Made by a program: the position numbers and the translations under genes. Source: Cryobacterium arcticum (GTDB taxonomy: Bacteria > Actinomycetota > Actinomycetes > Actinomycetales > Microbacteriaceae). From it: a DNA stretch of 64,000 nucleotides. Positions 1 to 64,000 of the stretch are shown piece by piece. The notes below the pieces were generated by a model, which saw nothing but the letters and a program-made list of their open reading frames with translations, did not search any database and had not been told where the DNA came from. The stretch is from contig NZ_CP016282.1 in assembly GCF_001679725.1 (NCBI RefSeq), positions 868,001 to 932,000 on the forward strand. The letters are read 5' to 3'. How positions within the stretch are numbered: the first letter of the stretch is position 1; every line of letters begins with the position of its first letter.

Positions 1-1
1 C

Positions 2-232
2 AGTGTGGTGCTGCCCGAGGGGCTCGGTCGCGCCGAGACCGCCCAGGCCGGCGAAACCCTCGGCGGGGCACTCGGGGTGGCCGGTGACCTTCCTGCCGCT
101 CCGGCGGCGGCGCTCGCCGAGTCGGCGAGGGCGGCCTTCGACAGCGGGGTGGGCGTGACGTCCCTCATCGCCGTGCTGCTGATGCTCGTCGCAGCGTTGG
201 CCGTGCACCGCAGCATGCGCCCCTCGCGGTAA
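2..232 (+). CDS. C-terminal end of a membrane transporter, probably MFS (partial)
   Basis: The reading frame is open from the window edge and ends in TAA, so only the last 76 or so residues are present. They comprise a Gly/Ala-rich loop, one strongly hydrophobic helix (SLIAVLLMLVAALAVHRSM) and a short basic tail. A long small-residue loop followed by a final helix and a short cytoplasmic tail is what the end of a DHA2-type drug exporter looks like, but any polytopic exporter could end this way. The family assignment is an inference from a small fragment. Confidence 0.5.
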   Translation, partial: SVVLPEGLGRAETAQAGETLGGALGVAGDLPAAPAAALAESARAAFDSGVGVTSLIAVLLMLVAALAVHRSMRPSR

Positions 233-258
233 GCCCGGGCCGGGGTGATACTCGGGGC

Positions 259-716
259 ATGACCTCAACCGGCAGTCACCGCACCCTCGCGCCCAGTCGT
301 CCGCCCGTGCGCTCCGGGACGGAGAAAACACTGATCACGGTGGAGGCCGTCACCAGCATCAGTGCGCTGGCCGGCGGGGTTCTGCTGATGCTCGCTCCCG
401 ACGGTTCGCTGCTCGCCGCGGACCCCGCCGCACTCGAGGGCAGCCCGTTCGGTGACTGGCTGCTGCCCGGTGCCGCGCTCACGCTCTTCGTGGGCGTGGG
501 GTTCGCCGTGGCCGCGGTTTGGCAGTGGCGCCGCGGGCCCTACGCCCGCTTCGTTTCGCTGGCCGCGGGTGTCGGGCTTGTGGTCTTCGAGATCGTGCAG
601 TTCACGGTGATCGGGTCGCATCCGCTGCAGGCCGTGTTCGGCGTGGTCGGCGCGGCCACGGCGTATCTGGCCTGGCGGTTGCCTGCGGCCAGGCACGGAG
701 CGACCGGCGCAACGCG

Positions 717-720
<4 letters not shown>
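259..720 (+). CDS. Hypothetical four-helix membrane protein
   Basis: The 153-residue product has about four hydrophobic segments, near residues 27-47, 68-88, 100-118 and 125-142. Between helices 2 and 3 there is a short basic loop ([11 protein letters not shown]). No catalytic motif or known domain is recognised. It starts at an ATG 27 bp after the upstream transporter gene, so the two may be co-transcribed, and its stop overlaps the end of the convergent copper ATPase by 4 bp. A role in transport or membrane stress cannot be argued from sequence alone. Confidence 0.6.
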
Positions 721-2959
<2,239 letters not shown>

Positions 2960-2963
<4 letters not shown>

Positions 2964-3223
2964 GCGGCGGCGCCCGCGTCGGCCGGGTCCTGCAGGTCGT
3001 AGCCGGCCTCATCCACGGCGGCCCGGATTTCGGCCCGGTCGGGGGACCCGGCGCTCGTGACGTGCACGGTGCTCGCTGCGCCGGCCACGAGGTCCACGGT
3101 CACCGCGCTCACGCCGGCGACCAGGGACACCTCCTCGATCACGCTGGCCACGCAGTGCGAGCAGGTCATGCCGCTCACGAGGTAGTCGGTGACGGTGTCG
3201 GAAGTGCTGTCGAGCTGAGCCAT
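2960..3223 (-). CDS. copZ: Copper chaperone, HMA domain (CopZ-like)
   Basis: This 87-residue protein is one ferredoxin-like heavy-metal-associated domain with the copper-binding motif GMTCSHC near residues 18-24. It would pass Cu(I) to the downstream ATPase. I chose the ATG at 3223 because the protein there begins just before the domain and an AGAAGG ribosome-binding site lies upstream. An upstream start at 3388 would add 55 unrelated residues and run across the operators. The gene overlaps copA by 4 bp and is first in the operon, divergent from csoR. Confidence 0.9.
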
Positions 3224-3278
3224 GGGACGAACCTTCTCGTGTTGAAACGGATGCTGACGAAACTGAGACGGGGTTTGG

Positions 3279-3294
3279 ATACCCCCTCCGGGTA
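3279..3294. promoter_or_regulatory. CsoR operator, copZ-proximal copy
   Basis: The sequence ATACCCCCTCCGGGTA lies between copZ and csoR. Its reverse complement matches the site at 3314-3329 at 14 of 16 positions. A G-tract flanked by TAC and GTA is typical of CsoR operators. CsoR would block transcription of copZ-copA until Cu(I) binds. The assignment rests on the pairing of the two sites and the adjacent csoR gene. Confidence 0.75.
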
Positions 3295-3313
3295 CTCTAG
3301 CGCACTTTCGTGA

Positions 3314-3329
3314 TACCGTGAGGGGGTAT
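3314..3329. promoter_or_regulatory. CsoR operator, csoR-proximal copy
   Basis: TACCGTGAGGGGGTAT is the second copy, inverted relative to the first and 35 bp away. It lies 27 bp upstream of the csoR start codon, so it probably gives autoregulation of csoR. Confidence 0.75.
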
Positions 3330-3356
3330 AGGGCCAGCCGACACCAGGAGCACACC

Positions 3357-3701
3357 ATGACGACCGACGCCGCCGTTCCCGACGCCATCGATCCCCACGC
3401 CGACCATTCCCACGACGGTCCGCACGGCTACATCTCCAACAAGGACGACTACCTCAAGCGCCTGCGCCGCATCGAGGGCCAGGCGCGGGGCCTGCAGGGC
3501 ATGGTCACCGACGACAAGTACTGCATCGACATCCTCACCCAGGTCTCGGCCATGACCAGCGCCCTGCAGTCCGTGGCACTCGGCCTGCTGAACGACCACC
3601 TGAGTCACTGCGTCGTCGACGCCGTCGCGACGGGCGGCGAAGAGGCTCAGCTCAAGCTCAAGGAGGCCGGCGACGCCATCGCCCGGCTGGTGCGCTCCTA
3701 A
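3357..3701 (+). CDS. csoR: Copper-sensing transcriptional repressor CsoR
   Basis: This 114-residue all-helical repressor releases DNA when Cu(I) binds. The ligand set is visible as Cys56 (DKYCIDI), His81 and Cys85 (NDHLSHC), with spacings of 25 and 29 residues as in the characterised Mycobacterium CsoR. The family segment RLRRIEGQARGL precedes it. The His-rich N-terminus (DPHADHSHDGPH) may also bind metal. The ATG at 3357 follows an AGGAG site; an upstream start would overlap the operator. The gene is divergent from copZ-copA. Confidence 0.93.
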   Translation: MTTDAAVPDAIDPHADHSHDGPHGYISNKDDYLKRLRRIEGQARGLQGMVTDDKYCIDILTQVSAMTSALQSVALGLLNDHLSHCVVDAVATGGEEAQLKLKEAGDAIARLVRS

Positions 3702-3764
3702 CCCCTCGGGAATGGGCGCTGCAGCCGCTGGCATTCAAGCCGGCGTCGTCTCTAGGCTGAGCGC

Positions 3765-4952
3765 ATGACAGACGCGCCCGGCATCAGGTTCCACCGGCGG
3801 ATGACCGCGCGCGACACCGCAGAGCCGCACCGGGTGTCGAGCCCGCTCGAGCTGCTCTTCGACCTCACGTTCGTGGTGGCCGTGGCGCAGCTCGTGGTGC
3901 AACTCGCGCACGGCCTCGAGAACGGCCACGGGGTCGACGAGATCGCCCCGTTCCTGATGGTGTTCTTCGCCATCTGGTGGGCCTGGATGAACTTCACCTG
4001 GTTCGCCTCGGCGTACGACACCGACGACGTGCCCTATCGGCTGCTCACCCTGGTGCAGATGGGTGGGGTGCTGGTTCTCGCAGCCGGGGTGCCGGCCGCG
4101 TTCCTTGACCAGGATTTCCGGGCCATCACGGTGGGCTACCTCATCATGCGGTTGGCTCTCGTGGTGCAGTGGCTACGGGCCGGCGCCGAGCATCCGGACG
4201 GGCGCACGACGGCGTGGCGGTACGCGGCCGGGGTGAGCCTCGTGCAGCTCGGCTGGTTGGCCCGGCTGGCGCTGCCCGAGGAGTTCGGCCTGGCGTCCTT
4301 CATCGTGCTCGTGGTGCTTGAGCTCGCCGTGCCGCCGTGGGCCGAGCGATCCGGCAGCACCTTCTGGCACCCGCACCACATAGCCGAACGGTACGGGCTG
4401 TTCACCATCATCCTGCTCGGCGAGGGTGTGCTCGCCGCAATTTACGGCGTGCAGGATGCGCTCGAAGCGCGCGGGTTCAGCGGCGACCTGGTGCTCGTGT
4501 CCGTGGCGTCCTTCGTCGCGGTGTTCGCGCTCTGGTGGCTGTACTTCCTCGAACCGGCCGGGGAGGGGCTCTCGGTCAACCGCGGTCGCTCCTATCTGTG
4601 GGGCTACGGGCACTACGGGGTGTTCGTCTCGTTGGCGGCCCTCGGCGCCGGCCTTGAAGCGGCCGTGGCGGACGCCGGCCATCACGTCGAGGCATCGGCG
4701 ACGACCCTCGCCTTCGCCGTGGCGCTGCCCGTGGGTGTCTTCCTGCTGCTGCTCTGGGCCACTCACGCCGTGCTGGATACGCGGTCACAGGTGCGCCCGG
4801 CCGTGATCCTACCCTCGGCAGCGGCCGTGCTGCTCGTTCCGCTGCTCGCCGGCACGGTGGGGGTCACCGTGGTTGTGGTCGTCATCGCGGCGCTCTGTGT
4901 GCTCATCGTGGCGATCACCGTGGCCGACCAGTTGCGCCGGGCCCGCGGCTAG
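3765..4952 (+). CDS. ltrA: Low-temperature requirement protein A (LtrA) family membrane protein
   Basis: The 395-residue protein has about ten hydrophobic segments and the family's N-terminal signature (VSSPLELLFDLTFVVAVAQL, near residues 25-44), followed by an aromatic stretch IWWAWMNFTWFASAYDTDD. LtrA was first linked to growth at low temperature in Listeria; its biochemical activity remains unclear. The gene stands alone on this strand and overlaps the convergent downstream gene by 4 bp. Confidence 0.85.
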   Translation: MTDAPGIRFHRRMTARDTAEPHRVSSPLELLFDLTFVVAVAQLVVQLAHGLENGHGVDEIAPFLMVFFAIWWAWMNFTWFASAYDTDDVPYRLLTLVQMGGVLVLAAGVPAAFLDQDFRAITVGYLIMRLALVVQWLRAGAEHPDGRTTAWRYAAGVSLVQLGWLARLALPEEFGLASFIVLVVLELAVPPWAERSGSTFWHPHHIAERYGLFTIILLGEGVLAAIYGVQDALEARGFSGDLVLVSVASFVAVFALWWLYFLEPAGEGLSVNRGRSYLWGYGHYGVFVSLAALGAGLEAAVADAGHHVEASATTLAFAVALPVGVFLLLLWATHAVLDTRSQVRPAVILPSAAAVLLVPLLAGTVGVTVVVVVIAALCVLIVAITVADQLRRARG

Positions 4953-5536
4953 GGCTTGGGCACCCAGTAGCCCACCCGGCCCAGCAGCTGGGTCTCCCGG
5001 TCGGCGTCGGAGGGGACCTCCACCTCGGGTGGGAACACACCCATGGCCCGGAACCCCTCGACCTGCGGGCCGATCACCTCCCAGAGGGTCTCCACCAGCG
5101 GGGCGGGCAGCGAATAGTCCCAGCCGAGTTGCCGGGCGATCGACCAGGCCTGGAAGGCCCGGTAGATGCTCACGTGCTCGAGGTACTCCCGTAGCGGGAA
5201 GTCGCCGTAGCTGAGGTGCACGATCTTCTCCGGGTCGAGGTCCTCGCTCACGGCTCGGGTGGCCAGGTCGTTGAGCCGGTCGTACGCGGCGATCGGGTCG
5301 GCGCCGAGCAGGTCGCCGTCGTAGGTGCCGCCGGCGTCTTCGATGGTGCGACCCAGCAGCACATCGGGCACCCAGGCCTCGTCACGGGCGTGCGCGGCGA
5401 GCACATCGCGCAGGGTCGGGTCGGGTGTGGAGGACCACTCGGCCGGCGCCGGCAGGCTGAGTTGCTCGGGAGTGATCCGGTCGATGACGGAGCGCAACGC
5501 GGCATCCGCCTGGAGGAAGAGCTCTTTCTGCTTCAT
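4949..5536 (-). CDS. DinB / mycothiol maleylpyruvate isomerase-like protein
   Basis: The 195-residue protein follows the four-helix DinB pattern: an N-terminal helix with an aromatic/Leu face, the WSS..TLRDVLAAHARDE segment with a candidate metal ligand His (near residue 49), and a third helix EHVSIYRAFQAWSIARQLG. In the mycothiol-dependent subfamily the last helix usually reads H.WDLA. Here the His and Asp of that motif are Gln and Ser, so the metal site may be incomplete. Function is unknown; mycothiol-linked chemistry is only a family-level possibility. Confidence 0.65.
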   Translation of the reverse strand: MKQKELFLQADAALRSVIDRITPEQLSLPAPAEWSSTPDPTLRDVLAAHARDEAWVPDVLLGRTIEDAGGTYDGDLLGADPIAAYDRLNDLATRAVSEDLDPEKIVHLSYGDFPLREYLEHVSIYRAFQAWSIARQLGWDYSLPAPLVETLWEVIGPQVEGFRAMGVFPPEVEVPSDADRETQLLGRVGYWVPKP

Positions 5537-5588
5537 GCTGGCACGCTAGCACCGGCCCCGTACAGGACGGCAGCGGTAAAGTCTGCAT

Positions 5589-6554
5589 GTGCCCGTCCCG
5601 TTCTATACCTCCGAAGTCACCGACGCGATCGTGGGGTTCCTCGACCCGGCCGCACGCAAGAATCTCGGCATCGCCGTGGCGTTGCTGGGCACGATCTTCC
5701 TGGCCCTCGGGGCACAGCTGCAACACCGCGGGGTGGGCAAGGCCGCCCGGATCCGCGCGTCCGACCGGCAGCGGATGAGCGCCGGCCAGCTCCTCGCCCT
5801 GCTGCGGCGGCCGTCCTGGCTGCTCGGCACCCTGCTGCTGGGCTGCGCGATCCTGCTGCAGCTCACCAGCCTGGGCCTGGCGCCGCTGCTCGTGGTGCAG
5901 CCCCTCGGGGTGGCCGCTCTGGTGCTCTCCACCGTCGTCGACTCCCGGCTCGCGCACACCCGGCTCGACGGCACGGTGTTGCGCTCGGTGGCGCTCTCGG
6001 TGGGCGGGATCGTCGTCTTCGTGACCATCGCCGCGGTGTACGCCGCCGACCGGCCCATCCAGCCGCCGCAGGTGACCATCATCCTGATCCTGCTGGCAGC
6101 CGTGCTGGTGGGCTTCGGTCTGGTGTTCGTGTTCCTGCGCGCCCGGCTCACCGCCGTGGCCTGGGTGGTCGGCGCCGGAGTTCTCTACGCCTTCGTCGCC
6201 ACGCTCGCCAAGCTCACCATCACCCAGCTCGTGTCCGGCCAGATCTCGCTGCTCACCCTGCTGTGCGTGGGCGGCGTTCTCACTGCGGCCGTTGTCGGCG
6301 GCATCTTCGTGCAGATCGCCTACTCCTCCGGGCCGCCCAACCTGGTCATCGCCGGGCTGACCGTGGTGGACCCGCTCGTGGCGGTCGGCATCGGCATCGT
6401 GGTGCTGGGCGAGGCCTCCGCCGCGCCGCCTTACGCGCTGGTGGCCTTCGTGCTCGCCGGTGCCGTCGCCGCGTACGGCGTCGTCGGGCTGTCCCGGCAC
6501 CGGCCGCAGTCGACGCTGGAGCCGGCGCCGCTGACTCAAACGCCGCCGGAGTAG
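5589..6554 (+). CDS. DMT-superfamily multispanning transporter (NIPA/EamA-like)
   Basis: The 321-residue protein has nine or ten hydrophobic helices with the first near residue 25. Features such as LTSLGLAPLLVVQPLGVAAL and YSSGPPNLVIAGLTVVDPLV resemble the drug/metabolite transporter fold, especially the NIPA-like branch in which each half carries a V(Q/D)PL turn. The substrate cannot be predicted. It uses a GTG start, with an overlapping ATG in another frame 2 bp upstream that gives only a short product. Confidence 0.75.
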   Translation: MPVPFYTSEVTDAIVGFLDPAARKNLGIAVALLGTIFLALGAQLQHRGVGKAARIRASDRQRMSAGQLLALLRRPSWLLGTLLLGCAILLQLTSLGLAPLLVVQPLGVAALVLSTVVDSRLAHTRLDGTVLRSVALSVGGIVVFVTIAAVYAADRPIQPPQVTIILILLAAVLVGFGLVFVFLRARLTAVAWVVGAGVLYAFVATLAKLTITQLVSGQISLLTLLCVGGVLTAAVVGGIFVQIAYSSGPPNLVIAGLTVVDPLVAVGIGIVVLGEASAAPPYALVAFVLAGAVAAYGVVGLSRHRPQSTLEPAPLTQTPPE

Positions 6555-6665
6555 AGACTGCCGGACAGGCGCCCCTGCCTGGCCCGAGCCCCACACTGGC
6601 AATACCCTCCGAAAGCACGGTCGAATCACGGAGGGCGCCCAGACAACGTCGGTAGCATCAATTTG

Positions 6666-7460
6666 ATGTCAACCGTTCATTCGAAAACCCACCGCGTAGG
6701 CCGGTCTTTCGTCGTACTCGGTGTGCTGCTGTTCGTCCTCACGGGGTGCGGGGCGGCCGGGGTGGCCCAGAGCTCTCTGGTGACGTCGTCCGAGACAGAC
6801 GACACCACTGAGGCGACCTCGACCGACGATGCCGACGATGCCGGGGAACCGGCCGCAGAGGCCACCGGCTGCCCGGCCACGCCGGCCGAGATGCCGGCCG
6901 GCGTCGTCAGCGCCGAGATCGCGGATGTCGACGGCGACGGCGAGAACGACACCGAGTGGTACTCCGAAGCCAGCTCTCCCTTCATCTACGGCATCACCAC
7001 GGCTTCCGGTGCCACTCACACGCTCACCGACGATCTGGCCGGGCCGGGCGCGCACAGCGGGTGGACGGCGGCCCTGCACAATGGTGTGGTGGTCACGGTT
7101 CTCGACGACGGTCGCAGCGCCAGCCTGCACGCGTTCGTGGACTGCGAATACGTCACCCCGATCGGCGTGGACGGCCGGCCGTACACCTTCGACATGCAGA
7201 ACTTGCGCGGCAACGGCACCGGCGTCGGCTGCCTCGAGGTGGAGGGCGGGCTCGAACTGAACGGCCTGCAGGTCGCCGAAAAGCACGGGGACACGTACGC
7301 CCTGATGGCCACAGGGATCACGGTCTCCGAGAACGGGCTGTCCGCCATGAACGGTTACACGGCCGTGTCGGGCTCGGTGCCGGAGGACGATCGCCGGGTT
7401 ACCGCAGCGCAGACCTCGTCCTGCGCCAACGCGGCCGTCGTGAGCACCAGCGGTCAGTAG
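6666..7460 (+). CDS. Predicted lipoprotein with acidic repeat-like loop
   Basis: The product is about 264 residues. It begins with a basic N-terminus, a hydrophobic stretch and the lipobox LTGC near residue 27, so it should be lipidated and anchored outside the membrane. A Thr/Asp/Ala-rich linker follows, then DVDGDGENDTEW near residue 96, which looks like a calcium-binding FG-GAP/EF-hand-type loop. The rest is beta-rich with paired cysteines. I prefer the ATG at 6666 over the TTG one codon upstream. No specific family is recognised. Confidence 0.7.
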   Translation: MSTVHSKTHRVGRSFVVLGVLLFVLTGCGAAGVAQSSLVTSSETDDTTEATSTDDADDAGEPAAEATGCPATPAEMPAGVVSAEIADVDGDGENDTEWYSEASSPFIYGITTASGATHTLTDDLAGPGAHSGWTAALHNGVVVTVLDDGRSASLHAFVDCEYVTPIGVDGRPYTFDMQNLRGNGTGVGCLEVEGGLELNGLQVAEKHGDTYALMATGITVSENGLSAMNGYTAVSGSVPEDDRRVTAAQTSSCANAAVVSTSGQ

Positions 7461-7500
7461 CGCTCACGCCTGACGGGGCGGACCAGGGCGGCGCATCCGC

Positions 7501-8292
7501 TCACCGGCCGCGTTCGTACCGGCTCAGGTTGAGGGTTTCGTCGGCCTGGGCCTCGTCCCAGCCCCGCATCGGGTTCAGCCAGAGGAGATCGGCCATGGTG
7601 ATGCTGAACCGGTCGGCGATGGTCTCCAGGGCGTCGAGTGGAGCCACCACGTACCCCGACGGGTTCCCCGCGCTGTCGTAGATCACGGTTCCTCGGGCGG
7701 TGGGCACCTCGCCCGTATCCCTGACCGCCAGGTCGGGGTGCAGATCCGGCATCGTCCAGGCGAGTTCGGCCGTGGCCAGCACCCGCCCGAAGGTGATGCC
7801 GTCGACCTGTTCCCAGAGCACGGCCGTGCGCATCCAGCTGGGGTCGTTGGTGATCAGCTGGTCGCCGTACCCGTTGCCGGAGGCGATGTCGAAGGTCTGC
7901 CGGTCCTCCGTGCGCACCGGGGTGTCGGCGACGTAGCTGCGCGCGGTGCGGAAACGGCCCGTCGACGCGTCGTGGGGGAGGGCATTGAGCTCGAGGGTCA
8001 CGGTGCTCTCGGTGGGGCCGAGATCGAGGTTCAGCACGCTCAGGGTCAGCCGGCCGGAAGCCGTGCTGATCTCGACGCCTCCCGAAACGGGAACCTTGGT
8101 GCTGGCGTCGAAGGTGCCCGTGCCCAGCACGGTGCCGGCAGCCAGCTCGTACAGCTCGGTGATGGGCTGGGGAGCCAGACCGGCGGCGCTCGGGCTGGGA
8201 GAAGGGACGAGCCCCTGACCGGCCGTACACCCGCTCAAAGCAGCCAGGACCAGCGCCGTGCCCCACACTCGCCATCGCGTCGCACCCGTCAT
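7501..8292 (-). CDS. Predicted lipoprotein with C-terminal LysM-like segment
   Basis: The 263-residue protein has a signal peptide ending in the lipobox LSGC near residue 21, then a Ser/Pro linker. The middle is a beta-rich region of unknown family. The C-terminal 40 residues (VVAPLDALETIADRFSITM...LLWLNP) follow the LysM pattern, in which a helix-containing module binds peptidoglycan. A surface role tied to the cell wall is a reasonable inference. The ATG at 8292 is used; in the same frame, codons further upstream would place about 49 non-signal residues before the signal peptide. Confidence 0.7.
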   Translation of the reverse strand: MTGATRWRVWGTALVLAALSGCTAGQGLVPSPSPSAAGLAPQPITELYELAAGTVLGTGTFDASTKVPVSGGVEISTASGRLTLSVLNLDLGPTESTVTLELNALPHDASTGRFRTARSYVADTPVRTEDRQTFDIASGNGYGDQLITNDPSWMRTAVLWEQVDGITFGRVLATAELAWTMPDLHPDLAVRDTGEVPTARGTVIYDSAGNPSGYVVAPLDALETIADRFSITMADLLWLNPMRGWDEAQADETLNLSRYERGR

Positions 8293-8437
8293 CGTGACCC
8301 CCCGGCTGCAATCTAGCAGTGGCCTGGGCCGGCACAGAGCGCCATGGGAATTGCAAAGACGACGTGCACCTGAAATTCTATGGAGTGGGGGGCTTCGAGC
8401 GCGAGGTCCAATCGGACACGACGGAGAGAGCGCGACC

Positions 8438-8887
8438 ATGACGCAGCGGGGGCTCGGGGCGACACACGGCCGGGTGGTACGGCTTGTGCCCGACTATGCG
8501 GGCACGGTGCTTTGGTTTCCGCATCCGGTGGCCTACGTGCACACCCGGCTGCATCCCGATCTGATCACCGACCTGATCCGCTGGGAGCTCGGGTACTACG
8601 ACGCCCTCGACGCCGGCTTCAACTGGCAGAGCCCAGCCCACGCCAGCGCCTTCACGAGCGACGGAGTCGGCCTCGCCTTGCGCCTGGCCGTGCAGCTGGG
8701 CGCCGGCTTCGACGTCGAGTTCGCAACCTACGAAGCGGGCGTGGCCAGCCGACGGTTCCGCAGTGAACTTCCGGCCGACAACCCGCGCGCCGCGGCGGCC
8801 TTCACCGCGCTGTCCGCCCGGCCGGCGGCCAGCTGGGCTCCCACCGGATGGTCGACTCGGGCGCTGCGCGACACCATCGGACTGTGA
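8438..8887 (+). CDS. Hypothetical protein
   Basis: The 149-residue product has no signal peptide or membrane helix. Its composition is Ala, Arg and aromatic rich, with segments such as VLWFPHPVAYVHTRLHPDLITDLIRWELGYYD. No domain is recognised. The ATG at 8438 is preceded by GGAGAG. It lies between a divergent lipoprotein gene and a convergent ABC-F gene, so it is a single-gene unit. Confidence 0.6.
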   Translation: MTQRGLGATHGRVVRLVPDYAGTVLWFPHPVAYVHTRLHPDLITDLIRWELGYYDALDAGFNWQSPAHASAFTSDGVGLALRLAVQLGAGFDVEFATYEAGVASRRFRSELPADNPRAAAAFTALSARPAASWAPTGWSTRALRDTIGL

Positions 8888-8920
8888 TCCCGGCGCTGAC
8901 CCTAGTCACGGCCCCTCGCG

Positions 8921-10570
8921 TCACGGCCTCGGGCCTTCCTGCGCCTGCCCTGATGGCCGCTCCTCGCTGAGTCGCCCGTCGGCGTCGAGGGTGAGCCAGT
9001 CGGTGATGCCCAGCCGGCCGAGGAAGACGTCGTCGTGGCTGACCACCAGCAACCCGCCGCGGTAGGAGCCCAGCGCCCCGACCAGCTGGTCGACACTCTG
9101 CCGGTCGAGGTTGTTGGTGGGCTCGTCGAGCACGATCAGCTGCGCAGGCGGGTCGGCCAGCAGCAGTCGGGCCAGACAGACCCGGAAGCGCTCACCGCCG
9201 GACAGGCTGCGCACCGGCCGCCCCACTGCATCCCCGCGCAGCAAGAACCGGGCGAGCCGGCCGCGCAGCTCACCGGGGGACGCCTGCGGGGCCGAGGCGC
9301 CCAGATTCTCCAGGGCGGTGAGCTCCTCGTCGAGCCCGTCGAGCCGTTGGCTGAGGTACCCGATGCGCTCGGTGTGCGCGATCGCGGTGGCCAGGCCCTG
9401 CCGGGCCGTCTGGGGATGCACCAGCGTCTCGAGCAGGCTCGTCTTACCCACTCCATTGGGCCCGGTGAGGGCCACGCGGGCCGGGCCGTGAAGCAGGAAC
9501 GTGCGGTTGCTGCCGGCGAGCTCGGCCAGCCGCTTACCGCTGGGCACCTGCGGGTCGGGCAGGTCCACGTGGATGTTCTCGTCCGAGCGCACCCGAGCGG
9601 ATGCGTCGGCCGCCGCCCTGCGGGCATCCGCCACCTTGCCGTCGGCCTCGCGGTGCAGCTTGCCCGCCGACACCTGTGCCGCGGACTTGCGCAGCCCCAT
9701 CACGATCTTGGGCACGCTCTTGTTCTCGTACTCGCTGCGCGCGAAGCGGCTGCGGCGGGCGAGCTTGGTCTCGGCCTCGATGCGCTGGGCCTTCTCCTTC
9801 TTCACGGCCTGGTCGGCGGTGCGCTGTGCCTGCACCGCGGCGGTTTGTTCGCGGTCGCGGTGCTCGAGGAAGGCGCTGTAGGGTCCGCCGAAGACCGTGA
9901 GGCCGCCCGCGTACAGCTCAGCGGTGTCGTCCATGAGCTCGAGCAGCGCGGTGTCGTGGCTGACCACGACGAGCGCGCCCGGCCAGGAACGCACCAGGGT
10001 CGCCAGCCGGGCACGGGCCGCTCGGTCGAGGTTGTTGGTGGGCTCGTCGAGCACCGTGATGGGCGCGTTCCTCAGGCGAAGGCCCGCAACGGCCACCAGG
10101 ATGGCCTCGCCACCGGACATCGCGCCGACCGGCCGGTCCAGGTCGGCCTCGGCCAGCCCCGCCGAGCGCAGCGCCTCGCCGGCCTGGCTCACCAGGTCCC
10201 AATCGTCGCCGAGTACGTCGAAGTGCCGCTCCTCGACGTCGCCGGCCTCGATCGCCCGCAGCGCGTCGAGCTTGGCGCGCACCCCGAGCAGGTCGGCCGC
10301 CGTGGCGGTCACACCCAGGGTGAGCGTCTGCGGCAGGTAGCCGACATCGCCGGACAGCACGACGCTGCCCGTGCTGGGGCGCAACTGGCCGGAGATCAGT
10401 TGCAGCAGGGTGGACTTGCCGGAGCCGTTGGCGCCGACCAGGCCGGTGCGGCCCCGGCCGAAGGCGGCGGTGAGGCCCGTGAGAGCGGCGGAGCCGTCAG
10501 GCCAGGTGAGGCCCACATCCGTCAGAACAATGGTCGAAGCGTGTGCAGCTGAAGTGTGTGTCGCAGCCAT
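8921..10570 (-). CDS. ABC-F family ATPase (ribosome-associated)
   Basis: The product is about 549 residues with two ATP-binding cassettes in one chain and no membrane helices, which defines ABC-F. Walker A motifs are GANGSGKST (first half) and GPNGVGKTS (second half). The signatures are MSGGEA and LSGGER, and both halves have LDEPTNNLDR. The interdomain linker is charged and Lys/Arg/Glu rich (KKEKAQRIEAETKLARRSRF), like the segment that reaches the ribosomal P-site tRNA. It may be a translation factor or an antibiotic-resistance protein; sequence alone does not decide. The ATG at 10570 follows GGGGAG. Confidence 0.85.
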   Translation of the reverse strand: MAATHTSAAHASTIVLTDVGLTWPDGSAALTGLTAAFGRGRTGLVGANGSGKSTLLQLISGQLRPSTGSVVLSGDVGYLPQTLTLGVTATAADLLGVRAKLDALRAIEAGDVEERHFDVLGDDWDLVSQAGEALRSAGLAEADLDRPVGAMSGGEAILVAVAGLRLRNAPITVLDEPTNNLDRAARARLATLVRSWPGALVVVSHDTALLELMDDTAELYAGGLTVFGGPYSAFLEHRDREQTAAVQAQRTADQAVKKEKAQRIEAETKLARRSRFARSEYENKSVPKIVMGLRKSAAQVSAGKLHREADGKVADARRAAADASARVRSDENIHVDLPDPQVPSGKRLAELAGSNRTFLLHGPARVALTGPNGVGKTSLLETLVHPQTARQGLATAIAHTERIGYLSQRLDGLDEELTALENLGASAPQASPGELRGRLARFLLRGDAVGRPVRSLSGGERFRVCLARLLLADPPAQLIVLDEPTNNLDRQSVDQLVGALGSYRGGLLVVSHDDVFLGRLGITDWLTLDADGRLSEERPSGQAQEGPRP

Positions 10571-10871
10571 GGGGCTCCCCGTCGTCAGTGAATGCACTGA
10601 CCCCGGATGCCGCGGCGCGGCCGATCGACGGGTGTCAGCGCGTGAGCGCGAAAACGGCGAAGAACTTCACTGGTTGAGCCTGACTCTGGGGGACGGGACC
10701 GTTCCAGTCTGGCATGGACCGGGCGGTGTCGTCCATGATTCCCCGTAGGAGAGACACCGCGCGGTCGGTGGAGCGAGGGGATCGCTCTGTGGCAGATCAC
10801 AGTGTCAGGTCGAGACTAGTCAACCTCCGCGCGCTACCCTGAGGCCAAAGCGAGAGATTGCGGGGCGTGCG

Positions 10872-12872
10872 GTGTTGGGATCGTTATGGGTGTGGATCGT
10901 CCTGGGCCTGATTGCCCTCGGCTACGCGGCCGCCATCGGTTTCGCCACCCGGTCGTTGCTCGGCACCACGGTGGGTTGGCTGCGCACCACGCTCGTGGCG
11001 GCGCTGGTGTTCATCGGCTGCTGGCCGTTCGCCTACTTCACCGCCACCCAGGCGCGGCTGATCACCGAGAACGGCGACCTCAAGGTGCCCGCGATCGTGT
11101 TGGTGCTGTTCGTCGCGCTGGCCTTCGGCTGGGTGTTCGCGTTCGGCATGGCGCTGCTGGTGGCGACAGAGGCACTGTGGCCGACCACCGCCGCCAACCC
11201 TGTGGATGCGTTCCGGGCCGCGCTGCACCGGCGGCGGCGCACCAAGCGCTACCTGCAGATCCTCACTCTGCTCTCCCGGCACGGTATCGGCTGGATCGTG
11301 CAGGAGCGCCCCGGCGCCGCCGCCCGCCAGCAGCGGGTGGGCGGCCGGGCGCCGGAAGCCCTGGTCTCGGCCATCAACGATGCCGGCGTCACCTTCGTCA
11401 AACTGGGCCAGCTGCTCTCCACCCGTCGGGACCTGCTGCCGCACAGCTACACGGTCGCGCTCGCGTCGCTGCAGTCTGGGGCAACGACCCTGCCGTGGCC
11501 GGCCGTGCGCGCCGTGATCGAGGCAGAGCTGAAGGCCCCGCTGGAGACCGTGTTCGCCACCGTGAACGAGGAGCCCCTCGCCGCGGCATCCGTGGCGCAG
11601 GTGCACGCCGGCACTTTGCTCGACGGCACCGCGGTGGTGCTCAAGGTGCAGCGCCCCGCGGCCGCTGCGCAGGTGGCCGCCGACATCGACATCATCGTGC
11701 GGCTCGCCCAGCGGGTGGAGAACCAGACCAGCTGGGGCCGGGATTTCGGGGCGGTGTCGCTCGCGGAGGGGTTCGCGAGATCGCTTCGTAACGAGCTGGA
11801 CTACCGCATCGAATTCGCCAGCACCCAGCAGATCGGCAGTGTCGTCGCCTCGTCCGCCGCCGCGGAGGTGCTCGTCGTGCCGCGGGTCTACTCTGAAGCC
11901 AGCACCCGGCGCCTGCTCACCATGGACCTCATGGACGGGGTGCCGCTGAACGCGGCGGGGGAGCAGCTCGACCAGATGTGGCCGGAGGAGCGGGCCGCGC
12001 TCGCCGCGGCGCTGCTCGACGCCGTGCTCGGGCAACTGATCGTCACGGGCATCTTCCACGGCGACCTGCACCCGGGCAACCTGATGCTGCTCGGCGACGG
12101 CCGGCTGGGCATGATCGACTTCGGCAATGTCGGGGTGCTCGAGCGCAGCATGCGGGAGGGCCTGGTCACCCTGCTGCTGGCCGCGGCCCACGACGACGAC
12201 GTCGCCACGACGGATGCGCTGCTCCTCGTGGTCGAGGCGCCGGCCGACGCCGACATCAAGGGCCTGCAACGCGACCTGGGCCGCATGCTCACCCTCGCCC
12301 GGCACAGCGCGGAGGGTGAGGGGTCGATCTTCACCGCCATGCTCGACATCGTGCGGGAACACCACCTGGCGATCCCGTCCACCCTCGGTCTGGCGCTGCG
12401 CTCGCTCACCACGCTCGAGCGCTGCCTGGCGATTCTCGACCCCAACTTCGACATGGTGAGCACCGCGTTCGAGCGGGTGCCGCACTTCCTGCGCCGGCTG
12501 TTCACCCCACAGTCGGTGCTGGGCTCGGCCCAGGCACAGGTGGCCGTGCTGCGCACCACCGCCCGTCGGCTGCCGCGCCGGTTGGAGACCATCAGCGCCG
12601 CGCTGGAGAAGGGCACCTTCAGCGTGCGCATCCGCGCCTTCTCCGAACCGGACGACCGCTGGTGGCTCGGCTCCGTGGTCATCGAGACCATCGGCGCCCT
12701 CATCGCGATCGCCGCAGTGAGCCTGGGCGTGGTGCTCGTGGTGTCCGACGCCGGTCCCGACTTGGTCTCCGGGGTGCGGCTCTACGCCTTCCTCGGCGCC
12801 ACCATCGGCCTGGTCGGCTTCGTGCTGATCATCCGGGCGCTCCGGCAACTGTTCCTGCGGCATCCGCAGTAG
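10872..12872 (+). CDS. ABC1/UbiB (AarF) family atypical kinase
   Basis: The 666-residue protein begins with three hydrophobic helices (residues about 5-105), then the UbiB kinase-like domain: KLGQLLSTRRDLLP near residue 176, the ATP-binding Ala-rich loop replaced by AAASVAQVH, the Lys of VVLKVQRP, the catalytic HGDLHPGN near 395 and DFGNVG near 415. Two more helices close the C-terminus. Family members act in quinone and other lipid biosynthesis. The KxGQ motif and N-terminal helices are family traits. It uses a GTG start and is divergent from the ABC-F gene. Confidence 0.85.
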   Translation: MLGSLWVWIVLGLIALGYAAAIGFATRSLLGTTVGWLRTTLVAALVFIGCWPFAYFTATQARLITENGDLKVPAIVLVLFVALAFGWVFAFGMALLVATEALWPTTAANPVDAFRAALHRRRRTKRYLQILTLLSRHGIGWIVQERPGAAARQQRVGGRAPEALVSAINDAGVTFVKLGQLLSTRRDLLPHSYTVALASLQSGATTLPWPAVRAVIEAELKAPLETVFATVNEEPLAAASVAQVHAGTLLDGTAVVLKVQRPAAAAQVAADIDIIVRLAQRVENQTSWGRDFGAVSLAEGFARSLRNELDYRIEFASTQQIGSVVASSAAAEVLVVPRVYSEASTRRLLTMDLMDGVPLNAAGEQLDQMWPEERAALAAALLDAVLGQLIVTGIFHGDLHPGNLMLLGDGRLGMIDFGNVGVLERSMREGLVTLLLAAAHDDDVATTDALLLVVEAPADADIKGLQRDLGRMLTLARHSAEGEGSIFTAMLDIVREHHLAIPSTLGLALRSLTTLERCLAILDPNFDMVSTAFERVPHFLRRLFTPQSVLGSAQAQVAVLRTTARRLPRRLETISAALEKGTFSVRIRAFSEPDDRWWLGSVVIETIGALIAIAAVSLGVVLVVSDAGPDLVSGVRLYAFLGATIGLVGFVLIIRALRQLFLRHPQ

Positions 12873-13422
12873 CGTCGCCGGCGGCACGCTGCCGGAACGC
12901 GACCATGTTCATCCGGTTGCCGCAGCGCACGCTGCAGAACCGCTTGGACCCGTTGCGGGACAGGTCCACCAGCAGTCCGTCGCAGTCCTCCGCATCGCAG
13001 GCGCGGAGCCGCCCGCTCTCGTCGCTGCGGATCACGTCGACGAGGGCCAGGGCCACCTCCACCAGGATGCGTTCGGCCAGTGGGGCGGCCGGGTCGGTGG
13101 CGTGCAGGTGCCAGTCCATGCCGTCGTGCCGCATCAGCCGGGGAAGCGCCTGGGCGCTCTGCAACAGTTCGTTCACCTCGAGGGCCGCGTCGTCGCGATC
13201 GAGCGTCCAGATACGCCGCAGACGCTCTCGGGTGGCGCGCACCTCGGCCAACTCGGCCTCGGTGCGGTCCAGTCGTCCGGAGAACCGGTGGGCCTCGAAT
13301 AACTGCACGACCTGGGCGGGGGAGATGAGCTCGTCGAGCCCGCTCTTGGTGGCTCCGGCCACGGTGTTGGCGAGGTCGACGGTGAACGCCAGACTCGCCT
13401 CGGTGTCAGGGGCAAAATGCAA
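12829..13422 (-). CDS. CGNR zinc-finger regulatory protein (ABATE domain)
   Basis: The 197-residue protein has an N-terminal stress-response ABATE-like domain and the C-terminal zinc finger with CDAEDC and FCSVRCGNR, which gives the family its name. Such proteins are presumed transcription regulators. It sits divergent from an EamA exporter gene with an 82-bp gap, a common arrangement for a regulator and its target. Its 3' end overlaps the convergent UbiB gene by 44 bp. Confidence 0.85.
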   Translation of the reverse strand: MHFAPDTEASLAFTVDLANTVAGATKSGLDELISPAQVVQLFEAHRFSGRLDRTEAELAEVRATRERLRRIWTLDRDDAALEVNELLQSAQALPRLMRHDGMDWHLHATDPAAPLAERILVEVALALVDVIRSDESGRLRACDAEDCDGLLVDLSRNGSKRFCSVRCGNRMNMVAFRQRAAGDATADAAGTVAGAPG

Positions 13423-13504
13423 GTTGACTCCTTACTCACGATCACACTATCTTCATCATTAGCGCCCTGGCAAGACCCCTACCCGCCCGGCGTACAGGAG
13501 CCTC

Positions 13505-14485
13505 ATGAACCGCTCGTCCACCTCGCTCGGCCTGGTCATCGCGGTCGTCGCCGCGGCCACCTTCGGCCTGTCCGGCGCCCTGGCCAAGCCTCTGCTGGAG
13601 AGCGGCTGGAGCCCGGCCGCGGCAGTCACCGCGCGGGTGCTGATCGGCGGAATCGTGCTGTCGCCGCTGGCGGTGCTGTCGTTGCACGGCAAGTGGGCAC
13701 TGCTCTGGCGCGCCCGCTGGCGGGTGCTGGCGATGGCCCTGATCGGCGTCGCGGCCACACAACTGCTCTACTTCGGGGCGATCGAACGCATCCCCGTGGG
13801 CACGGCCGTGCTCATCGAGTACATGGCGCCGTTGTTGCTGGTGGGCTGGGCTTGGGCGCGCAGCCGCCGCAGCCCCAAGGCCGTGGTGCTGATCGGCTCG
13901 GTCGTCGCCCTGGCCGGCCTGGTACTCGTGGTGTCGCCGGGCGGGTCCGCCAGCTTCGATGTGCTCGGGCTGCTGCTCGCCCTGGGGGCGATGGTGGGGT
14001 GCGCCATCTACTATCTCGTGGCGGCGCATCCGAGCGACGGGCTGCCGGCCGTGGCGCTGGCCGGATTCGGCCTGCTGCTCGGCGGCTTGCTGCTGGGCGT
14101 CGTGGGGCTGTCCGGACTCGTCCCGTTCCGCACGTCCACGGCCGATGTGGCAATGTTCGGCGCCGAGGTGCCGTGGTGGCTGCCGCTCCTGATTATCGGC
14201 GTGGTGGCCACGGCCGTCGCCTACTCCACCAGCATCGCCGCCAGCGAGATGCTCGGCTCCCGGCTGGCGTCGTTCGTGGGCCTGCTCGAGGTGGTGGCCG
14301 CCACCTTCTACGCCTGGCTGCTGCTGGGCGAGCAGCTCACCGTGCCGCAGCTCCTCGGGGGGCTGTTGATCCTTATCGGTATCGGTTTCGTACGCTCAGA
14401 GAAGACGGATGCCGTAATCGAACCGGCATCCGTCCCCCTGGTGGAGCCCCTCGGAAGCGAGGAGCTGCCCGGCCGACCGGGCTAG
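13505..14485 (+). CDS. EamA/RhaT-type DMT exporter
   Basis: The 326-residue protein shows ten hydrophobic helices in two EamA repeats, with the family segment FGAIERIPVGTAVLIEYMAPLLL near residues 85-107 and the second repeat ending VVAATFYAWLLLGEQLTVPQLLGGLLI. It most likely exports an amino acid or small metabolite, possibly an aromatic compound. Control by the divergent CGNR protein is an inference from position. The stop overlaps the convergent MFS gene by 4 bp. Confidence 0.85.
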   Translation: MNRSSTSLGLVIAVVAAATFGLSGALAKPLLESGWSPAAAVTARVLIGGIVLSPLAVLSLHGKWALLWRARWRVLAMALIGVAATQLLYFGAIERIPVGTAVLIEYMAPLLLVGWAWARSRRSPKAVVLIGSVVALAGLVLVVSPGGSASFDVLGLLLALGAMVGCAIYYLVAAHPSDGLPAVALAGFGLLLGGLLLGVVGLSGLVPFRTSTADVAMFGAEVPWWLPLLIIGVVATAVAYSTSIAASEMLGSRLASFVGLLEVVAATFYAWLLLGEQLTVPQLLGGLLILIGIGFVRSEKTDAVIEPASVPLVEPLGSEELPGRPG

Positions 14486-15996
14486 TGGGCGACGACCGGT
14501 TCGGCATCCTCGCTCAGGTGCGCGTTGGCCAGGGACAGGCCGTGGCCCATCCGGCGGAAGAGCAGCGCCGCGATGATGCCGCCGACGGCGAAGAACCCGG
14601 CGCCCCACCAGTACGCGGTGGCGTAGCTGGTGACGGCGGCCTGAGCGGCCACCTCGGCCGTGGCCGGCAGGTGCGACGCCACGTAGTCGGCCGCCGCGGT
14701 CGCCGCCAGCGTGTTCAGCAGGGCCGTGCCGATGGAGCCACCGACCTGCTGGCTGGTGTTCACCATGGCCGATGCGACGCCGGCGAACTGGCGGTCGACG
14801 CCCAGCGTGGCGGTCTGCATCGAGGCGGGCATGATGGAGCCCATCGCGAAGCCCAGGATCAGCAGCGGCGGCAGCACATTGGCCGCGTAGGTGCTCTCCA
14901 GGTTCAGGTTGGTGAGCAGGATCATGCCGATCATGCCCAGCGCCATGCCGAACGGCACCATGATCTTCGGGCCGAACCGGGGCACGAAGATGTTCGTCGA
15001 CAGCTGCGCGGCAAGCACCAGCATCGCGATCATCGGCAGGAACGAGAAGCCGGTCTGCATCGGGGTGAAGCCCAGCGAGGTCTGCAGGTAGTAGGTGACG
15101 AAGAGGAAGATCCCGAACATGCCCGCGCCGGCGATCATCACCGAGAGGTACGCGGCGCCGCGGTTGCGGTCGAGCACGATCGAGAGTGGCAGCAGCGGAT
15201 GCGCGGCCTTCCGCTGCCAGAGCACGAACGCCACGAGCAGCACCACGGCGCTGCCGAGCATGCCCCAGGTCAACGGCGAGTCCCAGCCATCCGTCTCAGC
15301 GTTGGAGAACCCGTAGACCAGGCCGAAGAGGGCCGCGGAGACCAGGAGGGTGCCGGGGATGTCGAGCTTGGGGCGGGGCCCGGTGCGCTTGAGGGTGTCG
15401 ACGAAGATCGCGGCACCGATCACGGCCACGACCGCGATGACGACGTTGATGTAGAGGTTCCAGCGCCAGTCGAAGTACTCGGTGAGGAAGCCGCCGAGCA
15501 GGAGGCCCACGGCGCCTCCCGCGCCGGCGATCGCGCCGAAGACACCGAAGGCGCGAGCGCGCTCCTTGGGAATCGTGAAGGTCGTGGTGAGCACCGCCAG
15601 GGCGGTGGGAGCCAACAGGGCGCCGAAGGCACCCTGCAGGGCGCGGGCGGCCACGAGCCAGCCGAAGCTGTCGGCCGCGCCGCCCAGTGCGGAGGCGATG
15701 GCGAAGCCGATGAGCCCGATGATGAAAGTGCGTTTGCGGCCGATCAGGTCGGAGAGCCGGCCGCCGAGCAGCAGCAGGCTGGCGAAGGCGAGAGAGTATG
15801 CGGTCACGATCCACTGGCGGTCGCCATTGGAGAAGCCGAGGTCGGCCTGGGCGGAGGGGAGGGCGATGTTCACAACGGTGGAGTCGAGCACGACCATGAG
15901 CTGGGCGAGGGCCACCACGCTCAGGGTCCACCACCGGCGGGAATGGGGCACGGGGGTGCTCGTCGCGGGAGACGAAGCGGGGATCGTTTTAGACAT
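14482..15996 (-). CDS. DHA2-family drug:H+ antiporter (EmrB/QacA type)
   Basis: The 504-residue protein has 14 predicted helices. Helix 1 is followed by LDSTVVNIALPSAQADL, the DHA2 motif with Asp at the proton-coupling position, and GGRLSDLIGRKRTF is the loop 2-3 motif A. Such pumps export lipophilic drugs. It is divergent from a TetR gene, with 182 bp between the two starts, which suggests local repression relieved by the exported compound. Confidence 0.88.
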   Translation of the reverse strand: MSKTIPASSPATSTPVPHSRRWWTLSVVALAQLMVVLDSTVVNIALPSAQADLGFSNGDRQWIVTAYSLAFASLLLLGGRLSDLIGRKRTFIIGLIGFAIASALGGAADSFGWLVAARALQGAFGALLAPTALAVLTTTFTIPKERARAFGVFGAIAGAGGAVGLLLGGFLTEYFDWRWNLYINVVIAVVAVIGAAIFVDTLKRTGPRPKLDIPGTLLVSAALFGLVYGFSNAETDGWDSPLTWGMLGSAVVLLVAFVLWQRKAAHPLLPLSIVLDRNRGAAYLSVMIAGAGMFGIFLFVTYYLQTSLGFTPMQTGFSFLPMIAMLVLAAQLSTNIFVPRFGPKIMVPFGMALGMIGMILLTNLNLESTYAANVLPPLLILGFAMGSIMPASMQTATLGVDRQFAGVASAMVNTSQQVGGSIGTALLNTLAATAAADYVASHLPATAEVAAQAAVTSYATAYWWGAGFFAVGGIIAALLFRRMGHGLSLANAHLSEDAEPVVAH

Positions 15997-16178
15997 AAAC
16001 GCGACTCTATACGATACTGTGGAGTTCCGGATCTTAACAGTTCCTGAATTTACGCCCCGGTAACATGTGGAGTTGTACAGGGAAGGTCTGGCGCCTGCCG
16101 ACGTACAGGCTCGTGGCGCATAATTTCAGGATCCGGCAGGGTCCGGAACCAGGACATACAGAAATGGAGATCGCCGCA

Positions 16179-16868
16179 ATGACGCAGGTCGAACCCGGTT
16201 CGCTGGAGAGTGCTGTGGTGGAAACCACAGTGGTCGAAACCAAGCTGGGCCGCAAGCGCGACCACACCCGCGACCCGGAGATCCTCGCCGCCGCGCTCGA
16301 GGTTCTCGCCGAGACCGGCTTCGACGGCATGACCATCGACATGGTCGCCACCCGGGCCAAGGCCGGCAAGGCCACCCTGTACCGGCGTTGGCCGTCCAAG
16401 AACGAACTCGTCATCGACGCGGTCGCGTGCATGAAGCAGGCCGACCTCGACCAGTCCCGGCTGCCCGACACCGGCACGTTGCGCGGCGACCTGGTGGCGA
16501 TGATCAAGCCCCGCACGATCGACGACGCCGTCAAGAAGATGCAGATCATGGCTGGTGTCATGTCGATGATCTCGGCGACGCCCGACCTCGCCGATGCGGC
16601 CAACGACGCTCTCATCAAACCGCGGGCCGCGGCCAACCGGTTCCTCATCCAGCGGGCCATCGACCGCGGAGAGGTCGACTCCGGCTGCGACATCGATGCC
16701 CTGTGCCTCGTCACCCCCGCCATGGCCACCTACCGCACGCTCATCGAACGTAAGCCCGTTGACCGGGACTTTCTCATCTCCCTCATCGACGGCGTGCTGC
16801 TGCCGGCCCTCGGCCTGCGCGGCGGCGACCCGGCGCGGCGCGGTAAGGTTGCGCCACCGGCCTCGTAG
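16179..16868 (+). CDS. TetR-family regulator, probable repressor of the divergent drug exporter
   Basis: The 229-residue protein has a TetR helix-turn-helix near residues 30-75 (ILAAALEVLAETGFDGMTID...KATLYRRWPSKNELV) and a C-terminal ligand domain. I prefer the ATG at 16179, which has GGAG nine bases upstream; an in-frame ATG at 16164 is the alternative. The gene is divergent from the DHA2 exporter. I searched the gap for a clear inverted repeat and found none worth reporting. Confidence 0.82.
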   Translation: MTQVEPGSLESAVVETTVVETKLGRKRDHTRDPEILAAALEVLAETGFDGMTIDMVATRAKAGKATLYRRWPSKNELVIDAVACMKQADLDQSRLPDTGTLRGDLVAMIKPRTIDDAVKKMQIMAGVMSMISATPDLADAANDALIKPRAAANRFLIQRAIDRGEVDSGCDIDALCLVTPAMATYRTLIERKPVDRDFLISLIDGVLLPALGLRGGDPARRGKVAPPAS

Positions 16869-16903
16869 CCGGCGGAGTTCCATCTCGACGAAGAGAGCGT
16901 GTC

Positions 16904-17089
16904 ATGTCCGGCAAGTATGAATTGACTGCAGACCGATCCGGTGGCTATGTCTTCAAGCTCAAGGCCCACAACGGCCAGGTCCTGATGACCTCGGAGAGCT
17001 ACCAGACCAAGGCGGACGCCCTCAAGGGCATCGAGATCGTCAAGGCGGATGCCAAGGGCCGCGTGGTCGACCTCACCGAGCCCAAGTAG
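16904..17089 (+). CDS. DUF1508 (YegP-type) small protein
   Basis: The 61-residue protein is one DUF1508 unit: KYELTADRSGGYVFKLKAHNGQVLMTSE...Y.TK..A..GI..VK. Members form small beta-alpha folds that dimerise; their function is not established. It starts 35 bp after the TetR gene and may share its transcript. Confidence 0.85.
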   Translation: MSGKYELTADRSGGYVFKLKAHNGQVLMTSESYQTKADALKGIEIVKADAKGRVVDLTEPK

Positions 17090-17113
17090 GCCTCAGGCTT
17101 TCGAGGCTCCCCG

Positions 17114-17998
17114 CTAGAGGTCGGTGTCAGCCGCCGCGAACGTGTCGCAGGCACCGGCCCCGCCGGTGTAGCCCGTCTGGAACCACTTCTGACGCTGTTC
17201 GCTCGACCCGTGTGTCCAGGTCTCCGGGTTCACTTGGCCCTGGGCCTTCTCCTGAATGCGGTCGTCACCGATGGCGGATGCGGCGTTCAGCGCATCCGCC
17301 ATCTGGGCGTCGGTGATCGGTTCGAGCAGCGGGACGCCGTCGGCATCCGTGGTTTCGGTCGCCGAGCCCAGCCAGGCGCCGGCGAAGCAGTCGGCCTGCA
17401 CCTCGAGGCGCACGGCGTCGGAGGTGGGGCCGGTCTGGGAGGTGTCGGCGCTGGCGAACGTGCCCGCGAGGTTCTGGATGTGGTGACCCCATTCGTGCCC
17501 AACGACGTAGAGCTGGGAGAGCGGGCCGGCCGTGGCACCGAACTGGCTGCGCAGCTCGTCGTAGAAAGCTGTGTCGAGGTAGATCTGCTGGTCACTCGGG
17601 CAGTAGAACGGCCCCACCGCGCTCGTGGCTGAGCCACAGCCCGTATCGACGGCCTGCTCGAACAGGTTGATGGTGGGGGAGGCATACCCGATGCCCATGG
17701 CCGGAGCTTGCTCGGCCCAATACGCGTCGAGCGAGTCGTAGGTGAGTCCCACCCGGCAATCCACGTCGGCATTGGCGTCTGCGCCGGTCTCGCAGTTCGT
17801 CAGGGCGGTGCCCTCGCTCTGGCTGCTGGTGCCGCTCGTGCCGCCGCCCACGAGGCCGGTGAGGTCCACCCCGAGCAGCTGCGAGAGCAGCACGATGGCA
17901 ACGAGCCCCAGTCCGCCGCCGCCGACGGCGAGGCCGGTGCGACGGCCCGACTTGCGGACCCCGCGGCCGGAGTATTTGGCGTCGTCGTTAAAAGTCAT
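17114..17998 (-). CDS. Membrane-anchored neutral zinc metallopeptidase (YpfJ family)
   Basis: The 294-residue protein has a basic cytoplasmic N-terminus (YSGRGVRKSGRRTG), one transmembrane helix near residues 25-45 and an extracytoplasmic domain. The zincin motif HEWGHH is near residue 169, and a downstream Glu in RLEVQADCFAGAW fits the family's third ligand. Three cysteines near 70-115 may form a disulfide. The catalytic motif is intact. Substrates are unknown. Confidence 0.88.
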   Translation of the reverse strand: MTFNDDAKYSGRGVRKSGRRTGLAVGGGGLGLVAIVLLSQLLGVDLTGLVGGGTSGTSSQSEGTALTNCETGADANADVDCRVGLTYDSLDAYWAEQAPAMGIGYASPTINLFEQAVDTGCGSATSAVGPFYCPSDQQIYLDTAFYDELRSQFGATAGPLSQLYVVGHEWGHHIQNLAGTFASADTSQTGPTSDAVRLEVQADCFAGAWLGSATETTDADGVPLLEPITDAQMADALNAASAIGDDRIQEKAQGQVNPETWTHGSSEQRQKWFQTGYTGGAGACDTFAAADTDL

Positions 17999-18099
17999 TC
18001 CTCGACAATAAGCGATCCTCAGTTCCGCGCGGTGCCGCCACGACGCGGCACGCGGGGCGAATACTGGCGCATGGTCGGCCCGCCTGTCACACTGCGGTC

Positions 18100-18753
18100 A
18101 TGAGAAGTCCCGGGGTCCTCGTGCTGGCAATCGTGGGCGCCGGGCTGCTCGCCCTCGGCGGATGCGGCGGCCCTGCGGCCCCCGGCGCGGGCGCGGGGCC
18201 GGGCGGGTTCCCCCGGCCGGCGGCGGCGGGTGAGGTGCTCGCCCAAGGCCTGGTGCTGCACAAAGACGGCGAAGACCCCCAGCTCTGCCTGGGCTCGGTC
18301 GCCGAGTCGTACCCGCCCCTGTGCGGCGGTCCGCCGATCGTCGGCTGGGACTGGGCGACGGTGGAACAGTCCGAGAGAGCATCCGGGGTCACCTGGGGCA
18401 GCTACGCCATCACCGGTACCTGGAATGCCGCCGTCTTCACGGTGACCCAGCCGCCCATCCCGCTCTCGCTCTACGACCCGCTCCGGGTCGACGACCCCCG
18501 TGAAGACCCGCAGAACGCGGGCGCGAGTGACGAGGCCACCCTGCTGCGCCTGCAGGAGAAGCTGCACTCCGCCGACTACAGCCCGTCCCAGTACACCGAC
18601 TGGGCACAGGCGCCGATCCTGTCCGACTGGACCGCGAACGGGTATCTCTGGGTGTCCGTGATCTACGACGACGGCTCGATCCAGCGGTTCATGGACGACC
18701 AGTTCGGCACTGGCATCGTCGCGGTGCAGACCGCACTGCGGGATGTGGACTGA
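18100..18753 (+). CDS. Predicted lipoprotein
   Basis: The 217-residue protein carries a lipoprotein signal peptide with lipobox LGGC near residue 21, a Gly/Pro/Ala linker, then a soluble domain. The segment LCLGSVAESYPPLCGGPPIVGWDW pairs two cysteines and resembles a motif common in actinobacterial surface lipoproteins of unknown role. It is followed after 27 bp by the next gene, so the two are probably co-transcribed. Confidence 0.7.
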   Translation: MRSPGVLVLAIVGAGLLALGGCGGPAAPGAGAGPGGFPRPAAAGEVLAQGLVLHKDGEDPQLCLGSVAESYPPLCGGPPIVGWDWATVEQSERASGVTWGSYAITGTWNAAVFTVTQPPIPLSLYDPLRVDDPREDPQNAGASDEATLLRLQEKLHSADYSPSQYTDWAQAPILSDWTANGYLWVSVIYDDGSIQRFMDDQFGTGIVAVQTALRDVD

Positions 18754-18780
18754 CGGGTTCGCCGCCGTAGGATCGAGGGC

Positions 18781-19452
18781 ATGGCCCTCCTCCACAAAGC
18801 AGACCTGACGCCCACCAAGATCGAACTGCTCAGCGGCTGGGTACCCAGTCAGCCGTGGTTCTCCGGTGAAGCGGATGCGCCGCTCGAGAACATCGCCGCG
18901 TACCGCTTCGATGACCCGGACGGCGAGGTGGGCATCGAGACGATCCTCGTGAGCGCCGGCACCGGCCCGGTGCTGCAGGTGCCCGTGACATACCGGAACG
19001 CTCCACTTGCAGGCGCCGACGCGGCCCTCATCGGAACCACCGAGCACTCTGTGCTGGGCAAGCGGTGGGTCTACGACGGCGCCGGTGACCCGGTCTACCT
19101 CGCCGCCGTCGCCACGGCCGCGTTGACCGGTGGACGCCAGGCCGAACTGCAGATCGAGATCGACGGCGAGATGGTCCTTCGCGAACCCACGGCCGTGGTT
19201 GCCGGTAGCGGAGCGCCCGGCGGACCTGCCGTGGCCCTGCCCGCTGTCGGCGAGATCAGCATCAGCGAGGCGCCGGGCACGACCGTCGTGGCGGCCGGTC
19301 CGTTGCGGATCGTCGTGGCCCGAGTGCTCGGCGACGACGACGTTCTGGCTAACCGGGCGCCCGACTCGGCCACCCACGAGGTGCTCGCCGGCACCTGGAC
19401 CGAGCAGCCGAGCCTGCGTACGCTTGTGCTGGTCGGGGTCGTCGCCGACTAG
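18781..19452 (+). CDS. Maltokinase N-terminal cap-like domain protein
   Basis: The 223-residue protein begins MALLHKADLTPTKIELLSGW, the pattern of the N-terminal cap of actinobacterial maltokinase. The kinase domain is absent, so this is a stand-alone cap. It has no signal peptide. A regulatory or scaffold role in alpha-glucan metabolism is conceivable but not shown here. It lies between a lipoprotein gene and a small zinc-ribbon gene on the same strand. Confidence 0.7.
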   Translation: MALLHKADLTPTKIELLSGWVPSQPWFSGEADAPLENIAAYRFDDPDGEVGIETILVSAGTGPVLQVPVTYRNAPLAGADAALIGTTEHSVLGKRWVYDGAGDPVYLAAVATAALTGGRQAELQIEIDGEMVLREPTAVVAGSGAPGGPAVALPAVGEISISEAPGTTVVAAGPLRIVVARVLGDDDVLANRAPDSATHEVLAGTWTEQPSLRTLVLVGVVAD

Positions 19453-19474
19453 GCGAAACCGGAACACTCGGCTG

Positions 19475-19663
19475 ATGGAGGAGGACGGCTTCGACGAAGA
19501 GGATCTCGAGGAGATCGATCTCGACGAGCCCGGTCCGCCCTGTCCGGCCTGCGGCACGGAGATGACCGAGGACGGCGTTGACACGGCCGAGGGGCTCGAG
19601 TCCTGTCACCGCTGCCCGCGCTGCAAGCTCGTGATCGTGATTCCCGGGCTCAGCGACCGGTAG
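19475..19663 (+). CDS. Small acidic zinc-ribbon protein
   Basis: The 62-residue protein has a very acidic N-terminus (EEDGFDEEDLEEIDLDE) and two CxxC knuckles (CPAC and CPRC) with an extra Cys, which fits one zinc ribbon. It starts 22 bp after the cap-domain gene. The frame stays open far upstream, but codons before this ATG lie inside the preceding gene. No specific function is recognised. Confidence 0.6.
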   Translation: MEEDGFDEEDLEEIDLDEPGPPCPACGTEMTEDGVDTAEGLESCHRCPRCKLVIVIPGLSDR

Positions 19664-19699
19664 CCATGCCGGCATCCTTCGGTGGAAAGTCTCGGGTGG

Positions 19700-19927
19700 T
19701 CAGCGTTTGCCGGGCGCCAGGAGCGGTATTGCGCGACCCGCTTGAGCCTGGGTTTCGACGAAGGTGTCGTACGCGGTGGAGTGCATAGCCTCGTCATATG
19801 CGGCCATCGCGGCCCCGATCGCCGGCCCGGCGCTGCCGCGCCGAAGGCGGTGCGCGAGCAGACCCAGCGTCACCATCAGGCCGGCCACGCCGGTGACGAG
19901 GAGCATGCCCACCCAGACGTCAGTCAT
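19700..19927 (-). CDS. Small single-helix membrane protein
   Basis: The 75-residue product has one N-terminal hydrophobic helix (VWVGMLLVTGVAGLMVTLGLL) followed by a basic and then soluble tail. The start is an ATG and the layout fits a type III single-pass protein. No family is recognised. It lies just downstream of the hydrolase gene on the same strand. Confidence 0.5.
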   Translation of the reverse strand: MTDVWVGMLLVTGVAGLMVTLGLLAHRLRRGSAGPAIGAAMAAYDEAMHSTAYDTFVETQAQAGRAIPLLAPGKR

Positions 19928-19983
19928 GCGCCGAGTCTACATTCGCCCGGTGCCGCCGCCCAGAGCGGATGCGGGCCACACCG

Positions 19984-20901
19984 CTAGTCCCGCGCGCTCA
20001 GCGTTTCAGCCACGCCCAGCCGGAGCCGCTCGACGATAGCTGCCCGGGCGGCACGGCCCACCGCGGTAGGCAGTAACGGGTAGACGTGCACCTGCCCGAC
20101 GCCCTCGTGGAACTCCAGGTCGACTCCGGCCGCGGCGGCTTTGTCGACCAGGAGATGGGCATCGGGGTTCAGCACATCCCGTGTGCCGCTGAACACGGTC
20201 AGCGGTCCCAGGCCCGCCAGGTCGCCCATCAACGGACTCACCACCGGGTCCAGGATGTCATCGGATCCCTTCCAGAGATCGGCGAGGACCTCACCGCCAG
20301 GGGTCGCCAGCCAGGGGTCGCTCGGCTGCACGCTGGGGATGAGCGGGTTGCTCCAGGAGAGGTCCAGGGCGGGGGAGATCAGGACGGTGCGGCGCAGCGT
20401 GATGTCGTGCTCGTCCCGCAGCGCGAGGGCGGCGGACAACGCGATCTGCCCTCCGGCGGAGTCTCCGGCCAGGCAGGTGCTGCCGTACCGCTCCAGGTTG
20501 CCTCGCACCAGGTCGACGACGCCGGCAGCCACGGCTGCGGCGGTTCCGAACGGCACGAGCGGATAGATCGGCACGGTGACGGTGGTGTTCGCTTCTGCGG
20601 CGATCTGCGCGGCGAGGTGCCAGTGTTGCCCGGCGATCTGGTTCACCCAGCCGCCGCCGTGCACGTACACCACACTGCCGGTGGGAGTTCCCCCGACGGG
20701 CGTGATCGTGTAGACCGGCCAGGCCGCACCCGAGACCGTCACCCGAACGTCACGGCGCAGCCGGCTCGGCGGCCCGTACGGCGTCGGCCGGAGCTCACGC
20801 TCGCGCACATGCCGGCGCGCTCCCTCCGCCGTGACGAAGACCCGGTTCGCGCGCATCAGTCGGAGGGCGGGAACGATGACGCTGCTCGGGAGAGTGACCA
20901 T
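19984..20901 (-). CDS. Alpha/beta hydrolase, hormone-sensitive lipase type
   Basis: The 305-residue enzyme shows the HSL oxyanion motif HGGGW near residue 82 and the nucleophile elbow GDSAGG near 146. A late Asp (SGTRDVLNPDA) and His (GQVHVYP) complete the triad. It would hydrolyse small esters or acylated metabolites. I chose the ATG at 20901, since an earlier start would add 44 residues without hydrophobic or domain character and overlap the divergent small gene. Confidence 0.85.
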   Translation of the reverse strand: MVTLPSSVIVPALRLMRANRVFVTAEGARRHVRERELRPTPYGPPSRLRRDVRVTVSGAAWPVYTITPVGGTPTGSVVYVHGGGWVNQIAGQHWHLAAQIAAEANTTVTVPIYPLVPFGTAAAVAAGVVDLVRGNLERYGSTCLAGDSAGGQIALSAALALRDEHDITLRRTVLISPALDLSWSNPLIPSVQPSDPWLATPGGEVLADLWKGSDDILDPVVSPLMGDLAGLGPLTVFSGTRDVLNPDAHLLVDKAAAAGVDLEFHEGVGQVHVYPLLPTAVGRAARAAIVERLRLGVAETLSARD

Positions 20902-20997
20902 GTCTACATTCTCGCGGACATCCGTGGGCGTTGACCGGTCGCCCGATGGCCGCCGGGCGGCCTTCGCGGGTTCACCCTGCGCAGGCATAATGGGGCC

Positions 20998-21186
20998 ATG
21001 CTCACACCGCTGCTCAGCGATCGGATGCGCCACCTCGGGGTGGGCTGCCTGGTGGTGGCGGCGCTGATGTTCGTGGCCGCCGCCGTGATCTTCGCCGCCG
21101 GTTTCGAACCGGCGTTCCTGGCCATGCTTCTTGCGCTGGGTCTCTTCACCTTCGGCGTCGGCGCGGTGACCGTGGGGCGCAGGTAA
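20998..21186 (+). CDS. Small two-helix membrane protein
   Basis: The 62-residue product consists almost wholly of two hydrophobic helices (near residues 14-36 and 40-58). The ribosome-binding site is weak. The two-helix pattern and position in a divergent gap support a real gene, but no family is recognised. Confidence 0.5.
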   Translation: MLTPLLSDRMRHLGVGCLVVAALMFVAAAVIFAAGFEPAFLAMLLALGLFTFGVGAVTVGRR

Positions 21187-21223
21187 CGCAACGACACGAC
21201 CCCTCGGTCTAGAATGCCGGCCG

Positions 21224-22057
21224 TTACAGCGTGGGCTTCACCGCCTGGAGCGTGTACGACAGCGGCGCGACGCCGGCGAGTGTGCCCAGCGCGAACTCCC
21301 CACCGGGCCGCTCCACCATCTGGCCGGGCAGGGCCTCCCACGGCACGCTGTCGTGCTCCACGAGCATCGTGAGCTGCAGACCCGCGTTCAGGAGCGCCGT
21401 CACGATCTCACCCAGGCTGTGATTCCACTCGTAGGTCTTCGTGGCCGTCATCGGGCGGTCGGTCTGCACATAGGTGGAATCGTCGTCCCACTCCAACGGT
21501 GCCTCCTGCTCGAAGTATGGGAACCGCAGGTGCAGGTCGTCTCCCAGCCTCTCGTCCATCGCCCACAGAATCGGATGCCCCTCCCGGAGGAACAGCCGGC
21601 CGCCCGGCGCCAACAGCCCGGCCACCACGGCCGCCCAGCGGTCGATGCTCGGCAACCAGCAGAGCGCCCCGATCCCCGTGTAAACCAGATCGAAACCGCC
21701 CGGTTCGAGTGCCGAGAGCGCCGAATACACGTCGGACTCGACGAAGTCCACCGTGTCACCGGTCTCCTGCACGAGGGTGCGAGCCTCAGCGAGGGCCACC
21801 GGGGAGAAGTCCAGCCCGGTGACGTGGGCGCCGAGCCGGGCGAGGGAGAGCGTGTCGGTTCCGATGTGGCACTGCAGGTGCACCGTGCGCAGCCCCGCGA
21901 CGTCGCCGAGCCGGTCGCGGTCGAAGCGCACCACATCCGATAACAGCGCAGGGTCGTCCACATAGCGCTGCACCTGGTAGCCGAGACCGGTGCGTGCTGC
22001 GTGAGCGGATGCCCGATCATCCCAGTTGGCCCGGTTGGTGTCCAGGAAATGCTGCAT
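21224..22057 (-). CDS. Class I SAM-dependent methyltransferase
   Basis: The 277-residue protein shows a Rossmann methyltransferase core: VHLQCHIGTDTLSLA (motif I, with Gly reduced to one), VTGLDFSPVALAEA (motif II) and FDLVYTGIGALCWL (motif IV). The C-terminal half contains HSLGEIVTALLNAGLQLTMLVEHD, usual for small-molecule methyltransferases. The ATG at 22057 has CGAGGA upstream. The substrate is unknown. Confidence 0.82.
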   Translation of the reverse strand: MQHFLDTNRANWDDRASAHAARTGLGYQVQRYVDDPALLSDVVRFDRDRLGDVAGLRTVHLQCHIGTDTLSLARLGAHVTGLDFSPVALAEARTLVQETGDTVDFVESDVYSALSALEPGGFDLVYTGIGALCWLPSIDRWAAVVAGLLAPGGRLFLREGHPILWAMDERLGDDLHLRFPYFEQEAPLEWDDDSTYVQTDRPMTATKTYEWNHSLGEIVTALLNAGLQLTMLVEHDSVPWEALPGQMVERPGGEFALGTLAGVAPLSYTLQAVKPTL

Positions 22058-22263
22058 GGTGGTCCTCGTCCTGCCCGGGGTTGGCGAGCCGACCAGACTA
22101 GCGCAGACCGGGCGGCGAGGAATAGAGCGCGTGCCGCTCGGCGTTAACCTCACTGTGCCGACGAGACGGGCCGCAGGGACCGGTTCTCAGGGCGGACCCA
22201 TGCAACGCCCAGCGGCACCTGCGAGACTAGTCAATTCAACTTTCGAGAACGCAAGGAGACCCC

Positions 22264-22659
22264 ATGCCCACCATTGACGTCACCGAGACCACGTTCGGCG
22301 AGACCCTGGCGGCCAACGAGATCGTGCTGGTGGATTTTTGGGCCGACTGGTGCGGTCCGTGTAAGCAGTTCGCCCCCACCTATGCGGCGTCGTCGGAGCA
22401 GCACCAGGACGTGGTGTTCGCCAAGGTCGACACCGAAGCCGAGCAGCAGCTGTCCGCCGCCGCGGGCATCCAGTCGATCCCCACGCTGATGGCCTTCCGT
22501 GAGGGCGTGCTGGTGTTCTCCCAGCCCGGCGCGCTGCCGCCGGCAGCGCTCGAGCAGGTGGTCACGGCCGTGAAGGGCCTGGACATGGCCGACGTGCACC
22601 GCCAGGTGGCGGCGCAGAAGGCCGAGCAGCAGGCCGCCGCTCAGCAGGGCGCCGAGTAA
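22264..22659 (+). CDS. trxA: Thioredoxin
   Basis: The 131-residue protein has the redox site WCGPCK with Cys30 and Cys33, the Asp24 buried before it (VLVDFWADWCGPCK) and the cis-Pro of IQSIPTLM. It reduces disulfides in the cytoplasm. The C-terminal 20 residues (QKAEQQAAAQQ) are a polar extension beyond the fold. Upstream AAGGAG gives a good ribosome-binding site. It ends at a strong bidirectional terminator. Confidence 0.92.
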   Translation: MPTIDVTETTFGETLAANEIVLVDFWADWCGPCKQFAPTYAASSEQHQDVVFAKVDTEAEQQLSAAAGIQSIPTLMAFREGVLVFSQPGALPPAALEQVVTAVKGLDMADVHRQVAAQKAEQQAAAQQGAE

Positions 22660-22681
22660 GCCAACCTCGCACCAGACACCA

Positions 22682-22717
22682 AAAAGGTGGGCAGAGATTT
22701 CTCTCTGCCCACCTTTT
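22682..22717. terminator. Bidirectional intrinsic terminator between trxA and the PTS gene
   Basis: A perfect 16-bp stem (arm AAAAGGTGGGCAGAGA) closes on a TTTC loop. A-rich and T-rich ends on the two sides let it act in both directions, ending trxA on one strand and the PTS permease gene on the other. Confidence 0.9.
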
Positions 22718-22732
22718 GTGTTGGTGCAGGTG

Positions 22733-24784
22733 TTACTTGGCGGTCACCGTGAGGAGCGCGTCTCCGACGGCGACGTGGCCGGTGGCGGCCTGGTCGATGG
22801 AGCCGAACTTCTTCGGGTTCGTCACGAGCACCGGGGTGACCAGCGAGTAGCCGGCTTCCTCGATGATCGCGCGGTCGAAGGTGACCAGCGGGGTGCCGGC
22901 CTCGACGCGGTCGCCGGCCTTGACCTTGACGTCAAAGCCCTTGCCGGCCAGGTTGACGGTGTCGATGCCCACGTGGATGAGCATTTCGATGCCGCCGTCG
23001 AGCATCAGGCCGAAGGCGTGGCCGGTCGGCTGAGCGACCAGGACCTTGCCGGCGGCCGGCGCGAAGACGGTGTCCCCGGTCGGGTCGACGCCGACGCCGA
23101 GGCCCACGATGCCCTTGCTGAACACGGGGTCCGGCACCTCATCGAGCGGTACGACGATGCCCTCGACCGGCGAGCCGATCGTGGCGAGAACCGTGGCAAC
23201 CAGGGTGGCCGTGCCGCCGGCGGCGGGTGCCGTGGCGGCAGCCGTGCTGGATGCGACGGCAACCGGAGTCGCAACGGGAGCGACCGGAGCGTGCTTGGCC
23301 TCTTCCATGGCGGTGTCCTCGGCGAGCTGAGCGGCCGCTTCGGCCTTCTGCTCGGGCGAGAGGTAGCCGGAGAGGATCACGAGGATCATCGCGGTGAAGA
23401 ACGACGCGGCAACAGCGATCGCGTACAGCGGGATGTTGTTGAAGGCCGGGATGGTGAGCAGCGACGTGAACACGAATGCGTTGGTCGTGACGCCACCGCC
23501 GACGCCGATGATGACACCACCGACGAGGCAACCGACGAGCATGCGCGGGTAGATGCGCTTGAACCGCAGGTGGATGCCGTACAGCGACGGTTCGGAGATA
23601 CCACCGAGCAGTCCGGCGGCAAGAGCACCCGTTGCGGTCTGCTTCATCTGGCTGTTCTTGGCGCGGATGGCGAGGACGAGAACGCCGGCCGTGGCACCGA
23701 AGCAGGCGAAGTTCCAGGCGCCCATCGGGCCCTGGATGAAGTCATAGCCGAGGGACTGGATGTTCAGCAGCATGACGGCGTTCAGCGGCCAGTGCAGGCC
23801 CAGCGGAACCATGAACGGGTAGGCCAGCGGGATGACGATCGCGAAGATGAGCGGTGAGAAGTCGTTGATGGACTTGAGGAACTCGCCGATGGCCGCACCG
23901 CCGAAGACGCCGATCGGGCCGATGAGGAACGCCGTGACGGGGATCATCACGAGCATGCTCAGGAACGGCACGAAGATCAGCTGGACGCTGGACGGGATGA
24001 CCTTCTTCAGGCCCTTGGTGAGGAGGGCGAGAACGGCCGCCATCAGCAGCGGCGGGAAGACCTGCGAGCTGTAGTCGGTGACGGTCAGCGGCAGGCCGAA
24101 GATCGACACGATCGCGGCCTTGCCGTCGAAGACGGTCTGCGCGCCGTCGGTGGCGGCGAGGGCGGAGAAGCCCGGCAGCATGACGACGGCCATGATGCCG
24201 AAGCCGACCCACGGGTCGGCGCCGAGGCGCTTGGAGGCGTTGTAGGCGACCATGAGCGGCAGGAAGACGAACACGCCCTGCCACATCAGGTTGATGAAGG
24301 CCCAGCCGGGCTCGAGCGTGACGCCCGGGGCATTCCACGCGGGGATGACACCGAGGGTGGCCATCAGCGCCATGAAGGTGATGAACAGCGACGCGCCCAG
24401 CAGAGCGCCCAGGATCGGGCGGAAGGAGTCGGAGAGGACCTCGAAGAACGTGTCGAGCCCGGCGAACTTGCCGCGGGGACCCTTCGCACGCTCGGCGGCC
24501 TTGATGTCGTCGGCGCTTTCGCCGGTGCCGACCTTCTTCATCTCGGGCAGCGCCAGGATCTCGTTGTAGACGGTCTCGACGGCGCCACCGATGACGACCT
24601 GGAAGCGGTCCCCGGACTGGGGAACGGCGCCCAGAACGGCGGGGATGGCTTCTACCTGAGCCTGATCGATTCCGGATGCGTCCTTGAGCGTGAAGCGCAA
24701 GCGAGTCGCACAGTGGGTGAGGGCGACGACGTTCGACGCCCCTCCGATGCTTTGAATAATGTCTTTAGCGGGCGAGGTCGCCAC
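22733..24784 (-). CDS. PTS sugar permease, fused IIB-IIC-IIA (beta-glucoside/sucrose type)
   Basis: The 683-residue protein is a complete sugar permease. The IIB domain comes first with phospho-Cys25 (THCATRLRF), then a ten-helix IIC domain (about residues 100-470), an Ala-rich linker and the IIA domain with phospho-His near 603 (EMLIHVGIDTV). This B-C-A order is typical of the BglF/ScrA branch of the glucose superfamily. The exact sugar is not fixed by sequence. GTG start with AAGGAG upstream. No antiterminator gene is adjacent. Confidence 0.88.
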   Translation of the reverse strand: MATSPAKDIIQSIGGASNVVALTHCATRLRFTLKDASGIDQAQVEAIPAVLGAVPQSGDRFQVVIGGAVETVYNEILALPEMKKVGTGESADDIKAAERAKGPRGKFAGLDTFFEVLSDSFRPILGALLGASLFITFMALMATLGVIPAWNAPGVTLEPGWAFINLMWQGVFVFLPLMVAYNASKRLGADPWVGFGIMAVVMLPGFSALAATDGAQTVFDGKAAIVSIFGLPLTVTDYSSQVFPPLLMAAVLALLTKGLKKVIPSSVQLIFVPFLSMLVMIPVTAFLIGPIGVFGGAAIGEFLKSINDFSPLIFAIVIPLAYPFMVPLGLHWPLNAVMLLNIQSLGYDFIQGPMGAWNFACFGATAGVLVLAIRAKNSQMKQTATGALAAGLLGGISEPSLYGIHLRFKRIYPRMLVGCLVGGVIIGVGGGVTTNAFVFTSLLTIPAFNNIPLYAIAVAASFFTAMILVILSGYLSPEQKAEAAAQLAEDTAMEEAKHAPVAPVATPVAVASSTAAATAPAAGGTATLVATVLATIGSPVEGIVVPLDEVPDPVFSKGIVGLGVGVDPTGDTVFAPAAGKVLVAQPTGHAFGLMLDGGIEMLIHVGIDTVNLAGKGFDVKVKAGDRVEAGTPLVTFDRAIIEEAGYSLVTPVLVTNPKKFGSIDQAATGHVAVGDALLTVTAK

Positions 24785-24806
24785 CTGAATCTCCTTATGA
24801 TGTGGA

Positions 24807-24833
24807 TGCCAAACGCGTGGTTCCCGTTTGGCA
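24807..24833. promoter_or_regulatory. Inverted repeat in the PTS gene leader
   Basis: Perfect 9-bp arms TGCCAAACG and CGTTTGGCA flank a 9-bp centre, ending 9 bp before the AAGGAG of the PTS gene. It could be an operator or an RNA hairpin near the ribosome-binding site. It does not match the BglG/LicT antiterminator sequence that I know. Confidence 0.55.
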
Positions 24834-24876
24834 CAGCTCAGTACAAACCGGGTTGGCCGACTGAGAATATCCTGTC

Positions 24877-24901
24877 AAATTTCACACACCACTTGAAATT
24901 T
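24877..24901. promoter_or_regulatory. AT-rich inverted repeat upstream of the PTS gene
   Basis: Perfect 8-bp arms AAATTTCA and TGAAATTT are separated by 9 bp, in a stretch that is clearly richer in AT than its surroundings. The minus strand also reads TTGACA here. A repressor operator over the PTS promoter is the likely meaning. Confidence 0.55.
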
Positions 24902-24950
24902 ACACTGTTCGGGAATCGAAATTTGGGTCGAAAGTCCCGGGGGAGTGTGT

Positions 24951-25607
24951 TTAGGGTTGGCGGCGGGCCCGCAGCACCACGTCTTCGGTGTGATGTGCCC
25001 CGGCGCCGGTGCTCACGTGGCGGGGCCGAATCTCGTCGATCTCGACCGTCCAGCTGTCGTCCAGCCGCGCGGCAACATCCGCCGGACTCACGTAGCCCTC
25101 GGGATGGAACCCGTGCGCGGCGGCCTGCTCCACGCTGGGCAGGGAGTGGTGCACGACGAGGAGCACACCATTCGGTGCCACTGCATCAATTAGGGCGCGT
25201 TCGGCCGCGGCGTCGTCGGTGCGAAGCAGTGCGGGGTACTGCGCCGAGACCACGTCGAAGGACCCCGGAGCGAGTTCGGCTTCGGCCAGGCCGGCGTGCA
25301 GCCAGCGCACCTGAAGGCCGAGGGCGTCGCCGCGCTCTGACGCCCGGTTCAGTGCCACCTGGGAGACGTCCAACGCCGTCACGTCCCAGCCGTGTGCGGC
25401 CAGCCAGAGCGCATCGGCACCCTCGCCGCAGCCGACGTCCAGGATGCGGCCGGGCCGCATCCCCTCCAGTTCGGCCACCAGGGTTGCGTTCGGCTGCCCA
25501 CTCCACAGGTTCTCCGCGCCGGCATACCGCTGGTCCCAGAGATCCTGGATGTCGCGGGGGTCCCGCGGCGTGTGCACGGCGGGGGTGTGGTCGCTGGTGT
25601 GGTCCAT
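24951..25607 (-). CDS. Class I SAM-dependent methyltransferase
   Basis: The 218-residue protein shows RILDVGCGEGADALWLAAHG (motif I) and VTALDVSQVALNRA (motif II), with FDVVSAQYPAL as motif IV. The IQDLWDQRYAG opening resembles the thiopurine/tellurite-resistance-like methyltransferases. The ATG at 25607 follows an in-frame GTG. The target is unknown. Confidence 0.82.
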   Translation of the reverse strand: MDHTSDHTPAVHTPRDPRDIQDLWDQRYAGAENLWSGQPNATLVAELEGMRPGRILDVGCGEGADALWLAAHGWDVTALDVSQVALNRASERGDALGLQVRWLHAGLAEAELAPGSFDVVSAQYPALLRTDDAAAERALIDAVAPNGVLLVVHHSLPSVEQAAAHGFHPEGYVSPADVAARLDDSWTVEIDEIRPRHVSTGAGAHHTEDVVLRARRQP

Positions 25608-25673
25608 CACAGCAGCATGCAGGTCCGGCGGCCGGTGGCGAAATCGGCTTGCCGATCCGGCAACCCGGTGCCG

Positions 25674-26216
25674 TCAGACCGTGGGGCGGAGCCCGGTGAA
25701 CAGTATCTCCAGCAGCGGGGCCCGGTCGGCCGGGGTGCCGAGGCGCACCGCGTGTTCGATGCCGCAGACAAGGTGTGAGAGCTGGTCCACGGAGAGATCC
25801 GCGCGCACAGCGCCTGCGTTCTTGGCACCGTCAAGGAGGCTGGAAAATGTGACGAAAATCTCCCGCTTGGCCGCATGGACCACGTCTGACTCGTCGTCGC
25901 GTGAGAGGAGGACGGTTTGAAGGCCGTCGTCCTCGAGCTGCAGGGCGAGGGCGGAGCGTAGGTAGAGCGAGAAGGCGTCACCGGGATTTGGTTCGGCCGC
26001 GGCGCGGCGTGCGATCTCCAGCATCCGCTCGATCGTGTCGGCGGTGAGGGCCTCGACGAGGGCGCCCACATTGCGGAAGTGCCGGTAGACCGTACCGACG
26101 CCGACGCCGGCCTCCCGGGCGATGTCGTTGAGCCGGAGATCGTGGGCGTCGTGCGCTCTGGCGACTTCGAGGATCCGGGCGCGACTGCGGGCGGCATCGG
26201 AACGGAGCGCGGTCAT
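25674..26216 (-). CDS. TetR-family repressor
   Basis: The 180-residue regulator has a TetR DNA-binding domain (ILEVARAHDAHDLRLNDIAREAGVGVGTVYRHF, residues about 15-47). It is divergent from a short-chain dehydrogenase gene, and two related inverted repeats lie between them. This makes it the likely local repressor. Confidence 0.87.
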   Translation of the reverse strand: MTALRSDAARSRARILEVARAHDAHDLRLNDIAREAGVGVGTVYRHFRNVGALVEALTADTIERMLEIARRAAAEPNPGDAFSLYLRSALALQLEDDGLQTVLLSRDDESDVVHAAKREIFVTFSSLLDGAKNAGAVRADLSVDQLSHLVCGIEHAVRLGTPADRAPLLEILFTGLRPTV

Positions 26217-26236
26217 GTGGCCAGTCTAGCCGAAGT

Positions 26237-26249
26237 GGATGAGTCATCC
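26237..26249. promoter_or_regulatory. Putative TetR operator 1 (GGAT-N5-ATCC)
   Basis: GGATGAGTCATCC is a perfect palindrome about a central G. It lies 21 bp from the TetR start codon and shares the GGAT-N5-ATCC form with the site at 26271-26283. Confidence 0.6.
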
Positions 26250-26270
26250 GTATTGTGCTAGCGTCCAATC

Positions 26271-26283
26271 GGATAATCAATCC
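26271..26283. promoter_or_regulatory. Putative TetR operator 2 (GGAT-N5-ATCC)
   Basis: GGATAATCAATCC has the same half-sites as operator 1, 34 bp away centre to centre. It contains GATAAT, which could be a -10 hexamer for the SDR gene, so binding would block transcription. Confidence 0.58.
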
Positions 26284-26302
26284 ACTTAGAGATGAGGACC
26301 AT

Positions 26303-27253
26303 ATGACCTGGAACCCAGACCACCTGCCCAGCCAATCCGGACGCACCATCGTGGTCACCGGCGGGACGGCGGGGATCGGCTACTTCGCCGCGGAGCAGCT
26401 CGCCGCGGCCGGGGCGGATGTTGTTCTCGCCTCACGTTCCGCACTCAAGCTGCGCGTCGCGCGAGAGGCGATCCTGGGCCGGGTCCCGGGAGCGTCGGTG
26501 CGATCCGTCGTGGTCGAACTGGGGTCGCTCGCCTCCGTCGACGCCGCCGCCGCGGAACTGGCGGCACTGCCCAGGCTGGACAGCATCGTGCTCAACGGCG
26601 GCGTGATGAATTTCGGACGGGGAGCCAGGACCACCGACGGACTTCCGATCCTTCTGGGCACCCACGTCGTTGCCAACTTTCGTCTGCTCGCCGGGGTGCT
26701 GCCGGCGCTGGCGGCGACGGCGACCGCCCACGAGACGGTCGGCCGCGTGGTGCACACCTCCACCGGGTTCGTCAGCCGGTTCCGTTACGACCTCGACGAT
26801 CTCACGCGCATTCCGATGGTCGGCGTCGGCGCATACACGAAGGCCAAGACCGTCACCGAGGTGATCGCCTTCGAGCTGGACCGGCGGTTGCGGGCGGCCG
26901 GCTTGCCCGTGCTGTCGGTCGTCACCAGGCCAGGCGTGGGAGTCGACGCGAAGACCCCGGAGCGACCCGGGATCCGGGATTCGACGACGCCGTATCAGCG
27001 CAACCCGTACACCCCGTGGGCCCAGGGCAAGGACACCGCGGCATGGTCGGCGGTGCGGGCAGTTACCGATCCGGCCGTGCGTGGCAGCGAGTACTACGCG
27101 CCGGCCGGACAACTGCGTGGCCTGCCGATGTCAGTGCCGCCGCTGGCGCGCACGGCAACACCGCCCGTCGGAATCGCCGACCGGGTGTGGCGGCAGGTCG
27201 AGGCGCTGGCCGGCATCACGATACCCGGCCTGGTCGGCCAGGCGGCCGGGTAA
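26303..27253 (+). CDS. Short-chain dehydrogenase/reductase
   Basis: The 316-residue enzyme has the NAD(P) loop TGGTAGIGY near residue 19 and the catalytic pair in YTKAK near residue 178. The NNAG motif is replaced by LNGGV, seen in divergent SDRs. Upstream is GATGAGGACC. It belongs to the extended SDRs related to protochlorophyllide/retinol dehydrogenase-like proteins. It should be repressed by the divergent TetR. Confidence 0.83.
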   Translation: MTWNPDHLPSQSGRTIVVTGGTAGIGYFAAEQLAAAGADVVLASRSALKLRVAREAILGRVPGASVRSVVVELGSLASVDAAAAELAALPRLDSIVLNGGVMNFGRGARTTDGLPILLGTHVVANFRLLAGVLPALAATATAHETVGRVVHTSTGFVSRFRYDLDDLTRIPMVGVGAYTKAKTVTEVIAFELDRRLRAAGLPVLSVVTRPGVGVDAKTPERPGIRDSTTPYQRNPYTPWAQGKDTAAWSAVRAVTDPAVRGSEYYAPAGQLRGLPMSVPPLARTATPPVGIADRVWRQVEALAGITIPGLVGQAAG

Positions 27254-27278
27254 CCCCCACACCTCGTGGCGGGACGCC

Positions 27279-28298
27279 TCAGCGGCGGGAGTTGGCCTCC
27301 GGGCGCAGCCGGATCAGCCGCTGCGGGCCGTCCTCCTGCAGCTCGGCCACGTCGCTGCGCGACGAGAGAAAATCGGTGAACGAGCGGAAGCCGAGCGGCT
27401 TCTCGTTGAAGGACGGGTCCATGCGGCGCATCTGGTTCTTCACGGTGCCGGTGTTGAGCCACTCGTCGGCGTCGCCCTTGGCGTGACCGATCTGCAGGGC
27501 GCGCACGAGGAGCTCGGTGGCGAGTACCTGCGGGTCGATGTCGTCGGCCGGTTCCAGGTCATCGAACTGCGAGTCCTCGGTGTGCGAGAACATCGGGATG
27601 GTCGTGAGCTTGCGGGCCGTGCTCGGGGGAGTGTCGGGCTGCGTCTCCGTGCGCTCCGACGAACGTCGGCCGGACTTGGGGCGCTCGGTGGAGGTCGCGG
27701 CGGCCGCGGCAGCCGTGGCCTTGTCGATGCCGGGGAGCGAGTCGTAGTCCTCGAACTCGTCGCAGGCGGCGGCGAGCGAGGTGCTCGTGGAGCCTGCGAC
27801 GCCGATGCCCACGACGAAGCGGCCGAGGCGCTTCGACTTCTGGGCGAGGGCGATGTAGTCCGAGTCACCGGCGACGATGATCACGTGGGTGAGGTCGGGC
27901 AGCCGGAAGAGGTCTTCGACCACGTCGACGGCGAGGCGGATGTCGGCGCCGTTCTTGGTGCCGCGGGTGGTGGTGGTGAACAGCTGGGTGAGGTCCACCG
28001 CGCGGGACATCAGCTGACGCTGGTAGCTCGCGTTGACCGGCACCGACCAGTCGGCGTAGGCGCGGTTGACCACGAGGGTGCCGAACGAGGCGGCGAAGTC
28101 GATGATGGCGTTGAAGTCCACGGTGGCGGCGGCCAGGCGTGCGGCGACCTCCGGGTCGGCGTCGCGGCTGGTGCGATCGAAGTCGCGGATGCCGTCGCGC
28201 TGGAACGCGTTGCGGCCATGCAGCTGCTGGTAGCGCGAGATGACGATGTTGTCGAAGTCGATGTACAGGCCAACACGGGCATCGGTCGGTTCGGTCAT
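27279..28298 (-). CDS. NYN-domain RNase-like protein with C-terminal LOTUS/OST-HTH domain
   Basis: The 339-residue protein opens with VGLYIDFDNIVISR, the first acidic motif of the PIN-like NYN nuclease fold. Later come NGADIRLAVDVVEDLF and HVIIVAGDSDYIALAQKSKRLG with the remaining acidic residues. A disordered Ser/Thr/Arg linker (about 195-240) leads to a C-terminal LOTUS-like domain (TVKNQMRRMDPSFNEKPLGFRSFTDFLSSR). The combination suggests an RNA-binding ribonuclease. All expected acidic residues appear present. Confidence 0.85.
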   Translation of the reverse strand: MTEPTDARVGLYIDFDNIVISRYQQLHGRNAFQRDGIRDFDRTSRDADPEVAARLAAATVDFNAIIDFAASFGTLVVNRAYADWSVPVNASYQRQLMSRAVDLTQLFTTTTRGTKNGADIRLAVDVVEDLFRLPDLTHVIIVAGDSDYIALAQKSKRLGRFVVGIGVAGSTSTSLAAACDEFEDYDSLPGIDKATAAAAAATSTERPKSGRRSSERTETQPDTPPSTARKLTTIPMFSHTEDSQFDDLEPADDIDPQVLATELLVRALQIGHAKGDADEWLNTGTVKNQMRRMDPSFNEKPLGFRSFTDFLSSRSDVAELQEDGPQRLIRLRPEANSRR

Positions 28299-28407
28299 GG
28301 TGAGCTCCTCTTAGCCGCAGGCGGAAGACTCAATAGCGATCCGGTATCTCCAGTCTGGTGCGCGGGGTGCGGCGAGGGCAAGTTGCGCACCCCCTGCGGG
28401 CGCCGGC

Positions 28408-29031
28408 TCACCGGCTCATGTCGCCCACGTCCGGCACCGATCCTGCCCAGCCGTAGCGCAGCAGAACGGCGCCCTTCTCGCTCGCTGCCTCGGCGGCGAG
28501 CAGCGTGAGGGAGGCGGGCGGTCCGTCATCCGGGAAGAGCCGTTTGCCGGGGCCGACGACGATCGGGTACACCCAGAGATTCAGCTGGTCGAACAGTCCC
28601 TGGGTCACCAGGGTGCGGGACAGGTCGATACTGCCGATCACGTGGATCTCCTCGTGCCGGTCGCGCAGGGCGGCCAGCTCCGCGGCGAGGTCGCGGTCGA
28701 GCAGGTGCGAGTCGCGCCAGTCCAGCTGCGGCCGGCCTCTCGAGGCGACGTATTTGGGTATCGCGTCGAACTTGCGAGCGATGGCGGAGTCGGCGCCCTC
28801 CAACTGGTGCGGCCAGTAGCCGGCGAAGATGTCGTAGGTGCGGCGGCCGAGCAACAGGGCGTCCATGGCCTCGATTCCCGCGGAGATCTGGGTGCCGTCG
28901 GTGTCGCTGATCAGGGGCGCCTGCCAGCCGCCGAACCTGAAGTCGCTGTCGGTGTCCTCATCGGGTCCGCCGGGGGCCTGGGCGACGCCGTCGAGGGTGG
29001 TGAAGTGGTCGATGTGGATGCGGCCGGTCAT
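28408..29031 (-). CDS. RibD C-terminal/dihydrofolate-reductase-like protein
   Basis: The 207-residue protein begins GRIHIDHFTTLDGVAQAPGG and has LLLGRRTYDIFAGYWPH and EEIHVIGSIDLSRTLVTQGLFDQLNLWVYPIVVG, the pattern of small reductases related to RibD. True substrates of these stand-alone proteins are unknown. Its ATG overlaps the stop of the upstream GAF-ANTAR gene by 4 bp, so it is the last gene of a coupled three-gene operon. Confidence 0.83.
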   Translation of the reverse strand: MTGRIHIDHFTTLDGVAQAPGGPDEDTDSDFRFGGWQAPLISDTDGTQISAGIEAMDALLLGRRTYDIFAGYWPHQLEGADSAIARKFDAIPKYVASRGRPQLDWRDSHLLDRDLAAELAALRDRHEEIHVIGSIDLSRTLVTQGLFDQLNLWVYPIVVGPGKRLFPDDGPPASLTLLAAEAASEKGAVLLRYGWAGSVPDVGDMSR

Positions 29032-29777
29032 GCTGAGGTCTTCTGCTGGTCGGTGTTGCCGGGACCGAAGCGGAGGTGGCGGGCGACGAGTTGTCGGGCC
29101 ACCTGGCTCAGCGGCATCTGGTGTGAGCGGGCATGCTGACGGATGAGTACGAAGGCCGCCTCGATCGACACCTGGGCGGTTTCCGCGACCACGCCCTTGG
29201 CCTGTTCGATGATGATCCGGCTCGACAGGGCCTCCTGCAGTTGGTCGCGCAGCTTCGAGGCATCCCGAATCGTGCGTTCCTGCAGGATGCCGATGGTTGC
29301 GACATCCGCCAGGGCCTGGGCGGCGCGGGTGTCGCGCTGGCCGAGCTCCCCACGATCGTTTCGCATGAGGTTCAGGGTGCCGATTGTGGTCTCCCTGAGG
29401 CGTAACGGGATGGCGTACACCGAGTGGACACCCTGCGCGAGTGCGGTGGCGCAGAAGTCGGGCCATCGGCCTGAATCGACGTCGATGTCCGGTACCGAAA
29501 CGACCGAACGGGTGCGGAAGCACTCCAGACAGGGGCCCGCGTCAGCATCCAGCTGCATCATCTCCACGAGGACGTTGGCCTCGCTCGTGGAGGCCACGAC
29601 CTCCAGTTCGTTGCTGGCGTTGGCCAGCAGGATGCCGGCGGAATCGACCGCGAGGAGTTCGTGGCAGGTCTCCACCAGGGTCTGCAGCAGGTCGAGCACG
29701 TCATAACCGGCCACGAGGGTGTCCGCAAGCGTGGCGAATGCGTCAAAGAGTAGTTCGATACGGGTTGTCTCATTCAT
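29028..29777 (-). CDS. GAF-ANTAR sensor/RNA-binding regulator
   Basis: The 249-residue protein has an N-terminal GAF domain (about 15-165: GILLANASNELEVVASTSE...GTLNLMRNDRGEL) and a C-terminal ANTAR domain (LQEALSSRIIIEQAKGVVAETA, about 185-240). ANTAR domains bind paired RNA hairpins and prevent transcription termination. Start ATG at 29777, overlapping the stop of the other GAF-ANTAR gene by 4 bp. Confidence 0.87.
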   Translation of the reverse strand: MNETTRIELLFDAFATLADTLVAGYDVLDLLQTLVETCHELLAVDSAGILLANASNELEVVASTSEANVLVEMMQLDADAGPCLECFRTRSVVSVPDIDVDSGRWPDFCATALAQGVHSVYAIPLRLRETTIGTLNLMRNDRGELGQRDTRAAQALADVATIGILQERTIRDASKLRDQLQEALSSRIIIEQAKGVVAETAQVSIEAAFVLIRQHARSHQMPLSQVARQLVARHLRFGPGNTDQQKTSA

Positions 29778-30490
29778 GGGTGTTCCTCGCCCGGATCGGG
29801 TAATGCGGTGAATCGGATGCGCCGGTCGATGACGTCCTGGGCGATGTGGCGCATCGGGCGGTTCTCGGCAAAGGCGCGGGCCTGCAAGATCAGGTGGGCA
29901 TCCTCGGCGGTCGTGCCGAGTTGGGCCAGGACCATGCCCGTCGCCTGGTGAATCAGTCGCCGGGAATAGGTCGTGGTCTCGTCGGCGCTGCCCTCGTCGG
30001 AACTGCCCTCTTCGCTGATGGCGCGGCGCAGCAGAATGCGGCTGACGATGGCCGACAGAACCAGGGTCTGCCGTTGCTGTTCGGGCGAGAGGGCGACGGG
30101 TGTGGCCGAGTAGAGATCGACGGCGCCGATCTCGAGGGGGCCGAAAAGCAGGGGGAAGGCGAAGATAGCCCCGATCTGCTCGGCCTGAATGGCGGCCAGG
30201 AAGGCCGGCCATAACTCGCTGCCGACGGTGAGGTCGGGAGCGAGCACCGGTCGCCGCTGGGCCAGCGCGTCCCAGCAGGGTCCCTCGCCGAGGTCGAACT
30301 GGAGCTCATCCACCCGCCCGGCCCTGGCATCCGTGGCCGAGACGGTTTCGGCCTGTAAGAACGACCCGAAGGTCGACACCGACGCGCCCGAAACGGGCAA
30401 AAAATGCAGGAACGGGCGCGCAAGCTCGGAGATTTGCCCTCGGCCGTCAGAGAGGGCATCCGATGCGATCCGGAACGCATCCTGTGCCAT
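29774..30490 (-). CDS. GAF-ANTAR sensor/RNA-binding regulator
   Basis: The 238-residue protein repeats the architecture of its downstream neighbour: a GAF domain (FDLGEGPCWDALAQRRPVLAPD...IGAVDLYSATPVALS) and an ANTAR domain (YSRRLIHQATGMVLAQLGTTAEDAHLILQARA). GGAGGAG lies upstream of the ATG at 30490. Two adjacent overlapping GAF-ANTAR genes probably arose by duplication, although the GAF parts have diverged. Confidence 0.85.
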   Translation of the reverse strand: MAQDAFRIASDALSDGRGQISELARPFLHFLPVSGASVSTFGSFLQAETVSATDARAGRVDELQFDLGEGPCWDALAQRRPVLAPDLTVGSELWPAFLAAIQAEQIGAIFAFPLLFGPLEIGAVDLYSATPVALSPEQQRQTLVLSAIVSRILLRRAISEEGSSDEGSADETTTYSRRLIHQATGMVLAQLGTTAEDAHLILQARAFAENRPMRHIAQDVIDRRIRFTALPDPGEEHP

Positions 30491-30513
30491 CGCTACAACT
30501 CCTCCCTCGTTTC

Positions 30514-31317
30514 CTACTGTGCCTGCGCGAGCCGCTGGACCTGCCAGTTGTGCACGTCTGGCAGCCACTCCAACAGCGCATCCGGGCCGACCCGGGGGTC
30601 GTCGATCGTTCGGCCGTCGCGCAGATCCTGCACGTACGCGCGATCCAGCGCGATCCGGGCCCGCAGCTGGTCGGCCCCGCCGACGGAGCCGTGACCTGGG
30701 ATGACGGCATCCGTGTCGCCGGCCACACCCTCCAACAGTCGCAGCGCGTCGAGGTAGTCCTCGATCGGAGTCTCGGCCGCCAGGTCGAGGAACGGCATCA
30801 GGATGTCGCTCAGCATGTCGCCCGCGACGAGCACTCGACTCTCTTCGAGCACCAGCGCCGCATGGCCGACGGCATGGGCCTGATGCTCGATGATGCGCAC
30901 CACCGGACCGTCCCAGGGAATCTGCGTGGCTCCGGCGGGCAGGCCCGTGACGAGACCAAGCAGCTCCATCGGGATGTCCTCGGCGTGCTCCGGCGGGAGC
31001 CCCTCGGCGATCTGGTCCTGCCAGTCCGCGTTCGAGCGGAACTCACGCATCAGTGTCGCGCAGCGAGACGTGGCGTACCGAGGCACGTCACCGAACTCCT
31101 CGTGCCACAGCACATGATCCCAGTGCGGATGCGTGGAGAAGCCGGCGACGACGGGCTCGCCCAGCTCGCGAAGGTCCCGTGCCAGGTCCGCCAGCTCCTG
31201 GCCGGTGATGCCGGGGTCGATGAGCAGAACCCCGTGCTGCCCCTGTGCGACAACGGAATTGCTCTGCAGGAACTCGCTCTCATGAACCAGAACGCCCGCG
31301 GCGACGCGCTTCAACAT
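30514..31317 (-). CDS. MBL-fold metallo-hydrolase
   Basis: The 267-residue enzyme has the metal motif THPHWDH (near residue 63), a later GDMLSD and PGHG, so both zinc sites look complete. Substrates in this superfamily range from lactones to thioesters; none can be assigned. The ATG at 31317 follows AAAGG. It lies 23 bp upstream of the GAF-ANTAR operon on the same strand and may feed into it. Confidence 0.83.
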   Translation of the reverse strand: MLKRVAAGVLVHESEFLQSNSVVAQGQHGVLLIDPGITGQELADLARDLRELGEPVVAGFSTHPHWDHVLWHEEFGDVPRYATSRCATLMREFRSNADWQDQIAEGLPPEHAEDIPMELLGLVTGLPAGATQIPWDGPVVRIIEHQAHAVGHAALVLEESRVLVAGDMLSDILMPFLDLAAETPIEDYLDALRLLEGVAGDTDAVIPGHGSVGGADQLRARIALDRAYVQDLRDGRTIDDPRVGPDALLEWLPDVHNWQVQRLAQAQ

Positions 31318-31454
31318 GCAGTGCCTTTCGCTTGAAGTGTTCGACAGCTTGCAGTGACGGTATTCCCGCCCACCAGCGGAAGCAAGCACTTCGGGTGACG
31401 CGGATGACGGATGGCCGGGCAGGTGCACGCCGTTCACGTTGCAAGAATGGAGTC

Positions 31455-31982
31455 ATGGTCAGCGGACAAAACGAGCTCAGCATCCGACTCGCAGATCTGA
31501 CAGGCCCCGACGCTTGGGCAGCGAGTCGCCTCGTGGAGGCATATCTGACACACACCGAGCTCGAAAAGGCCGCTCACCTGGGTGGCTCCGGCGTTGGCAC
31601 GGCGCTGTCGGCGCGTTATCGCGCCGAGCTGGACGATCCGGCACGCGCCTACGAGAACGCGCAGGCATACCTAGCGGACCTCGCCGGAGCGCCTATCGGA
31701 GTGGTGATCGTGCAGCACACGGCAACCGCCTACGAACTCAAGCGCGTCTGGGTCGATCCCACCGCGCGTGGGCATCGGGTCGGCTCCGCCTTGATCGATG
31801 CGGCACTCAGTCGGCAAGACCTGCCGACGCGCCTCACGGTCTGGGATTGGCGAGACGACGCCATCCGGTTGTACGGCCGTCGCGGGTTCGTCCCGGTCGC
31901 GTCGTGGGAAGACCGGCCGCGACTGCTCTGCATGGAGCGCGCTCGCCCCTCGACGGCCACCGGGACTCCGCCCGGATCATGA
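31455..31982 (+). CDS. GNAT-family N-acetyltransferase
   Basis: The 175-residue enzyme shows the acetyl-CoA motif RVWVDPTARGHRVGSALIDAAL (motif A, R/Q-x-x-G-x-G/A in the form ARGHRVG) near residue 100 and the later YGRRGFVPV. The acceptor is unknown. It starts at an ATG with GGAG close upstream and is divergent from the MBL gene. Confidence 0.8.
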   Translation: MVSGQNELSIRLADLTGPDAWAASRLVEAYLTHTELEKAAHLGGSGVGTALSARYRAELDDPARAYENAQAYLADLAGAPIGVVIVQHTATAYELKRVWVDPTARGHRVGSALIDAALSRQDLPTRLTVWDWRDDAIRLYGRRGFVPVASWEDRPRLLCMERARPSTATGTPPGS

Positions 31983-32202
31983 GTGGCGCCTACGGCCAAT
32001 GGCGAGGATCCTGGTGCGCATGGCAGCACACACAAGAAGGTCGACAGCGTGGCGGTGGGTCAGGGCGATCTTGTCGGCGTTCGCGGCCGCCGTCGGGGCA
32101 GGGTCATCGGCCATTGCCGCCATGACCTTCGGCGGGCGCGCCGGTCCAGGGGATTTGTCGACGACACCGCCGCCGAAGGATTACCGGCCGTGGTGAACCC
32201 GG

Positions 32203-32658
32203 TCAGTTCTTCGGCAGCTCCTCGGCCAGCATCACGATGATGCCGCTGGGCCCGCGCAGATAGGTGAGCTTGTAGACATCCTGATAGGTCGCCACACCAC
32301 GGAGCGGAAAACACCCGTGCGTTGCGGCTATCGCGAGGGCGTCGTCGAGGTTGTCGACCGAGAAGGCAACCCGGTGCATGCCGATCTCGTTGGGCAGGGT
32401 GGGCTCCGTCTCGATTGCGTCGGGGTGGAGGTATTCGAAGAGTTCCAGGCGGCCGTGACCGTCCGGCGTCTGGAGCATCGCGATCTTGGCGTGGTTGCCG
32501 TCCAGACCGACAGCAGTGTCGGTCCACTCACCACTGACCTCGTCACGGCCTAGAACCGTGAGACCGAGGTCGGTGAAGAACGAAATCGTTGCTTCAAGGT
32601 CGCGTACGGCGATGCCGACATTCTCAAACTTGATGGACTTGATGGACATGTTGGTCAT
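32203..32658 (-). CDS. VOC-family (glyoxalase-like) protein
   Basis: The 151-residue protein has the paired beta-alpha-beta modules of the vicinal oxygen chelate fold: FENVGIAVRDLEATISFFTDLGL first and MHRVAFSVDNLDDALAIAATHG second, with Glu in RLELFEYLHP and the closing YLRGPSGIIVMLAE. Such proteins are dioxygenases, isomerases or antibiotic-binding proteins. It is divergent from the cupin gene 61 bp away. Confidence 0.82.
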   Translation of the reverse strand: MTNMSIKSIKFENVGIAVRDLEATISFFTDLGLTVLGRDEVSGEWTDTAVGLDGNHAKIAMLQTPDGHGRLELFEYLHPDAIETEPTLPNEIGMHRVAFSVDNLDDALAIAATHGCFPLRGVATYQDVYKLTYLRGPSGIIVMLAEELPKN

Positions 32659-32719
32659 GCTAATCAGCGGGACTGCTGCCGGGGCGGGTTGTTGCCCGCA
32701 GGGGAAGCAGAATGGTTCC

Positions 32720-33109
32720 ATGACACTCATTCCCGGCATCGACTTCGACGCAGAACTCCGGCTGGTTGACGCGCACTGGACGCCACGAGTCGTGGGTAAG
32801 GTGAACGACCAGTACATCAAGGTCGCGAAGCTCCTCGGGGAACTGGTCTGGCACGCCCACGACGCGGAGGACGAGATGTTCATCGTCATCTCGGGCCGTC
32901 TTCGAATCCAGTTGCCAGACCACCAGGAGGTTGTGCTCACCCCCGGGCAGTTCTTCGTAGTACCCCGAGGCGTGCAGCACAACCCGGTCGCAGACGAGGA
33001 AGTGCACATCGTCCTCATCGAGACAGTGACCACCGCCCACACCGGGGACGTGATCGTAGAAGGCACCGTGCCAGTCGAACAGCAGCTCGGGAAGATGGCA
33101 GCTCAGTAA
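32720..33109 (+). CDS. Small cupin-domain protein
   Basis: The 129-residue single-domain cupin has WHAHDAEDEMFIVISGRLRI (metal motif 1 with His, His, Glu) and PGQFFVVPRGVQHNPVA (motif 2 with His). It is probably a metal-binding isomerase, dioxygenase or sensor. It is divergent from the VOC gene, so the two could be expressed together from one intergenic region. Confidence 0.82.
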   Translation: MTLIPGIDFDAELRLVDAHWTPRVVGKVNDQYIKVAKLLGELVWHAHDAEDEMFIVISGRLRIQLPDHQEVVLTPGQFFVVPRGVQHNPVADEEVHIVLIETVTTAHTGDVIVEGTVPVEQQLGKMAAQ

Positions 33110-33601
33110 CCTGAACCCGAAGGCTTCGGTTCCTACGTAGTGGCTGTGCAGGGTGTGCGGGCCGGGCTGCGTTTTCCGGACTGTTCCGGTTCCTCGCCGC
33201 TCCCGGTGCACATGCCGAGTGACTCCTCACCGACCAGCAGCGGGCGGCTGTCGACGGGGTACACGCGGAGAACGTCGAGACGGCGGCCGGGACCGCGATC
33301 GCCGGAACGATGGATGCGCATGAGCGGCGGGCCGCACCTCGCGCGCCGAGGCCGCCGAGGCGCCGACCAATCAGAGAGGGCCGCAGCACGGTCGGGGAGC
33401 GTGGATCAGGCGGCTGTGCTCGAGCTGCAACCTCGCGAGTACGGCGCGCAGGCTGACGCGGGCGGCACTTCCGACCAGCCAACCGATCAGCTGCGGGCCC
33501 TCGCGGCTGGAGCCTGCGTTGTCTGTCAGATCGAGTTGCTCCTGCCGTAGCGTCATGTGGTCTGCTGGAAGCACATCCTGTCCCAATCCGAGAGGTTTGC
33601 C
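33110..33601. other. Gene-free stretch between cupin and MerR genes
   Basis: No convincing gene is found in these 492 bp. Several frames are open but look like GC-rich background. One minus-strand stretch (33133-33321) reads protein-like (LRVYPVDSRPLLVGEESLGM) without a plausible start or domain, so it may be the remnant of a decayed gene. A promoter for the MerR gene must lie near the right end. Confidence 0.4.
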
Positions 33602-34498
33602 ATGCATCCGTTCCCCACCCCGCCCCGGGAGGTCCTGATCGGCGACGCCGCTGCGTTTGTGGGCATCACGCCCCGGGCGATCCGCCACTACCACCAGGTC
33701 GGCGTGTTGCCCGAGCGCGAGCGGGGCGGGGATGGGCGCCGCCGGTACGGCCACGCGGAGATCATCCGGCTGCTCTGGATCCGCCGCATGGCCGACGCCG
33801 GGATCGCCCTCGACGACATCCGCGACGCGTTCGCCGGCCCCGCACCGAGCGGCGCCGACGGCGAGGACGAGATCGCAGGCGTCCTCGCGCGACTAGAGGA
33901 CACCCTCGCCGCGCAGGAGGCCGAGCTGCAGCGAAAGCGGGCCTCGGTGCAGCGCATGCGGACCCTCGGCAGCCGACTAGGACTGCTCGACGATCTCGTC
34001 TCCGGCCGCCTCGAGGGCGCGCCCGAGGGCGCGCTGCGCCAGGACGACCTGGACGTGCTGCTGGTCACCGAACGAATCTTCGGTCCGCTCGGCGCCGTCA
34101 TGCAGGCGGGCCGCTTCCTCGCTCTGGCCCTCGATCCCGGGCTGCGCGCCGAGTCCGACCGCGTCGACGCCGCCGAGGAGGCGCTCGATGACACGGTCGC
34201 CGTCGACGACCCCCGGGTGGCGCAGGCAGCGGCCGAGCGGCACGCCTTCGAGATCGCGCTGATGCGCGTCATCGAAGAGTCCGGTCAGCTGGAGGAGGAT
34301 GACGCGATCTTCAACGCCTGGGACGAGCTGCACCCGCCCGAGGACGCCGACGCGGCGCCCGACCCCGATCCTGTAGAGGGCTCACGCGCGAGGAGTGCGG
34401 CGGAGATCATCCGGAGCATGCCCTACGATTTCTCCCCGGCCCGCCTGCGCAGCATGGAGCTGGCGGTTCAACTCGGCGCGGCGGCGGCCGACAAGTAA
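33602..34498 (+). CDS. MerR-family transcriptional regulator
   Basis: The 298-residue protein has a MerR winged-helix domain at residues about 10-80 (LIGDAAAFVGITPRAIRHYHQVGVLPERERG...RRYGHAEIIRLLWIRRMADAGIALDDI), a coiled-coil dimer helix (90-130) and a long ligand-type domain. Its last codons and stop (GACAAGTAAGG) coincide with the first half-site and spacer of the repeat junction at 34486-34577. The gene therefore ends at the edge of the cassette array. Confidence 0.85.
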   Translation: MHPFPTPPREVLIGDAAAFVGITPRAIRHYHQVGVLPERERGGDGRRRYGHAEIIRLLWIRRMADAGIALDDIRDAFAGPAPSGADGEDEIAGVLARLEDTLAAQEAELQRKRASVQRMRTLGSRLGLLDDLVSGRLEGAPEGALRQDDLDVLLVTERIFGPLGAVMQAGRFLALALDPGLRAESDRVDAAEEALDDTVAVDDPRVAQAAAERHAFEIALMRVIEESGQLEEDDAIFNAWDELHPPEDADAAPDPDPVEGSRARSAAEIIRSMPYDFSPARLRSMELAVQLGAAAADK

Positions 34499-34577
34499 GG
34501 GGCCGCTCGTCACGTTGATACGCGACTTCCTGCGTCTCGTCTCCCACGGGATTCGACACACTGATGTTACGAGACAC
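34486..34577 (+). repeat. Recombination-site-like junction J1 (A tail + B module)
   Basis: An A half-site remnant GGCCGACA lies in the last codons of the MerR gene, followed by a 39-bp spacer with GCTCGTCACG and CTTCCTG. The B core at 34533-34560 has left half CGTCTCGTCTCCC, centre AC and right half GGGATTCGACACA. The B tail is CTGATGTTACGAGACAC. This is the left end of the array. Confidence 0.75.
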
Positions 34578-34602
34578 GTCCGACTGACAGGGGCGCTTCG
34601 CT

Positions 34603-34821
34603 ATGCGACAAGATATGGGAATGGATCGCGCGTCAAACCACCTAATCGCAGAGCTTGAGGAACCAGCGGGCACGCGCACTCGACTCCTACTTCGTCGGGC
34701 GTGGGCGCTGGTTCGCGCAGCATTGGGTGACGTCGAGATTGTCAAGATCGATCTCACTGTCTTGTATCCCACGGGATATGAGGCAAAGAGGTTAAGAGGT
34801 AACACAGCCATCATCAGCTAA
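34603..34821 (+). CDS. Possible small protein in the first cassette
   Basis: The 72-residue open frame lies between J1 and J2. Its first 48 residues (for example LLLRRAWALVRAALGDVEIVKID) look protein-like, while the last 24 are encoded by the J2 repeat itself. No family or ribosome-binding site is clear. It may be a real cassette gene or chance. Confidence 0.3.
   Translation: MRQDMGMDRASNHLIAELEEPAGTRTRLLLRRAWALVRAALGDVEIVKIDLTVLYPTGYEAKRLRGNTAIIS
34758..34802 (+). repeat. Junction J2 (degenerate B module)
   Basis: The core at 34758-34785 has left half TGTCTTGTATCCC, centre AC and right half GGGATATGAGGCA. The tail AAGAGGTTAAGAGGTAA has drifted from the GAGACA half-site. No A module is recognisable upstream, so this site may be inactive. 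Confidence 0.6.
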
Positions 34822-34855
34822 CCGGTGACCGGCGCAGACATGCTCCCCGGTTCGC

Positions 34856-35305
34856 TCAGCCCTCTGCGCGTGACGGAGGGGAGACGATGATTATGATCCC
34901 GTTTCCGCAGGACTTGGGGATCGGTATGGACACCGTCGCGCCTTCCACGGGACTCCCACCGCCGAGCGAGATCTCGTCTCCCATCCGGTACTCCTCGCCT
35001 GCAAATGTGAGTGTCGTGCCGTCCCAAGTCGTGAGCTTGTCGGGAAATACAGGAATGTCGCCATCGTCAAACCGAAGGCAGTTGTCGACGAATGCCAGAG
35101 TCCCGACTTTCAACCCGGCCATGCCTACCCAGTCCTCTGGAAGGGGGTATGTGACGAGCCCCGTCGGCGCTGGCGGTGTGGGCTCCGTGACGGTGCAGGC
35201 CGTAAGAAGCGGCACAAGTACCAGGATCAGACCGACCAGCGTTCGGCGCTCACGCTTGTTTGAACGCAGCGTTGATGCGGACACCGAAACGACAACCAAT
35301 GACAT
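34856..35305 (-). CDS. Small predicted lipoprotein (cassette gene)
   Basis: The 149-residue protein has a basic N-region (SNKRERR), a hydrophobic helix and lipobox LTAC near residue 37, then a beta-rich domain with two cysteines. GGAGG lies upstream of the ATG at 35305. It is in segment J2-J3 and faces away from the next gene. No family is recognised. Confidence 0.65.
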   Translation of the reverse strand: MSLVVVSVSASTLRSNKRERRTLVGLILVLVPLLTACTVTEPTPPAPTGLVTYPLPEDWVGMAGLKVGTLAFVDNCLRFDDGDIPVFPDKLTTWDGTTLTFAGEEYRMGDEISLGGGSPVEGATVSIPIPKSCGNGIIIIVSPPSRAEG

Positions 35306-35541
35306 GCGACCTCCGTCAACGCTGAGAAGTGCGAGAACCGTCACCCTATCTGGCATGCGGTGATCTGGTCATCGTGCAGTAGCGCTGGCTCAAGCCCGGC
35401 CGGTCGCGGTGGCAGTGTGACGAACCTGCGGCACGAGCCATCTGTCGGGTCACTTACTAGTGGCGAGATCCTGGCGCAGCAGAGCAGGTAGGTTCAGGAC
35501 ATGAGCGCGCGTGGAGGCATCGTACTGAGGGGCAGGCGCGG

Positions 35542-35943
35542 GTGAACGACACTGAATCTTCCCGAAGCATTGGTTGGGCCCGCATTTTTCAGGTGCTCTG
35601 GATTGTTGGCTACCTGATTGGTACCAGCACGCACACCGTCGATCTCCTGCTGGGTGGCACAAACGCGTATTCGTCCTTCCCCGATCCTCTTCGCCTTTTC
35701 TGGATCTTGCTGACGTTTTTGGATCCGCTTGTCGTCGTTCTCATATTGCTCCAGAAACAGGTTGGCGTCGTTCTCGGTGTTGTCGTCATCGTCGTCGACG
35801 TTGGCGTGAATGCCATGGTCTACGCCACGATCGGAGGCCTATCACTCTTTGGCGTACTCTGTCAGACGCTGTTCGGCATCCTGATACTCATCACGGCCCG
35901 ACCACTATCCGCCTGGTTTGCCGCCGTCAATCGATCAAAATGA
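35542..35943 (+). CDS. Four-helix membrane protein (cassette gene)
   Basis: The 133-residue protein has four hydrophobic segments (near 15-35, 50-68, 72-95, 100-120). It uses a GTG start. Its stop codon is 17 bp before the A core of J3, a tight fit between gene and junction. Composition is less GC-rich than flanking core genes. No family is recognised. Confidence 0.65.
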   Translation: MNDTESSRSIGWARIFQVLWIVGYLIGTSTHTVDLLLGGTNAYSSFPDPLRLFWILLTFLDPLVVVLILLQKQVGVVLGVVVIVVDVGVNAMVYATIGGLSLFGVLCQTLFGILILITARPLSAWFAAVNRSK

Positions 35944-35960
35944 CTCACGGGCATAGCGGG

Positions 35961-36090
35961 TGTCTCGTATCCCCAGGGATTCGAGACAGGTCTAGATGCG
36001 CGACAAGTTACGTGCCCGCTCGTCACGGTAACAGGCGGCTTCCTGGCTCTCATATCCCATGGCTTTCGAGACGTGCACCTTACGCGACAC
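35961..36090 (+). repeat. Junction J3 (complete A and B modules)
   Basis: A core 35961-35988: left TGTCTCGTATCCC, centre CA, right GGGATTCGAGACA, with tail GGTCTAGATGCGCGACA. A 40-bp spacer carries GCTCGTCACG and GGCTTCCTG, as in J1. B core 36046-36073: left GCTCTCATATCCC, centre AT, right GGCTTTCGAGACG, with tail TGCACCTTACGCGACAC. The two centres are 85 bp apart. Confidence 0.82.
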
Positions 36091-36172
36091 GTGTGCCTTC
36101 TTCAGGGGTCTGCAGAGTCGTTGTTTCGGTCACGCTGGACGGCCAAGATGGACGCAACAGAGAGTGGGGACT

Positions 36173-36817
36173 ATGCGATCCAGCACACCGATACCGGGAA
36201 ACCCGTGGCCTCACGACATGTTGCTCACGATCGAAGATCGTCCTAATGCCCTCCTGGAACTGCTCTGGATCCGGGAAGCGCATGCGCTGCGACTTCAAGG
36301 TGAAGACCTCCCTCCGCTCCTGTTGGACACGCCGACAACCGTTCAGCATGCTGCATTGAGTACCGATACTCGCGACGAGTGGGCCAGCGCCTGGCCCCGC
36401 ATCTGGCATGCTGTCGTGGCGTACGCGGGTCCAGACCTTGATTCGCGACTTTTCGTTGAGCTTCAAGCCACTGCAATCGGTTCGACCGAACGTGCCAGTC
36501 TTCTGCACCGAATTGTTGGACCCAGCTGGCGCGACGATTTCGGAGACAGCGCGTTCGAGAACGACTCGTACCGCGCCTGGTCACAAGTTGGGATGGATGC
36601 TCAACTAGCAGCAATGGCGACGCGAATCGAAGACTCTCCGGAGCGGCGCGATCTACCGCCGCTGATCTCCGCGTGGCATGCGGGCCTGACGAAGATCGTG
36701 ACCATCCCTTGTTTGGGTGAGTTCACACGCAGGATCAGCGAGAACGCGCTTCTCATGACTGCTGGCACGCGTGCGAACAGTGACAGCTACCGGCGCGCAT
36801 TGAACACTTTCATCTGA
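36173..36817 (+). CDS. Hypothetical cytoplasmic protein (cassette gene)
   Basis: The 214-residue protein has no signal or membrane segment. It reads as a helical domain with the ending AGLTKIVTIPCLGEFTRRISENALLMTAGTRANSDSYRRALNTF, a pattern I associate with conserved actinobacterial hypotheticals. GTGGGGA precedes the ATG at 36173. The gene ends 14 bp before the A half-site of J4. Confidence 0.68.
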   Translation: MRSSTPIPGNPWPHDMLLTIEDRPNALLELLWIREAHALRLQGEDLPPLLLDTPTTVQHAALSTDTRDEWASAWPRIWHAVVAYAGPDLDSRLFVELQATAIGSTERASLLHRIVGPSWRDDFGDSAFENDSYRAWSQVGMDAQLAAMATRIEDSPERRDLPPLISAWHAGLTKIVTIPCLGEFTRRISENALLMTAGTRANSDSYRRALNTFI

Positions 36818-36831
36818 CTATCCTCAGCGCA

Positions 36832-36928
36832 GATGCGAGACATCTCACGCCTCGCCTCCGGCAACTCCCTTAAGCACACTCTGTGTCTCGCATGCCGGGT
36901 GTTTCGACACACTGAGGTGGAGAGACAC
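36832..36928 (+). repeat. Junction J4 (A tail + B module)
   Basis: The A half-site GATGCGAGACA (36832-36842) is present but its 28-bp core is replaced by the end of the preceding gene. After a 41-bp spacer comes the B core 36884-36911: left TGTCTCGCATGCC, centre GG, right GTGTTTCGACACA, with tail CTGAGGTGGAGAGACAC. Confidence 0.75.
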
Positions 36929-37126
36929 CGTGCTGCATGCATGACGTCGAGGGATCGCCGGAGATCAGACCTCTCACATTGACGTCACCTACGGCAGGGC
37001 ACCGATCTCAACGTGAGATGTGTGTCTATCAGGACGCGAACACACAATGGTTTCGGAGATGCCCTGCTCACGGAGGAAGCGGGCCACGTTGCAACTGGAT
37101 TCGCGGCAGGCCAGCCGCAGTCGGTG

Positions 37127-37594
37127 TTACACCCGCTCCCGCAGGTCGTATGCCATTGCTGTGAACTGGGGGCGTTCGGGATCCACGATCTCCCGGAAGC
37201 CTGCTCGGCGGTAAGTACTGACAGCGGGTGTATTGCCAGCGATCACGGCAAGTCGCACTTCTTCGGCTCCGAGCTGGAGCGCCTCATCCAGTGCCAAAGC
37301 GATGAGGGTGTGACCCAGGCCTCGACCTCTAAAGTGCGGATCGATAATGACTCTTCCGAGGCGAGCTGATTTTTCCTGCAAAGTGAGATCGAAATGCCCC
37401 CAGGCGGGTTGGTCGTGTTCTTCCGCGACCATCCACGCGGTCAGTCCTGGTCGGGTGGCTATCTCCCCGAATTGTTCTATGGTCGGGGGCCAGGCGATGC
37501 TTGGCCCGGCGAAAAGGTAGAGCGCTTCGGCATCGGGAAGCCACCGAAGCAGACGGGAGTAGTCGTCAGTAATAGGGGCGCGGGTCTGGGCCAT
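37127..37594 (-). CDS. GNAT-family N-acetyltransferase (cassette gene)
   Basis: The 155-residue enzyme has the acetyl-CoA loop DPHFRGRGLGHTLIALAL (RGRGLG) near residue 90 and NTPAVSTYRRAGF near 125. It is complete. The ATG at 37594 follows AAGGA. Small acetyltransferases that detoxify or modify small molecules are common cargo of gene cassettes elsewhere, but the acceptor here is unknown. Confidence 0.8.
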   Translation of the reverse strand: MAQTRAPITDDYSRLLRWLPDAEALYLFAGPSIAWPPTIEQFGEIATRPGLTAWMVAEEHDQPAWGHFDLTLQEKSARLGRVIIDPHFRGRGLGHTLIALALDEALQLGAEEVRLAVIAGNTPAVSTYRRAGFREIVDPERPQFTAMAYDLRERV

Positions 37595-37913
37595 TCCTTG
37601 ACAGTAGTGGTGGACATCACTCGTCACCATCTTGTTGTGGATGCCGATCACCCGACCCGGAATTTAGAGAGAAGTGTTGCTGCGTCATGGCCAATTCTCA
37701 ATTCCACCGGGTCGTTTTGTTCCGCTAGGCACGATCCGACGCCTCAACCCATGGCCGCCCCAATTCCTAGTTCGTCCGGGCAATCGACGGGGGACGAGGC
37801 ACCAGCAGCCGCCAAGTTTCGTAGCCATTGCCGACTTGGGTACCGCCGTGGTCACCATGCGTGGGAAGGAACTGCCGGCTGACCGCCGGTTCACTCTTCA
37901 TCGCCGCCTGTAG
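37595..37913. other. Gene-free stretch before J5
   Basis: These 319 bp lie upstream of the GNAT gene and should hold its promoter. I see no convincing gene. A very weak A-like tail (ATGCGTGGGAA, 37857-37867) may be the decayed partner of J5. Confidence 0.4.
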
Positions 37914-37958
37914 AGTCTCACAACCAGTGGGTTTCGACACACTGAGGTTGCGAGACAT
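37914..37958 (+). repeat. Junction J5 (B module)
   Basis: The B core 37914-37941 has left half AGTCTCACAACCA, centre GT, right half GGGTTTCGACACA, followed by the well-kept tail CTGAGGTTGCGAGACAT. The A module is not clearly recognisable. Confidence 0.75.
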
Positions 37959-38051
37959 GAGTGAAGTGCCTTATGAGCGAAATAGTGGTGAGGGACTCGC
38001 CCCGTTCCATGGCAAGCCGATGAACCACGCTGCGGCAGGGCTTTTGCCCGC

Positions 38052-38345
38052 TCAGTCGCGCAGCGGCCGACCGTACGGATAATCCACCCATTCGCCCGGC
38101 GCATCATCACCAGCCACTGCCATCGCACCATGCTTGACCGCCCGATAGTCAGCTGGAAAACGCGCGCCCTGCAAAACCGCATCGAGGTTGACGTCCTGTT
38201 GGATCTCGCCATCCTTGAAACGGACGTCGTATGAATAGTATCTACGACCAAAAATTAGTGAACGGCGCTTCCTGGTAACAAGGGTTACCCTAACCGCAAC
38301 CGGCAGAGTTTTTCCCACTTCAGGTCCGTTCGTTAGCCCAACCAA
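38052..38345 (-). CDS. Hypothetical protein (cassette gene)
   Basis: The 97-residue frame is basic at the start (LVTRKRRSLIFGRRYYSYDV) and reads as a compact beta-rich protein. The first possible start is TTG. The frame continues open upstream, and a second frame starts at a nearby ATG (about 38389) that also looks coding for about 26 codons, so a frameshift is possible. No family is recognised. Confidence 0.45.
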   Translation of the reverse strand: MVGLTNGPEVGKTLPVAVRVTLVTRKRRSLIFGRRYYSYDVRFKDGEIQQDVNLDAVLQGARFPADYRAVKHGAMAVAGDDAPGEWVDYPYGRPLRD

Positions 38346-38475
38346 TGCCCACGCTCCAGTCCTGTTGTATGTCCTGAAGATAGCGTGTCGCGATGGCCAT
38401 CTTCGGCGTCTCGTAGCTGCCTGCTTGGGAAATCACGTTGGCGTTCGCCAAGCGGGATAACCATTTGAGCCTGGG

Positions 38476-38534
38476 TGTCTCGTATCCCTACGGATGCGAG
38501 ACAGGTCAGCATGCGACACGAGAGTTACGAGACG
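38476..38534 (+). repeat. Junction J6 (A core followed directly by a B-type tail)
   Basis: Core 38476-38503: left TGTCTCGTATCCC, centre TA, right CGGATGCGAGACA. A shortened A tail GGTCAGCATGCGACA is followed at once by CGAGAGTTACGAGACG, which is like the B tail. The spacer and B core are missing, so this junction looks like a fusion product of A and B. Confidence 0.72.
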
Positions 38535-38736
38535 CGAGGAAGTCGTTCCGAGGTGTCGATACCATCTCGAGTAGTCGCAGCTGTAGTTGATGTGGCCCGA
38601 GACTATCGGCTGCCCGAAGTGGGGCGGCGCGCGAGCCAGCGGGAACTGGGAGATGCTGGCGCTTAGCTCCGCCGCGCCCTACGGTCGCAGTGGGGGCTAA
38701 GTCGGCCGTTGAAACCTACTTAGAGAACGGACGATC

Positions 38737-39210
38737 ATGTCTTTCCGGACTAGAAGGCTCACCTTGGCCGCATTTATGCTGCTCGCGCTTAGCGCCTGCT
38801 CGTCTTCCGCTGGTGCTGACGAGACGTCGTCGGGGACGGGGGGAACTATCGATATGGCGGTCTCGGACACATGCATTGCGGGGTCGGACTCTCAGTGCGT
38901 GTTGGTCGACGGCGACAGTGTTCTGCTTCCCTCCACATTCCGAGAAGCCGGCGTTAAGAGTTCCAGTGTTGCCGAGGGCGGGCAGAGCGCGGTTGACGTA
39001 ACGTTCACCGAGGACGGTGCGAAGGTGTGGCAGGAGCTCACGGAAGAGGCCGTCAGGGCTGGGGACTCGGCGCGCCTACTCATCAAGGTCGGTGGCGAGG
39101 TGCAAACCGCGGTCCGCGTTATGGAAGCCATGAAAGGCGATCAGGTGCAAATCGCTCTAGGGACCGACGAGAGCGCCCAAGACCTCGTCGACCTAATTCA
39201 GGGAGACTAG
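38737..39210 (+). CDS. Lipoprotein with SecDF-P1-head-like domain (cassette gene)
   Basis: The 157-residue protein has a lipoprotein signal with lipobox LSAC near residue 21, then a domain whose end (VDVTFTEDGAKVWQELTEEAV...VMEAMKGDQVQIAL) resembles the P1-head subdomain of SecDF, which also occurs on its own in actinobacterial lipoproteins. The role is unknown. It lies 24 bp before the A remnant of J7. Confidence 0.68.
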   Translation: MSFRTRRLTLAAFMLLALSACSSSAGADETSSGTGGTIDMAVSDTCIAGSDSQCVLVDGDSVLLPSTFREAGVKSSSVAEGGQSAVDVTFTEDGAKVWQELTEEAVRAGDSARLLIKVGGEVQTAVRVMEAMKGDQVQIALGTDESAQDLVDLIQGD

Positions 39211-39233
39211 GCCAGCGGAGACCGCCCCATGCC

Positions 39234-39326
39234 GATGCGATAACCCTGCGGCACGATCGAAACGGAATGCTGCTTCCGAGGTGTCTCGAAACCCATGGGT
39301 TTCGAGGCATCTCGGTTGCGAGACAC
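39234..39326 (+). repeat. Junction J7 (A tail remnant + B module)
   Basis: The A remnant GATGCGATAAC (39234-39244) is followed by a 37-bp spacer containing GCTTCC. B core 39282-39309: left TGTCTCGAAACCC, centre AT, right GGGTTTCGAGGCA, tail TCTCGGTTGCGAGACAC. This B core is one of the most symmetrical in the array. Confidence 0.78.
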
Positions 39327-39520
39327 CGGACACGAAGTGGACACGCTCCGCTGCGGTCAGATTCGAAGGGGTCCAGCTGGGCCTACGCCTGCGTGGGCTT
39401 TCCAGGGTCCTTGCCACTGTCGCCAGAACCGACCCAGGGGCCGCCAGCATGGCCGGGGGCTTCGGGCTATATGGCTGACTATGCGGACCTAAACCCTCGA
39501 CGAACTTACAAACATGACCA

Positions 39521-40537
39521 CTAGCGGGTGTGGGCGATGATCGCTTCGGCGATAGCCACCGTGTCGCTGGTCGACGCGACCTGGTAGGCCGACTGGCCGA
39601 GTGAGAAGATCACGACGCAGAACGGTGTCACGTCGGAGCACATCTGCACGGCGTGCTCACCCTCGACCGCGCCCTTCAGCGCAATCGTCGGCAGGGCCTG
39701 GGTGTCTGGTGTGGAGACCATCGTGTCGACGAGTCCGGCCAGGTCGTAACCGACCGTGACAGAAGTACCCCAAACCCCGGCGCCGATCAAGTCTGCCGGG
39801 ACGTCGGCATCCACATCACACTGGAATACCCCGGCCCGCTGCGCCACGTAGTTCTCAAAGCAGGTCAAGCCGTTTGGTGGGGACCGGACTTCGTATTCGA
39901 GCGAGTCGACGCCGAGAGCCGTGGCGATGCCCTCCGACCCCACCGCGCGGGTGCAGTCCGATTCGTGTTCGACCAGATCGACCGTCGGCCAGACCAACTG
40001 GCCGGGCTGAGCATCCGTCAGAGCGGTGAAAACGGATGCTGCGAGCGGCTGCATCTGCGCCAGGATCGCGTCGGGCGTCAGCCCGGAGAAATACCAACCG
40101 TCGCGTTGGATCCAGTTCGTGCTCAACACGATTTCGACCCAGGCATCGCCGACCGGCGCGCTGATGAAGCAGCCGGTGTCGTAGCCGCATCCGGTCGCCG
40201 CGTCAATGCCTCCGATGGTCATCGCAGTGTCGGAGGGGCCGTCGCCGAACGATAAGGCGTCGTCGCCCACCGTGAAGGGCGCCCAGGAGTCGGCGCCGCC
40301 GGCAACGACCTTGACGCTGACGTAAGCCCAGTCGGAATCGACGGGGTCGTGCAACGGTTCGGTGACCGCGGGGCCGACCCGCCAGGAGCAGGACAGACCG
40401 CCCAGGGCTGGCACGACGTAGTCGATCAGGTTAAACGCTGGCTGGATCGCGGCAACCGGGGTCGGCGCGGTTCCGTCGGCGGTGACGAAACCGGGTGCCA
40501 CGTCATCAAGGGTGGCAATGTCGTCGCAGGTGTACAC
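39521..40537 (-). CDS. Cysteine-rich secreted-type protein, probably 5'-truncated (cassette gene)
   Basis: The 338-residue frame has two similar halves, each with paired cysteines (YTCDDIATLDDV...GGLSCSW and SDCTRAVGSEGI...NGLTCFENY). This resembles surface lipoproteins such as the one at 48276-48923. However, it begins without a signal peptide. In-frame codons continue upstream to a stop near 40620 with no ATG, GTG or TTG, so the signal-coding part seems lost. It may be a pseudogene. Confidence 0.55.
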   Translation of the reverse strand: MYTCDDIATLDDVAPGFVTADGTAPTPVAAIQPAFNLIDYVVPALGGLSCSWRVGPAVTEPLHDPVDSDWAYVSVKVVAGGADSWAPFTVGDDALSFGDGPSDTAMTIGGIDAATGCGYDTGCFISAPVGDAWVEIVLSTNWIQRDGWYFSGLTPDAILAQMQPLAASVFTALTDAQPGQLVWPTVDLVEHESDCTRAVGSEGIATALGVDSLEYEVRSPPNGLTCFENYVAQRAGVFQCDVDADVPADLIGAGVWGTSVTVGYDLAGLVDTMVSTPDTQALPTIALKGAVEGEHAVQMCSDVTPFCVVIFSLGQSAYQVASTSDTVAIAEAIIAHTR

Positions 40538-40999
40538 GCTCGCTGAAGGTGTATCTAGGGTCTCTAGCCGACGACGCTGAAGATGCCTAGTTGCCTGGCG
40601 AAGGTGCGTAGTCGATCCGCATCAGTTATCCGCAGTTGCATTGGCGCTGAAAGAACGGACCGGACCATCTGATCGTCTTCTTCTGTTCGGTCGGACCGAA
40701 AGAACAACACGGCTCCTCTTGCGACAGTAGTGGGCAGTGTAGGCAAGCTCCGCCATCTATCTGGTCCCTGCTGCTCGCGTTCTGCCCCCAATTCGGGCAG
40801 CCCAGATTGTCCACGGCCGGCCACGAACGGCAACCGTCCCAACCGTCCACACCTGTATCGGATCACAGTCCTGCGCAGCGCACCGACCCCAAGCGAAAGT
40901 TCGAGAGCCCGGCTGCACTGGCTATTTGGTTGGAATCGCGCAGCTCGGGGCTTGACCCTCGGACCCAAAGCAATTTGTTCGACGCCTGTTGGGCTTGCG
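40538..40999. other. Gene-free stretch upstream of J8
   Basis: These 462 bp hold no convincing gene. A minus-strand frame with a Cys cluster (ACLHCPLLSQEEPCC) is open, but has no start signal or domain support. The area may contain the decayed 5' end of the gene at 39521-40537. Confidence 0.4.
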
Positions 41000-41128
41000 T
41001 GTCTCGAAACACTACCAATGCGAGACAGATCAGGATACGAGACAAGTCGTATGCCACTCGTCGATCGGAGAGGACAACTCCTACGTCTCGTATCCCATGG
41101 GTTATGGGTCGTCTCGGTAATGAGACTC
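41000..41128 (+). repeat. Junction J8 (complete A and B modules)
   Basis: A core 41000-41027: left TGTCTCGAAACAC, centre TA, right CCAATGCGAGACA, tail GATCAGGATACGAGACA. Spacer of 39 bp with GCCACTCGTC. B core 41084-41111: left CGTCTCGTATCCC, centre AT, right GGGTTATGGGTCG (right half drifted), tail TCTCGGTAATGAGACTC. Centres are 84 bp apart. Confidence 0.82.
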
Positions 41129-41185
41129 ATCAACTTTTGCGAGCTTCATCGCTTGGTCGCTCGCAAAGTGCGTGCCGCGGGAGTT

Positions 41186-41572
41186 TTAGGAGTTCCTAGC
41201 GGGCCCTGTTTCTAGATTTGTTCGAGGACGGAATGCCAATGACGCTCCGTATAGAGCGATGACCGTGCCTACGACCCAAACCGTGGTCGAGGGCCAATTG
41301 CTGTTCGGCACCGTTTGCGGTCCGATCGCGTCCTCTGGGCTGTCGTAGGTGCAATTCACTCCTAGGGGCAGAAGCGTCCGTTCGCCTGTAACTCGGGTGC
41401 CTTCGTTGAAGGGGCCGCCAGATTCAGGAAGGTGCATGGAACGCGTGCACTGGATGGCCGGAACTTCCTTGCCGTCAAGAGTTATCCCGGTCAAGAATGC
41501 GCTTAGGGCCAGCAAGCCGAATACCGTGAGTATAAAGAGCCCGAGAAGTCGACGAAAGCGCGAACTCGTCAT
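41186..41572 (-). CDS. Two-helix membrane protein (cassette gene)
   Basis: The 128-residue protein has a hydrophobic helix near residues 10-28 and a second near 95-112, with a loop between that carries two cysteines. The topology fits a small membrane protein with an extracytoplasmic loop. It follows the next gene on the same strand, and both lie in segment J8-J9. Confidence 0.62.
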   Translation of the reverse strand: MTSSRFRRLLGLFILTVFGLLALSAFLTGITLDGKEVPAIQCTRSMHLPESGGPFNEGTRVTGERTLLPLGVNCTYDSPEDAIGPQTVPNSNWPSTTVWVVGTVIALYGASLAFRPRTNLETGPARNS

Positions 41573-41642
41573 GGCGCAACCTTACTGGCCTCAATTGCCA
41601 CAGCGTTGTTTCTGACTCGATACCCTTGAAACTCAAGACACA

Positions 41643-42329
41643 TTAGTTCCGAGACGCTGTCGATTGTGAACTCGATTCGTCGCCGGAACCGTCTCCCGAC
41701 AAGTGAGACCCAAAGTGCAGCAGTAGGGACCAGTATTCTTCGTCGCTTACCGGTCTGAGCCGGAGCCAGCCACGCTTGTAAGGGGTCAATGGGATGCTGA
41801 CTATTTGCCCGCCCTTCTGGAGGCCGACCACGATCGCCCTGTCGATGGTGACGGCATGACGTACTTCGTCCTGTTCGTACGAGTCGATACTCGACCAGGG
41901 GATCCTCGCCACACATTGCGGTCGATTCCAGTACCACCGCCACAATTCAAACTTCTCGCCGGTATCCACGAAGGCAAGGAACGAGCCATCGCGAGACAAA
42001 TACGACTTTAGGCGCACGCCGGTGAGGTCTTGCAGCGCCTCCTTGAGTCGATCTGAGGAGTAGATGGCCGTGGGGACCGAACCGGAACGGATGAGCTCGG
42101 TTAACAGTCGCCGACCCGGGCGGTAGAAGGCCCACAAAAGTATGACGGCGAGGACTGCTCCACCGACCAGGCCGCCCAAAACCGCCGGCAGCCCAGATCC
42201 CGCTGCCGACGGTGAGTGGCCCAAGATCGCCGTGATGACCTGCAGCAAGAGCACGGTGATGAGAGCTGCGAGTAGCCCCCTAACCGCCCACGATCGTCTG
42301 CGAGCGGGGATTCGCGCGGTGTCACCCAT
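41643..42329 (-). CDS. Membrane-anchored hypothetical protein (cassette gene)
   Basis: The 228-residue protein has two helices (near 15-37 and 48-70) and a cytoplasmic C-terminal domain (DGSFLAFVDTGEKFELWRWYWNRP...) of a beta-rich type that resembles bacterial PH-like modules, though this is tentative. I use the ATG at 42329. The 70-bp gap to the next gene suggests co-transcription. Confidence 0.62.
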   Translation of the reverse strand: MGDTARIPARRRSWAVRGLLAALITVLLLQVITAILGHSPSAAGSGLPAVLGGLVGGAVLAVILLWAFYRPGRRLLTELIRSGSVPTAIYSSDRLKEALQDLTGVRLKSYLSRDGSFLAFVDTGEKFELWRWYWNRPQCVARIPWSSIDSYEQDEVRHAVTIDRAIVVGLQKGGQIVSIPLTPYKRGWLRLRPVSDEEYWSLLLHFGSHLSGDGSGDESSSQSTASRN

Positions 42330-42355
42330 TTGCTCACAGTAGCCTTCTGACCAAC

Positions 42356-42456
42356 GACCGAGAGCGTGACGCTCCACTCGGCTTAGACCTCAACGTCCGG
42401 TGGGCAAAGAACCTCTCGTTGCCCATGGGTCATGAGGCAGCGAGGTTGTGAGACAC
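42356..42456 (+). repeat. Junction J9 (weak A tail + B module)
   Basis: A weak A remnant GACCGAGAGCG is 45 bp before the B core. B core 42412-42439: left CCTCTCGTTGCCC, centre AT, right GGGTCATGAGGCA, tail GCGAGGTTGTGAGACAC. Confidence 0.7.
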
Positions 42457-42910
42457 GACCTTCGGATGGCGAGTGGCGTTGCGCCCCGGACGGCCCCGAA
42501 TCGATTCGCGGGCCTATTCCTACTCAACTGCGCAGGACGGTTCAGAACGGTTGCTTTTTGGTTCCGCCCATCAGGTATTGGCTGTCGCGCCCCATAAGTA
42601 CTCACCGCGCGAAACGCTTGTCGCCTGTCGCTGTTTGCGCGAACAGGCCGCCCCGCGGCCGGACGAGGCCGCCGAAACCTCTTCAAAGTTGGCCGTTCAA
42701 ACCGAGGGGTTTGCTCGATGATCGATCTAAATGGTTTGACCGTGCGTGTCGCGCGGGTGCTAACTTGAGCAAAGGGTCACCGCAGGGTGACCGCGGCGAA
42801 GCAGTTCGGCCGCAGGAGAATCTCGCGTAGGTTTCGACCATCTCTTCACGTTTCGGAGCCAAATCGCGGATGCCCCGCGACGGCCGCACGCGTGTAGAGG
42901 GGGCATCAGC
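42457..42910. other. Gene-free stretch after J9
   Basis: These 454 bp lie between J9 and the secreted repeat protein. No gene is convincing. A TTGACC near 42735 followed by TAACTT about 20 bp later could be the promoter of the next gene. The remainder is unexplained. Confidence 0.35.
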
Positions 42911-43738
42911 GTGAAGAAAGTCATTGCATTAACAACCGCGATCGGAGTCGCGCTCGTCGTGTTGACCGGGGTCGCCCCGGCGTCTGCTGAAGCGACGAGA
43001 GTCGACACCTCGACTTCGACAGTGGCACCATTGGCCGATCCAACGCAGACATTGTGGCCGCTCTACAAGACCGTGTACGACGGAACGATCTACGAGCTGG
43101 TGACGGAGGCGGGCGTGGAAACACCGGTGCCGCTGTCGTTCGAGAAGTGGCGGGACGTGTACAAGTTCAGCAGCTTCGAGAACACCGCAACCGATTTCGT
43201 GAAGTATCCGTGGTCGCCGACGGTATACGCGGTGACCTTCTGGCCGGGTGGGGAAAGTGCCTGGCAGTGGACGCCGATCACGTTCGCGCAGTGGCAGACG
43301 GCAGGCTTCCCGTCGGCGCGCATCGCCGGGTGGATCAAGGGAAGCTACTACTACCAGTGGGGCTCGTCCCCGGAGGTTCTCGTTGAGGGTGCTGACGGCA
43401 TCAACCACAAGCTCAGCTACACGGAATGGGAAGCGTCGGGGTTCCGAGCGTTCCAATGGAGGTCCGCCGAGGGTTTCTTCAAGCTCACTTGGTCGAACGA
43501 TATCGTGCGAATGACGAATATTGGGTTTGGCCAGGGTGGACCGATCGACTATGCAGAATGGGCCGCGGAAGGTTTCCCCACGCCGCAGGTAGGCCCGAGG
43601 CTCCCCAACGATATGTTTCTCATCTTCCCCGACAGTTCGACCGTGCATTACACCGCACCCGGCATATATCGCCCCGTGACGTTCGACGAGTGGACGGCCG
43701 CGGGACGACCAACTCCAGAACTTGTCAAGGGCCACTAG
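42911..43738 (+). CDS. Secreted protein of tandem aromatic repeats (cassette gene)
   Basis: The 275-residue protein has a Sec signal peptide (KKVIALTTAIGVALVVLTGVAPASA, cleaved near residue 27). The mature part holds about five repeats of some 45 residues, each ending in a phrase like ITFAQWQTAGFPSA, LSYTEWEASGFRAF, IDYAEWAAEGFPTP or VTFDEWTAAGRPTP. Aromatic surface repeats suggest carbohydrate or cell-wall binding, which is an inference. No enzymatic domain is attached. Confidence 0.72.
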   Translation: MKKVIALTTAIGVALVVLTGVAPASAEATRVDTSTSTVAPLADPTQTLWPLYKTVYDGTIYELVTEAGVETPVPLSFEKWRDVYKFSSFENTATDFVKYPWSPTVYAVTFWPGGESAWQWTPITFAQWQTAGFPSARIAGWIKGSYYYQWGSSPEVLVEGADGINHKLSYTEWEASGFRAFQWRSAEGFFKLTWSNDIVRMTNIGFGQGGPIDYAEWAAEGFPTPQVGPRLPNDMFLIFPDSSTVHYTAPGIYRPVTFDEWTAAGRPTPELVKGH

Positions 43739-43822
43739 GACCTGGCCGCTGACAACAACGTCCCGGTGCGTAACAGCTGACTAGAGCGACCGGATTCCCT
43801 TCACGGAGAAAATTCGTGGCGC

Positions 43823-43949
43823 TGTCTCGTGACCCTCGGGATTCGAGACAGGTGAAGATACGAGACAAGCCACCCGCCTCTCAGGGCGTGAAGGGATGAG
43901 CCGGCGTCTCGTATCGCATGGGTTTCGGGACACCCGGGTTCTGAGACAC
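43823..43949 (+). repeat. Junction J10 (complete A and B modules)
   Basis: A core 43823-43850: left TGTCTCGTGACCC, centre TC, right GGGATTCGAGACA, tail GGTGAAGATACGAGACA. Spacer of 37 bp. B core 43905-43932: left CGTCTCGTATCGC, centre AT, right GGGTTTCGGGACA, tail CCCGGGTTCTGAGACAC. Centres are 82 bp apart. Confidence 0.82.
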
Positions 43950-44036
43950 CGTAGGCGGCGGTGAAGCGCAACCACACAGGGCGCTGCTTCTTGAACACCC
44001 TCCTTGGCCGGATCTCCCTGCAGCGGAACTGAGCGC

Positions 44037-44606
44037 CTATGAAGTCGCGGGGGGTCTCAAGCCGTCGAGCACGACGGTGAGCAAGGAGCGGGCACGTTCG
44101 TCCCAATCGGACTCGTCAAGGCGCGTCAGGAATCCGATCAGTGTGATGACGTCCTGGGCATCGACCTCCGGGCGGATGACCTTGGACTTGCGACCTGCCT
44201 CGAGCAGCAACGTGATCGCCTCCCCAATGGGACCCAGGCTGTGAGCACTGAGGTCCTTCCAGATAGAGGCTTCGACGGCCGCGAAAACCCCGCGCTTGAT
44301 TCGGGCATAGTCCGCGACGCGGTCGAACCACAGAGCGAGGGCGACATCCGCTGCCTCGGTTTCGAGGAGTATCGGCGCCAGGGCGACGAGTTCATCGACG
44401 TCATGCCGGTAGACCTCTACCAGCAGGTCGGCACGGGTCGGAAAGTGGCGGTAGAGCGTGCCCTGACCCACGCCAGCCTTTTGGGCAATCGCGTTTAAGC
44501 GCAGATCATCCCCACCTGGCGGGGCTGTAGCGATTGCTTCACGCGCCGCTTCAACGATGCGGGCACGGTTGTTAACGGCATCAGCACGGGGCATTGAAGG
44601 AGTCAT
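44037..44606 (-). CDS. TetR-family repressor (cassette gene)
   Basis: The 189-residue protein has a TetR DNA-binding domain at about residues 15-55 (LRLNAIAQKAGVGQGTLYRHFPTRADLLVEVYRHDV) and a C-terminal ligand domain. It is divergent from the SDR gene, and two copies of GGACACGTGTCC lie between them. It is the likely repressor of both genes. Confidence 0.87.
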   Translation of the reverse strand: MTPSMPRADAVNNRARIVEAAREAIATAPPGGDDLRLNAIAQKAGVGQGTLYRHFPTRADLLVEVYRHDVDELVALAPILLETEAADVALALWFDRVADYARIKRGVFAAVEASIWKDLSAHSLGPIGEAITLLLEAGRKSKVIRPEVDAQDVITLIGFLTRLDESDWDERARSLLTVVLDGLRPPATS

Positions 44607-44626
44607 TGGGTCTCACGAAATATCGA

Positions 44627-44655
44627 TTGCCTAAACGGACACGTGTCCGTATAGT
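44627..44655 (+). promoter_or_regulatory. Promoter of the cassette SDR gene
   Basis: TTGCCT (44627-44632) and TATAGT (44650-44655) are spaced by 17 bp. The spacer contains operator copy 1, so a bound repressor would exclude RNA polymerase. Confidence 0.65.
44637..44648. promoter_or_regulatory. TetR operator copy 1
   Basis: GGACACGTGTCC is a perfect 12-bp palindrome located between the -35 and -10 of the SDR promoter. Confidence 0.78.
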
Positions 44656-44665
44656 GATGTCAAGC

Positions 44666-44677
44666 GGACACGTGTCC
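44666..44677. promoter_or_regulatory. TetR operator copy 2
   Basis: A second identical GGACACGTGTCC lies 29 bp away, just downstream of the expected transcription start of the SDR gene. Confidence 0.78.
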
Positions 44678-44708
44678 AATCTAGTCACTAGAACGACGGG
44701 AAATACCA

Positions 44709-45449
44709 ATGAACGGCATCACCGACAAGGTCGTCGCCATCACGGGAGCTAGCAGCGGTATAGGCGAAGCGACCGCGCGCTTGCTGGCGGAACGGGGCGC
44801 GATGGTGGCTCTCGGAGCACGGCGCACCGGCCGACTCGACGACATCGTGGCGACGATCGTCGCCACGGGTGGACGCGCCATCGCATGCGAAGTCGATGTC
44901 ACCTCACCGTCCGCAGTCGCCAATTTTGTCGACCAGACCGTGCGATCGTTTGGCCGCCTGGATGTATTTATCGGCAACGCCGGAGTGTCGTCACTATCCC
45001 CGATGGCCGAACTGGATGTCGATGGATGGTCGTCCATGATCGATGTGAATCTGCATGGCGTGCTGAACGGTATCGCTGCTGCACTGCCGGTGTTCCAAAC
45101 ACAGGGCCGCGGACATTTTGTGACCACCGTATCGACGTCAGGAATCAAGATCGTGCCCACGCAGGCTGTCTATGCTGCGACAAAGAACGCCGTGCGAACG
45201 CTGCTGGAAGGACTCCGGCAGGAGTCGACTGATGGTGTCATGCGCACCACGTCGATCTCGCCCGGCTATGTTCAGACAGAGCTCGTTGACTCCATCGCGG
45301 ACCCACGCATCCGAGAGCAGGCAAAGACATCGATGGCAGCCTTGGGTATCCCAGCGGAGGCCGTCGCCAGGGCGATCGCCTTCGCAATCGAGCAGCCGGA
45401 CGACGTCGAGATCGGCGACCTCACCATCAGGCCAACCCGTCAAGGCTGA
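44709..45449 (+). CDS. Short-chain dehydrogenase/reductase (cassette gene)
   Basis: The 246-residue classical SDR has the cofactor loop GASSGIGEAT (near residue 12), NAG (GNAGVSS), the catalytic Ser in STSG, and YAATK near 155. It belongs with NADP-dependent oxidoreductases that reduce small carbonyls. It should be induced when the ligand of the divergent TetR is present. This is the most complete regulated unit in the array. Confidence 0.88.
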   Translation: MNGITDKVVAITGASSGIGEATARLLAERGAMVALGARRTGRLDDIVATIVATGGRAIACEVDVTSPSAVANFVDQTVRSFGRLDVFIGNAGVSSLSPMAELDVDGWSSMIDVNLHGVLNGIAAALPVFQTQGRGHFVTTVSTSGIKIVPTQAVYAATKNAVRTLLEGLRQESTDGVMRTTSISPGYVQTELVDSIADPRIREQAKTSMAALGIPAEAVARAIAFAIEQPDDVEIGDLTIRPTRQG

Positions 45450-45473
45450 TCTGTCAATCGACACCCCGCTTCC

Positions 45474-45621
45474 AGTCTCGTAACCCTACCGATATGAGAC
45501 GCCTCGTCGCCTTAATCTGCACTTTTCCTGATATTGGTGATTAATGGGTTCCTGAGAGTCACATAACTACGTCGCGTATCCCTGTGACCGAATTGCGGTG
45601 CGCATCGTTAGTTATGAGACA
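45474..45621 (+). repeat. Junction J11, in front of the recombinase gene
   Basis: A core 45474-45501: left AGTCTCGTAACCC, centre TA, right CCGATATGAGACG, with no clear A tail. A degenerate B core lies at 45570-45597 (left CGTCGCGTATCCC), 96 bp away by centres, and a final half-site TTATGAGACA at 45612-45621 is 14 bp before the recombinase start. The spacing differs from J3, J8 and J10, so this copy may be specialised for regulation. Confidence 0.68.
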
Positions 45622-45634
45622 GCGAAGGAGCGTT

Positions 45635-46264
45635 GTGACGAAGCTGATCGGTTACGCGAGAATATCGACTAGAAACGGTGCCACGGATGGACAGCGGGCC
45701 GAGCTCTTGGCGGCCGGCGTCCGGCGCGATGACCTCTATGTCGATGAAGGGAGTTCCGGAGCTCGAGCACCTCGTCCTCAGCTTGATGTCGCCGTCACGG
45801 CGCTTGAGCCTGGTGACACATTCGTGATCGTGTCTTTGGACCGGCTGGGTAAATCGACGCAGAACGTGCTCGCGTTCGCCGAGGGCCTGAGCGGCCGCGG
45901 GGTTGAGCTTCGGGTCCTCAATTTCTGCGGCGGCGATGTCGACACGGCGACACCGCCGGGACCCATGCTGTTCACCACCATGGCTGCTCTGGGGCAGATG
46001 GAGCACGAAATCAAGCGTGAGCGCGTGCTCGACTCGATCGATAGGCGCCGTAAGGCCGGCAAGAACCTTGGTGGCCGGCCACGAAGAATCACGAACCGAC
46101 AGATCCGCAACGCCAATCGACTCATGGAAGCCGGAGAGCCGACGGCACTGGTCGTGCGCGACTTCGGTATGTCTCGCGCCACGTTCTACCGCCGCGCCCG
46201 TGCCCTGGGATTGATGCCAGATCAATCCGGCGACGAGAAACCGGAAATCGACGACGCCGTCTGA
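45635..46264 (+). CDS. Serine recombinase, resolvase/invertase type
   Basis: The 209-residue protein has the resolvase catalytic domain with LIGYARISTRNG (nucleophile Ser11), FVIVSLDRLGKS near 70 and MLFTTMAALGQMEHEIKRER near 110-130 leading into the long E-helix. The C-terminal helix-turn-helix follows GRPRRITNRQIRNA...GMSRATFYRRARALGL. Size and layout match Tn3-type resolvases and Hin-type invertases, not large integrases. I chose the GTG at 45635, which has AAGGAG; an upstream GTG at 45584 lies in J11. It should bind the J repeats. Confidence 0.9.
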   Translation: MTKLIGYARISTRNGATDGQRAELLAAGVRRDDLYVDEGSSGARAPRPQLDVAVTALEPGDTFVIVSLDRLGKSTQNVLAFAEGLSGRGVELRVLNFCGGDVDTATPPGPMLFTTMAALGQMEHEIKRERVLDSIDRRRKAGKNLGGRPRRITNRQIRNANRLMEAGEPTALVVRDFGMSRATFYRRARALGLMPDQSGDEKPEIDDAV

Positions 46265-46296
46265 CGTGCACTGCGTGGCGTGGCGTGTGAAAAGTG

Positions 46297-46368
46297 TGCC
46301 CCCAGGCAGATTCGAACTGCCGCCCCTGCCTCCGGAGGGCAGTGCTCTATCCCCTGAGCTATGGGGGC
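46297..46368 (-). tRNA. tRNA-Arg (anticodon CCG)
   Basis: On the minus strand a full cloverleaf is formed: acceptor GCCCCCA with TGGGGGC, D stem GCTC/GAGC, anticodon stem CTGCC/GGCAG with loop CTCCGGA, and T stem GGCAG/CTGCC with loop TTCGAAT. The loop gives anticodon CCG. CCA is not encoded. Its 3' end faces the recombinase gene 33 bp away. Confidence 0.95.
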
Positions 46369-46459
46369 CCAGGAACCTCTAGGTTAGCATCCCTGGGCTG
46401 CGGCGTTGGCCCCTCACGTGGGCAGGGAAGTCGAGGCGCACCGGGCGCGTGACGGCGGC

Positions 46460-48166
46460 CTAGAAGGGTGGGGTCTTGTCGGTCTCTGGCGGAGGGTCGG
46501 AGGCCGGCGGGGTTAGGGGTGGTGAATTCGGTGTGGGTGCCGGTCCTGCAGTGTCAGGCGTTCCCGACGCGGGTGGCTGCTCGGATGTGGGTGGCTGGAG
46601 AGCGGCGCGGACGAGGTCGTGGGCGTGGGGGTTTGTGTAGGTTTTGCCGCCGGGGGTGGTCCAGGTGAGGGTGCCGTCGGGTGATTGGCGGGTGCTGAAG
46701 CTGGATTGGTGTTTGAGGCGGTGGTCGGGTCGGCAGAGGCTGACGAGGTTGTCGGCGCTGGTGGTTCCGCCGGCGTTCCAGGCTTGGGTGTGGTCGATCT
46801 CGCTGTTGACGGCTTGCCGGTTGCAGCCAGGGGTCTGGCAGGTGTTGTCGCGGATTTGCACGTACCGGCGAAGGTCGGCCGGTGGGGTGTACGAGTCGCG
46901 GTCGACGGAGAGGATGGTCCCGGCGTGTGGGTGGGTGAGGATGCGGGTGAAACTCGTCGCTGTGCCGGTGAGGCGCCGGGCGGTTTCGAGGTCGATGGGT
47001 CCGTAGCCGTCGAGGATGGCGGGTTGGTCGCTGTGGCCAAGAAGTGTGAGGACCGGGACGGTGATGTTCACGGTGCCGCGGATCCCTCGGCCGAGTTTCC
47101 CATCGGCGCCGATGCCGTCCAGCAGAAGGTCGCGGTAGGTGTCGGCGCGGCGCTGATCGCGGGTGCGGCACACGATGGCGTCCGGCTGCGGCGCCCTGAA
47201 CGCGGTGCCAGGAGAGGCGCCGGTCGTCTCGTCGGTCCTGATGGCACCGTCACCGGCTGCGCTGCTGGCGCCACGGTCGCTGCCCGTTTCGGCGCTGTTC
47301 GCCCCGGCAGCACCGGCAGTCTCTGCAGCCCCGGCAGTCTCGGCCGCCTGGGCAGCCTCGGCGGTATCACCGCCTATGCCACCGGCGTTGGTGTTGGCGT
47401 CGTCCTCATCGTTGAGGGTTTGCGCGATCTGGGTGAGGCGTTCGTAGATCGCCTGGGCTTCGTCGGCTTTCAGATAGGCGTTCAGCCACGACATTCCGTT
47501 GATGTCGGGGCGGAGCACCACCCGGCGTTCGCGGATGCCGGCGTTGACGCGGTCCTGCAGCGGAATCGGGTGCAGGGATTCGAGGAGTTCCCGGGCGACC
47601 TTGGCGAACTTGCCGGGAGTGAGCTTCTCCGCAGCCGTCAACGTCATCTCTTCGAGCTTCGGCAACACATGTTCGGGCAGGTCGACGGGGAGGGCGGCGG
47701 TGACGTCGAGCATCTTCACCACGTGGCTCCAGCCGATCCGGCCCTCCGCCAACGCCCGGTGGAACAGCGGTAGCTGCTCCATGAGCCGGGCGGCGTCGAA
47801 GATCATCATGCCGGCGGTCTGGAAATGCATCCGCAGCGCGCAGCCGACCTCGGCCGCCAATGCCCGACGGGCCAGTTCCTCGTCGTCCCAGGCCGGGCCG
47901 TGTTTCTGGGTGTCGGGGTCGTTGCGGCCGGACTCGATCGGGTCACCGGCGAGGCCGGCGATGATCCAGCGGTCGTGGCCGAGGCGGTCCAGCTCGGCTA
48001 GCAGCCGGGTGCGCTCGGCGTACGCGGCGGCGATGACCTTCGCGTTGGCGATCAGCGGGTCGATGACCGCGCTGATGGCTTCGGCGACCGGATCGACGTC
48101 GTCATCAAAGAATCCGTCGGGGGAGTCTGCCGGAGTGCTGTCTGGAGTGGCATTTGAGGTGGCCAT
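46460..48166 (-). CDS. DUF222 protein with C-terminal HNH nuclease domain
   Basis: The 568-residue protein has an N-terminal DUF222 region (about 30-350), an Ala/Gly-rich linker with EAAQAAETAGAAETAGAAGA, and an HNH domain near residue 440-490 (CQTPGCNRQAVNSEIDHTQAW...LCRPDHRLKH). The catalytic His and zinc-type cysteines are present. This family is multicopy in many actinobacteria. Its biological role is uncertain, possibly linked to phage or mobile elements. Confidence 0.87.
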   Translation of the reverse strand: MATSNATPDSTPADSPDGFFDDDVDPVAEAISAVIDPLIANAKVIAAAYAERTRLLAELDRLGHDRWIIAGLAGDPIESGRNDPDTQKHGPAWDDEELARRALAAEVGCALRMHFQTAGMMIFDAARLMEQLPLFHRALAEGRIGWSHVVKMLDVTAALPVDLPEHVLPKLEEMTLTAAEKLTPGKFAKVARELLESLHPIPLQDRVNAGIRERRVVLRPDINGMSWLNAYLKADEAQAIYERLTQIAQTLNDEDDANTNAGGIGGDTAEAAQAAETAGAAETAGAAGANSAETGSDRGASSAAGDGAIRTDETTGASPGTAFRAPQPDAIVCRTRDQRRADTYRDLLLDGIGADGKLGRGIRGTVNITVPVLTLLGHSDQPAILDGYGPIDLETARRLTGTATSFTRILTHPHAGTILSVDRDSYTPPADLRRYVQIRDNTCQTPGCNRQAVNSEIDHTQAWNAGGTTSADNLVSLCRPDHRLKHQSSFSTRQSPDGTLTWTTPGGKTYTNPHAHDLVRAALQPPTSEQPPASGTPDTAGPAPTPNSPPLTPPASDPPPETDKTPPF

Positions 48167-48275
48167 AGGGACAGTGAATCACCGGCCACCGACACCGTGC
48201 ATCCCAATGAATCAGCGGTGGAGAACTCGAAAAGACCGCCGCCTGTGGAGGAGCAGAGCCCCTCCGCGCGACGTT

Positions 48276-48923
48276 CTACAGGTTGCCGAGAACCGAGACG
48301 ACGATGCGCTCGGCGTCGCCGGGCTCCGCCATGCCGGGGGAGGCGACGGCTACCCAGTAGCCGTTGGTGAAGACCTGGGCGGTGCTGGCGGACTTGCTGA
48401 AGTAGCCCTCCACCTCGGGGGCGGTGCCATAGGTGGGAACGATGTCGCCGTCGGCGAGAGCCGAATCCTTGAGGGTGTTCGTGAGGGTCTCATTCGGCAT
48501 GGCCAGCGACACCTCGATGACCTCGCCGCTGGACTGGTTGATCCACCCGCACGACACACCGTTATAGGTGGTGGCGGTCACGGCGGTGTCGCTCGTCGGC
48601 GCGTAGTCCGGGTCGACGCTGTAGTTGGGGTTGATCGCGTACACGTCATCGGCGGTGAGGATGCTGTCGCAGGTCTTGTCGACGGCGGTGCCTTCGGCGG
48701 CGGGTGACGGCGTGGCCGACTCGGTGGGCTCAGCGGTGGCGGTGGCCGTCGCAGTGGGCTTGCCGGTGGCAGAGCTGCTGGGCGACGGCGTCCCCGTCGA
48801 TCCTGAGTCGCCGGCCGGCGCGCATCCCGCCAGGGCGAACAGTGCGAGGGTAGCGCCGGAGAGGGCGAGTCCAGCGCGCAGTCGGCGGCCGGTGGCGAGG
48901 GAAGACGTGCTGGAGTGGGTCAC
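48276..48923 (-). CDS. Predicted lipoprotein
   Basis: The 215-residue protein has a signal peptide with lipobox LAGC near residue 34, a Ser/Thr/Pro linker (about 40-75) and a domain with two cysteines (KTCDSILTADDVYAINPNYS and GVSCGWIN). The same cysteine arrangement occurs in the cassette protein at 39521-40537. It uses a GTG start and is divergent from argS with only 43 bp between. Confidence 0.72.
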   Translation of the reverse strand: MTHSSTSSLATGRRLRAGLALSGATLALFALAGCAPAGDSGSTGTPSPSSSATGKPTATATATAEPTESATPSPAAEGTAVDKTCDSILTADDVYAINPNYSVDPDYAPTSDTAVTATTYNGVSCGWINQSSGEVIEVSLAMPNETLTNTLKDSALADGDIVPTYGTAPEVEGYFSKSASTAQVFTNGYWVAVASPGMAEPGDAERIVVSVLGNL

Positions 48924-48926
48924 GCG

Positions 48927-48958
48927 TTGACCTTACCAACTGGGACGCCGGGTAAGCT
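48927..48958 (+). promoter_or_regulatory. Possible argS promoter
   Basis: TTGACC (48927-48932) and TAAGCT (48953-48958) are separated by 20 bp. The start codon GTG at 48967 is 8 bp after the -10, so the transcript may be leaderless. No ribosome-binding site is evident. Confidence 0.4.
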
Positions 48959-48966
48959 TGATCGCC

Positions 48967-50643
48967 GTGACCCCTGCCGAACTTTCTCAGTCCCTGCTCA
49001 ACCTCGTCAACGACCTGGTTGAGCGACGACGCGGGGAAGGCATCGAGGTCACCGACCTGTCTTTGAGCCTCGCCGACGTGTCACTGGAGCGCCCGCGCAA
49101 CCGCGACCACGGCGACTGGGCGTCGAGCGTGTCCATGAAGATCGCCAAGCCGCTGGGCACCAACCCGCGCGCCGTGGCCGCCGAACTCGCCGCCGGCCTT
49201 GAAGCCATGCCCGAGATCGCCTCCGTGGAGGTTGCCGGCCCCGGCTTCATCAACATCCGCCTCGAAGCATCCGCTGCCGGCGCCCTCGCGCAGACCATCG
49301 TCAACGCCGGCGAGGCCTACGGCACCGGCCACATGTACGACGGCATCAAGATCAACCTCGAGTTCGTCTCGGCCAACCCCACCGGCCCCATCCACATGGG
49401 CGGCGTGCGTTGGGCCGCGGTGGGCGACAGCCTCGCCCGCGTGCTGAAGGCCGAGGGCGCGGATGTGACGCGCGAGTACTACTTCAACGACCACGGTTCG
49501 CAGATCGACCGCTTCGCCCGCAGCGTGCTCGCGGCCTACCTGGGCGAGCCCACCCCTGAAGACGGCTACGGCGGAGCGTACATCGGCGACATCGCCGCCA
49601 AGGTCGTGGAGATCTACGAGGGTGACATCGCGAGCCTGCCCCGCGAGGAACAGCAGGAGATCTTCCGCGCCATCGGCGTCGACCTCATGTTCACCGAGAT
49701 CAAGGAGAAGCTGCACGGCTTCGGCGTCGACTTCGACGTCTTTTTCCACGAAGACTCCCTGCACGAGTCCGGCGCCGTCGACAAGGCCATCGCACGCCTG
49801 CGTGAGCTCGGCCACATCTTCGAAGCGGATGGTGCCATCTGGCTGCGCACCACCACCTTCGGTGACGACCGCGACCGCGTCATCATCCGCTCGAACGGCG
49901 AACCGGCCTACATCTCGGGCGACCTGGGCTACTACCTCGACAAGCGCGAGCGCGGTTTCGACCAGAACCTGATCATGCTCGGCGCCGACCACCACGGCTA
50001 CATCGGCCGCATGATGGCCATGGTCGAGGCGTTCGGCGACGTGCCCGGCGTCAACCTGCAGATCCTCATCGGCCAGATGGTCAACCTGCTCAAGGGCGGC
50101 GAGCCCGTGCGCATGTCCAAGCGCGCCGGCACCATCGTCACCCTCGACGACCTCGTCGACGCCGTGGGCGTGGACGCCGGCCGGTACTCGCTGGTGCGCT
50201 CCTCGAGCGACTCGCAGCTGGACATCGACCTCGACCTACTCGGCAAGCGCACCAACGAGAACCCGGTGTTCTACGTGCAGTACGCGCACGCCCGCACCTG
50301 CTCCGTGGGCCGCAACGCCGTGGATTCCGGCGTGGACCGCAGCGCGTTCGCCCCCGAACTGCTCACCCACGACAGCGAATCGGCCCTGCTGGGCGTGCTG
50401 CAGGAGTACCCGCGCGTGGTGGCCCAGGCCGCCGAGCTGCGCGAACCCCACCGCATCGCCCGCTACATCGAAGAGGTCGCCGGCTACTACCACCGCTGGT
50501 ACGACAACTGCCGCGTCATCCCGCTGGGCGAGGAGCCGGTCACCGACCTGCACCGCACCCGCCTGTGGCTGAACGACGCCACCGGCCAAGTCATCCGCAA
50601 CGGCCTCGGCCTGCTCGGCGTCTCGGCGCCCGAGCGCATGTAA
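48967..50643 (+). CDS. argS: Arginyl-tRNA synthetase
   Basis: The 558-residue class I synthetase charges tRNA-Arg. The HIGH-type motif appears as HMGG near residue 142 ([15 protein letters not shown]) and the KMSKS-type motif as MSKR near 382. The N-terminal Add-1 domain and the C-terminal DALR domain ([12 protein letters not shown]...[22 protein letters not shown]) are complete. I use GTG at 48967. It heads the conserved actinobacterial run towards lysA and hom. tRNA-Arg(CCG) lies 2.6 kb upstream. Confidence 0.95.
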
Positions 50644-50655
50644 GCAGTCGCCCGC

Positions 50656-51447
50656 GTGACTGCCACGACGCCGAAACGACGCCGCCCGGCCCGCCGTCTG
50701 CTGGTGGTGGTCGTGGCGGTGCTCGCGCTCGTGGGCATCTTCTTCGCCGTCGATGCCGGCCTCCGCAGCTACGCCGAGAACCGCATCGCGAGCGAGATCG
50801 ACGCCAAGCTGCCCGAGGGTGTCACGGGTGACGTGAACGTGGCCATCGGGGGAGCCTCGGTCATCTTCCAGTACCTCACCGGCAGTTTCGAACGCGTGCA
50901 GCTGACGGCGCCGCAGCTGGCCGTGAACGGCGTGCCGGCATCCGTGTCGATTGACGCCACGGATGTGCCCACCGACACGAGCCAGCCCATCGGCCACGTC
51001 GACGGAGCCATCGAGCTCGACCAGGACGCCCTCAACGCGCTGCTGCAGACCGCGCTGGCCGAGGCGGATGCCGCCCCCGAGGCGCGCGACGCCCAGCTCG
51101 AGCTCGGCACCGACGAGGTCACCTACACGGGCGAGCTCAGCATCCTCGGCCTGCCGATCGGCTACCAGGCCACGGCCGCACCGAGCGTGACCCCAGACGC
51201 CCTGGTGCTCACGCCCACGGGTGCCAAGGTCACCGCGGGCTCCGGCGGCCTGGACGTGAGCCGGTTGGTGGACCTGGTGCTCGGCGGCGACCCGATCAGC
51301 GTGTGCGTGGCCAACTACCTGCCGCAGGGGGTCACTCTCAGCGACGTGGAGACAACGCCACAGCGAGTAACCATTACGCTGGAGTCGAGCACATTGACGC
51401 TCACCGAACAGTCGCTCACCACCCTGGGCAGCTGTTCCCCCGCTTGA
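50656..51447 (+). CDS. DUF2993 (LmeA-like) phospholipid-binding domain protein
   Basis: The 263-residue protein has a basic N-terminus and one membrane helix (LLVVVVAVLALVGIFFAVDAGL, near 15-36). The rest follows the DUF2993 pattern (AENRIASEIDAKLPEGVTGDVNVAIGGASVIFQYLTGSFERVQL). The characterised mycobacterial member LmeA acts in lipomannan elongation; a similar envelope lipid role is inferred. It starts with GTG, 12 bp after argS. Confidence 0.83.
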   Translation: MTATTPKRRRPARRLLVVVVAVLALVGIFFAVDAGLRSYAENRIASEIDAKLPEGVTGDVNVAIGGASVIFQYLTGSFERVQLTAPQLAVNGVPASVSIDATDVPTDTSQPIGHVDGAIELDQDALNALLQTALAEADAAPEARDAQLELGTDEVTYTGELSILGLPIGYQATAAPSVTPDALVLTPTGAKVTAGSGGLDVSRLVDLVLGGDPISVCVANYLPQGVTLSDVETTPQRVTITLESSTLTLTEQSLTTLGSCSPA

Positions 51448-51592
51448 TTCGGCGTGCGCAACTCGCAGTCGCTAGAATTCCGGTAGATTCCCGCGCCCCT
51501 TTCGGCGCGTCTCTTCGCTGGCTTCAGGGACCAATCCGGGTTCGCTCGCCACTTCGTGAGACACCCACTTGACTCCTGTGAGGTTTTCACCC

Positions 51593-53134
51593 GTGGCCCA
51601 TAACCCACTCGCCCCCGAGTGGCTCAGCTCCCCAGCTGATGCCAACACGCTCACCGACGGCCTCTGGCCCTCCTCGGCCCGTCGCACCGACGACGGCGCC
51701 ATCACGATCGGCGGCGTCAGCGCCGGCGACCTGGCCGCCCAATTCGGCACTCCTCTCTATGTGATCGACGAGACGGATGCGCGCACCCGCGCCGCCCAGC
51801 TGCGCGCGGCGTTCGACGCCGAGTTCGCCCGCATCGGCACCACCGTGCGTGTCTACTACGCCGCCAAGGCGTTCCTCTCCACCGAGGTGGCCCGCTGGAT
51901 GGTCGAGGCCGGCCTCAACATCGACGTCTGCAGCGGCGGCGAACTCGCCGTGGCCCTCGCCGCGGGCGTCGCGCCCGGCCGCATCGGCTTCCACGGCAAC
52001 AACAAGTCGCGCGCCGAGATCAACGACGCCACCCGCGTGGGCGTCGGCACGATCATCATCGACAGTCCGGTCGAGATCGAGCGGGTCGCCGAGGCTGCCG
52101 GTCGCCACGGCATGGTGCAGAACGTGCGCCTGCGGGTGAACAGCGGCGTGCACGCGCACACCCACGAGTTCCTGGCCACCTCGCACGAAGACCAGAAGTT
52201 CGGCGTGGTCTTCGAGGACGCCCCGGCGCTCGTCGCCGCGATCCGCGCCCAGCCGAGCCTCAACTTCCTCGGGCTGCACTGCCACATCGGCTCGCAGATC
52301 TTCGGCGTCGACGGTTTCGCCGAATCAGCCTCTCGGCTGCTCAGCCTGCAGGCCGACCTGCTGGCCGGCGGCCCGGTGCCCGAACTCAACCTCGGCGGCG
52401 GCTTCGGCATCGCCTACACCAGCGTCGACGACCCCAGCCCAGTGGCCGACCTGGCCGCGGCGCTGGCCGACATCGTGGCCGCCGAGTGCGCCCGCCGCGG
52501 CATCCCGGTGCCCGTGATCGCCATCGAACCCGGCCGGGTCATCATCGGACCAGCCGGCGTCACCCTCTACGAGGTGGGCACCACCAAGCCCGTGCGTATC
52601 GGCGAGAACACCCGGCTCTACGTGAGCGTCGACGGCGGCATGAGCGACAACGCCCGCCCCGCCCTCTACGGCGCCGAGTACTCGGTGCGCATCGCCGACC
52701 GGGTGTCGGAAGCCGCGCCCGCGCTGGTGCGCGTGGCCGGCAAGCACTGCGAGAGCGGCGACATCGTCGTGGACGCCGACTACCTGCCGGGGGACGTGGC
52801 ACCGGGCGATCTGCTCATGGTGCCGGCGACCGGCGCGTACTGCTGGTCGTTGGCCAGTAACTACAACTATGTGGGGCGGCCGGCCGTTGTGGCCGTGGCG
52901 GACGGGGAAGCCAGGGTCATTGTTCGAGGGGAGACGATTGACGATCTGCTGGCGCGGGACGCGGGGGTCCCGAGATCGGCTCACGAGGTCTCGACAAGCT
53001 CGACCGGCGAGGTCTCGACAAGCTCGACCGGCGAGGTCTCGACAAGCTCGACCGGCGAGGCTGGCTCGACCGGCGAGGCCGGCTCGACCGGCGCGGCTGG
53101 CTCGACCAACGACATGAAGGAAACCACCCGATGA
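51593..53134 (+). CDS. lysA: Diaminopimelate decarboxylase with a repeat-derived C-terminal tail
   Basis: The 513-residue PLP enzyme makes lysine from meso-DAP. The PLP lysine is in YYAAKAF near residue 90; GFHGNNKS, HCHIGSQIF, GGGFGIAY, EPGR and the C-terminal CESGD follow in family order. I use the GTG at 51593 with GTGAGG upstream. The fold should end near residue 465; the last 48 residues are Ser/Thr/Gly-rich (EVSTSSTG three times, EAGSTG twice) and come from a DNA repeat in frame. The ATG of hom overlaps its stop. Confidence 0.93.
   Translation: MAHNPLAPEWLSSPADANTLTDGLWPSSARRTDDGAITIGGVSAGDLAAQFGTPLYVIDETDARTRAAQLRAAFDAEFARIGTTVRVYYAAKAFLSTEVARWMVEAGLNIDVCSGGELAVALAAGVAPGRIGFHGNNKSRAEINDATRVGVGTIIIDSPVEIERVAEAAGRHGMVQNVRLRVNSGVHAHTHEFLATSHEDQKFGVVFEDAPALVAAIRAQPSLNFLGLHCHIGSQIFGVDGFAESASRLLSLQADLLAGGPVPELNLGGGFGIAYTSVDDPSPVADLAAALADIVAAECARRGIPVPVIAIEPGRVIIGPAGVTLYEVGTTKPVRIGENTRLYVSVDGGMSDNARPALYGAEYSVRIADRVSEAAPALVRVAGKHCESGDIVVDADYLPGDVAPGDLLMVPATGAYCWSLASNYNYVGRPAVVAVADGEARVIVRGETIDDLLARDAGVPRSAHEVSTSSTGEVSTSSTGEVSTSSTGEAGSTGEAGSTGAAGSTNDMKETTR
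52985..53110 (+). repeat. Short tandem repeat inside the end of lysA
   Basis: Three 24-bp copies (beginning GAGGTCTCGACAAGCTCGAC) are followed by three 18-bp variants. The motif GGTCTCGACAAGCTCGACC differs at one base of 19 from the core of the 151-bp repeats at 60591-61740. The reading frame of lysA is preserved through all copies. Confidence 0.85.
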
Positions 53135-54468
53135 TCGAATACCGCAATCTGCGAATCGCCCTGCTCGGAGGTGGATCCGTCGGCGCCCAAGTGGCCCGGC
53201 TGCTGCTCGAGCACAGCGACGAGCTCGCCAACCGGGTGGGCGCGGGCCTCGAGCTCGTCGGCATCCTGGTGCGCGACCTCGACGCCCCGCGGTCGGCCGA
53301 CCTGCCCCGGGAACTGCTCACCACCGACGCCGACTCGCTGATCCTCGGCGCCGACATCGTGATCGAGCTGATGGGCGGCATCGAGCCCGCCCGCAGCTAC
53401 ATCCTCACGGCGATCAACTCCGGCGCCGACGTCGTCACCGCCAACAAGGCCCTGCTGGCCGAACACGGCGCCGAACTCTTCGAAGCCGCCGACCAGGTGG
53501 GCGCCCAGCTCAACTACGAGGCCGCCGTCGCCGGTGCGATCCCCATCGTGCGGCCCTTGCGCGACAGCCTCGCGGGCGACACCGTCAACCGCATCCTCGG
53601 CATCGTCAACGGCACCACCAACTTCATCCTCGACCGGATGCACGTGGCCGGCGACACCCTCGAAGAGGCCCTCGCCACCGCCACCGAGCTCGGCTACGCC
53701 GAAGCCGATCCCACCGCCGACATCGGCGGGTACGACGCCGCACAGAAGGCCGCGCTGCTCGCCAGCCTCGCGTTCCACACCAACGTGCCGCTGGAGAAGG
53801 TCTACCGCGAGGGCATCACGGGAGTCACCCCGCAGCAGATCGAATCGGCCACCAAGGCCGGCTACGTGGTCAAGCTGCTCGCCATTTGCGAACGCCTGAT
53901 CGACCCGGAGACCGGCGAAGAGGGCGTCTCTGCCCGTGTCTACCCGGCCATGGTGCACCACAGCCACCCGCTCGCCTCCGTGCACGGCGCCAACAACGCC
54001 GTCTTCGTCGAGGCCGAGGCCGCCGGCCCGCTGATGTTCTACGGCGCCGGCGCCGGGGGAGTGCAGACCGCATCCGCCGTGCTCGGCGACCTCGTCTCGG
54101 TGGCGCGCCGCCACGTCGTGGGCGGCCCTGGATTCGCCGCGTCCAACCACGCGGACCTGCCGGTGCTCGATATCGGCAAGGTCACCACCCGATACGCGGT
54201 CACCCTCGAGGTCACCGACGAACCCGGTGTGCTCGCCACGATCGCCGGCGTGTTCAGCAAAAACGAGGTCTCGCTCGCGCTCGTCGAACAGTCGATGACG
54301 CCCGCAGAGCCCGTCAGCGGCAGTCACGCCGCCGTGTCGGGCACAGCTACCCTAGTCATTGGAACGCACGAGGCCACGGAGGCTGCGCTTGCCGCGACCG
54401 TGATCGACCTTGCCGCCAACAGTGTCGTCACCAATGTCGCATCCGTATTAAGAGTTGAAGGAGTCTGA
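53131..54468 (+). CDS. hom: Homoserine dehydrogenase
   Basis: The 445-residue enzyme reduces aspartate semialdehyde to homoserine. It has the NAD(P) loop IALLGGGSVG near residue 9, the ANKALLAEHG segment and the catalytic Lys region (YEAAVAGAIPIVRPL...GIVNGTTNFILDRM, EADPTADIGGYDAAQKAA). A C-terminal ACT domain begins near 350 (YAVTLEVTDEPGVLATIAGVF) and mediates threonine feedback. Its ATG overlaps lysA by 4 bp. Confidence 0.95.
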   Translation: MIEYRNLRIALLGGGSVGAQVARLLLEHSDELANRVGAGLELVGILVRDLDAPRSADLPRELLTTDADSLILGADIVIELMGGIEPARSYILTAINSGADVVTANKALLAEHGAELFEAADQVGAQLNYEAAVAGAIPIVRPLRDSLAGDTVNRILGIVNGTTNFILDRMHVAGDTLEEALATATELGYAEADPTADIGGYDAAQKAALLASLAFHTNVPLEKVYREGITGVTPQQIESATKAGYVVKLLAICERLIDPETGEEGVSARVYPAMVHHSHPLASVHGANNAVFVEAEAAGPLMFYGAGAGGVQTASAVLGDLVSVARRHVVGGPGFAASNHADLPVLDIGKVTTRYAVTLEVTDEPGVLATIAGVFSKNEVSLALVEQSMTPAEPVSGSHAAVSGTATLVIGTHEATEAALAATVIDLAANSVVTNVASVLRVEGV

Positions 54469-55589
54469 TGTCCAGCGAACGAGAGACCGGTCAGCACCAG
54501 ATGGTGAAAACCCAGTCCCGTCAGTGGCGGGGTGTGCTGCGCGAGTACGCCGACCGGCTGAACATCAGCGATGCCACCCCCATCGTCACGCTCGGTGAGG
54601 GCGGCACCCCGCTGATCCCCGCCGCCGCGCTCTCCGCGCGCACCGGCGCCAAGGTGTGGGTGAAGTACGAGGGGATGAACCCCACCGGTTCGTTCAAGGA
54701 CCGCGGTATGACGATGGCCATGTCCAAGGCCGTCGAAGACGGCGCGAAGGCCGTCATCTGCGCCTCCACCGGCAACACCTCGGCCTCCGCCGCGGCGTAC
54801 GCCACCCACGCGGGCATCAAGGCTGTCGTGCTGGTGCCAGAGGGCAAGATCGCCATGGGCAAGCTCAGCCAGGCCATCGCGCACAACGCGCAGCTGCTGC
54901 AGGTGCAGGGCAACTTCGACGACTGCCTCGACATCGCCCGCGACCTCGCCAAGAACTACCCTGTTCACCTGGTCAACTCGGTCAACCCCGACCGCATCGA
55001 GGGCCAGAAGACCGCGGCCTTCGAGGTCGTCGAGGTGCTCGAAGACGCCCCCGACATCCACATCGTGCCGGTCGGCAACGCAGGCAACTACACCGCCTAC
55101 TTCCGCGGCTACAGCGAAGAGCTCGCCCGCGGCGCCACCACCAAACTGCCCCGGATGTTCGGGTTCCAGGCCGCAGGCAGCGCCCCGATCGTGCTCGGTC
55201 ACCGCGTTGAACACCCCGAGACCATCGCCAGCGCCATCCGCATCGGCAACCCGGCCTCCTGGGACCTCGCCCTGAACGCCCGTGAGGTGAGCGACGGCTA
55301 CTTCGGCGCCATCAGCGACGAGAAGATCCTCGAGGCCTACCGCATCCTCTCCGCCGAGGTGGGCATCTTCGTCGAGCCGGCCTCCGCGATCAGCGTCGCG
55401 GGCCTGCTCGAACGTGCCGACGCCGGCCAGATCCCGGCCGGCTCCACCGTGGTGCTCACCGTCACCGGCCACGGCCTGAAGGACCCGCAGTGGGCCCTTC
55501 GCACGGCCGACGGCAGCGACGTGAAGCCCACGATCGTGCCCGTCGACACCGCCGCGATCGCCGAACTCCTGGGCCTGGGCCAGAAATGA
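54468..55589 (+). CDS. thrC: Threonine synthase
   Basis: The 373-residue PLP enzyme converts phosphohomoserine to threonine. The PLP lysine is in NPTGSFKDRG near residue 78, and the phosphate loop GNAGNYTAYF is present. It is of the shorter, archaeal/plant-like type usual in actinobacteria. The start shares one base with the hom stop (TGATG). Confidence 0.95.
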   Translation: MSSERETGQHQMVKTQSRQWRGVLREYADRLNISDATPIVTLGEGGTPLIPAAALSARTGAKVWVKYEGMNPTGSFKDRGMTMAMSKAVEDGAKAVICASTGNTSASAAAYATHAGIKAVVLVPEGKIAMGKLSQAIAHNAQLLQVQGNFDDCLDIARDLAKNYPVHLVNSVNPDRIEGQKTAAFEVVEVLEDAPDIHIVPVGNAGNYTAYFRGYSEELARGATTKLPRMFGFQAAGSAPIVLGHRVEHPETIASAIRIGNPASWDLALNAREVSDGYFGAISDEKILEAYRILSAEVGIFVEPASAISVAGLLERADAGQIPAGSTVVLTVTGHGLKDPQWALRTADGSDVKPTIVPVDTAAIAELLGLGQK

Positions 55590-56539
55590 CCACCGCGCTC
55601 CCCGTAGCGGGACGCAACGCGCTGGCCGGCCGTTCGGTCGTCGTCAAGGTTCCGGCCACCACCGCGAACCTCGGCCCCGGTTTCGACACCCTGGGCCTGG
55701 CCCTCGCCCACTACGACCACCTGCAGGTGGAAGTGCTGGACGAGCCCGGCGTCTTCGTCGAGGTGCACGGCATCGGCGCGGGCGAGGTGCCCACCGACGA
55801 GAGCAACCTCGTGGTGCGCGCCATCGCGCACACCTTCGCCGCCTACGACATCCCGCTGCCGGGGCTCAAGCTCATCGCCGAGAACGTGATTCCGCACGGC
55901 CGCGGCATGGGCTCATCCGGTGCCGCGATCGTCTCGGGCATCATGGCCGCCAAGGGCCTGCTCGAGGGCATCGTCGACATCGACTCCGACGCGCTGCTCG
56001 TGCTGGCCACCGAGATGGAGGGGCACCCCGATAACGTGGCGCCTGCCCTGTTCGGCGGACTCACCATCGCCTGGATGACCCCGGAGGGCCCGAAGCACAA
56101 GAAGCTCATGGTGCACCGAGGCGTCTCACCGCTGGTCTTCGTGCCCGTGCACGCCATGTCCACGGCGCTGGCCCGCAGCCTGCAGCCCGAGTCGGTGCCG
56201 CACGAAGACGCCGTCTTCAACCTGTCCCGCTCCGCGCTGCTCATCGCGGCGCTCATCCAGAGCCCCGAGCTGCTGCTGGCGGCCACCGAGGACAAGCTGC
56301 ACCAGAGTTACCGCGCCGCCGCGATGCCCGAGACCAACCGGCTGATCACGCTGCTGCGCGAGCACGGCTTCGCCGCCGTGGTGTCCGGTGCCGGACCGTC
56401 GATCCTGGTGTTGGCCAGCGACCCCGGCCAGCGTCTGGTGGCCGCGGACCTCGTGGCCGAGAAGAGCGAGACGCCGTGGCAGACGCTCATGCTGGCCGTC
56501 GATTTCAAGGGTGCAACGGTCATCCGCACCGACGTCTGA
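55586..56539 (+). CDS. thrB: Homoserine kinase
   Basis: The 317-residue GHMP kinase phosphorylates homoserine. The N-terminal VPATTANLGPGFDTLG and the ATP loop IPHGRGMGSSGAA near residue 105 are typical, as is the C-terminal VSGAGPSILVLAS. The ATG at 55586 overlaps the thrC stop by 4 bp, completing the coupled lysA-hom-thrC-thrB operon. Confidence 0.95.
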   Translation: MTTALPVAGRNALAGRSVVVKVPATTANLGPGFDTLGLALAHYDHLQVEVLDEPGVFVEVHGIGAGEVPTDESNLVVRAIAHTFAAYDIPLPGLKLIAENVIPHGRGMGSSGAAIVSGIMAAKGLLEGIVDIDSDALLVLATEMEGHPDNVAPALFGGLTIAWMTPEGPKHKKLMVHRGVSPLVFVPVHAMSTALARSLQPESVPHEDAVFNLSRSALLIAALIQSPELLLAATEDKLHQSYRAAAMPETNRLITLLREHGFAAVVSGAGPSILVLASDPGQRLVAADLVAEKSETPWQTLMLAVDFKGATVIRTDV

Positions 56540-56554
56540 CCGACGCCTGAGCAC

Positions 56555-56586
56555 AGAGCCCCTTCCCGACGTCGGGAGGGGGCTCT
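56555..56586 (+). terminator. Terminator of the lysA-thrB operon
   Basis: A 16-bp near-perfect stem with arms AGAGCCCCTTCCCGAC and GTCGGGAGGGGGCTCT lies 15 bp after the thrB stop. The following T-run is weak, as is common in high-GC genomes. Confidence 0.8.
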
Positions 56587-56631
56587 TCTCGTGTTTCGGT
56601 GCGGCACGCCGCCGATCCGGGCGTCCGAACC

Positions 56632-56640
56632 TGCTAGAGT
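56632..56640 (+). promoter_or_regulatory. Probable extended -10 promoter of rho
   Basis: TGCTAGAGT combines the extended TG with TAGAGT (TANNNT). It lies just after the thrB terminator. Transcription would start near 56647, leaving a leader of about 195 bases. Confidence 0.55.
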
Positions 56641-56842
56641 GGTTGCGCACCCGATAGAAACCGCCTCCGCGGATCTGTTCTCTGGTGTATTCCCTGTAAC
56701 TCACTGCTATTGCGTATTTGTGCGTGGCTGTGTGTGTTCACTCCAATCCGCCACTGCGTGGGACTGGATCACCCGCAGCCCACCTGCGCTGCAACATCTT
56801 CTCTGGCCGGCCAAGAGGCGCCAGGGGAAAGGACAATACTTC
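56641..56842 (+). promoter_or_regulatory. Long leader of rho
   Basis: This leader contains pyrimidine-rich stretches without strong hairpins, which could serve as a Rho loading site for autoregulation. Rho autogenous control is known in other bacteria. Here it is an inference from leader length and composition. Confidence 0.4.
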
Positions 56843-59451
<2,609 letters not shown>

Positions 59452-59452
<1 letters not shown>

Positions 59453-60531
59453 TGTTCGAGTCTGTCCTGACTCTGCAGGCTGAGCACGACGAGCTGCAGT
59501 CCCAGTTGGCGGACCCGGAGTTGCACGCGAACCCCGCCCGTTCCAAGAAGGTCAACCGTCGTTACGCTGAGCTCAGCCGCATCATCGCCGCGTGGAACGA
59601 GTGGAAAGAGATTGGCGACAATCTCGAAGCCGCTCGTGAACTCGCCGACGAGGATGAGTCCTTCGCCGACGAGATCCCCGGGCTCGTGGACCAGCTGGAG
59701 GACGCAGCCGAAAAGCTGCGCCGTCTGCTGATCCCGCGTGACCCGCTGGATGCCCGCGACGTGATCATGGAGATCAAGATGGGGGAGGGCGGTGCGGAGT
59801 CCGCACTGTTCGCCGCAGACCTCCTGCGCATGTACCTGCACTATGCGGAGTCCAAGCGCTGGAAAACCGAGATCATCGAGCAGACCACGAGCGACCTCGG
59901 CGGTATCAAGGACATCCAGTTGGCCATCAAGGGCAACTCGGCAGACCCCGCAGAGGGCGTTTGGGCGCACCTCAAGTACGAGGGTGGTGTGCACCGCGTT
60001 CAGCGGGTGCCGGCCACCGAGTCGCAGGGACGCATCCACACCTCGGCGGCGGGCGTTCTCGTCTTCCCCGAAGTGGATGAGCCCGAAGAGGTCGAGCTGC
60101 ACCCGAACGACCTCAAGATCGACGTGTACCGCTCCAGCGGCCCCGGCGGCCAGTCGGTCAACACCACCGACTCCGCCGTGCGCATCACCCACCTTCCCAC
60201 CGGGATCGTGGTGGCGATGCAGAACGAGAAGAGCCAGCTGCAGAACAAGGAAGCGGGTATGCGGGTGCTCCGCGCCCGCGTCCTCGCCCGGCAGCAGGAA
60301 GAGATCGACGAGGCCGCCTCGCTGGTGCGCAAGGGCCAGATCCGCACCATGGACCGGTCAGAGCGCATCCGCACGTACAACTTCCCGGAGAACCGGATCG
60401 CGGACCACCGCACCGGTTACAAGGCGTACAACCTGGACACCGTGATGAACGGTGCCCTGGATGCCGTCATCGACTCGTGCATCACCGCGGACGAGGCCAC
60501 CCGCCTCGCCGAGATCGGCGACCACGACTAA
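59452..60531 (+). CDS. prfA: Peptide chain release factor 1
   Basis: The 359-residue factor ends translation at UAA and UAG. The GGQ loop is in [17 protein letters not shown] near residue 233, and the stop-codon reading region carries the PAT-type tripeptide (VPATESQGR). Its ATG shares a base with the rho stop (TGATG), so the two are coupled. Confidence 0.95.
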
Positions 60532-60546
60532 CAGCTCCTGGTTCTG

Positions 60547-60580
60547 AAAGGGCGTCCCGGCTTCGGCCGGGGCGCCCTTT
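60547..60580 (+). terminator. Terminator of rho-prfA
   Basis: The stem AAAGGGCG/CGCCCTTT plus CCCGGC/GCCGGG, with a one-base mismatch between the blocks, closes on a TTCG tetraloop and ends in CCCTTTCTC. It is a typical intrinsic terminator. Confidence 0.88.
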
Positions 60581-60590
60581 CTCATTCCGC

Positions 60591-61740
60591 GGGGTCTCGA
60601 CAGGCTCGACCAGCGTGTGGTTGCGTTCCCGAGACTGGCCGGCGCCGTCTCTGCGTGATGCGCCCACACGGTGGTTGAGCTTGTCGAAACCTGGTGACCT
60701 GTCGTTCGGGTGCCGCGGCAGAGTGCCCGGGATCGGCTTGCGGGGTCTCGACAGGCTCGACCAGCGTGTGGTTGCGTTCCCGAGGGCGGCTCGCGACGTG
60801 CCTGTGGGGCGCGCCCACACGGTGGTTGAGCTTGTCGAAACCTGGTGACCTGTCGTTCGGGTGCCGCGGCAGAGTCCCCGAGACCGGCTCGCGGGGTCTC
60901 GACAGGCTCGACCAGCGTGTGGTTGTGTTCCCGAGACCGGCTCGCGACGTGCCTGTGGGGCGCGCCCACACGGTGGTTGAGCTTGTCGAAACCCGGTGAC
61001 CCGTCCTGCGGATGCCGCGGCAGAGTTCCCGAGACCGGCTCGCGGGGTCTCGACAGGCTCGACCAGCGTGTGGCTGGGTTCCCGAGACCGGCTCGCGACA
61101 GCTCTGCGTGACGCGCCCACACGGTGGTTGAGCTTGTCGAAACCCGGTGACCCGTCGTTCGGGTGCCGCGGCAGAGTCCCCGAGTCCGTCTCGCGGGGTC
61201 TCGACGGGCTCGACCAGCGTGTGGCTGGGTTCCCGACACCGGCTCGCGACATCTCTGCGGGACGCGCCCACACGGTGGTTGAGCTTGTCGAAACCTGGTG
61301 ACCCGTCGTTCGGGTGCCGCGGCAGAGTTCCCGGGACCGGCTCGCGGGGCCTCGACAGGCTCGACCAGCGTGTGGTTGTGTTCCCGAGACCGGCTTGCGA
61401 CGTGCCTGTGGGGCGCGCCCGTACGGTGGTTGAGCTTGTCGAAACCTGGTGACCCGTCCTGCGGGTGCCGCGGCAGAGTCCCCGAGACCGGCTCGCGGGG
61501 TCTCGACAGGCTCGACCAGCGTGTGGTTGCGTTCCCGAGTTCGTCTCGCGGGGTCTCGACGGGCTCGACCAGCGTGGGGTGGCGTTCCCGAGACTGGCTC
61601 GCTACATCTCTGTGGGGCGCGCCCGTACGGTGGTTGAGCTTGTCGAAACCTGGTGACCCGTCCTGCGGATGCCGCGGCAGACTTCCCGGGAACGGCTCGC
61701 GGGGTCTCGACAGGCTCGACCAGCGTGTGGTGCGGCTCCG
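60591..61740. repeat. Tandem array of a 151-bp repeat
   Basis: Units begin with GGGGTCTCGA or a close variant at 60591, 60742, 60893, 61044, 61195, 61346, 61497 (cut to 53 bp), 61550 and 61701 (partial). Apart from the short one, the spacing is exactly 151 bp. Each unit contains GGTCTCGACAGGCTCGACCA and, 60 bp on, the near reverse complement TGGTTGAGCTTGTCGAAACC, so each can fold into a long hairpin. The units are similar but not identical. No gene is evident in the 1.26 kb between prfA and the GNAT gene. Confidence 0.92.
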
Positions 61741-61789
61741 GGGCGACGAGCGACCGGCGAGGGGCGGCGGCCCAACTAGGATTTTGGGT

Positions 61790-62272
61790 ATGCCCGGGCT
61801 CACCTTTGTCACCACCGCCCCGGGCTCGCCCGCTGCCGCCGCCCTGCTGCGGGAATACTACGTCGACATCGTCGGCCGGTACTGGGGTCGGGCCGCACTG
61901 CCTGCCGAGGTCGACACCGCGATGGCGGACGAGCCGAGCGACGACCTGCAGGACGACACCGGCGTGCTCGTGGTCGGGATACTGAACGGCGAACCCGTGG
62001 CCTGCGGCGGGGTGCGCTTCGTCGGCCACGGAATCGGCGAGCTGACCCGCGTCTACGTGGCGGCCGCGGCCCGGGGGACCGGCACCGGCTCCCGGCTGCT
62101 CGCCCACCTCGACGGCCTCGCCGTGGTGGCCGGGCTCAGCACACTCCGCCTGACGGTGCGCAGCGATCTCATCGAGGCCCGCCGCCTCTACGCCCGATCC
62201 GGCTACGCCGAGGTCGACCCGTTCAACACCGAACCCTATGCGGAGCACTGGCTCGCGAAGGAGCTGCACTAA
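61790..62272 (+). CDS. GNAT-family N-acetyltransferase
   Basis: The 160-residue enzyme has ELTRVYVAAAARGTGTGSRLLAHL (acetyl-CoA loop RGTGTG, near 92-108) and LYARSGYAEV towards the end. It is the usual single-domain form. The ATG at 61790 begins after the tandem repeats; frames extending into the repeats are not used. The next gene starts at the base after its stop, so the pair is coupled. Confidence 0.82.
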   Translation: MPGLTFVTTAPGSPAAAALLREYYVDIVGRYWGRAALPAEVDTAMADEPSDDLQDDTGVLVVGILNGEPVACGGVRFVGHGIGELTRVYVAAAARGTGTGSRLLAHLDGLAVVAGLSTLRLTVRSDLIEARRLYARSGYAEVDPFNTEPYAEHWLAKELH

Positions 62273-62914
62273 ATGGTCACCTTGCCCGCCGTCCTCGGCA
62301 TGGCCCTCGTCGCCCTCGGTATGGTCCTCACCCCGGGCCCCAACATGATCTACCTGGTCTCCCGCAGCATCGGGCAGGGCTGGCGCGCGGGAATGGTCTC
62401 GCTGGGAGGCACCCTGGTCGGGTTCCTCGTCTACATGACTATGGCCAACGTGGGCCTCGCCGCGGTATTCCTGCTAGTGCCGTGGCTCTACACGGCAGTG
62501 AAGATCGCCGGTGCGGCGTACCTGCTCTACCTGGCCTGGAAGACCCTCAAGCCCGGCGGGCTGTCGCTGTTCGAAGCCAGGGACCTGCCGGCCGATTCCC
62601 GCTCGAAGCTGTTCCGGATGGGCCTGGTCACCAACCTGCTCAACCCCAAGGCGGCCATCATGTACCTGGCCCTGATCCCTCAGTTCGTGACGCCGTCCGC
62701 CGGAAACGTGATGCTGCAGGGCTTCATCCTCGGCGGGGTGCAGATCACCGTGAGCATGCTGGTGAACACCCTGATCGTGCTGGCTGCCGGTGCCATCGCG
62801 GTGTTCCTGCGCAGCCGGCCCACCTGGCTGGTCGTGCAGCGCTGGATCACCGGCACCCTGCTGGGCGCGGTGGGCGTCAAACTCGCGATCGACGCCCCCG
62901 CCCCCGCGGCCTGA
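62273..62914 (+). CDS. LysE/RhtB-family amino acid exporter
   Basis: The 213-residue protein has six hydrophobic helices and the family phrase LTPGPNMIYLVSRSIGQGWRAG near residues 19-40, plus GLVTNLLNPKAAIMYLALIPQF near 125. It exports amino acids or related compounds. It follows the GNAT gene with no gap. It ends 4 bp before the convergent oxygenase gene. Confidence 0.87.
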   Translation: MVTLPAVLGMALVALGMVLTPGPNMIYLVSRSIGQGWRAGMVSLGGTLVGFLVYMTMANVGLAAVFLLVPWLYTAVKIAGAAYLLYLAWKTLKPGGLSLFEARDLPADSRSKLFRMGLVTNLLNPKAAIMYLALIPQFVTPSAGNVMLQGFILGGVQITVSMLVNTLIVLAAGAIAVFLRSRPTWLVVQRWITGTLLGAVGVKLAIDAPAPAA

Positions 62915-62918
62915 CCCT

Positions 62919-63944
62919 TTACTTGACCAGGTCGGGGTGGTGGATCGCCGCGACGTCGGGGTGCGCGCGCAGGCGGCTCTTGAGCACGTTCTCGCCGTAG
63001 GTGGTGAAGATCGGGTTCTCCGGGTCCACCGTGATGCCCGGGGCGTGCAGCTCCTCTGGCAGGGTGAGCACCGGGATGGTGGCGTCCAGCGCGGGACTGT
63101 AGAAGAACGGGATCGAGATGCGGTCGGTGCCGATCAGCGGGGAGATCACCCGGTGCACGGTTGCCTTGAGGTAACCATCCGTGGCCACCTCGAGCAGCTC
63201 GCCGATGTTCACCACGAACGCGCCGTCGAGCGGGGGAGCGTCGATCCACTCGCCGTCCTTCTCCACCTGCAGGCCGCCCTTGCCGGGCTCCACGAAGAGC
63301 AGAGTGAGCACGCCGGAGTCCTTGTGCGCGCCGACGCCCTGCTTGGGAGTGGGGTCGGACTTGCCGGGGTAGCGCACGATCTTGATCAGGGTCGAGGGCT
63401 TCTCGGCGAAGGCCGCGTCGAAGACATCCTGTGGGGCGCCGAGGGAGAGTGCCCACGCCTGCATCAGCCGGAGGGCGACGTCATTGAGCTCGTCGCGCCA
63501 CTTGGTCATGACCTCTTCGAGGGCGGGCAGGTTCTCCGGCCACTGGTTGGGGCCCTCGAGGCGCAGGTAGTCGGCGTCATCCGCCGTGAGGTCGAGCGCC
63601 GGGCGCTCCGCGCCGATGTCGATCTGCTCGCGCCAGTCCACCTTGCCCTGGGTGAGTTCGCCACCTACCCGGGTGTAGCCGCGGAAGTGCGGGCTCTTGA
63701 GGTTCTCGATGGCCATCTTGTCGTCTTCGGGCAGGTTGAAGAACGCCCGGGAGGTGGTCATGACACGTTCGATCAGCTCTGCGGGGACGCCGTGGCCGGT
63801 GAGGTAGAAGAATCCGTACTCGTGGGTCACTTCGCGCAGCTCGGCACGGAACGCCGCGGCTTCCTCGGGGCCTGCGTCGAGCCTGGAGAGGTCCAGGATC
63901 GGCAGGGAGAGGGCGGCGGTGGGGGCGTCGGCTGAAGTTGTCAT
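62919..63944 (-). CDS. 2-oxoglutarate/Fe(II) oxygenase, isopenicillin N synthase-like
   Basis: The 341-residue enzyme has the N-terminal DIOX_N region (EYGFFYLTGHGVPAELIERV) and the catalytic core with iron ligands His and Asp in GAHKDSG near residue 204 and His in ATVHRVISP near 263, and the Arg of RISIPFF that binds the co-substrate. Iron ligands are intact. The substrate is unknown. I use the ATG at 63944, which lies inside a palindrome. Confidence 0.85.
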   Translation of the reverse strand: MTTSADAPTAALSLPILDLSRLDAGPEEAAAFRAELREVTHEYGFFYLTGHGVPAELIERVMTTSRAFFNLPEDDKMAIENLKSPHFRGYTRVGGELTQGKVDWREQIDIGAERPALDLTADDADYLRLEGPNQWPENLPALEEVMTKWRDELNDVALRLMQAWALSLGAPQDVFDAAFAEKPSTLIKIVRYPGKSDPTPKQGVGAHKDSGVLTLLFVEPGKGGLQVEKDGEWIDAPPLDGAFVVNIGELLEVATDGYLKATVHRVISPLIGTDRISIPFFYSPALDATIPVLTLPEELHAPGITVDPENPIFTTYGENVLKSRLRAHPDVAAIHHPDLVK

Positions 63945-63951
63945 GACAACT
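63936..63951. promoter_or_regulatory. 16-bp perfect palindrome over the oxygenase start codon
   Basis: AGTTGTCATGACAACT is fully self-complementary, and its central CAT/ATG is the start codon of the oxygenase gene. MarR-type regulators often bind sites of this size. Upstream sequence continues past the window, so a divergent regulator may lie just outside. Confidence 0.6.
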
Positions 63952-64000
63952 ATTCTGCCAACAACCGACACAAACGGGCCGGGTGTTACAGCGGATTGCC

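Follow-up and report, generated by a model that had tools for sequence, protein, structure and literature searches.

Between a gene for a MerR-family regulator and a gene for a small serine recombinase, the window (the whole analysed stretch of DNA from the environmental actinobacterium Cryobacterium arcticum, 64,000 nucleotides of contig NZ_CP016282.1) carries a chromosomal row of cassettes and 15 scored dyads: ten of class B, four of class A, and one that is site I of a res site (Table 1). In a structured RNA scan of positions 33000-47500, nothing passed except the tRNA-Arg.

Table 1. Features of the array locus (positions in the window)
Feature	Position	Strand	Remarks
MerR-family regulator gene	33557..34498	+	Pfam MerR_1; 3' end is the distal array border
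B site 1	34533..34579	+	centre AC; third half-site present
B site 2	34758..34804	+	centre AC; third half-site weak
Cassette gene, 133 aa	35542..35943	+	membrane protein (by eye)
A site 1	35961..36007	+	centre CA; 85 bp ahead of B site 3
B site 3	36046..36092	+	centre AT; third half-site weak
Cassette ORF	36059..36817	+	no assigned function; true start may be further in
B site 4	36884..36930	+	centre GG; third half-site weak
Cassette gene	37127..37651	-	GNAT acetyltransferase, Pfam 5.2e-13
B site 5	37914..37960	+	centre GT
A site 2	38476..38522	+	centre TA; perhaps a degenerate B near 38553 (by eye)
Cassette gene	38737..39210	+	lipoprotein-like (by eye); SecDF P1-head domain, Pfam 2.6e-9
B site 6	39282..39328	+	centre AT
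Cassette gene, 338 aa	39521..40537	-	without Pfam family
A site 3	41000..41046	+	centre TA
B site 7	41084..41130	+	centre AT
Cassette gene, 128 aa	41186..41572	-	no assigned function
B site 8	41613..41659	+	centre TT
Cassette gene, 244 aa	41643..42377	-	no Pfam family over cut-off
B site 9	42412..42458	+	centre AT
Cassette gene, 275 aa	42911..43738	+	without Pfam family; probably exported (by eye)
A site 4	43823..43869	+	centre TC
B site 10	43905..43951	+	centre AT
Cassette gene	44037..44606	-	TetR regulator, Pfam TetR_N 4.8e-10
Cassette gene, 246 aa	44709..45449	+	short-chain dehydrogenase by eye; in pooled scan of 110 proteins
res site I	45474..45501	.	centre TA; separates array from recombinase, attI-like border
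res accessory region	45556..45622	.	two half-sites in direct repeat (~17 bp) and one inverted half-site
Small serine recombinase gene	45635..46264	+	ORF listed from 45584; GTG 45635 start preferred
tRNA-Arg (CCG)	46296..46368	-	just past the recombinase

Dyad sites and cassette genes

The array repeats are real and beyond chance. On both strands of the window, the dyad pattern has 27 matches, whereas 100 dinucleotide shuffles gave 0.54 on average and never more than 3. When the whole genome was searched, all ten matches with zero to two mismatches fell inside the array stretch, and 33 matches with three mismatches divided into 17 in the stretch and 16 elsewhere; a backwards control of this search gave nine matches in total. 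Six of the 16 outside matches stem from one repeat near C1:3328 kb, and only C1:1401225 resembles a real site by eye. A preliminary description of this DNA had counted 11 copies of one composite repeat. The repeats themselves hold up at the coordinates given there, but they resolve into 15 dyads, made up of two classes and site I; neither the two classes (AT and TA) nor the res-like site beside the gene figured in that description.

In class B the third half-site lies 16 bp on, and the centre is AT in relatives. In class A it lies 17 bp on, the centre is TA, and the site usually stands about 84 bp ahead of a B site. Within the window this spacing is 82-85 bp (35961/36046, 41000/41084, and 43823/43905), and the fourth A site, at 38476, is followed by no scored B site. 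Three B sites (34758, 36046, and 36884), whose third half-site is too weak for automatic typing, were assigned by way of the repeat alignment. Because only five of the ten B centres are AT and two of the four A centres TA, the C. arcticum array is partly decayed.

Comparison of the genomes shows the two site classes with a mostly constant geometry. The B-site model matches 52 of 57 Cryobacterium genomes, in one of which the sites span about 55 kb. The central dinucleotide is AT in 151/160 B sites and TA in 46/59 A sites, and a centre-blind profile, in which the four central columns were zeroed, gives AT in 178/193 and TA in 47/60. A dyad follows 39 of 47 A sites at a distance of 73-93 bp, with AT at its centre in 35 of the 39; of 165 B sites, just 50 are preceded by an A-like dyad at 60-95 bp. 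The 45-bp repeat has a mean column identity of about 76%. In a sample of the phylum, one of 346 genomes matched, namely C. arcticum itself, and a search of viral contigs with one exact pattern gave no match.

Several cassettes of the window have copies in other genomes (designated here by G numbers). Segment 35467-35987 is present in G330 (contig 33, 94%), the cassette of the ORF at 36059 in G333 (88%) and in G199, a member of another genus (77%), cassette 39283-40545 in G339 (96%) and in part in G349 (96%) and G326 (94%), cassette 41092-41628 in G279 (87%), and that of the 244-aa gene in G333 (89%). The cassette of the 275-aa gene has no copy in the compared regions, and the single cassette tried against plasmids (39270-40560) gave no match. 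A pooled scan of 110 cassette proteins found three adh_short members, unnamed individually. PADLOC gave 26 families for the same 110 proteins; among the matches listed, 25 have one member each, 24 of them PDC-S02, so that the cargo shows no defence theme.

Cassette exchange between genomes

Sorting 143 cassettes from 18 genomes yielded 116 clusters, of which 19 occur in at least two genomes. These units of about 1 kb are bounded by dyads, and they turn up again on other contigs as well as in another genus; their largest ORF runs against the site in 67 cases and with it in 45. A conserved neighbour was found beside the common cassettes in none of 31 comparisons, so that cassettes are shared without their neighbours. 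Sharing has no polarity along the arrays (35/95 segments shared, p 0.84). The left-flank homology stops at 34486-34488 in G326, G349, G313, G312, G602, and G336, and eight other regions are homologous on their recombinase side from 45475 onward; the break is at site I. G336, which by its recombinase is the closest relative, keeps both flanks, with 91-97% identity in pieces, but between them holds 56 kb of DNA that is nearly all different; no more than 8 dyads were scored across the 77 kb examined. Related strains holding the same segments in the same order would have spoken against the preliminary description; what is found is the same locus and flanks with different content, including the different cargo between like flanks for which it had suggested looking. 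Such comparisons suggest that the cassettes are mobile.

At B sites, the alignments show homology switching inside the dyad, near its centre. Among 25 pairs of B dyads sharing only the downstream cassette, identity is 0.86 in the right half (baseline 0.52) and 0.53 in the left (baseline 0.57); among nine pairs sharing only the upstream cassette, it is 0.81 in the left half (baseline 0.57) and 0.39 in the right (baseline 0.52). Pooled breakpoint estimates are +6 and -2, with single pairs scattering from -45 to +45 and being too noisy for use alone. The 28-bp dyad with two central bases had earlier been proposed as a crossover site, and the mapping of B-site exchange agrees with this.

The evidence for exchange is thinner at TA sites than at B sites. 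Of eight left-sharing rows, three have their switch at the centre (G333 12870/56134; G349 contig 32 7835 with G330 contig 33 5774; and G199 11211 with site I at 14928). The five others are less clear: three have both sides in common (two of the three are a single pair, taken in each orientation), one does not switch until past the right half, and one had diverged ahead of the site. The pooled right half lies slightly over baseline (0.64 vs 0.51).

The recombinase and its res site

The recombinase belongs to the small serine resolvases. It has a catalytic domain (Pfam Resolvase, PF00239, 7.4e-29) and a C-terminal HTH (HTH_7, PF02796, 1.1e-5), both over their cut-offs, and its relatives in the PDB include Gin and gamma-delta. 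In aligned rows of the YARxS motif, the catalytic S is present in 65/67 and the R in 64/67. Upstream lie a res dyad and accessory sites. Site I has the same half-site as the array dyads, and the accessory region is conserved in a 38-row alignment of the DNA upstream of homologous recombinases. Among the 38 loci tested, 29 have, in the 250 bp upstream of the recombinase, a dyad scoring 13 bits or more, and none was found in the 250 bp downstream. Because the accessory half-sites reach ~45622 and AAGGAG precedes 45635, the GTG at 45635 seems a better start than 45584. Five more serine recombinases are encoded on two small contigs of the C. arcticum genome.

Recombinase and sites tend to occur together. 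The recombinase is present in 23 of 28 Cryobacterium genomes with at least five site matches vs 9 of the 29 others (Fisher p 1.5e-4, with kinship ignored). Fifteen array loci have a recombinase of at least 68% identity; in 12 of them the gene stands at the array end, with the array upstream and most sites facing the gene. In G349 contig 32 just the sites closest to the gene face it, and G279 contig 41 and G336 differ. G279 contig 41 has a 34%-identical serine recombinase closer to the array than the 70% homologue, G602 contig 11 has an array without such a recombinase nearby, and G316 and G343 have 10 site matches with no homologue at E<=1e-40. The family consists of resolvases on plasmids and chromosomes, many next to a single dyad. 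Nine of 13 array-linked recombinases fall in one clade (support 100/100) among solitary plasmid-type resolvases, and the array-linked label requires 4 changes on the tree vs 12.1 in shuffles. Repeats scattered over the genome with no link to the recombinase, which the preliminary description had named as contrary to its proposal, are not seen, since low-mismatch sites are confined to the array stretch and site number tracks the presence of the recombinase. Its assignment of enzyme and site to the serine resolvase class fits the half-site at site I and the exchange near the centre of B dyads.

Interpretation and known systems

Taken together, these results have led to a model in which a plasmid-type serine resolvase, along with its res site, gave rise to the integron-like cassette platform at this locus; we give this explanation as a whole a probability of about 0.8, and the earlier proposal of an integron-like array run by a small serine recombinase is largely supported. 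In the model, the adjacent recombinase would perform the exchange, binding GTCTCG-TATCCC half-sites as dimers at the 28-bp dyads, cutting the central 2 bp, and rejoining partners if the 2-bp overlap matches. The B sites, with their AT overlap, would be where cassettes of about 1 kb are joined, cut out, and reordered, presumably through circular intermediates. The sites with a TA overlap, that is, the A sites and res site I, would be a second class, not complementary to the first, by which cassettes may enter or leave at the recombinase end; labour would be divided in this way between AT and TA. Direction is probably set by the res accessory sites and the third half-sites.

Other explanations must be considered. 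Homologous recombination between the 45-bp repeats could be the main route of cassette movement, with the recombinase acting only on its own res site to resolve dimers or cointegrates, a role in keeping with its family and with the partly decayed B centres of the window. However, homologous recombination would spread breakpoints over the repeat, whereas left and right half-sites part close to the centre of the dyad, whichever side is shared; the 2-bp centre kept in relatives is also contrary to this reading, and 45-bp repeats of about 76% identity are poor substrates for such recombination. We therefore regard it as unlikely. It is slightly less likely still that the adjacent gene is a passenger and that another site-specific recombinase, either a 30-39% identical serine recombinase or one of the Xer type, works in trans. 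The further serine recombinases of the genome, the nearer recombinase of G279, and the arrays without a homologue speak for this view, but the array half-site in the recombinase's own upstream site and the position of the gene at the array end argue otherwise.

The tRNA-Arg adjoining the recombinase, together with the sparse dyads of G336, would also suit an integration hot spot that collects unrelated islands, the resolvase and sites being left over. Such a hot spot is very improbable, given that cassette units end at dyads and recur elsewhere. A classical integron, its IntI encoded elsewhere and its sites of the attC type, would have a similar layout of enzyme, adjoining border site, and cassette row, but we consider it scarcely credible and have rejected it, as no IntI passes the TIGR02249 cut-off in any of 57 Cryobacterium genomes. 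Weak tyrosine-recombinase matches occur in 57/57 of these genomes and in 14/14 controls.

Returning to the resolvase-derived platform, a broader formulation is possible, although we hold it tentatively and at somewhat under even odds: a "serine integron," a second and independently evolved integron class, in which a plasmid resolvase and its res site became a chromosomal gene-capture platform in Actinobacteria, one enzyme using two non-complementary overlaps (TA for docking at the recombinase end, AT from cassette to cassette) to separate acquisition from reshuffling. If a serine-recombinase platform is correct, the integron way of evolving arose more than once, by different DNA chemistry, and Micrococcales hold a reservoir of little-characterised mobile genes. 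One enzyme with two overlap codes controlling direction would in addition be a testable case, with possible use in ordered DNA assembly. Among the open-access papers listed in literature searches, none describes such a system in its title or the opening of its abstract.

Integrons are a well-known bacterial platform that gathers and reorders single-gene cassettes. The locus resembles them in its enzyme gene at one end with a dedicated site beside it (site I at 45474), its array leading away, its ~1 kb cassettes bounded by sites and apparently mobile in the genome comparison, and its large arrays. As to the preferential insertion at the enzyme end expected of an integron, the observations point both ways: homology breaks at site I, but cassette sharing has no polarity along the array. 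Clusters of sites without an enzyme recall the CALIN of the IntegronFinder 2.0 report, where no complete integron is given for Actinobacteria (PMC9024848). It differs in having a serine resolvase rather than the tyrosine recombinase IntI, largest ORFs in both orientations, two overlap classes, and dyads with conserved half-sites and a 2-bp centre in place of attC hairpins; a sequence consensus is common to 155 site copies, whereas attC sites vary in sequence and conserve a hairpin. The pdif modules are similar in their alternating site orientations but depend on Xer tyrosine recombinases and are not known to have a dedicated enzyme at the array end. Their sites, bound by XerC/XerD, have 11-bp arms and a 6-bp spacer, and the exchange point near a 2-bp centre argues against membership here. 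Like the cassettes, these modules place adaptive genes between short recombination sites on plasmids and chromosomes, and one account describes them as a feature of Acinetobacter (PMC6449649). The Tn3/gamma-delta, Sin, and beta resolvases share the catalytic and HTH domains and a site I with accessory half-sites upstream. The direct-repeat accessory site of this locus is like that in Sin or beta. Resolvases of these types resolve dimers between two identical sites, whereas at this locus copies of the half-site occur all along an array of mobile cassettes. Finally, multi-site inversion systems (Min/Cin and the Rci shufflon) also use one recombinase and many sites, but they invert segments in one locus, whereas here most sites are in direct orientation, and the genes between them are found again in other genomes.

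Shared cassettes at a variable locus

Sequence comparison indicates that the cassettes of this array move. Among the matches listed in an all-against-all comparison, genomes have discrete units in common that are bounded by dyads, together with many other shared stretches that do not end at sites. For example, window positions 36058-36896 are 88% identical to sequence of the compared genome G333, with each end only 1.5 bp off a site centre, and eight of the eleven inter-site segments of the window have counterparts in other genomes of the compared set. For one of the window cassettes, a copy at 77% identity occurs in G199, a member of a different genus of the family. The 143 cassettes collected from 18 genomes (median 1009 bp) fall into 116 clusters, 19 of which occur in at least two genomes, and a conserved neighbour of a shared cassette was found in none of 31 comparisons between genomes.

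The locus itself is retained while its content differs. The window lies within a 4.17 Mb contig of a genome of 4.35 Mb and three contigs, and a tRNA-adjacent position, such as that of its recombinase gene, is a frequent spot for island integration. The G336 locus, with a recombinase 96% identical to that of the window, matches the window in pieces at 91-97% on the left flank, as far as 34488, and at 93-94% on the right flank, from 45531 onwards; the distance from the MerR end to the recombinase is 56 kb versus 11 kb in the window, and the two arrays have a single stretch in common. G326 has the same flanks (85-96% in pieces) around a different array, roughly 18 kb long. Because the right-flank match of G336 does not reach the site I of the window, the dyad upstream of the recombinase gene, and the few sites near the G336 gene are oriented the other way, the recombinase-side end of that array looks rearranged or decayed.

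Features of the array locus and of related sequences (window coordinates unless a contig or fetched locus is named; G000, the window's own genome)
Feature	Position	Remark
MerR-family gene	ends 34498	one border of array
Array stretch common to window and G336	34532-34737
Site I dyad	45474	centre TA
Small serine recombinase	ends 46264	other border of array
tRNA-Arg (CCG)	46296-46368	directly downstream of recombinase
Direct repeat, about 0.95 kb	60589-61731	87% identity; offset about 150-200 bp
1.43 kb element of G333 array	L077:16839-18267, L078:15277-16705, L079:4250-5675	99.6-99.9% identical
Lone dyad	L036:6226-6253 = G000:C1:1401225-1401252	three mismatches, centre TG
B-site model matches, smallest contig	G000:C3:35401-35435, C3:22448-22487
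Serine recombinase gene, smallest contig	C3:34685-35230 (-)
TA dyad past array, then recombinase (G279 contig 41)	L103:14624-15526	recombinase 34% identical to that of window
Arthrobacter alpinus A3 plasmid region	L177:4534-25812	recombinase at 69%

The cargo is varied. In the cassette representatives, the largest ORF opposes the site orientation 67 times and follows it 45 times. The 110 cassette proteins matched 58 Pfam families, 44 of them once only, the commonest being GNAT acetyltransferases (6), alpha/beta hydrolases (5), and short-chain dehydrogenases (3); an NCBIfam scan matched 322 families, of which 25 are listed. A defence theme was absent among the PADLOC matches listed for these 110 proteins. 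The 1.43 kb element present three times within the G333 array may be the Mutator-type transposase found once in the pooled Pfam scan.

Two classes of site and the point of exchange

The dyad pattern matches the window 27 times, versus 0.54 expected. A symmetrised profile built from the 15 window sites yielded 59 matches scoring 14 bits or more across 41 other loci (three from the window's own genome) and none in the reversed versions of these loci; at 13 bits or more, there were 341 raw matches in the window and 40 further relative loci, and two in the reversed control. Each composite site has three half-sites. In type B, the left and right half-sites are followed by the right one again 16 bp on, with the consensus (155 copies).GTCTCgTATCCC AT GGGtTacGAGgCActtaGGTTaCGAGACAc, and in type A, the right half-site recurs 17 bp on. 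Across the window and relative loci, the centre is AT in 151 of 160 B sites and TA in 46 of 59 A sites. A centre-blind profile, whose four central columns were zeroed to prevent the centre from selecting itself, gave AT in 178 of 193 and TA in 47 of 60, respectively. A dyad lies 73-93 bp after A in 39 of 47 cases, mostly at 83-85 bp and with an AT centre in 35 of the 39, and an A-like dyad lies 60-95 bp ahead of B in only 50 of 165 B sites. Serine recombinases cannot pair an AT overlap with a TA overlap; therefore, the two classes should not cross. We infer a division of roles between A and B sites, and a role for the third half-sites. Since five of the ten B centres (AC, AC, GG, GT, TT) and two of the four A centres (CA, TC) of the window array are off consensus, some cassettes of this array may be fixed in their positions.

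The lone dyad listed in the table, a fairly good match, is some 490 kb away from the array. On the smallest contig of the same genome, the B-site model has two further matches, one of them roughly 170 bp from the gene of a serine recombinase that may have the same site specificity.

The point of exchange at B sites was sought by comparing identity at variable columns on either side of the dyad centre with a baseline. Pairs sharing only the downstream cassette (n = 25) have an identity of 0.53 on the left (baseline 0.57) and 0.86 on the right (baseline 0.52), and pairs sharing only the upstream cassette (n = 9) have 0.81 on the left and 0.39 on the right; not all of these 25 and 9 pairs are independent. 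When every site was allowed only once, the breakpoint pooled over pairs lay +6 (20 pairs) and -2 (9 pairs) from the centre, with individual pairs ranging from -45 to +45.

At TA sites, the left side is shared in eight rows, three of which switch at the TA. Within G333, sites 12870 and 56134 have identical left sides as far as the TA and differ beyond it; G349 contig 32 7835 and G330 contig 33 5774 switch at the TA, with one left-half difference; and internal site 11211 of G199 repeats the left side of that genome's site I (14928). Three of the five remaining rows share both sides (two being one pair in both orientations), the G149/G245 row switches only past the right half, and the G349/G326 row diverges already before the site. 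Pooled over six pairs, right-half identity is slightly higher than baseline (0.64 versus 0.51). In addition, a 1.46 kb segment adjoining site I in G279 contig 9 has a 97% copy in G349 contig 32 that ends at an A site. This is the trace that insertion or excision at sites of the TA class would leave.

The recombinase and its upstream site

The recombinase has Resolvase and HTH domains, and its nearest PDB relatives are Gin invertase and gamma-delta resolvase; the motif serine is conserved in 65 of 67 relatives. Homologous genes are preceded by a res-like layout, in which a 28-bp dyad is followed by two direct-repeat half-sites and then one inverted half-site. The half-site of this dyad is that of the array. 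In 29 of 38 recombinase loci tested, a dyad scoring 13 bits or more lies within 250 bp upstream of the gene (-140 to -219); the 250 bp downstream yielded none. In a tree of the 67 recombinases, nine, every one array-linked, form a clade with 100/100 support that is nested among plasmid and chromosomal resolvases. The other four array-linked rows fall outside this clade, and the array-linked label changes 4 times on the tree versus 12.1 in shuffles.

Distribution and geometry of array loci

The B-site model matches 52 of 57 genus genomes (E<=0.01), 50 of 398 sampled from the family (E<=0.001), 16 of 396 from the order (E<=1e-4), and one of 346 from the phylum (E<=1e-5), this one being the window's own. 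There are up to 83 matches per genome, and those of G333 are spread over 55 kb. The recombinase is present in 32 of the 57 genus genomes (E<=1e-40); it occurs in 23 of 28 with at least five site matches versus 9 of 29 others, with some dyads counted on both strands and kinship ignored. A contig search returned 36 related loci: 31 from Cryobacterium (identity up to 84%), one from Glaciibacter (70%), and four from Firmicutes (36-38%). These named relatives assign the window to the genus Cryobacterium (Microbacteriaceae). Plasmids are also represented. The Cryobacterium sp. LW097 record NZ_CP021994.1, typed as mobilizable, has three A-B composites, and five Micrococcaceae plasmid regions combine the recombinase with between one and four dyads scoring 11 bits or more. 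On the Arthrobacter alpinus A3 plasmid, where just two dyads scored, small accessory genes (GNAT, methyltransferase, VOC, putative immunity protein) surround the recombinase; this may be a related type of array whose sites have diverged.

Geometry was compared in 15 array loci with at least three AT dyads and a recombinase at least 68% identical. In 12 of these, the array lies upstream of the recombinase gene and most sites are directed at the gene. Of the three others, G336 has been treated above; in G349 contig 32, this orientation is confined to the nearest sites; and in G279 contig 41, the array is on the opposite side of the recombinase and a 34%-identical recombinase is closer. Arrays of this kind may also be run by a second lineage of recombinases. 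Finally, some arrays have no close recombinase nearby, and in this they resemble the integron site clusters without an integrase, termed CALIN (PMC9024848).
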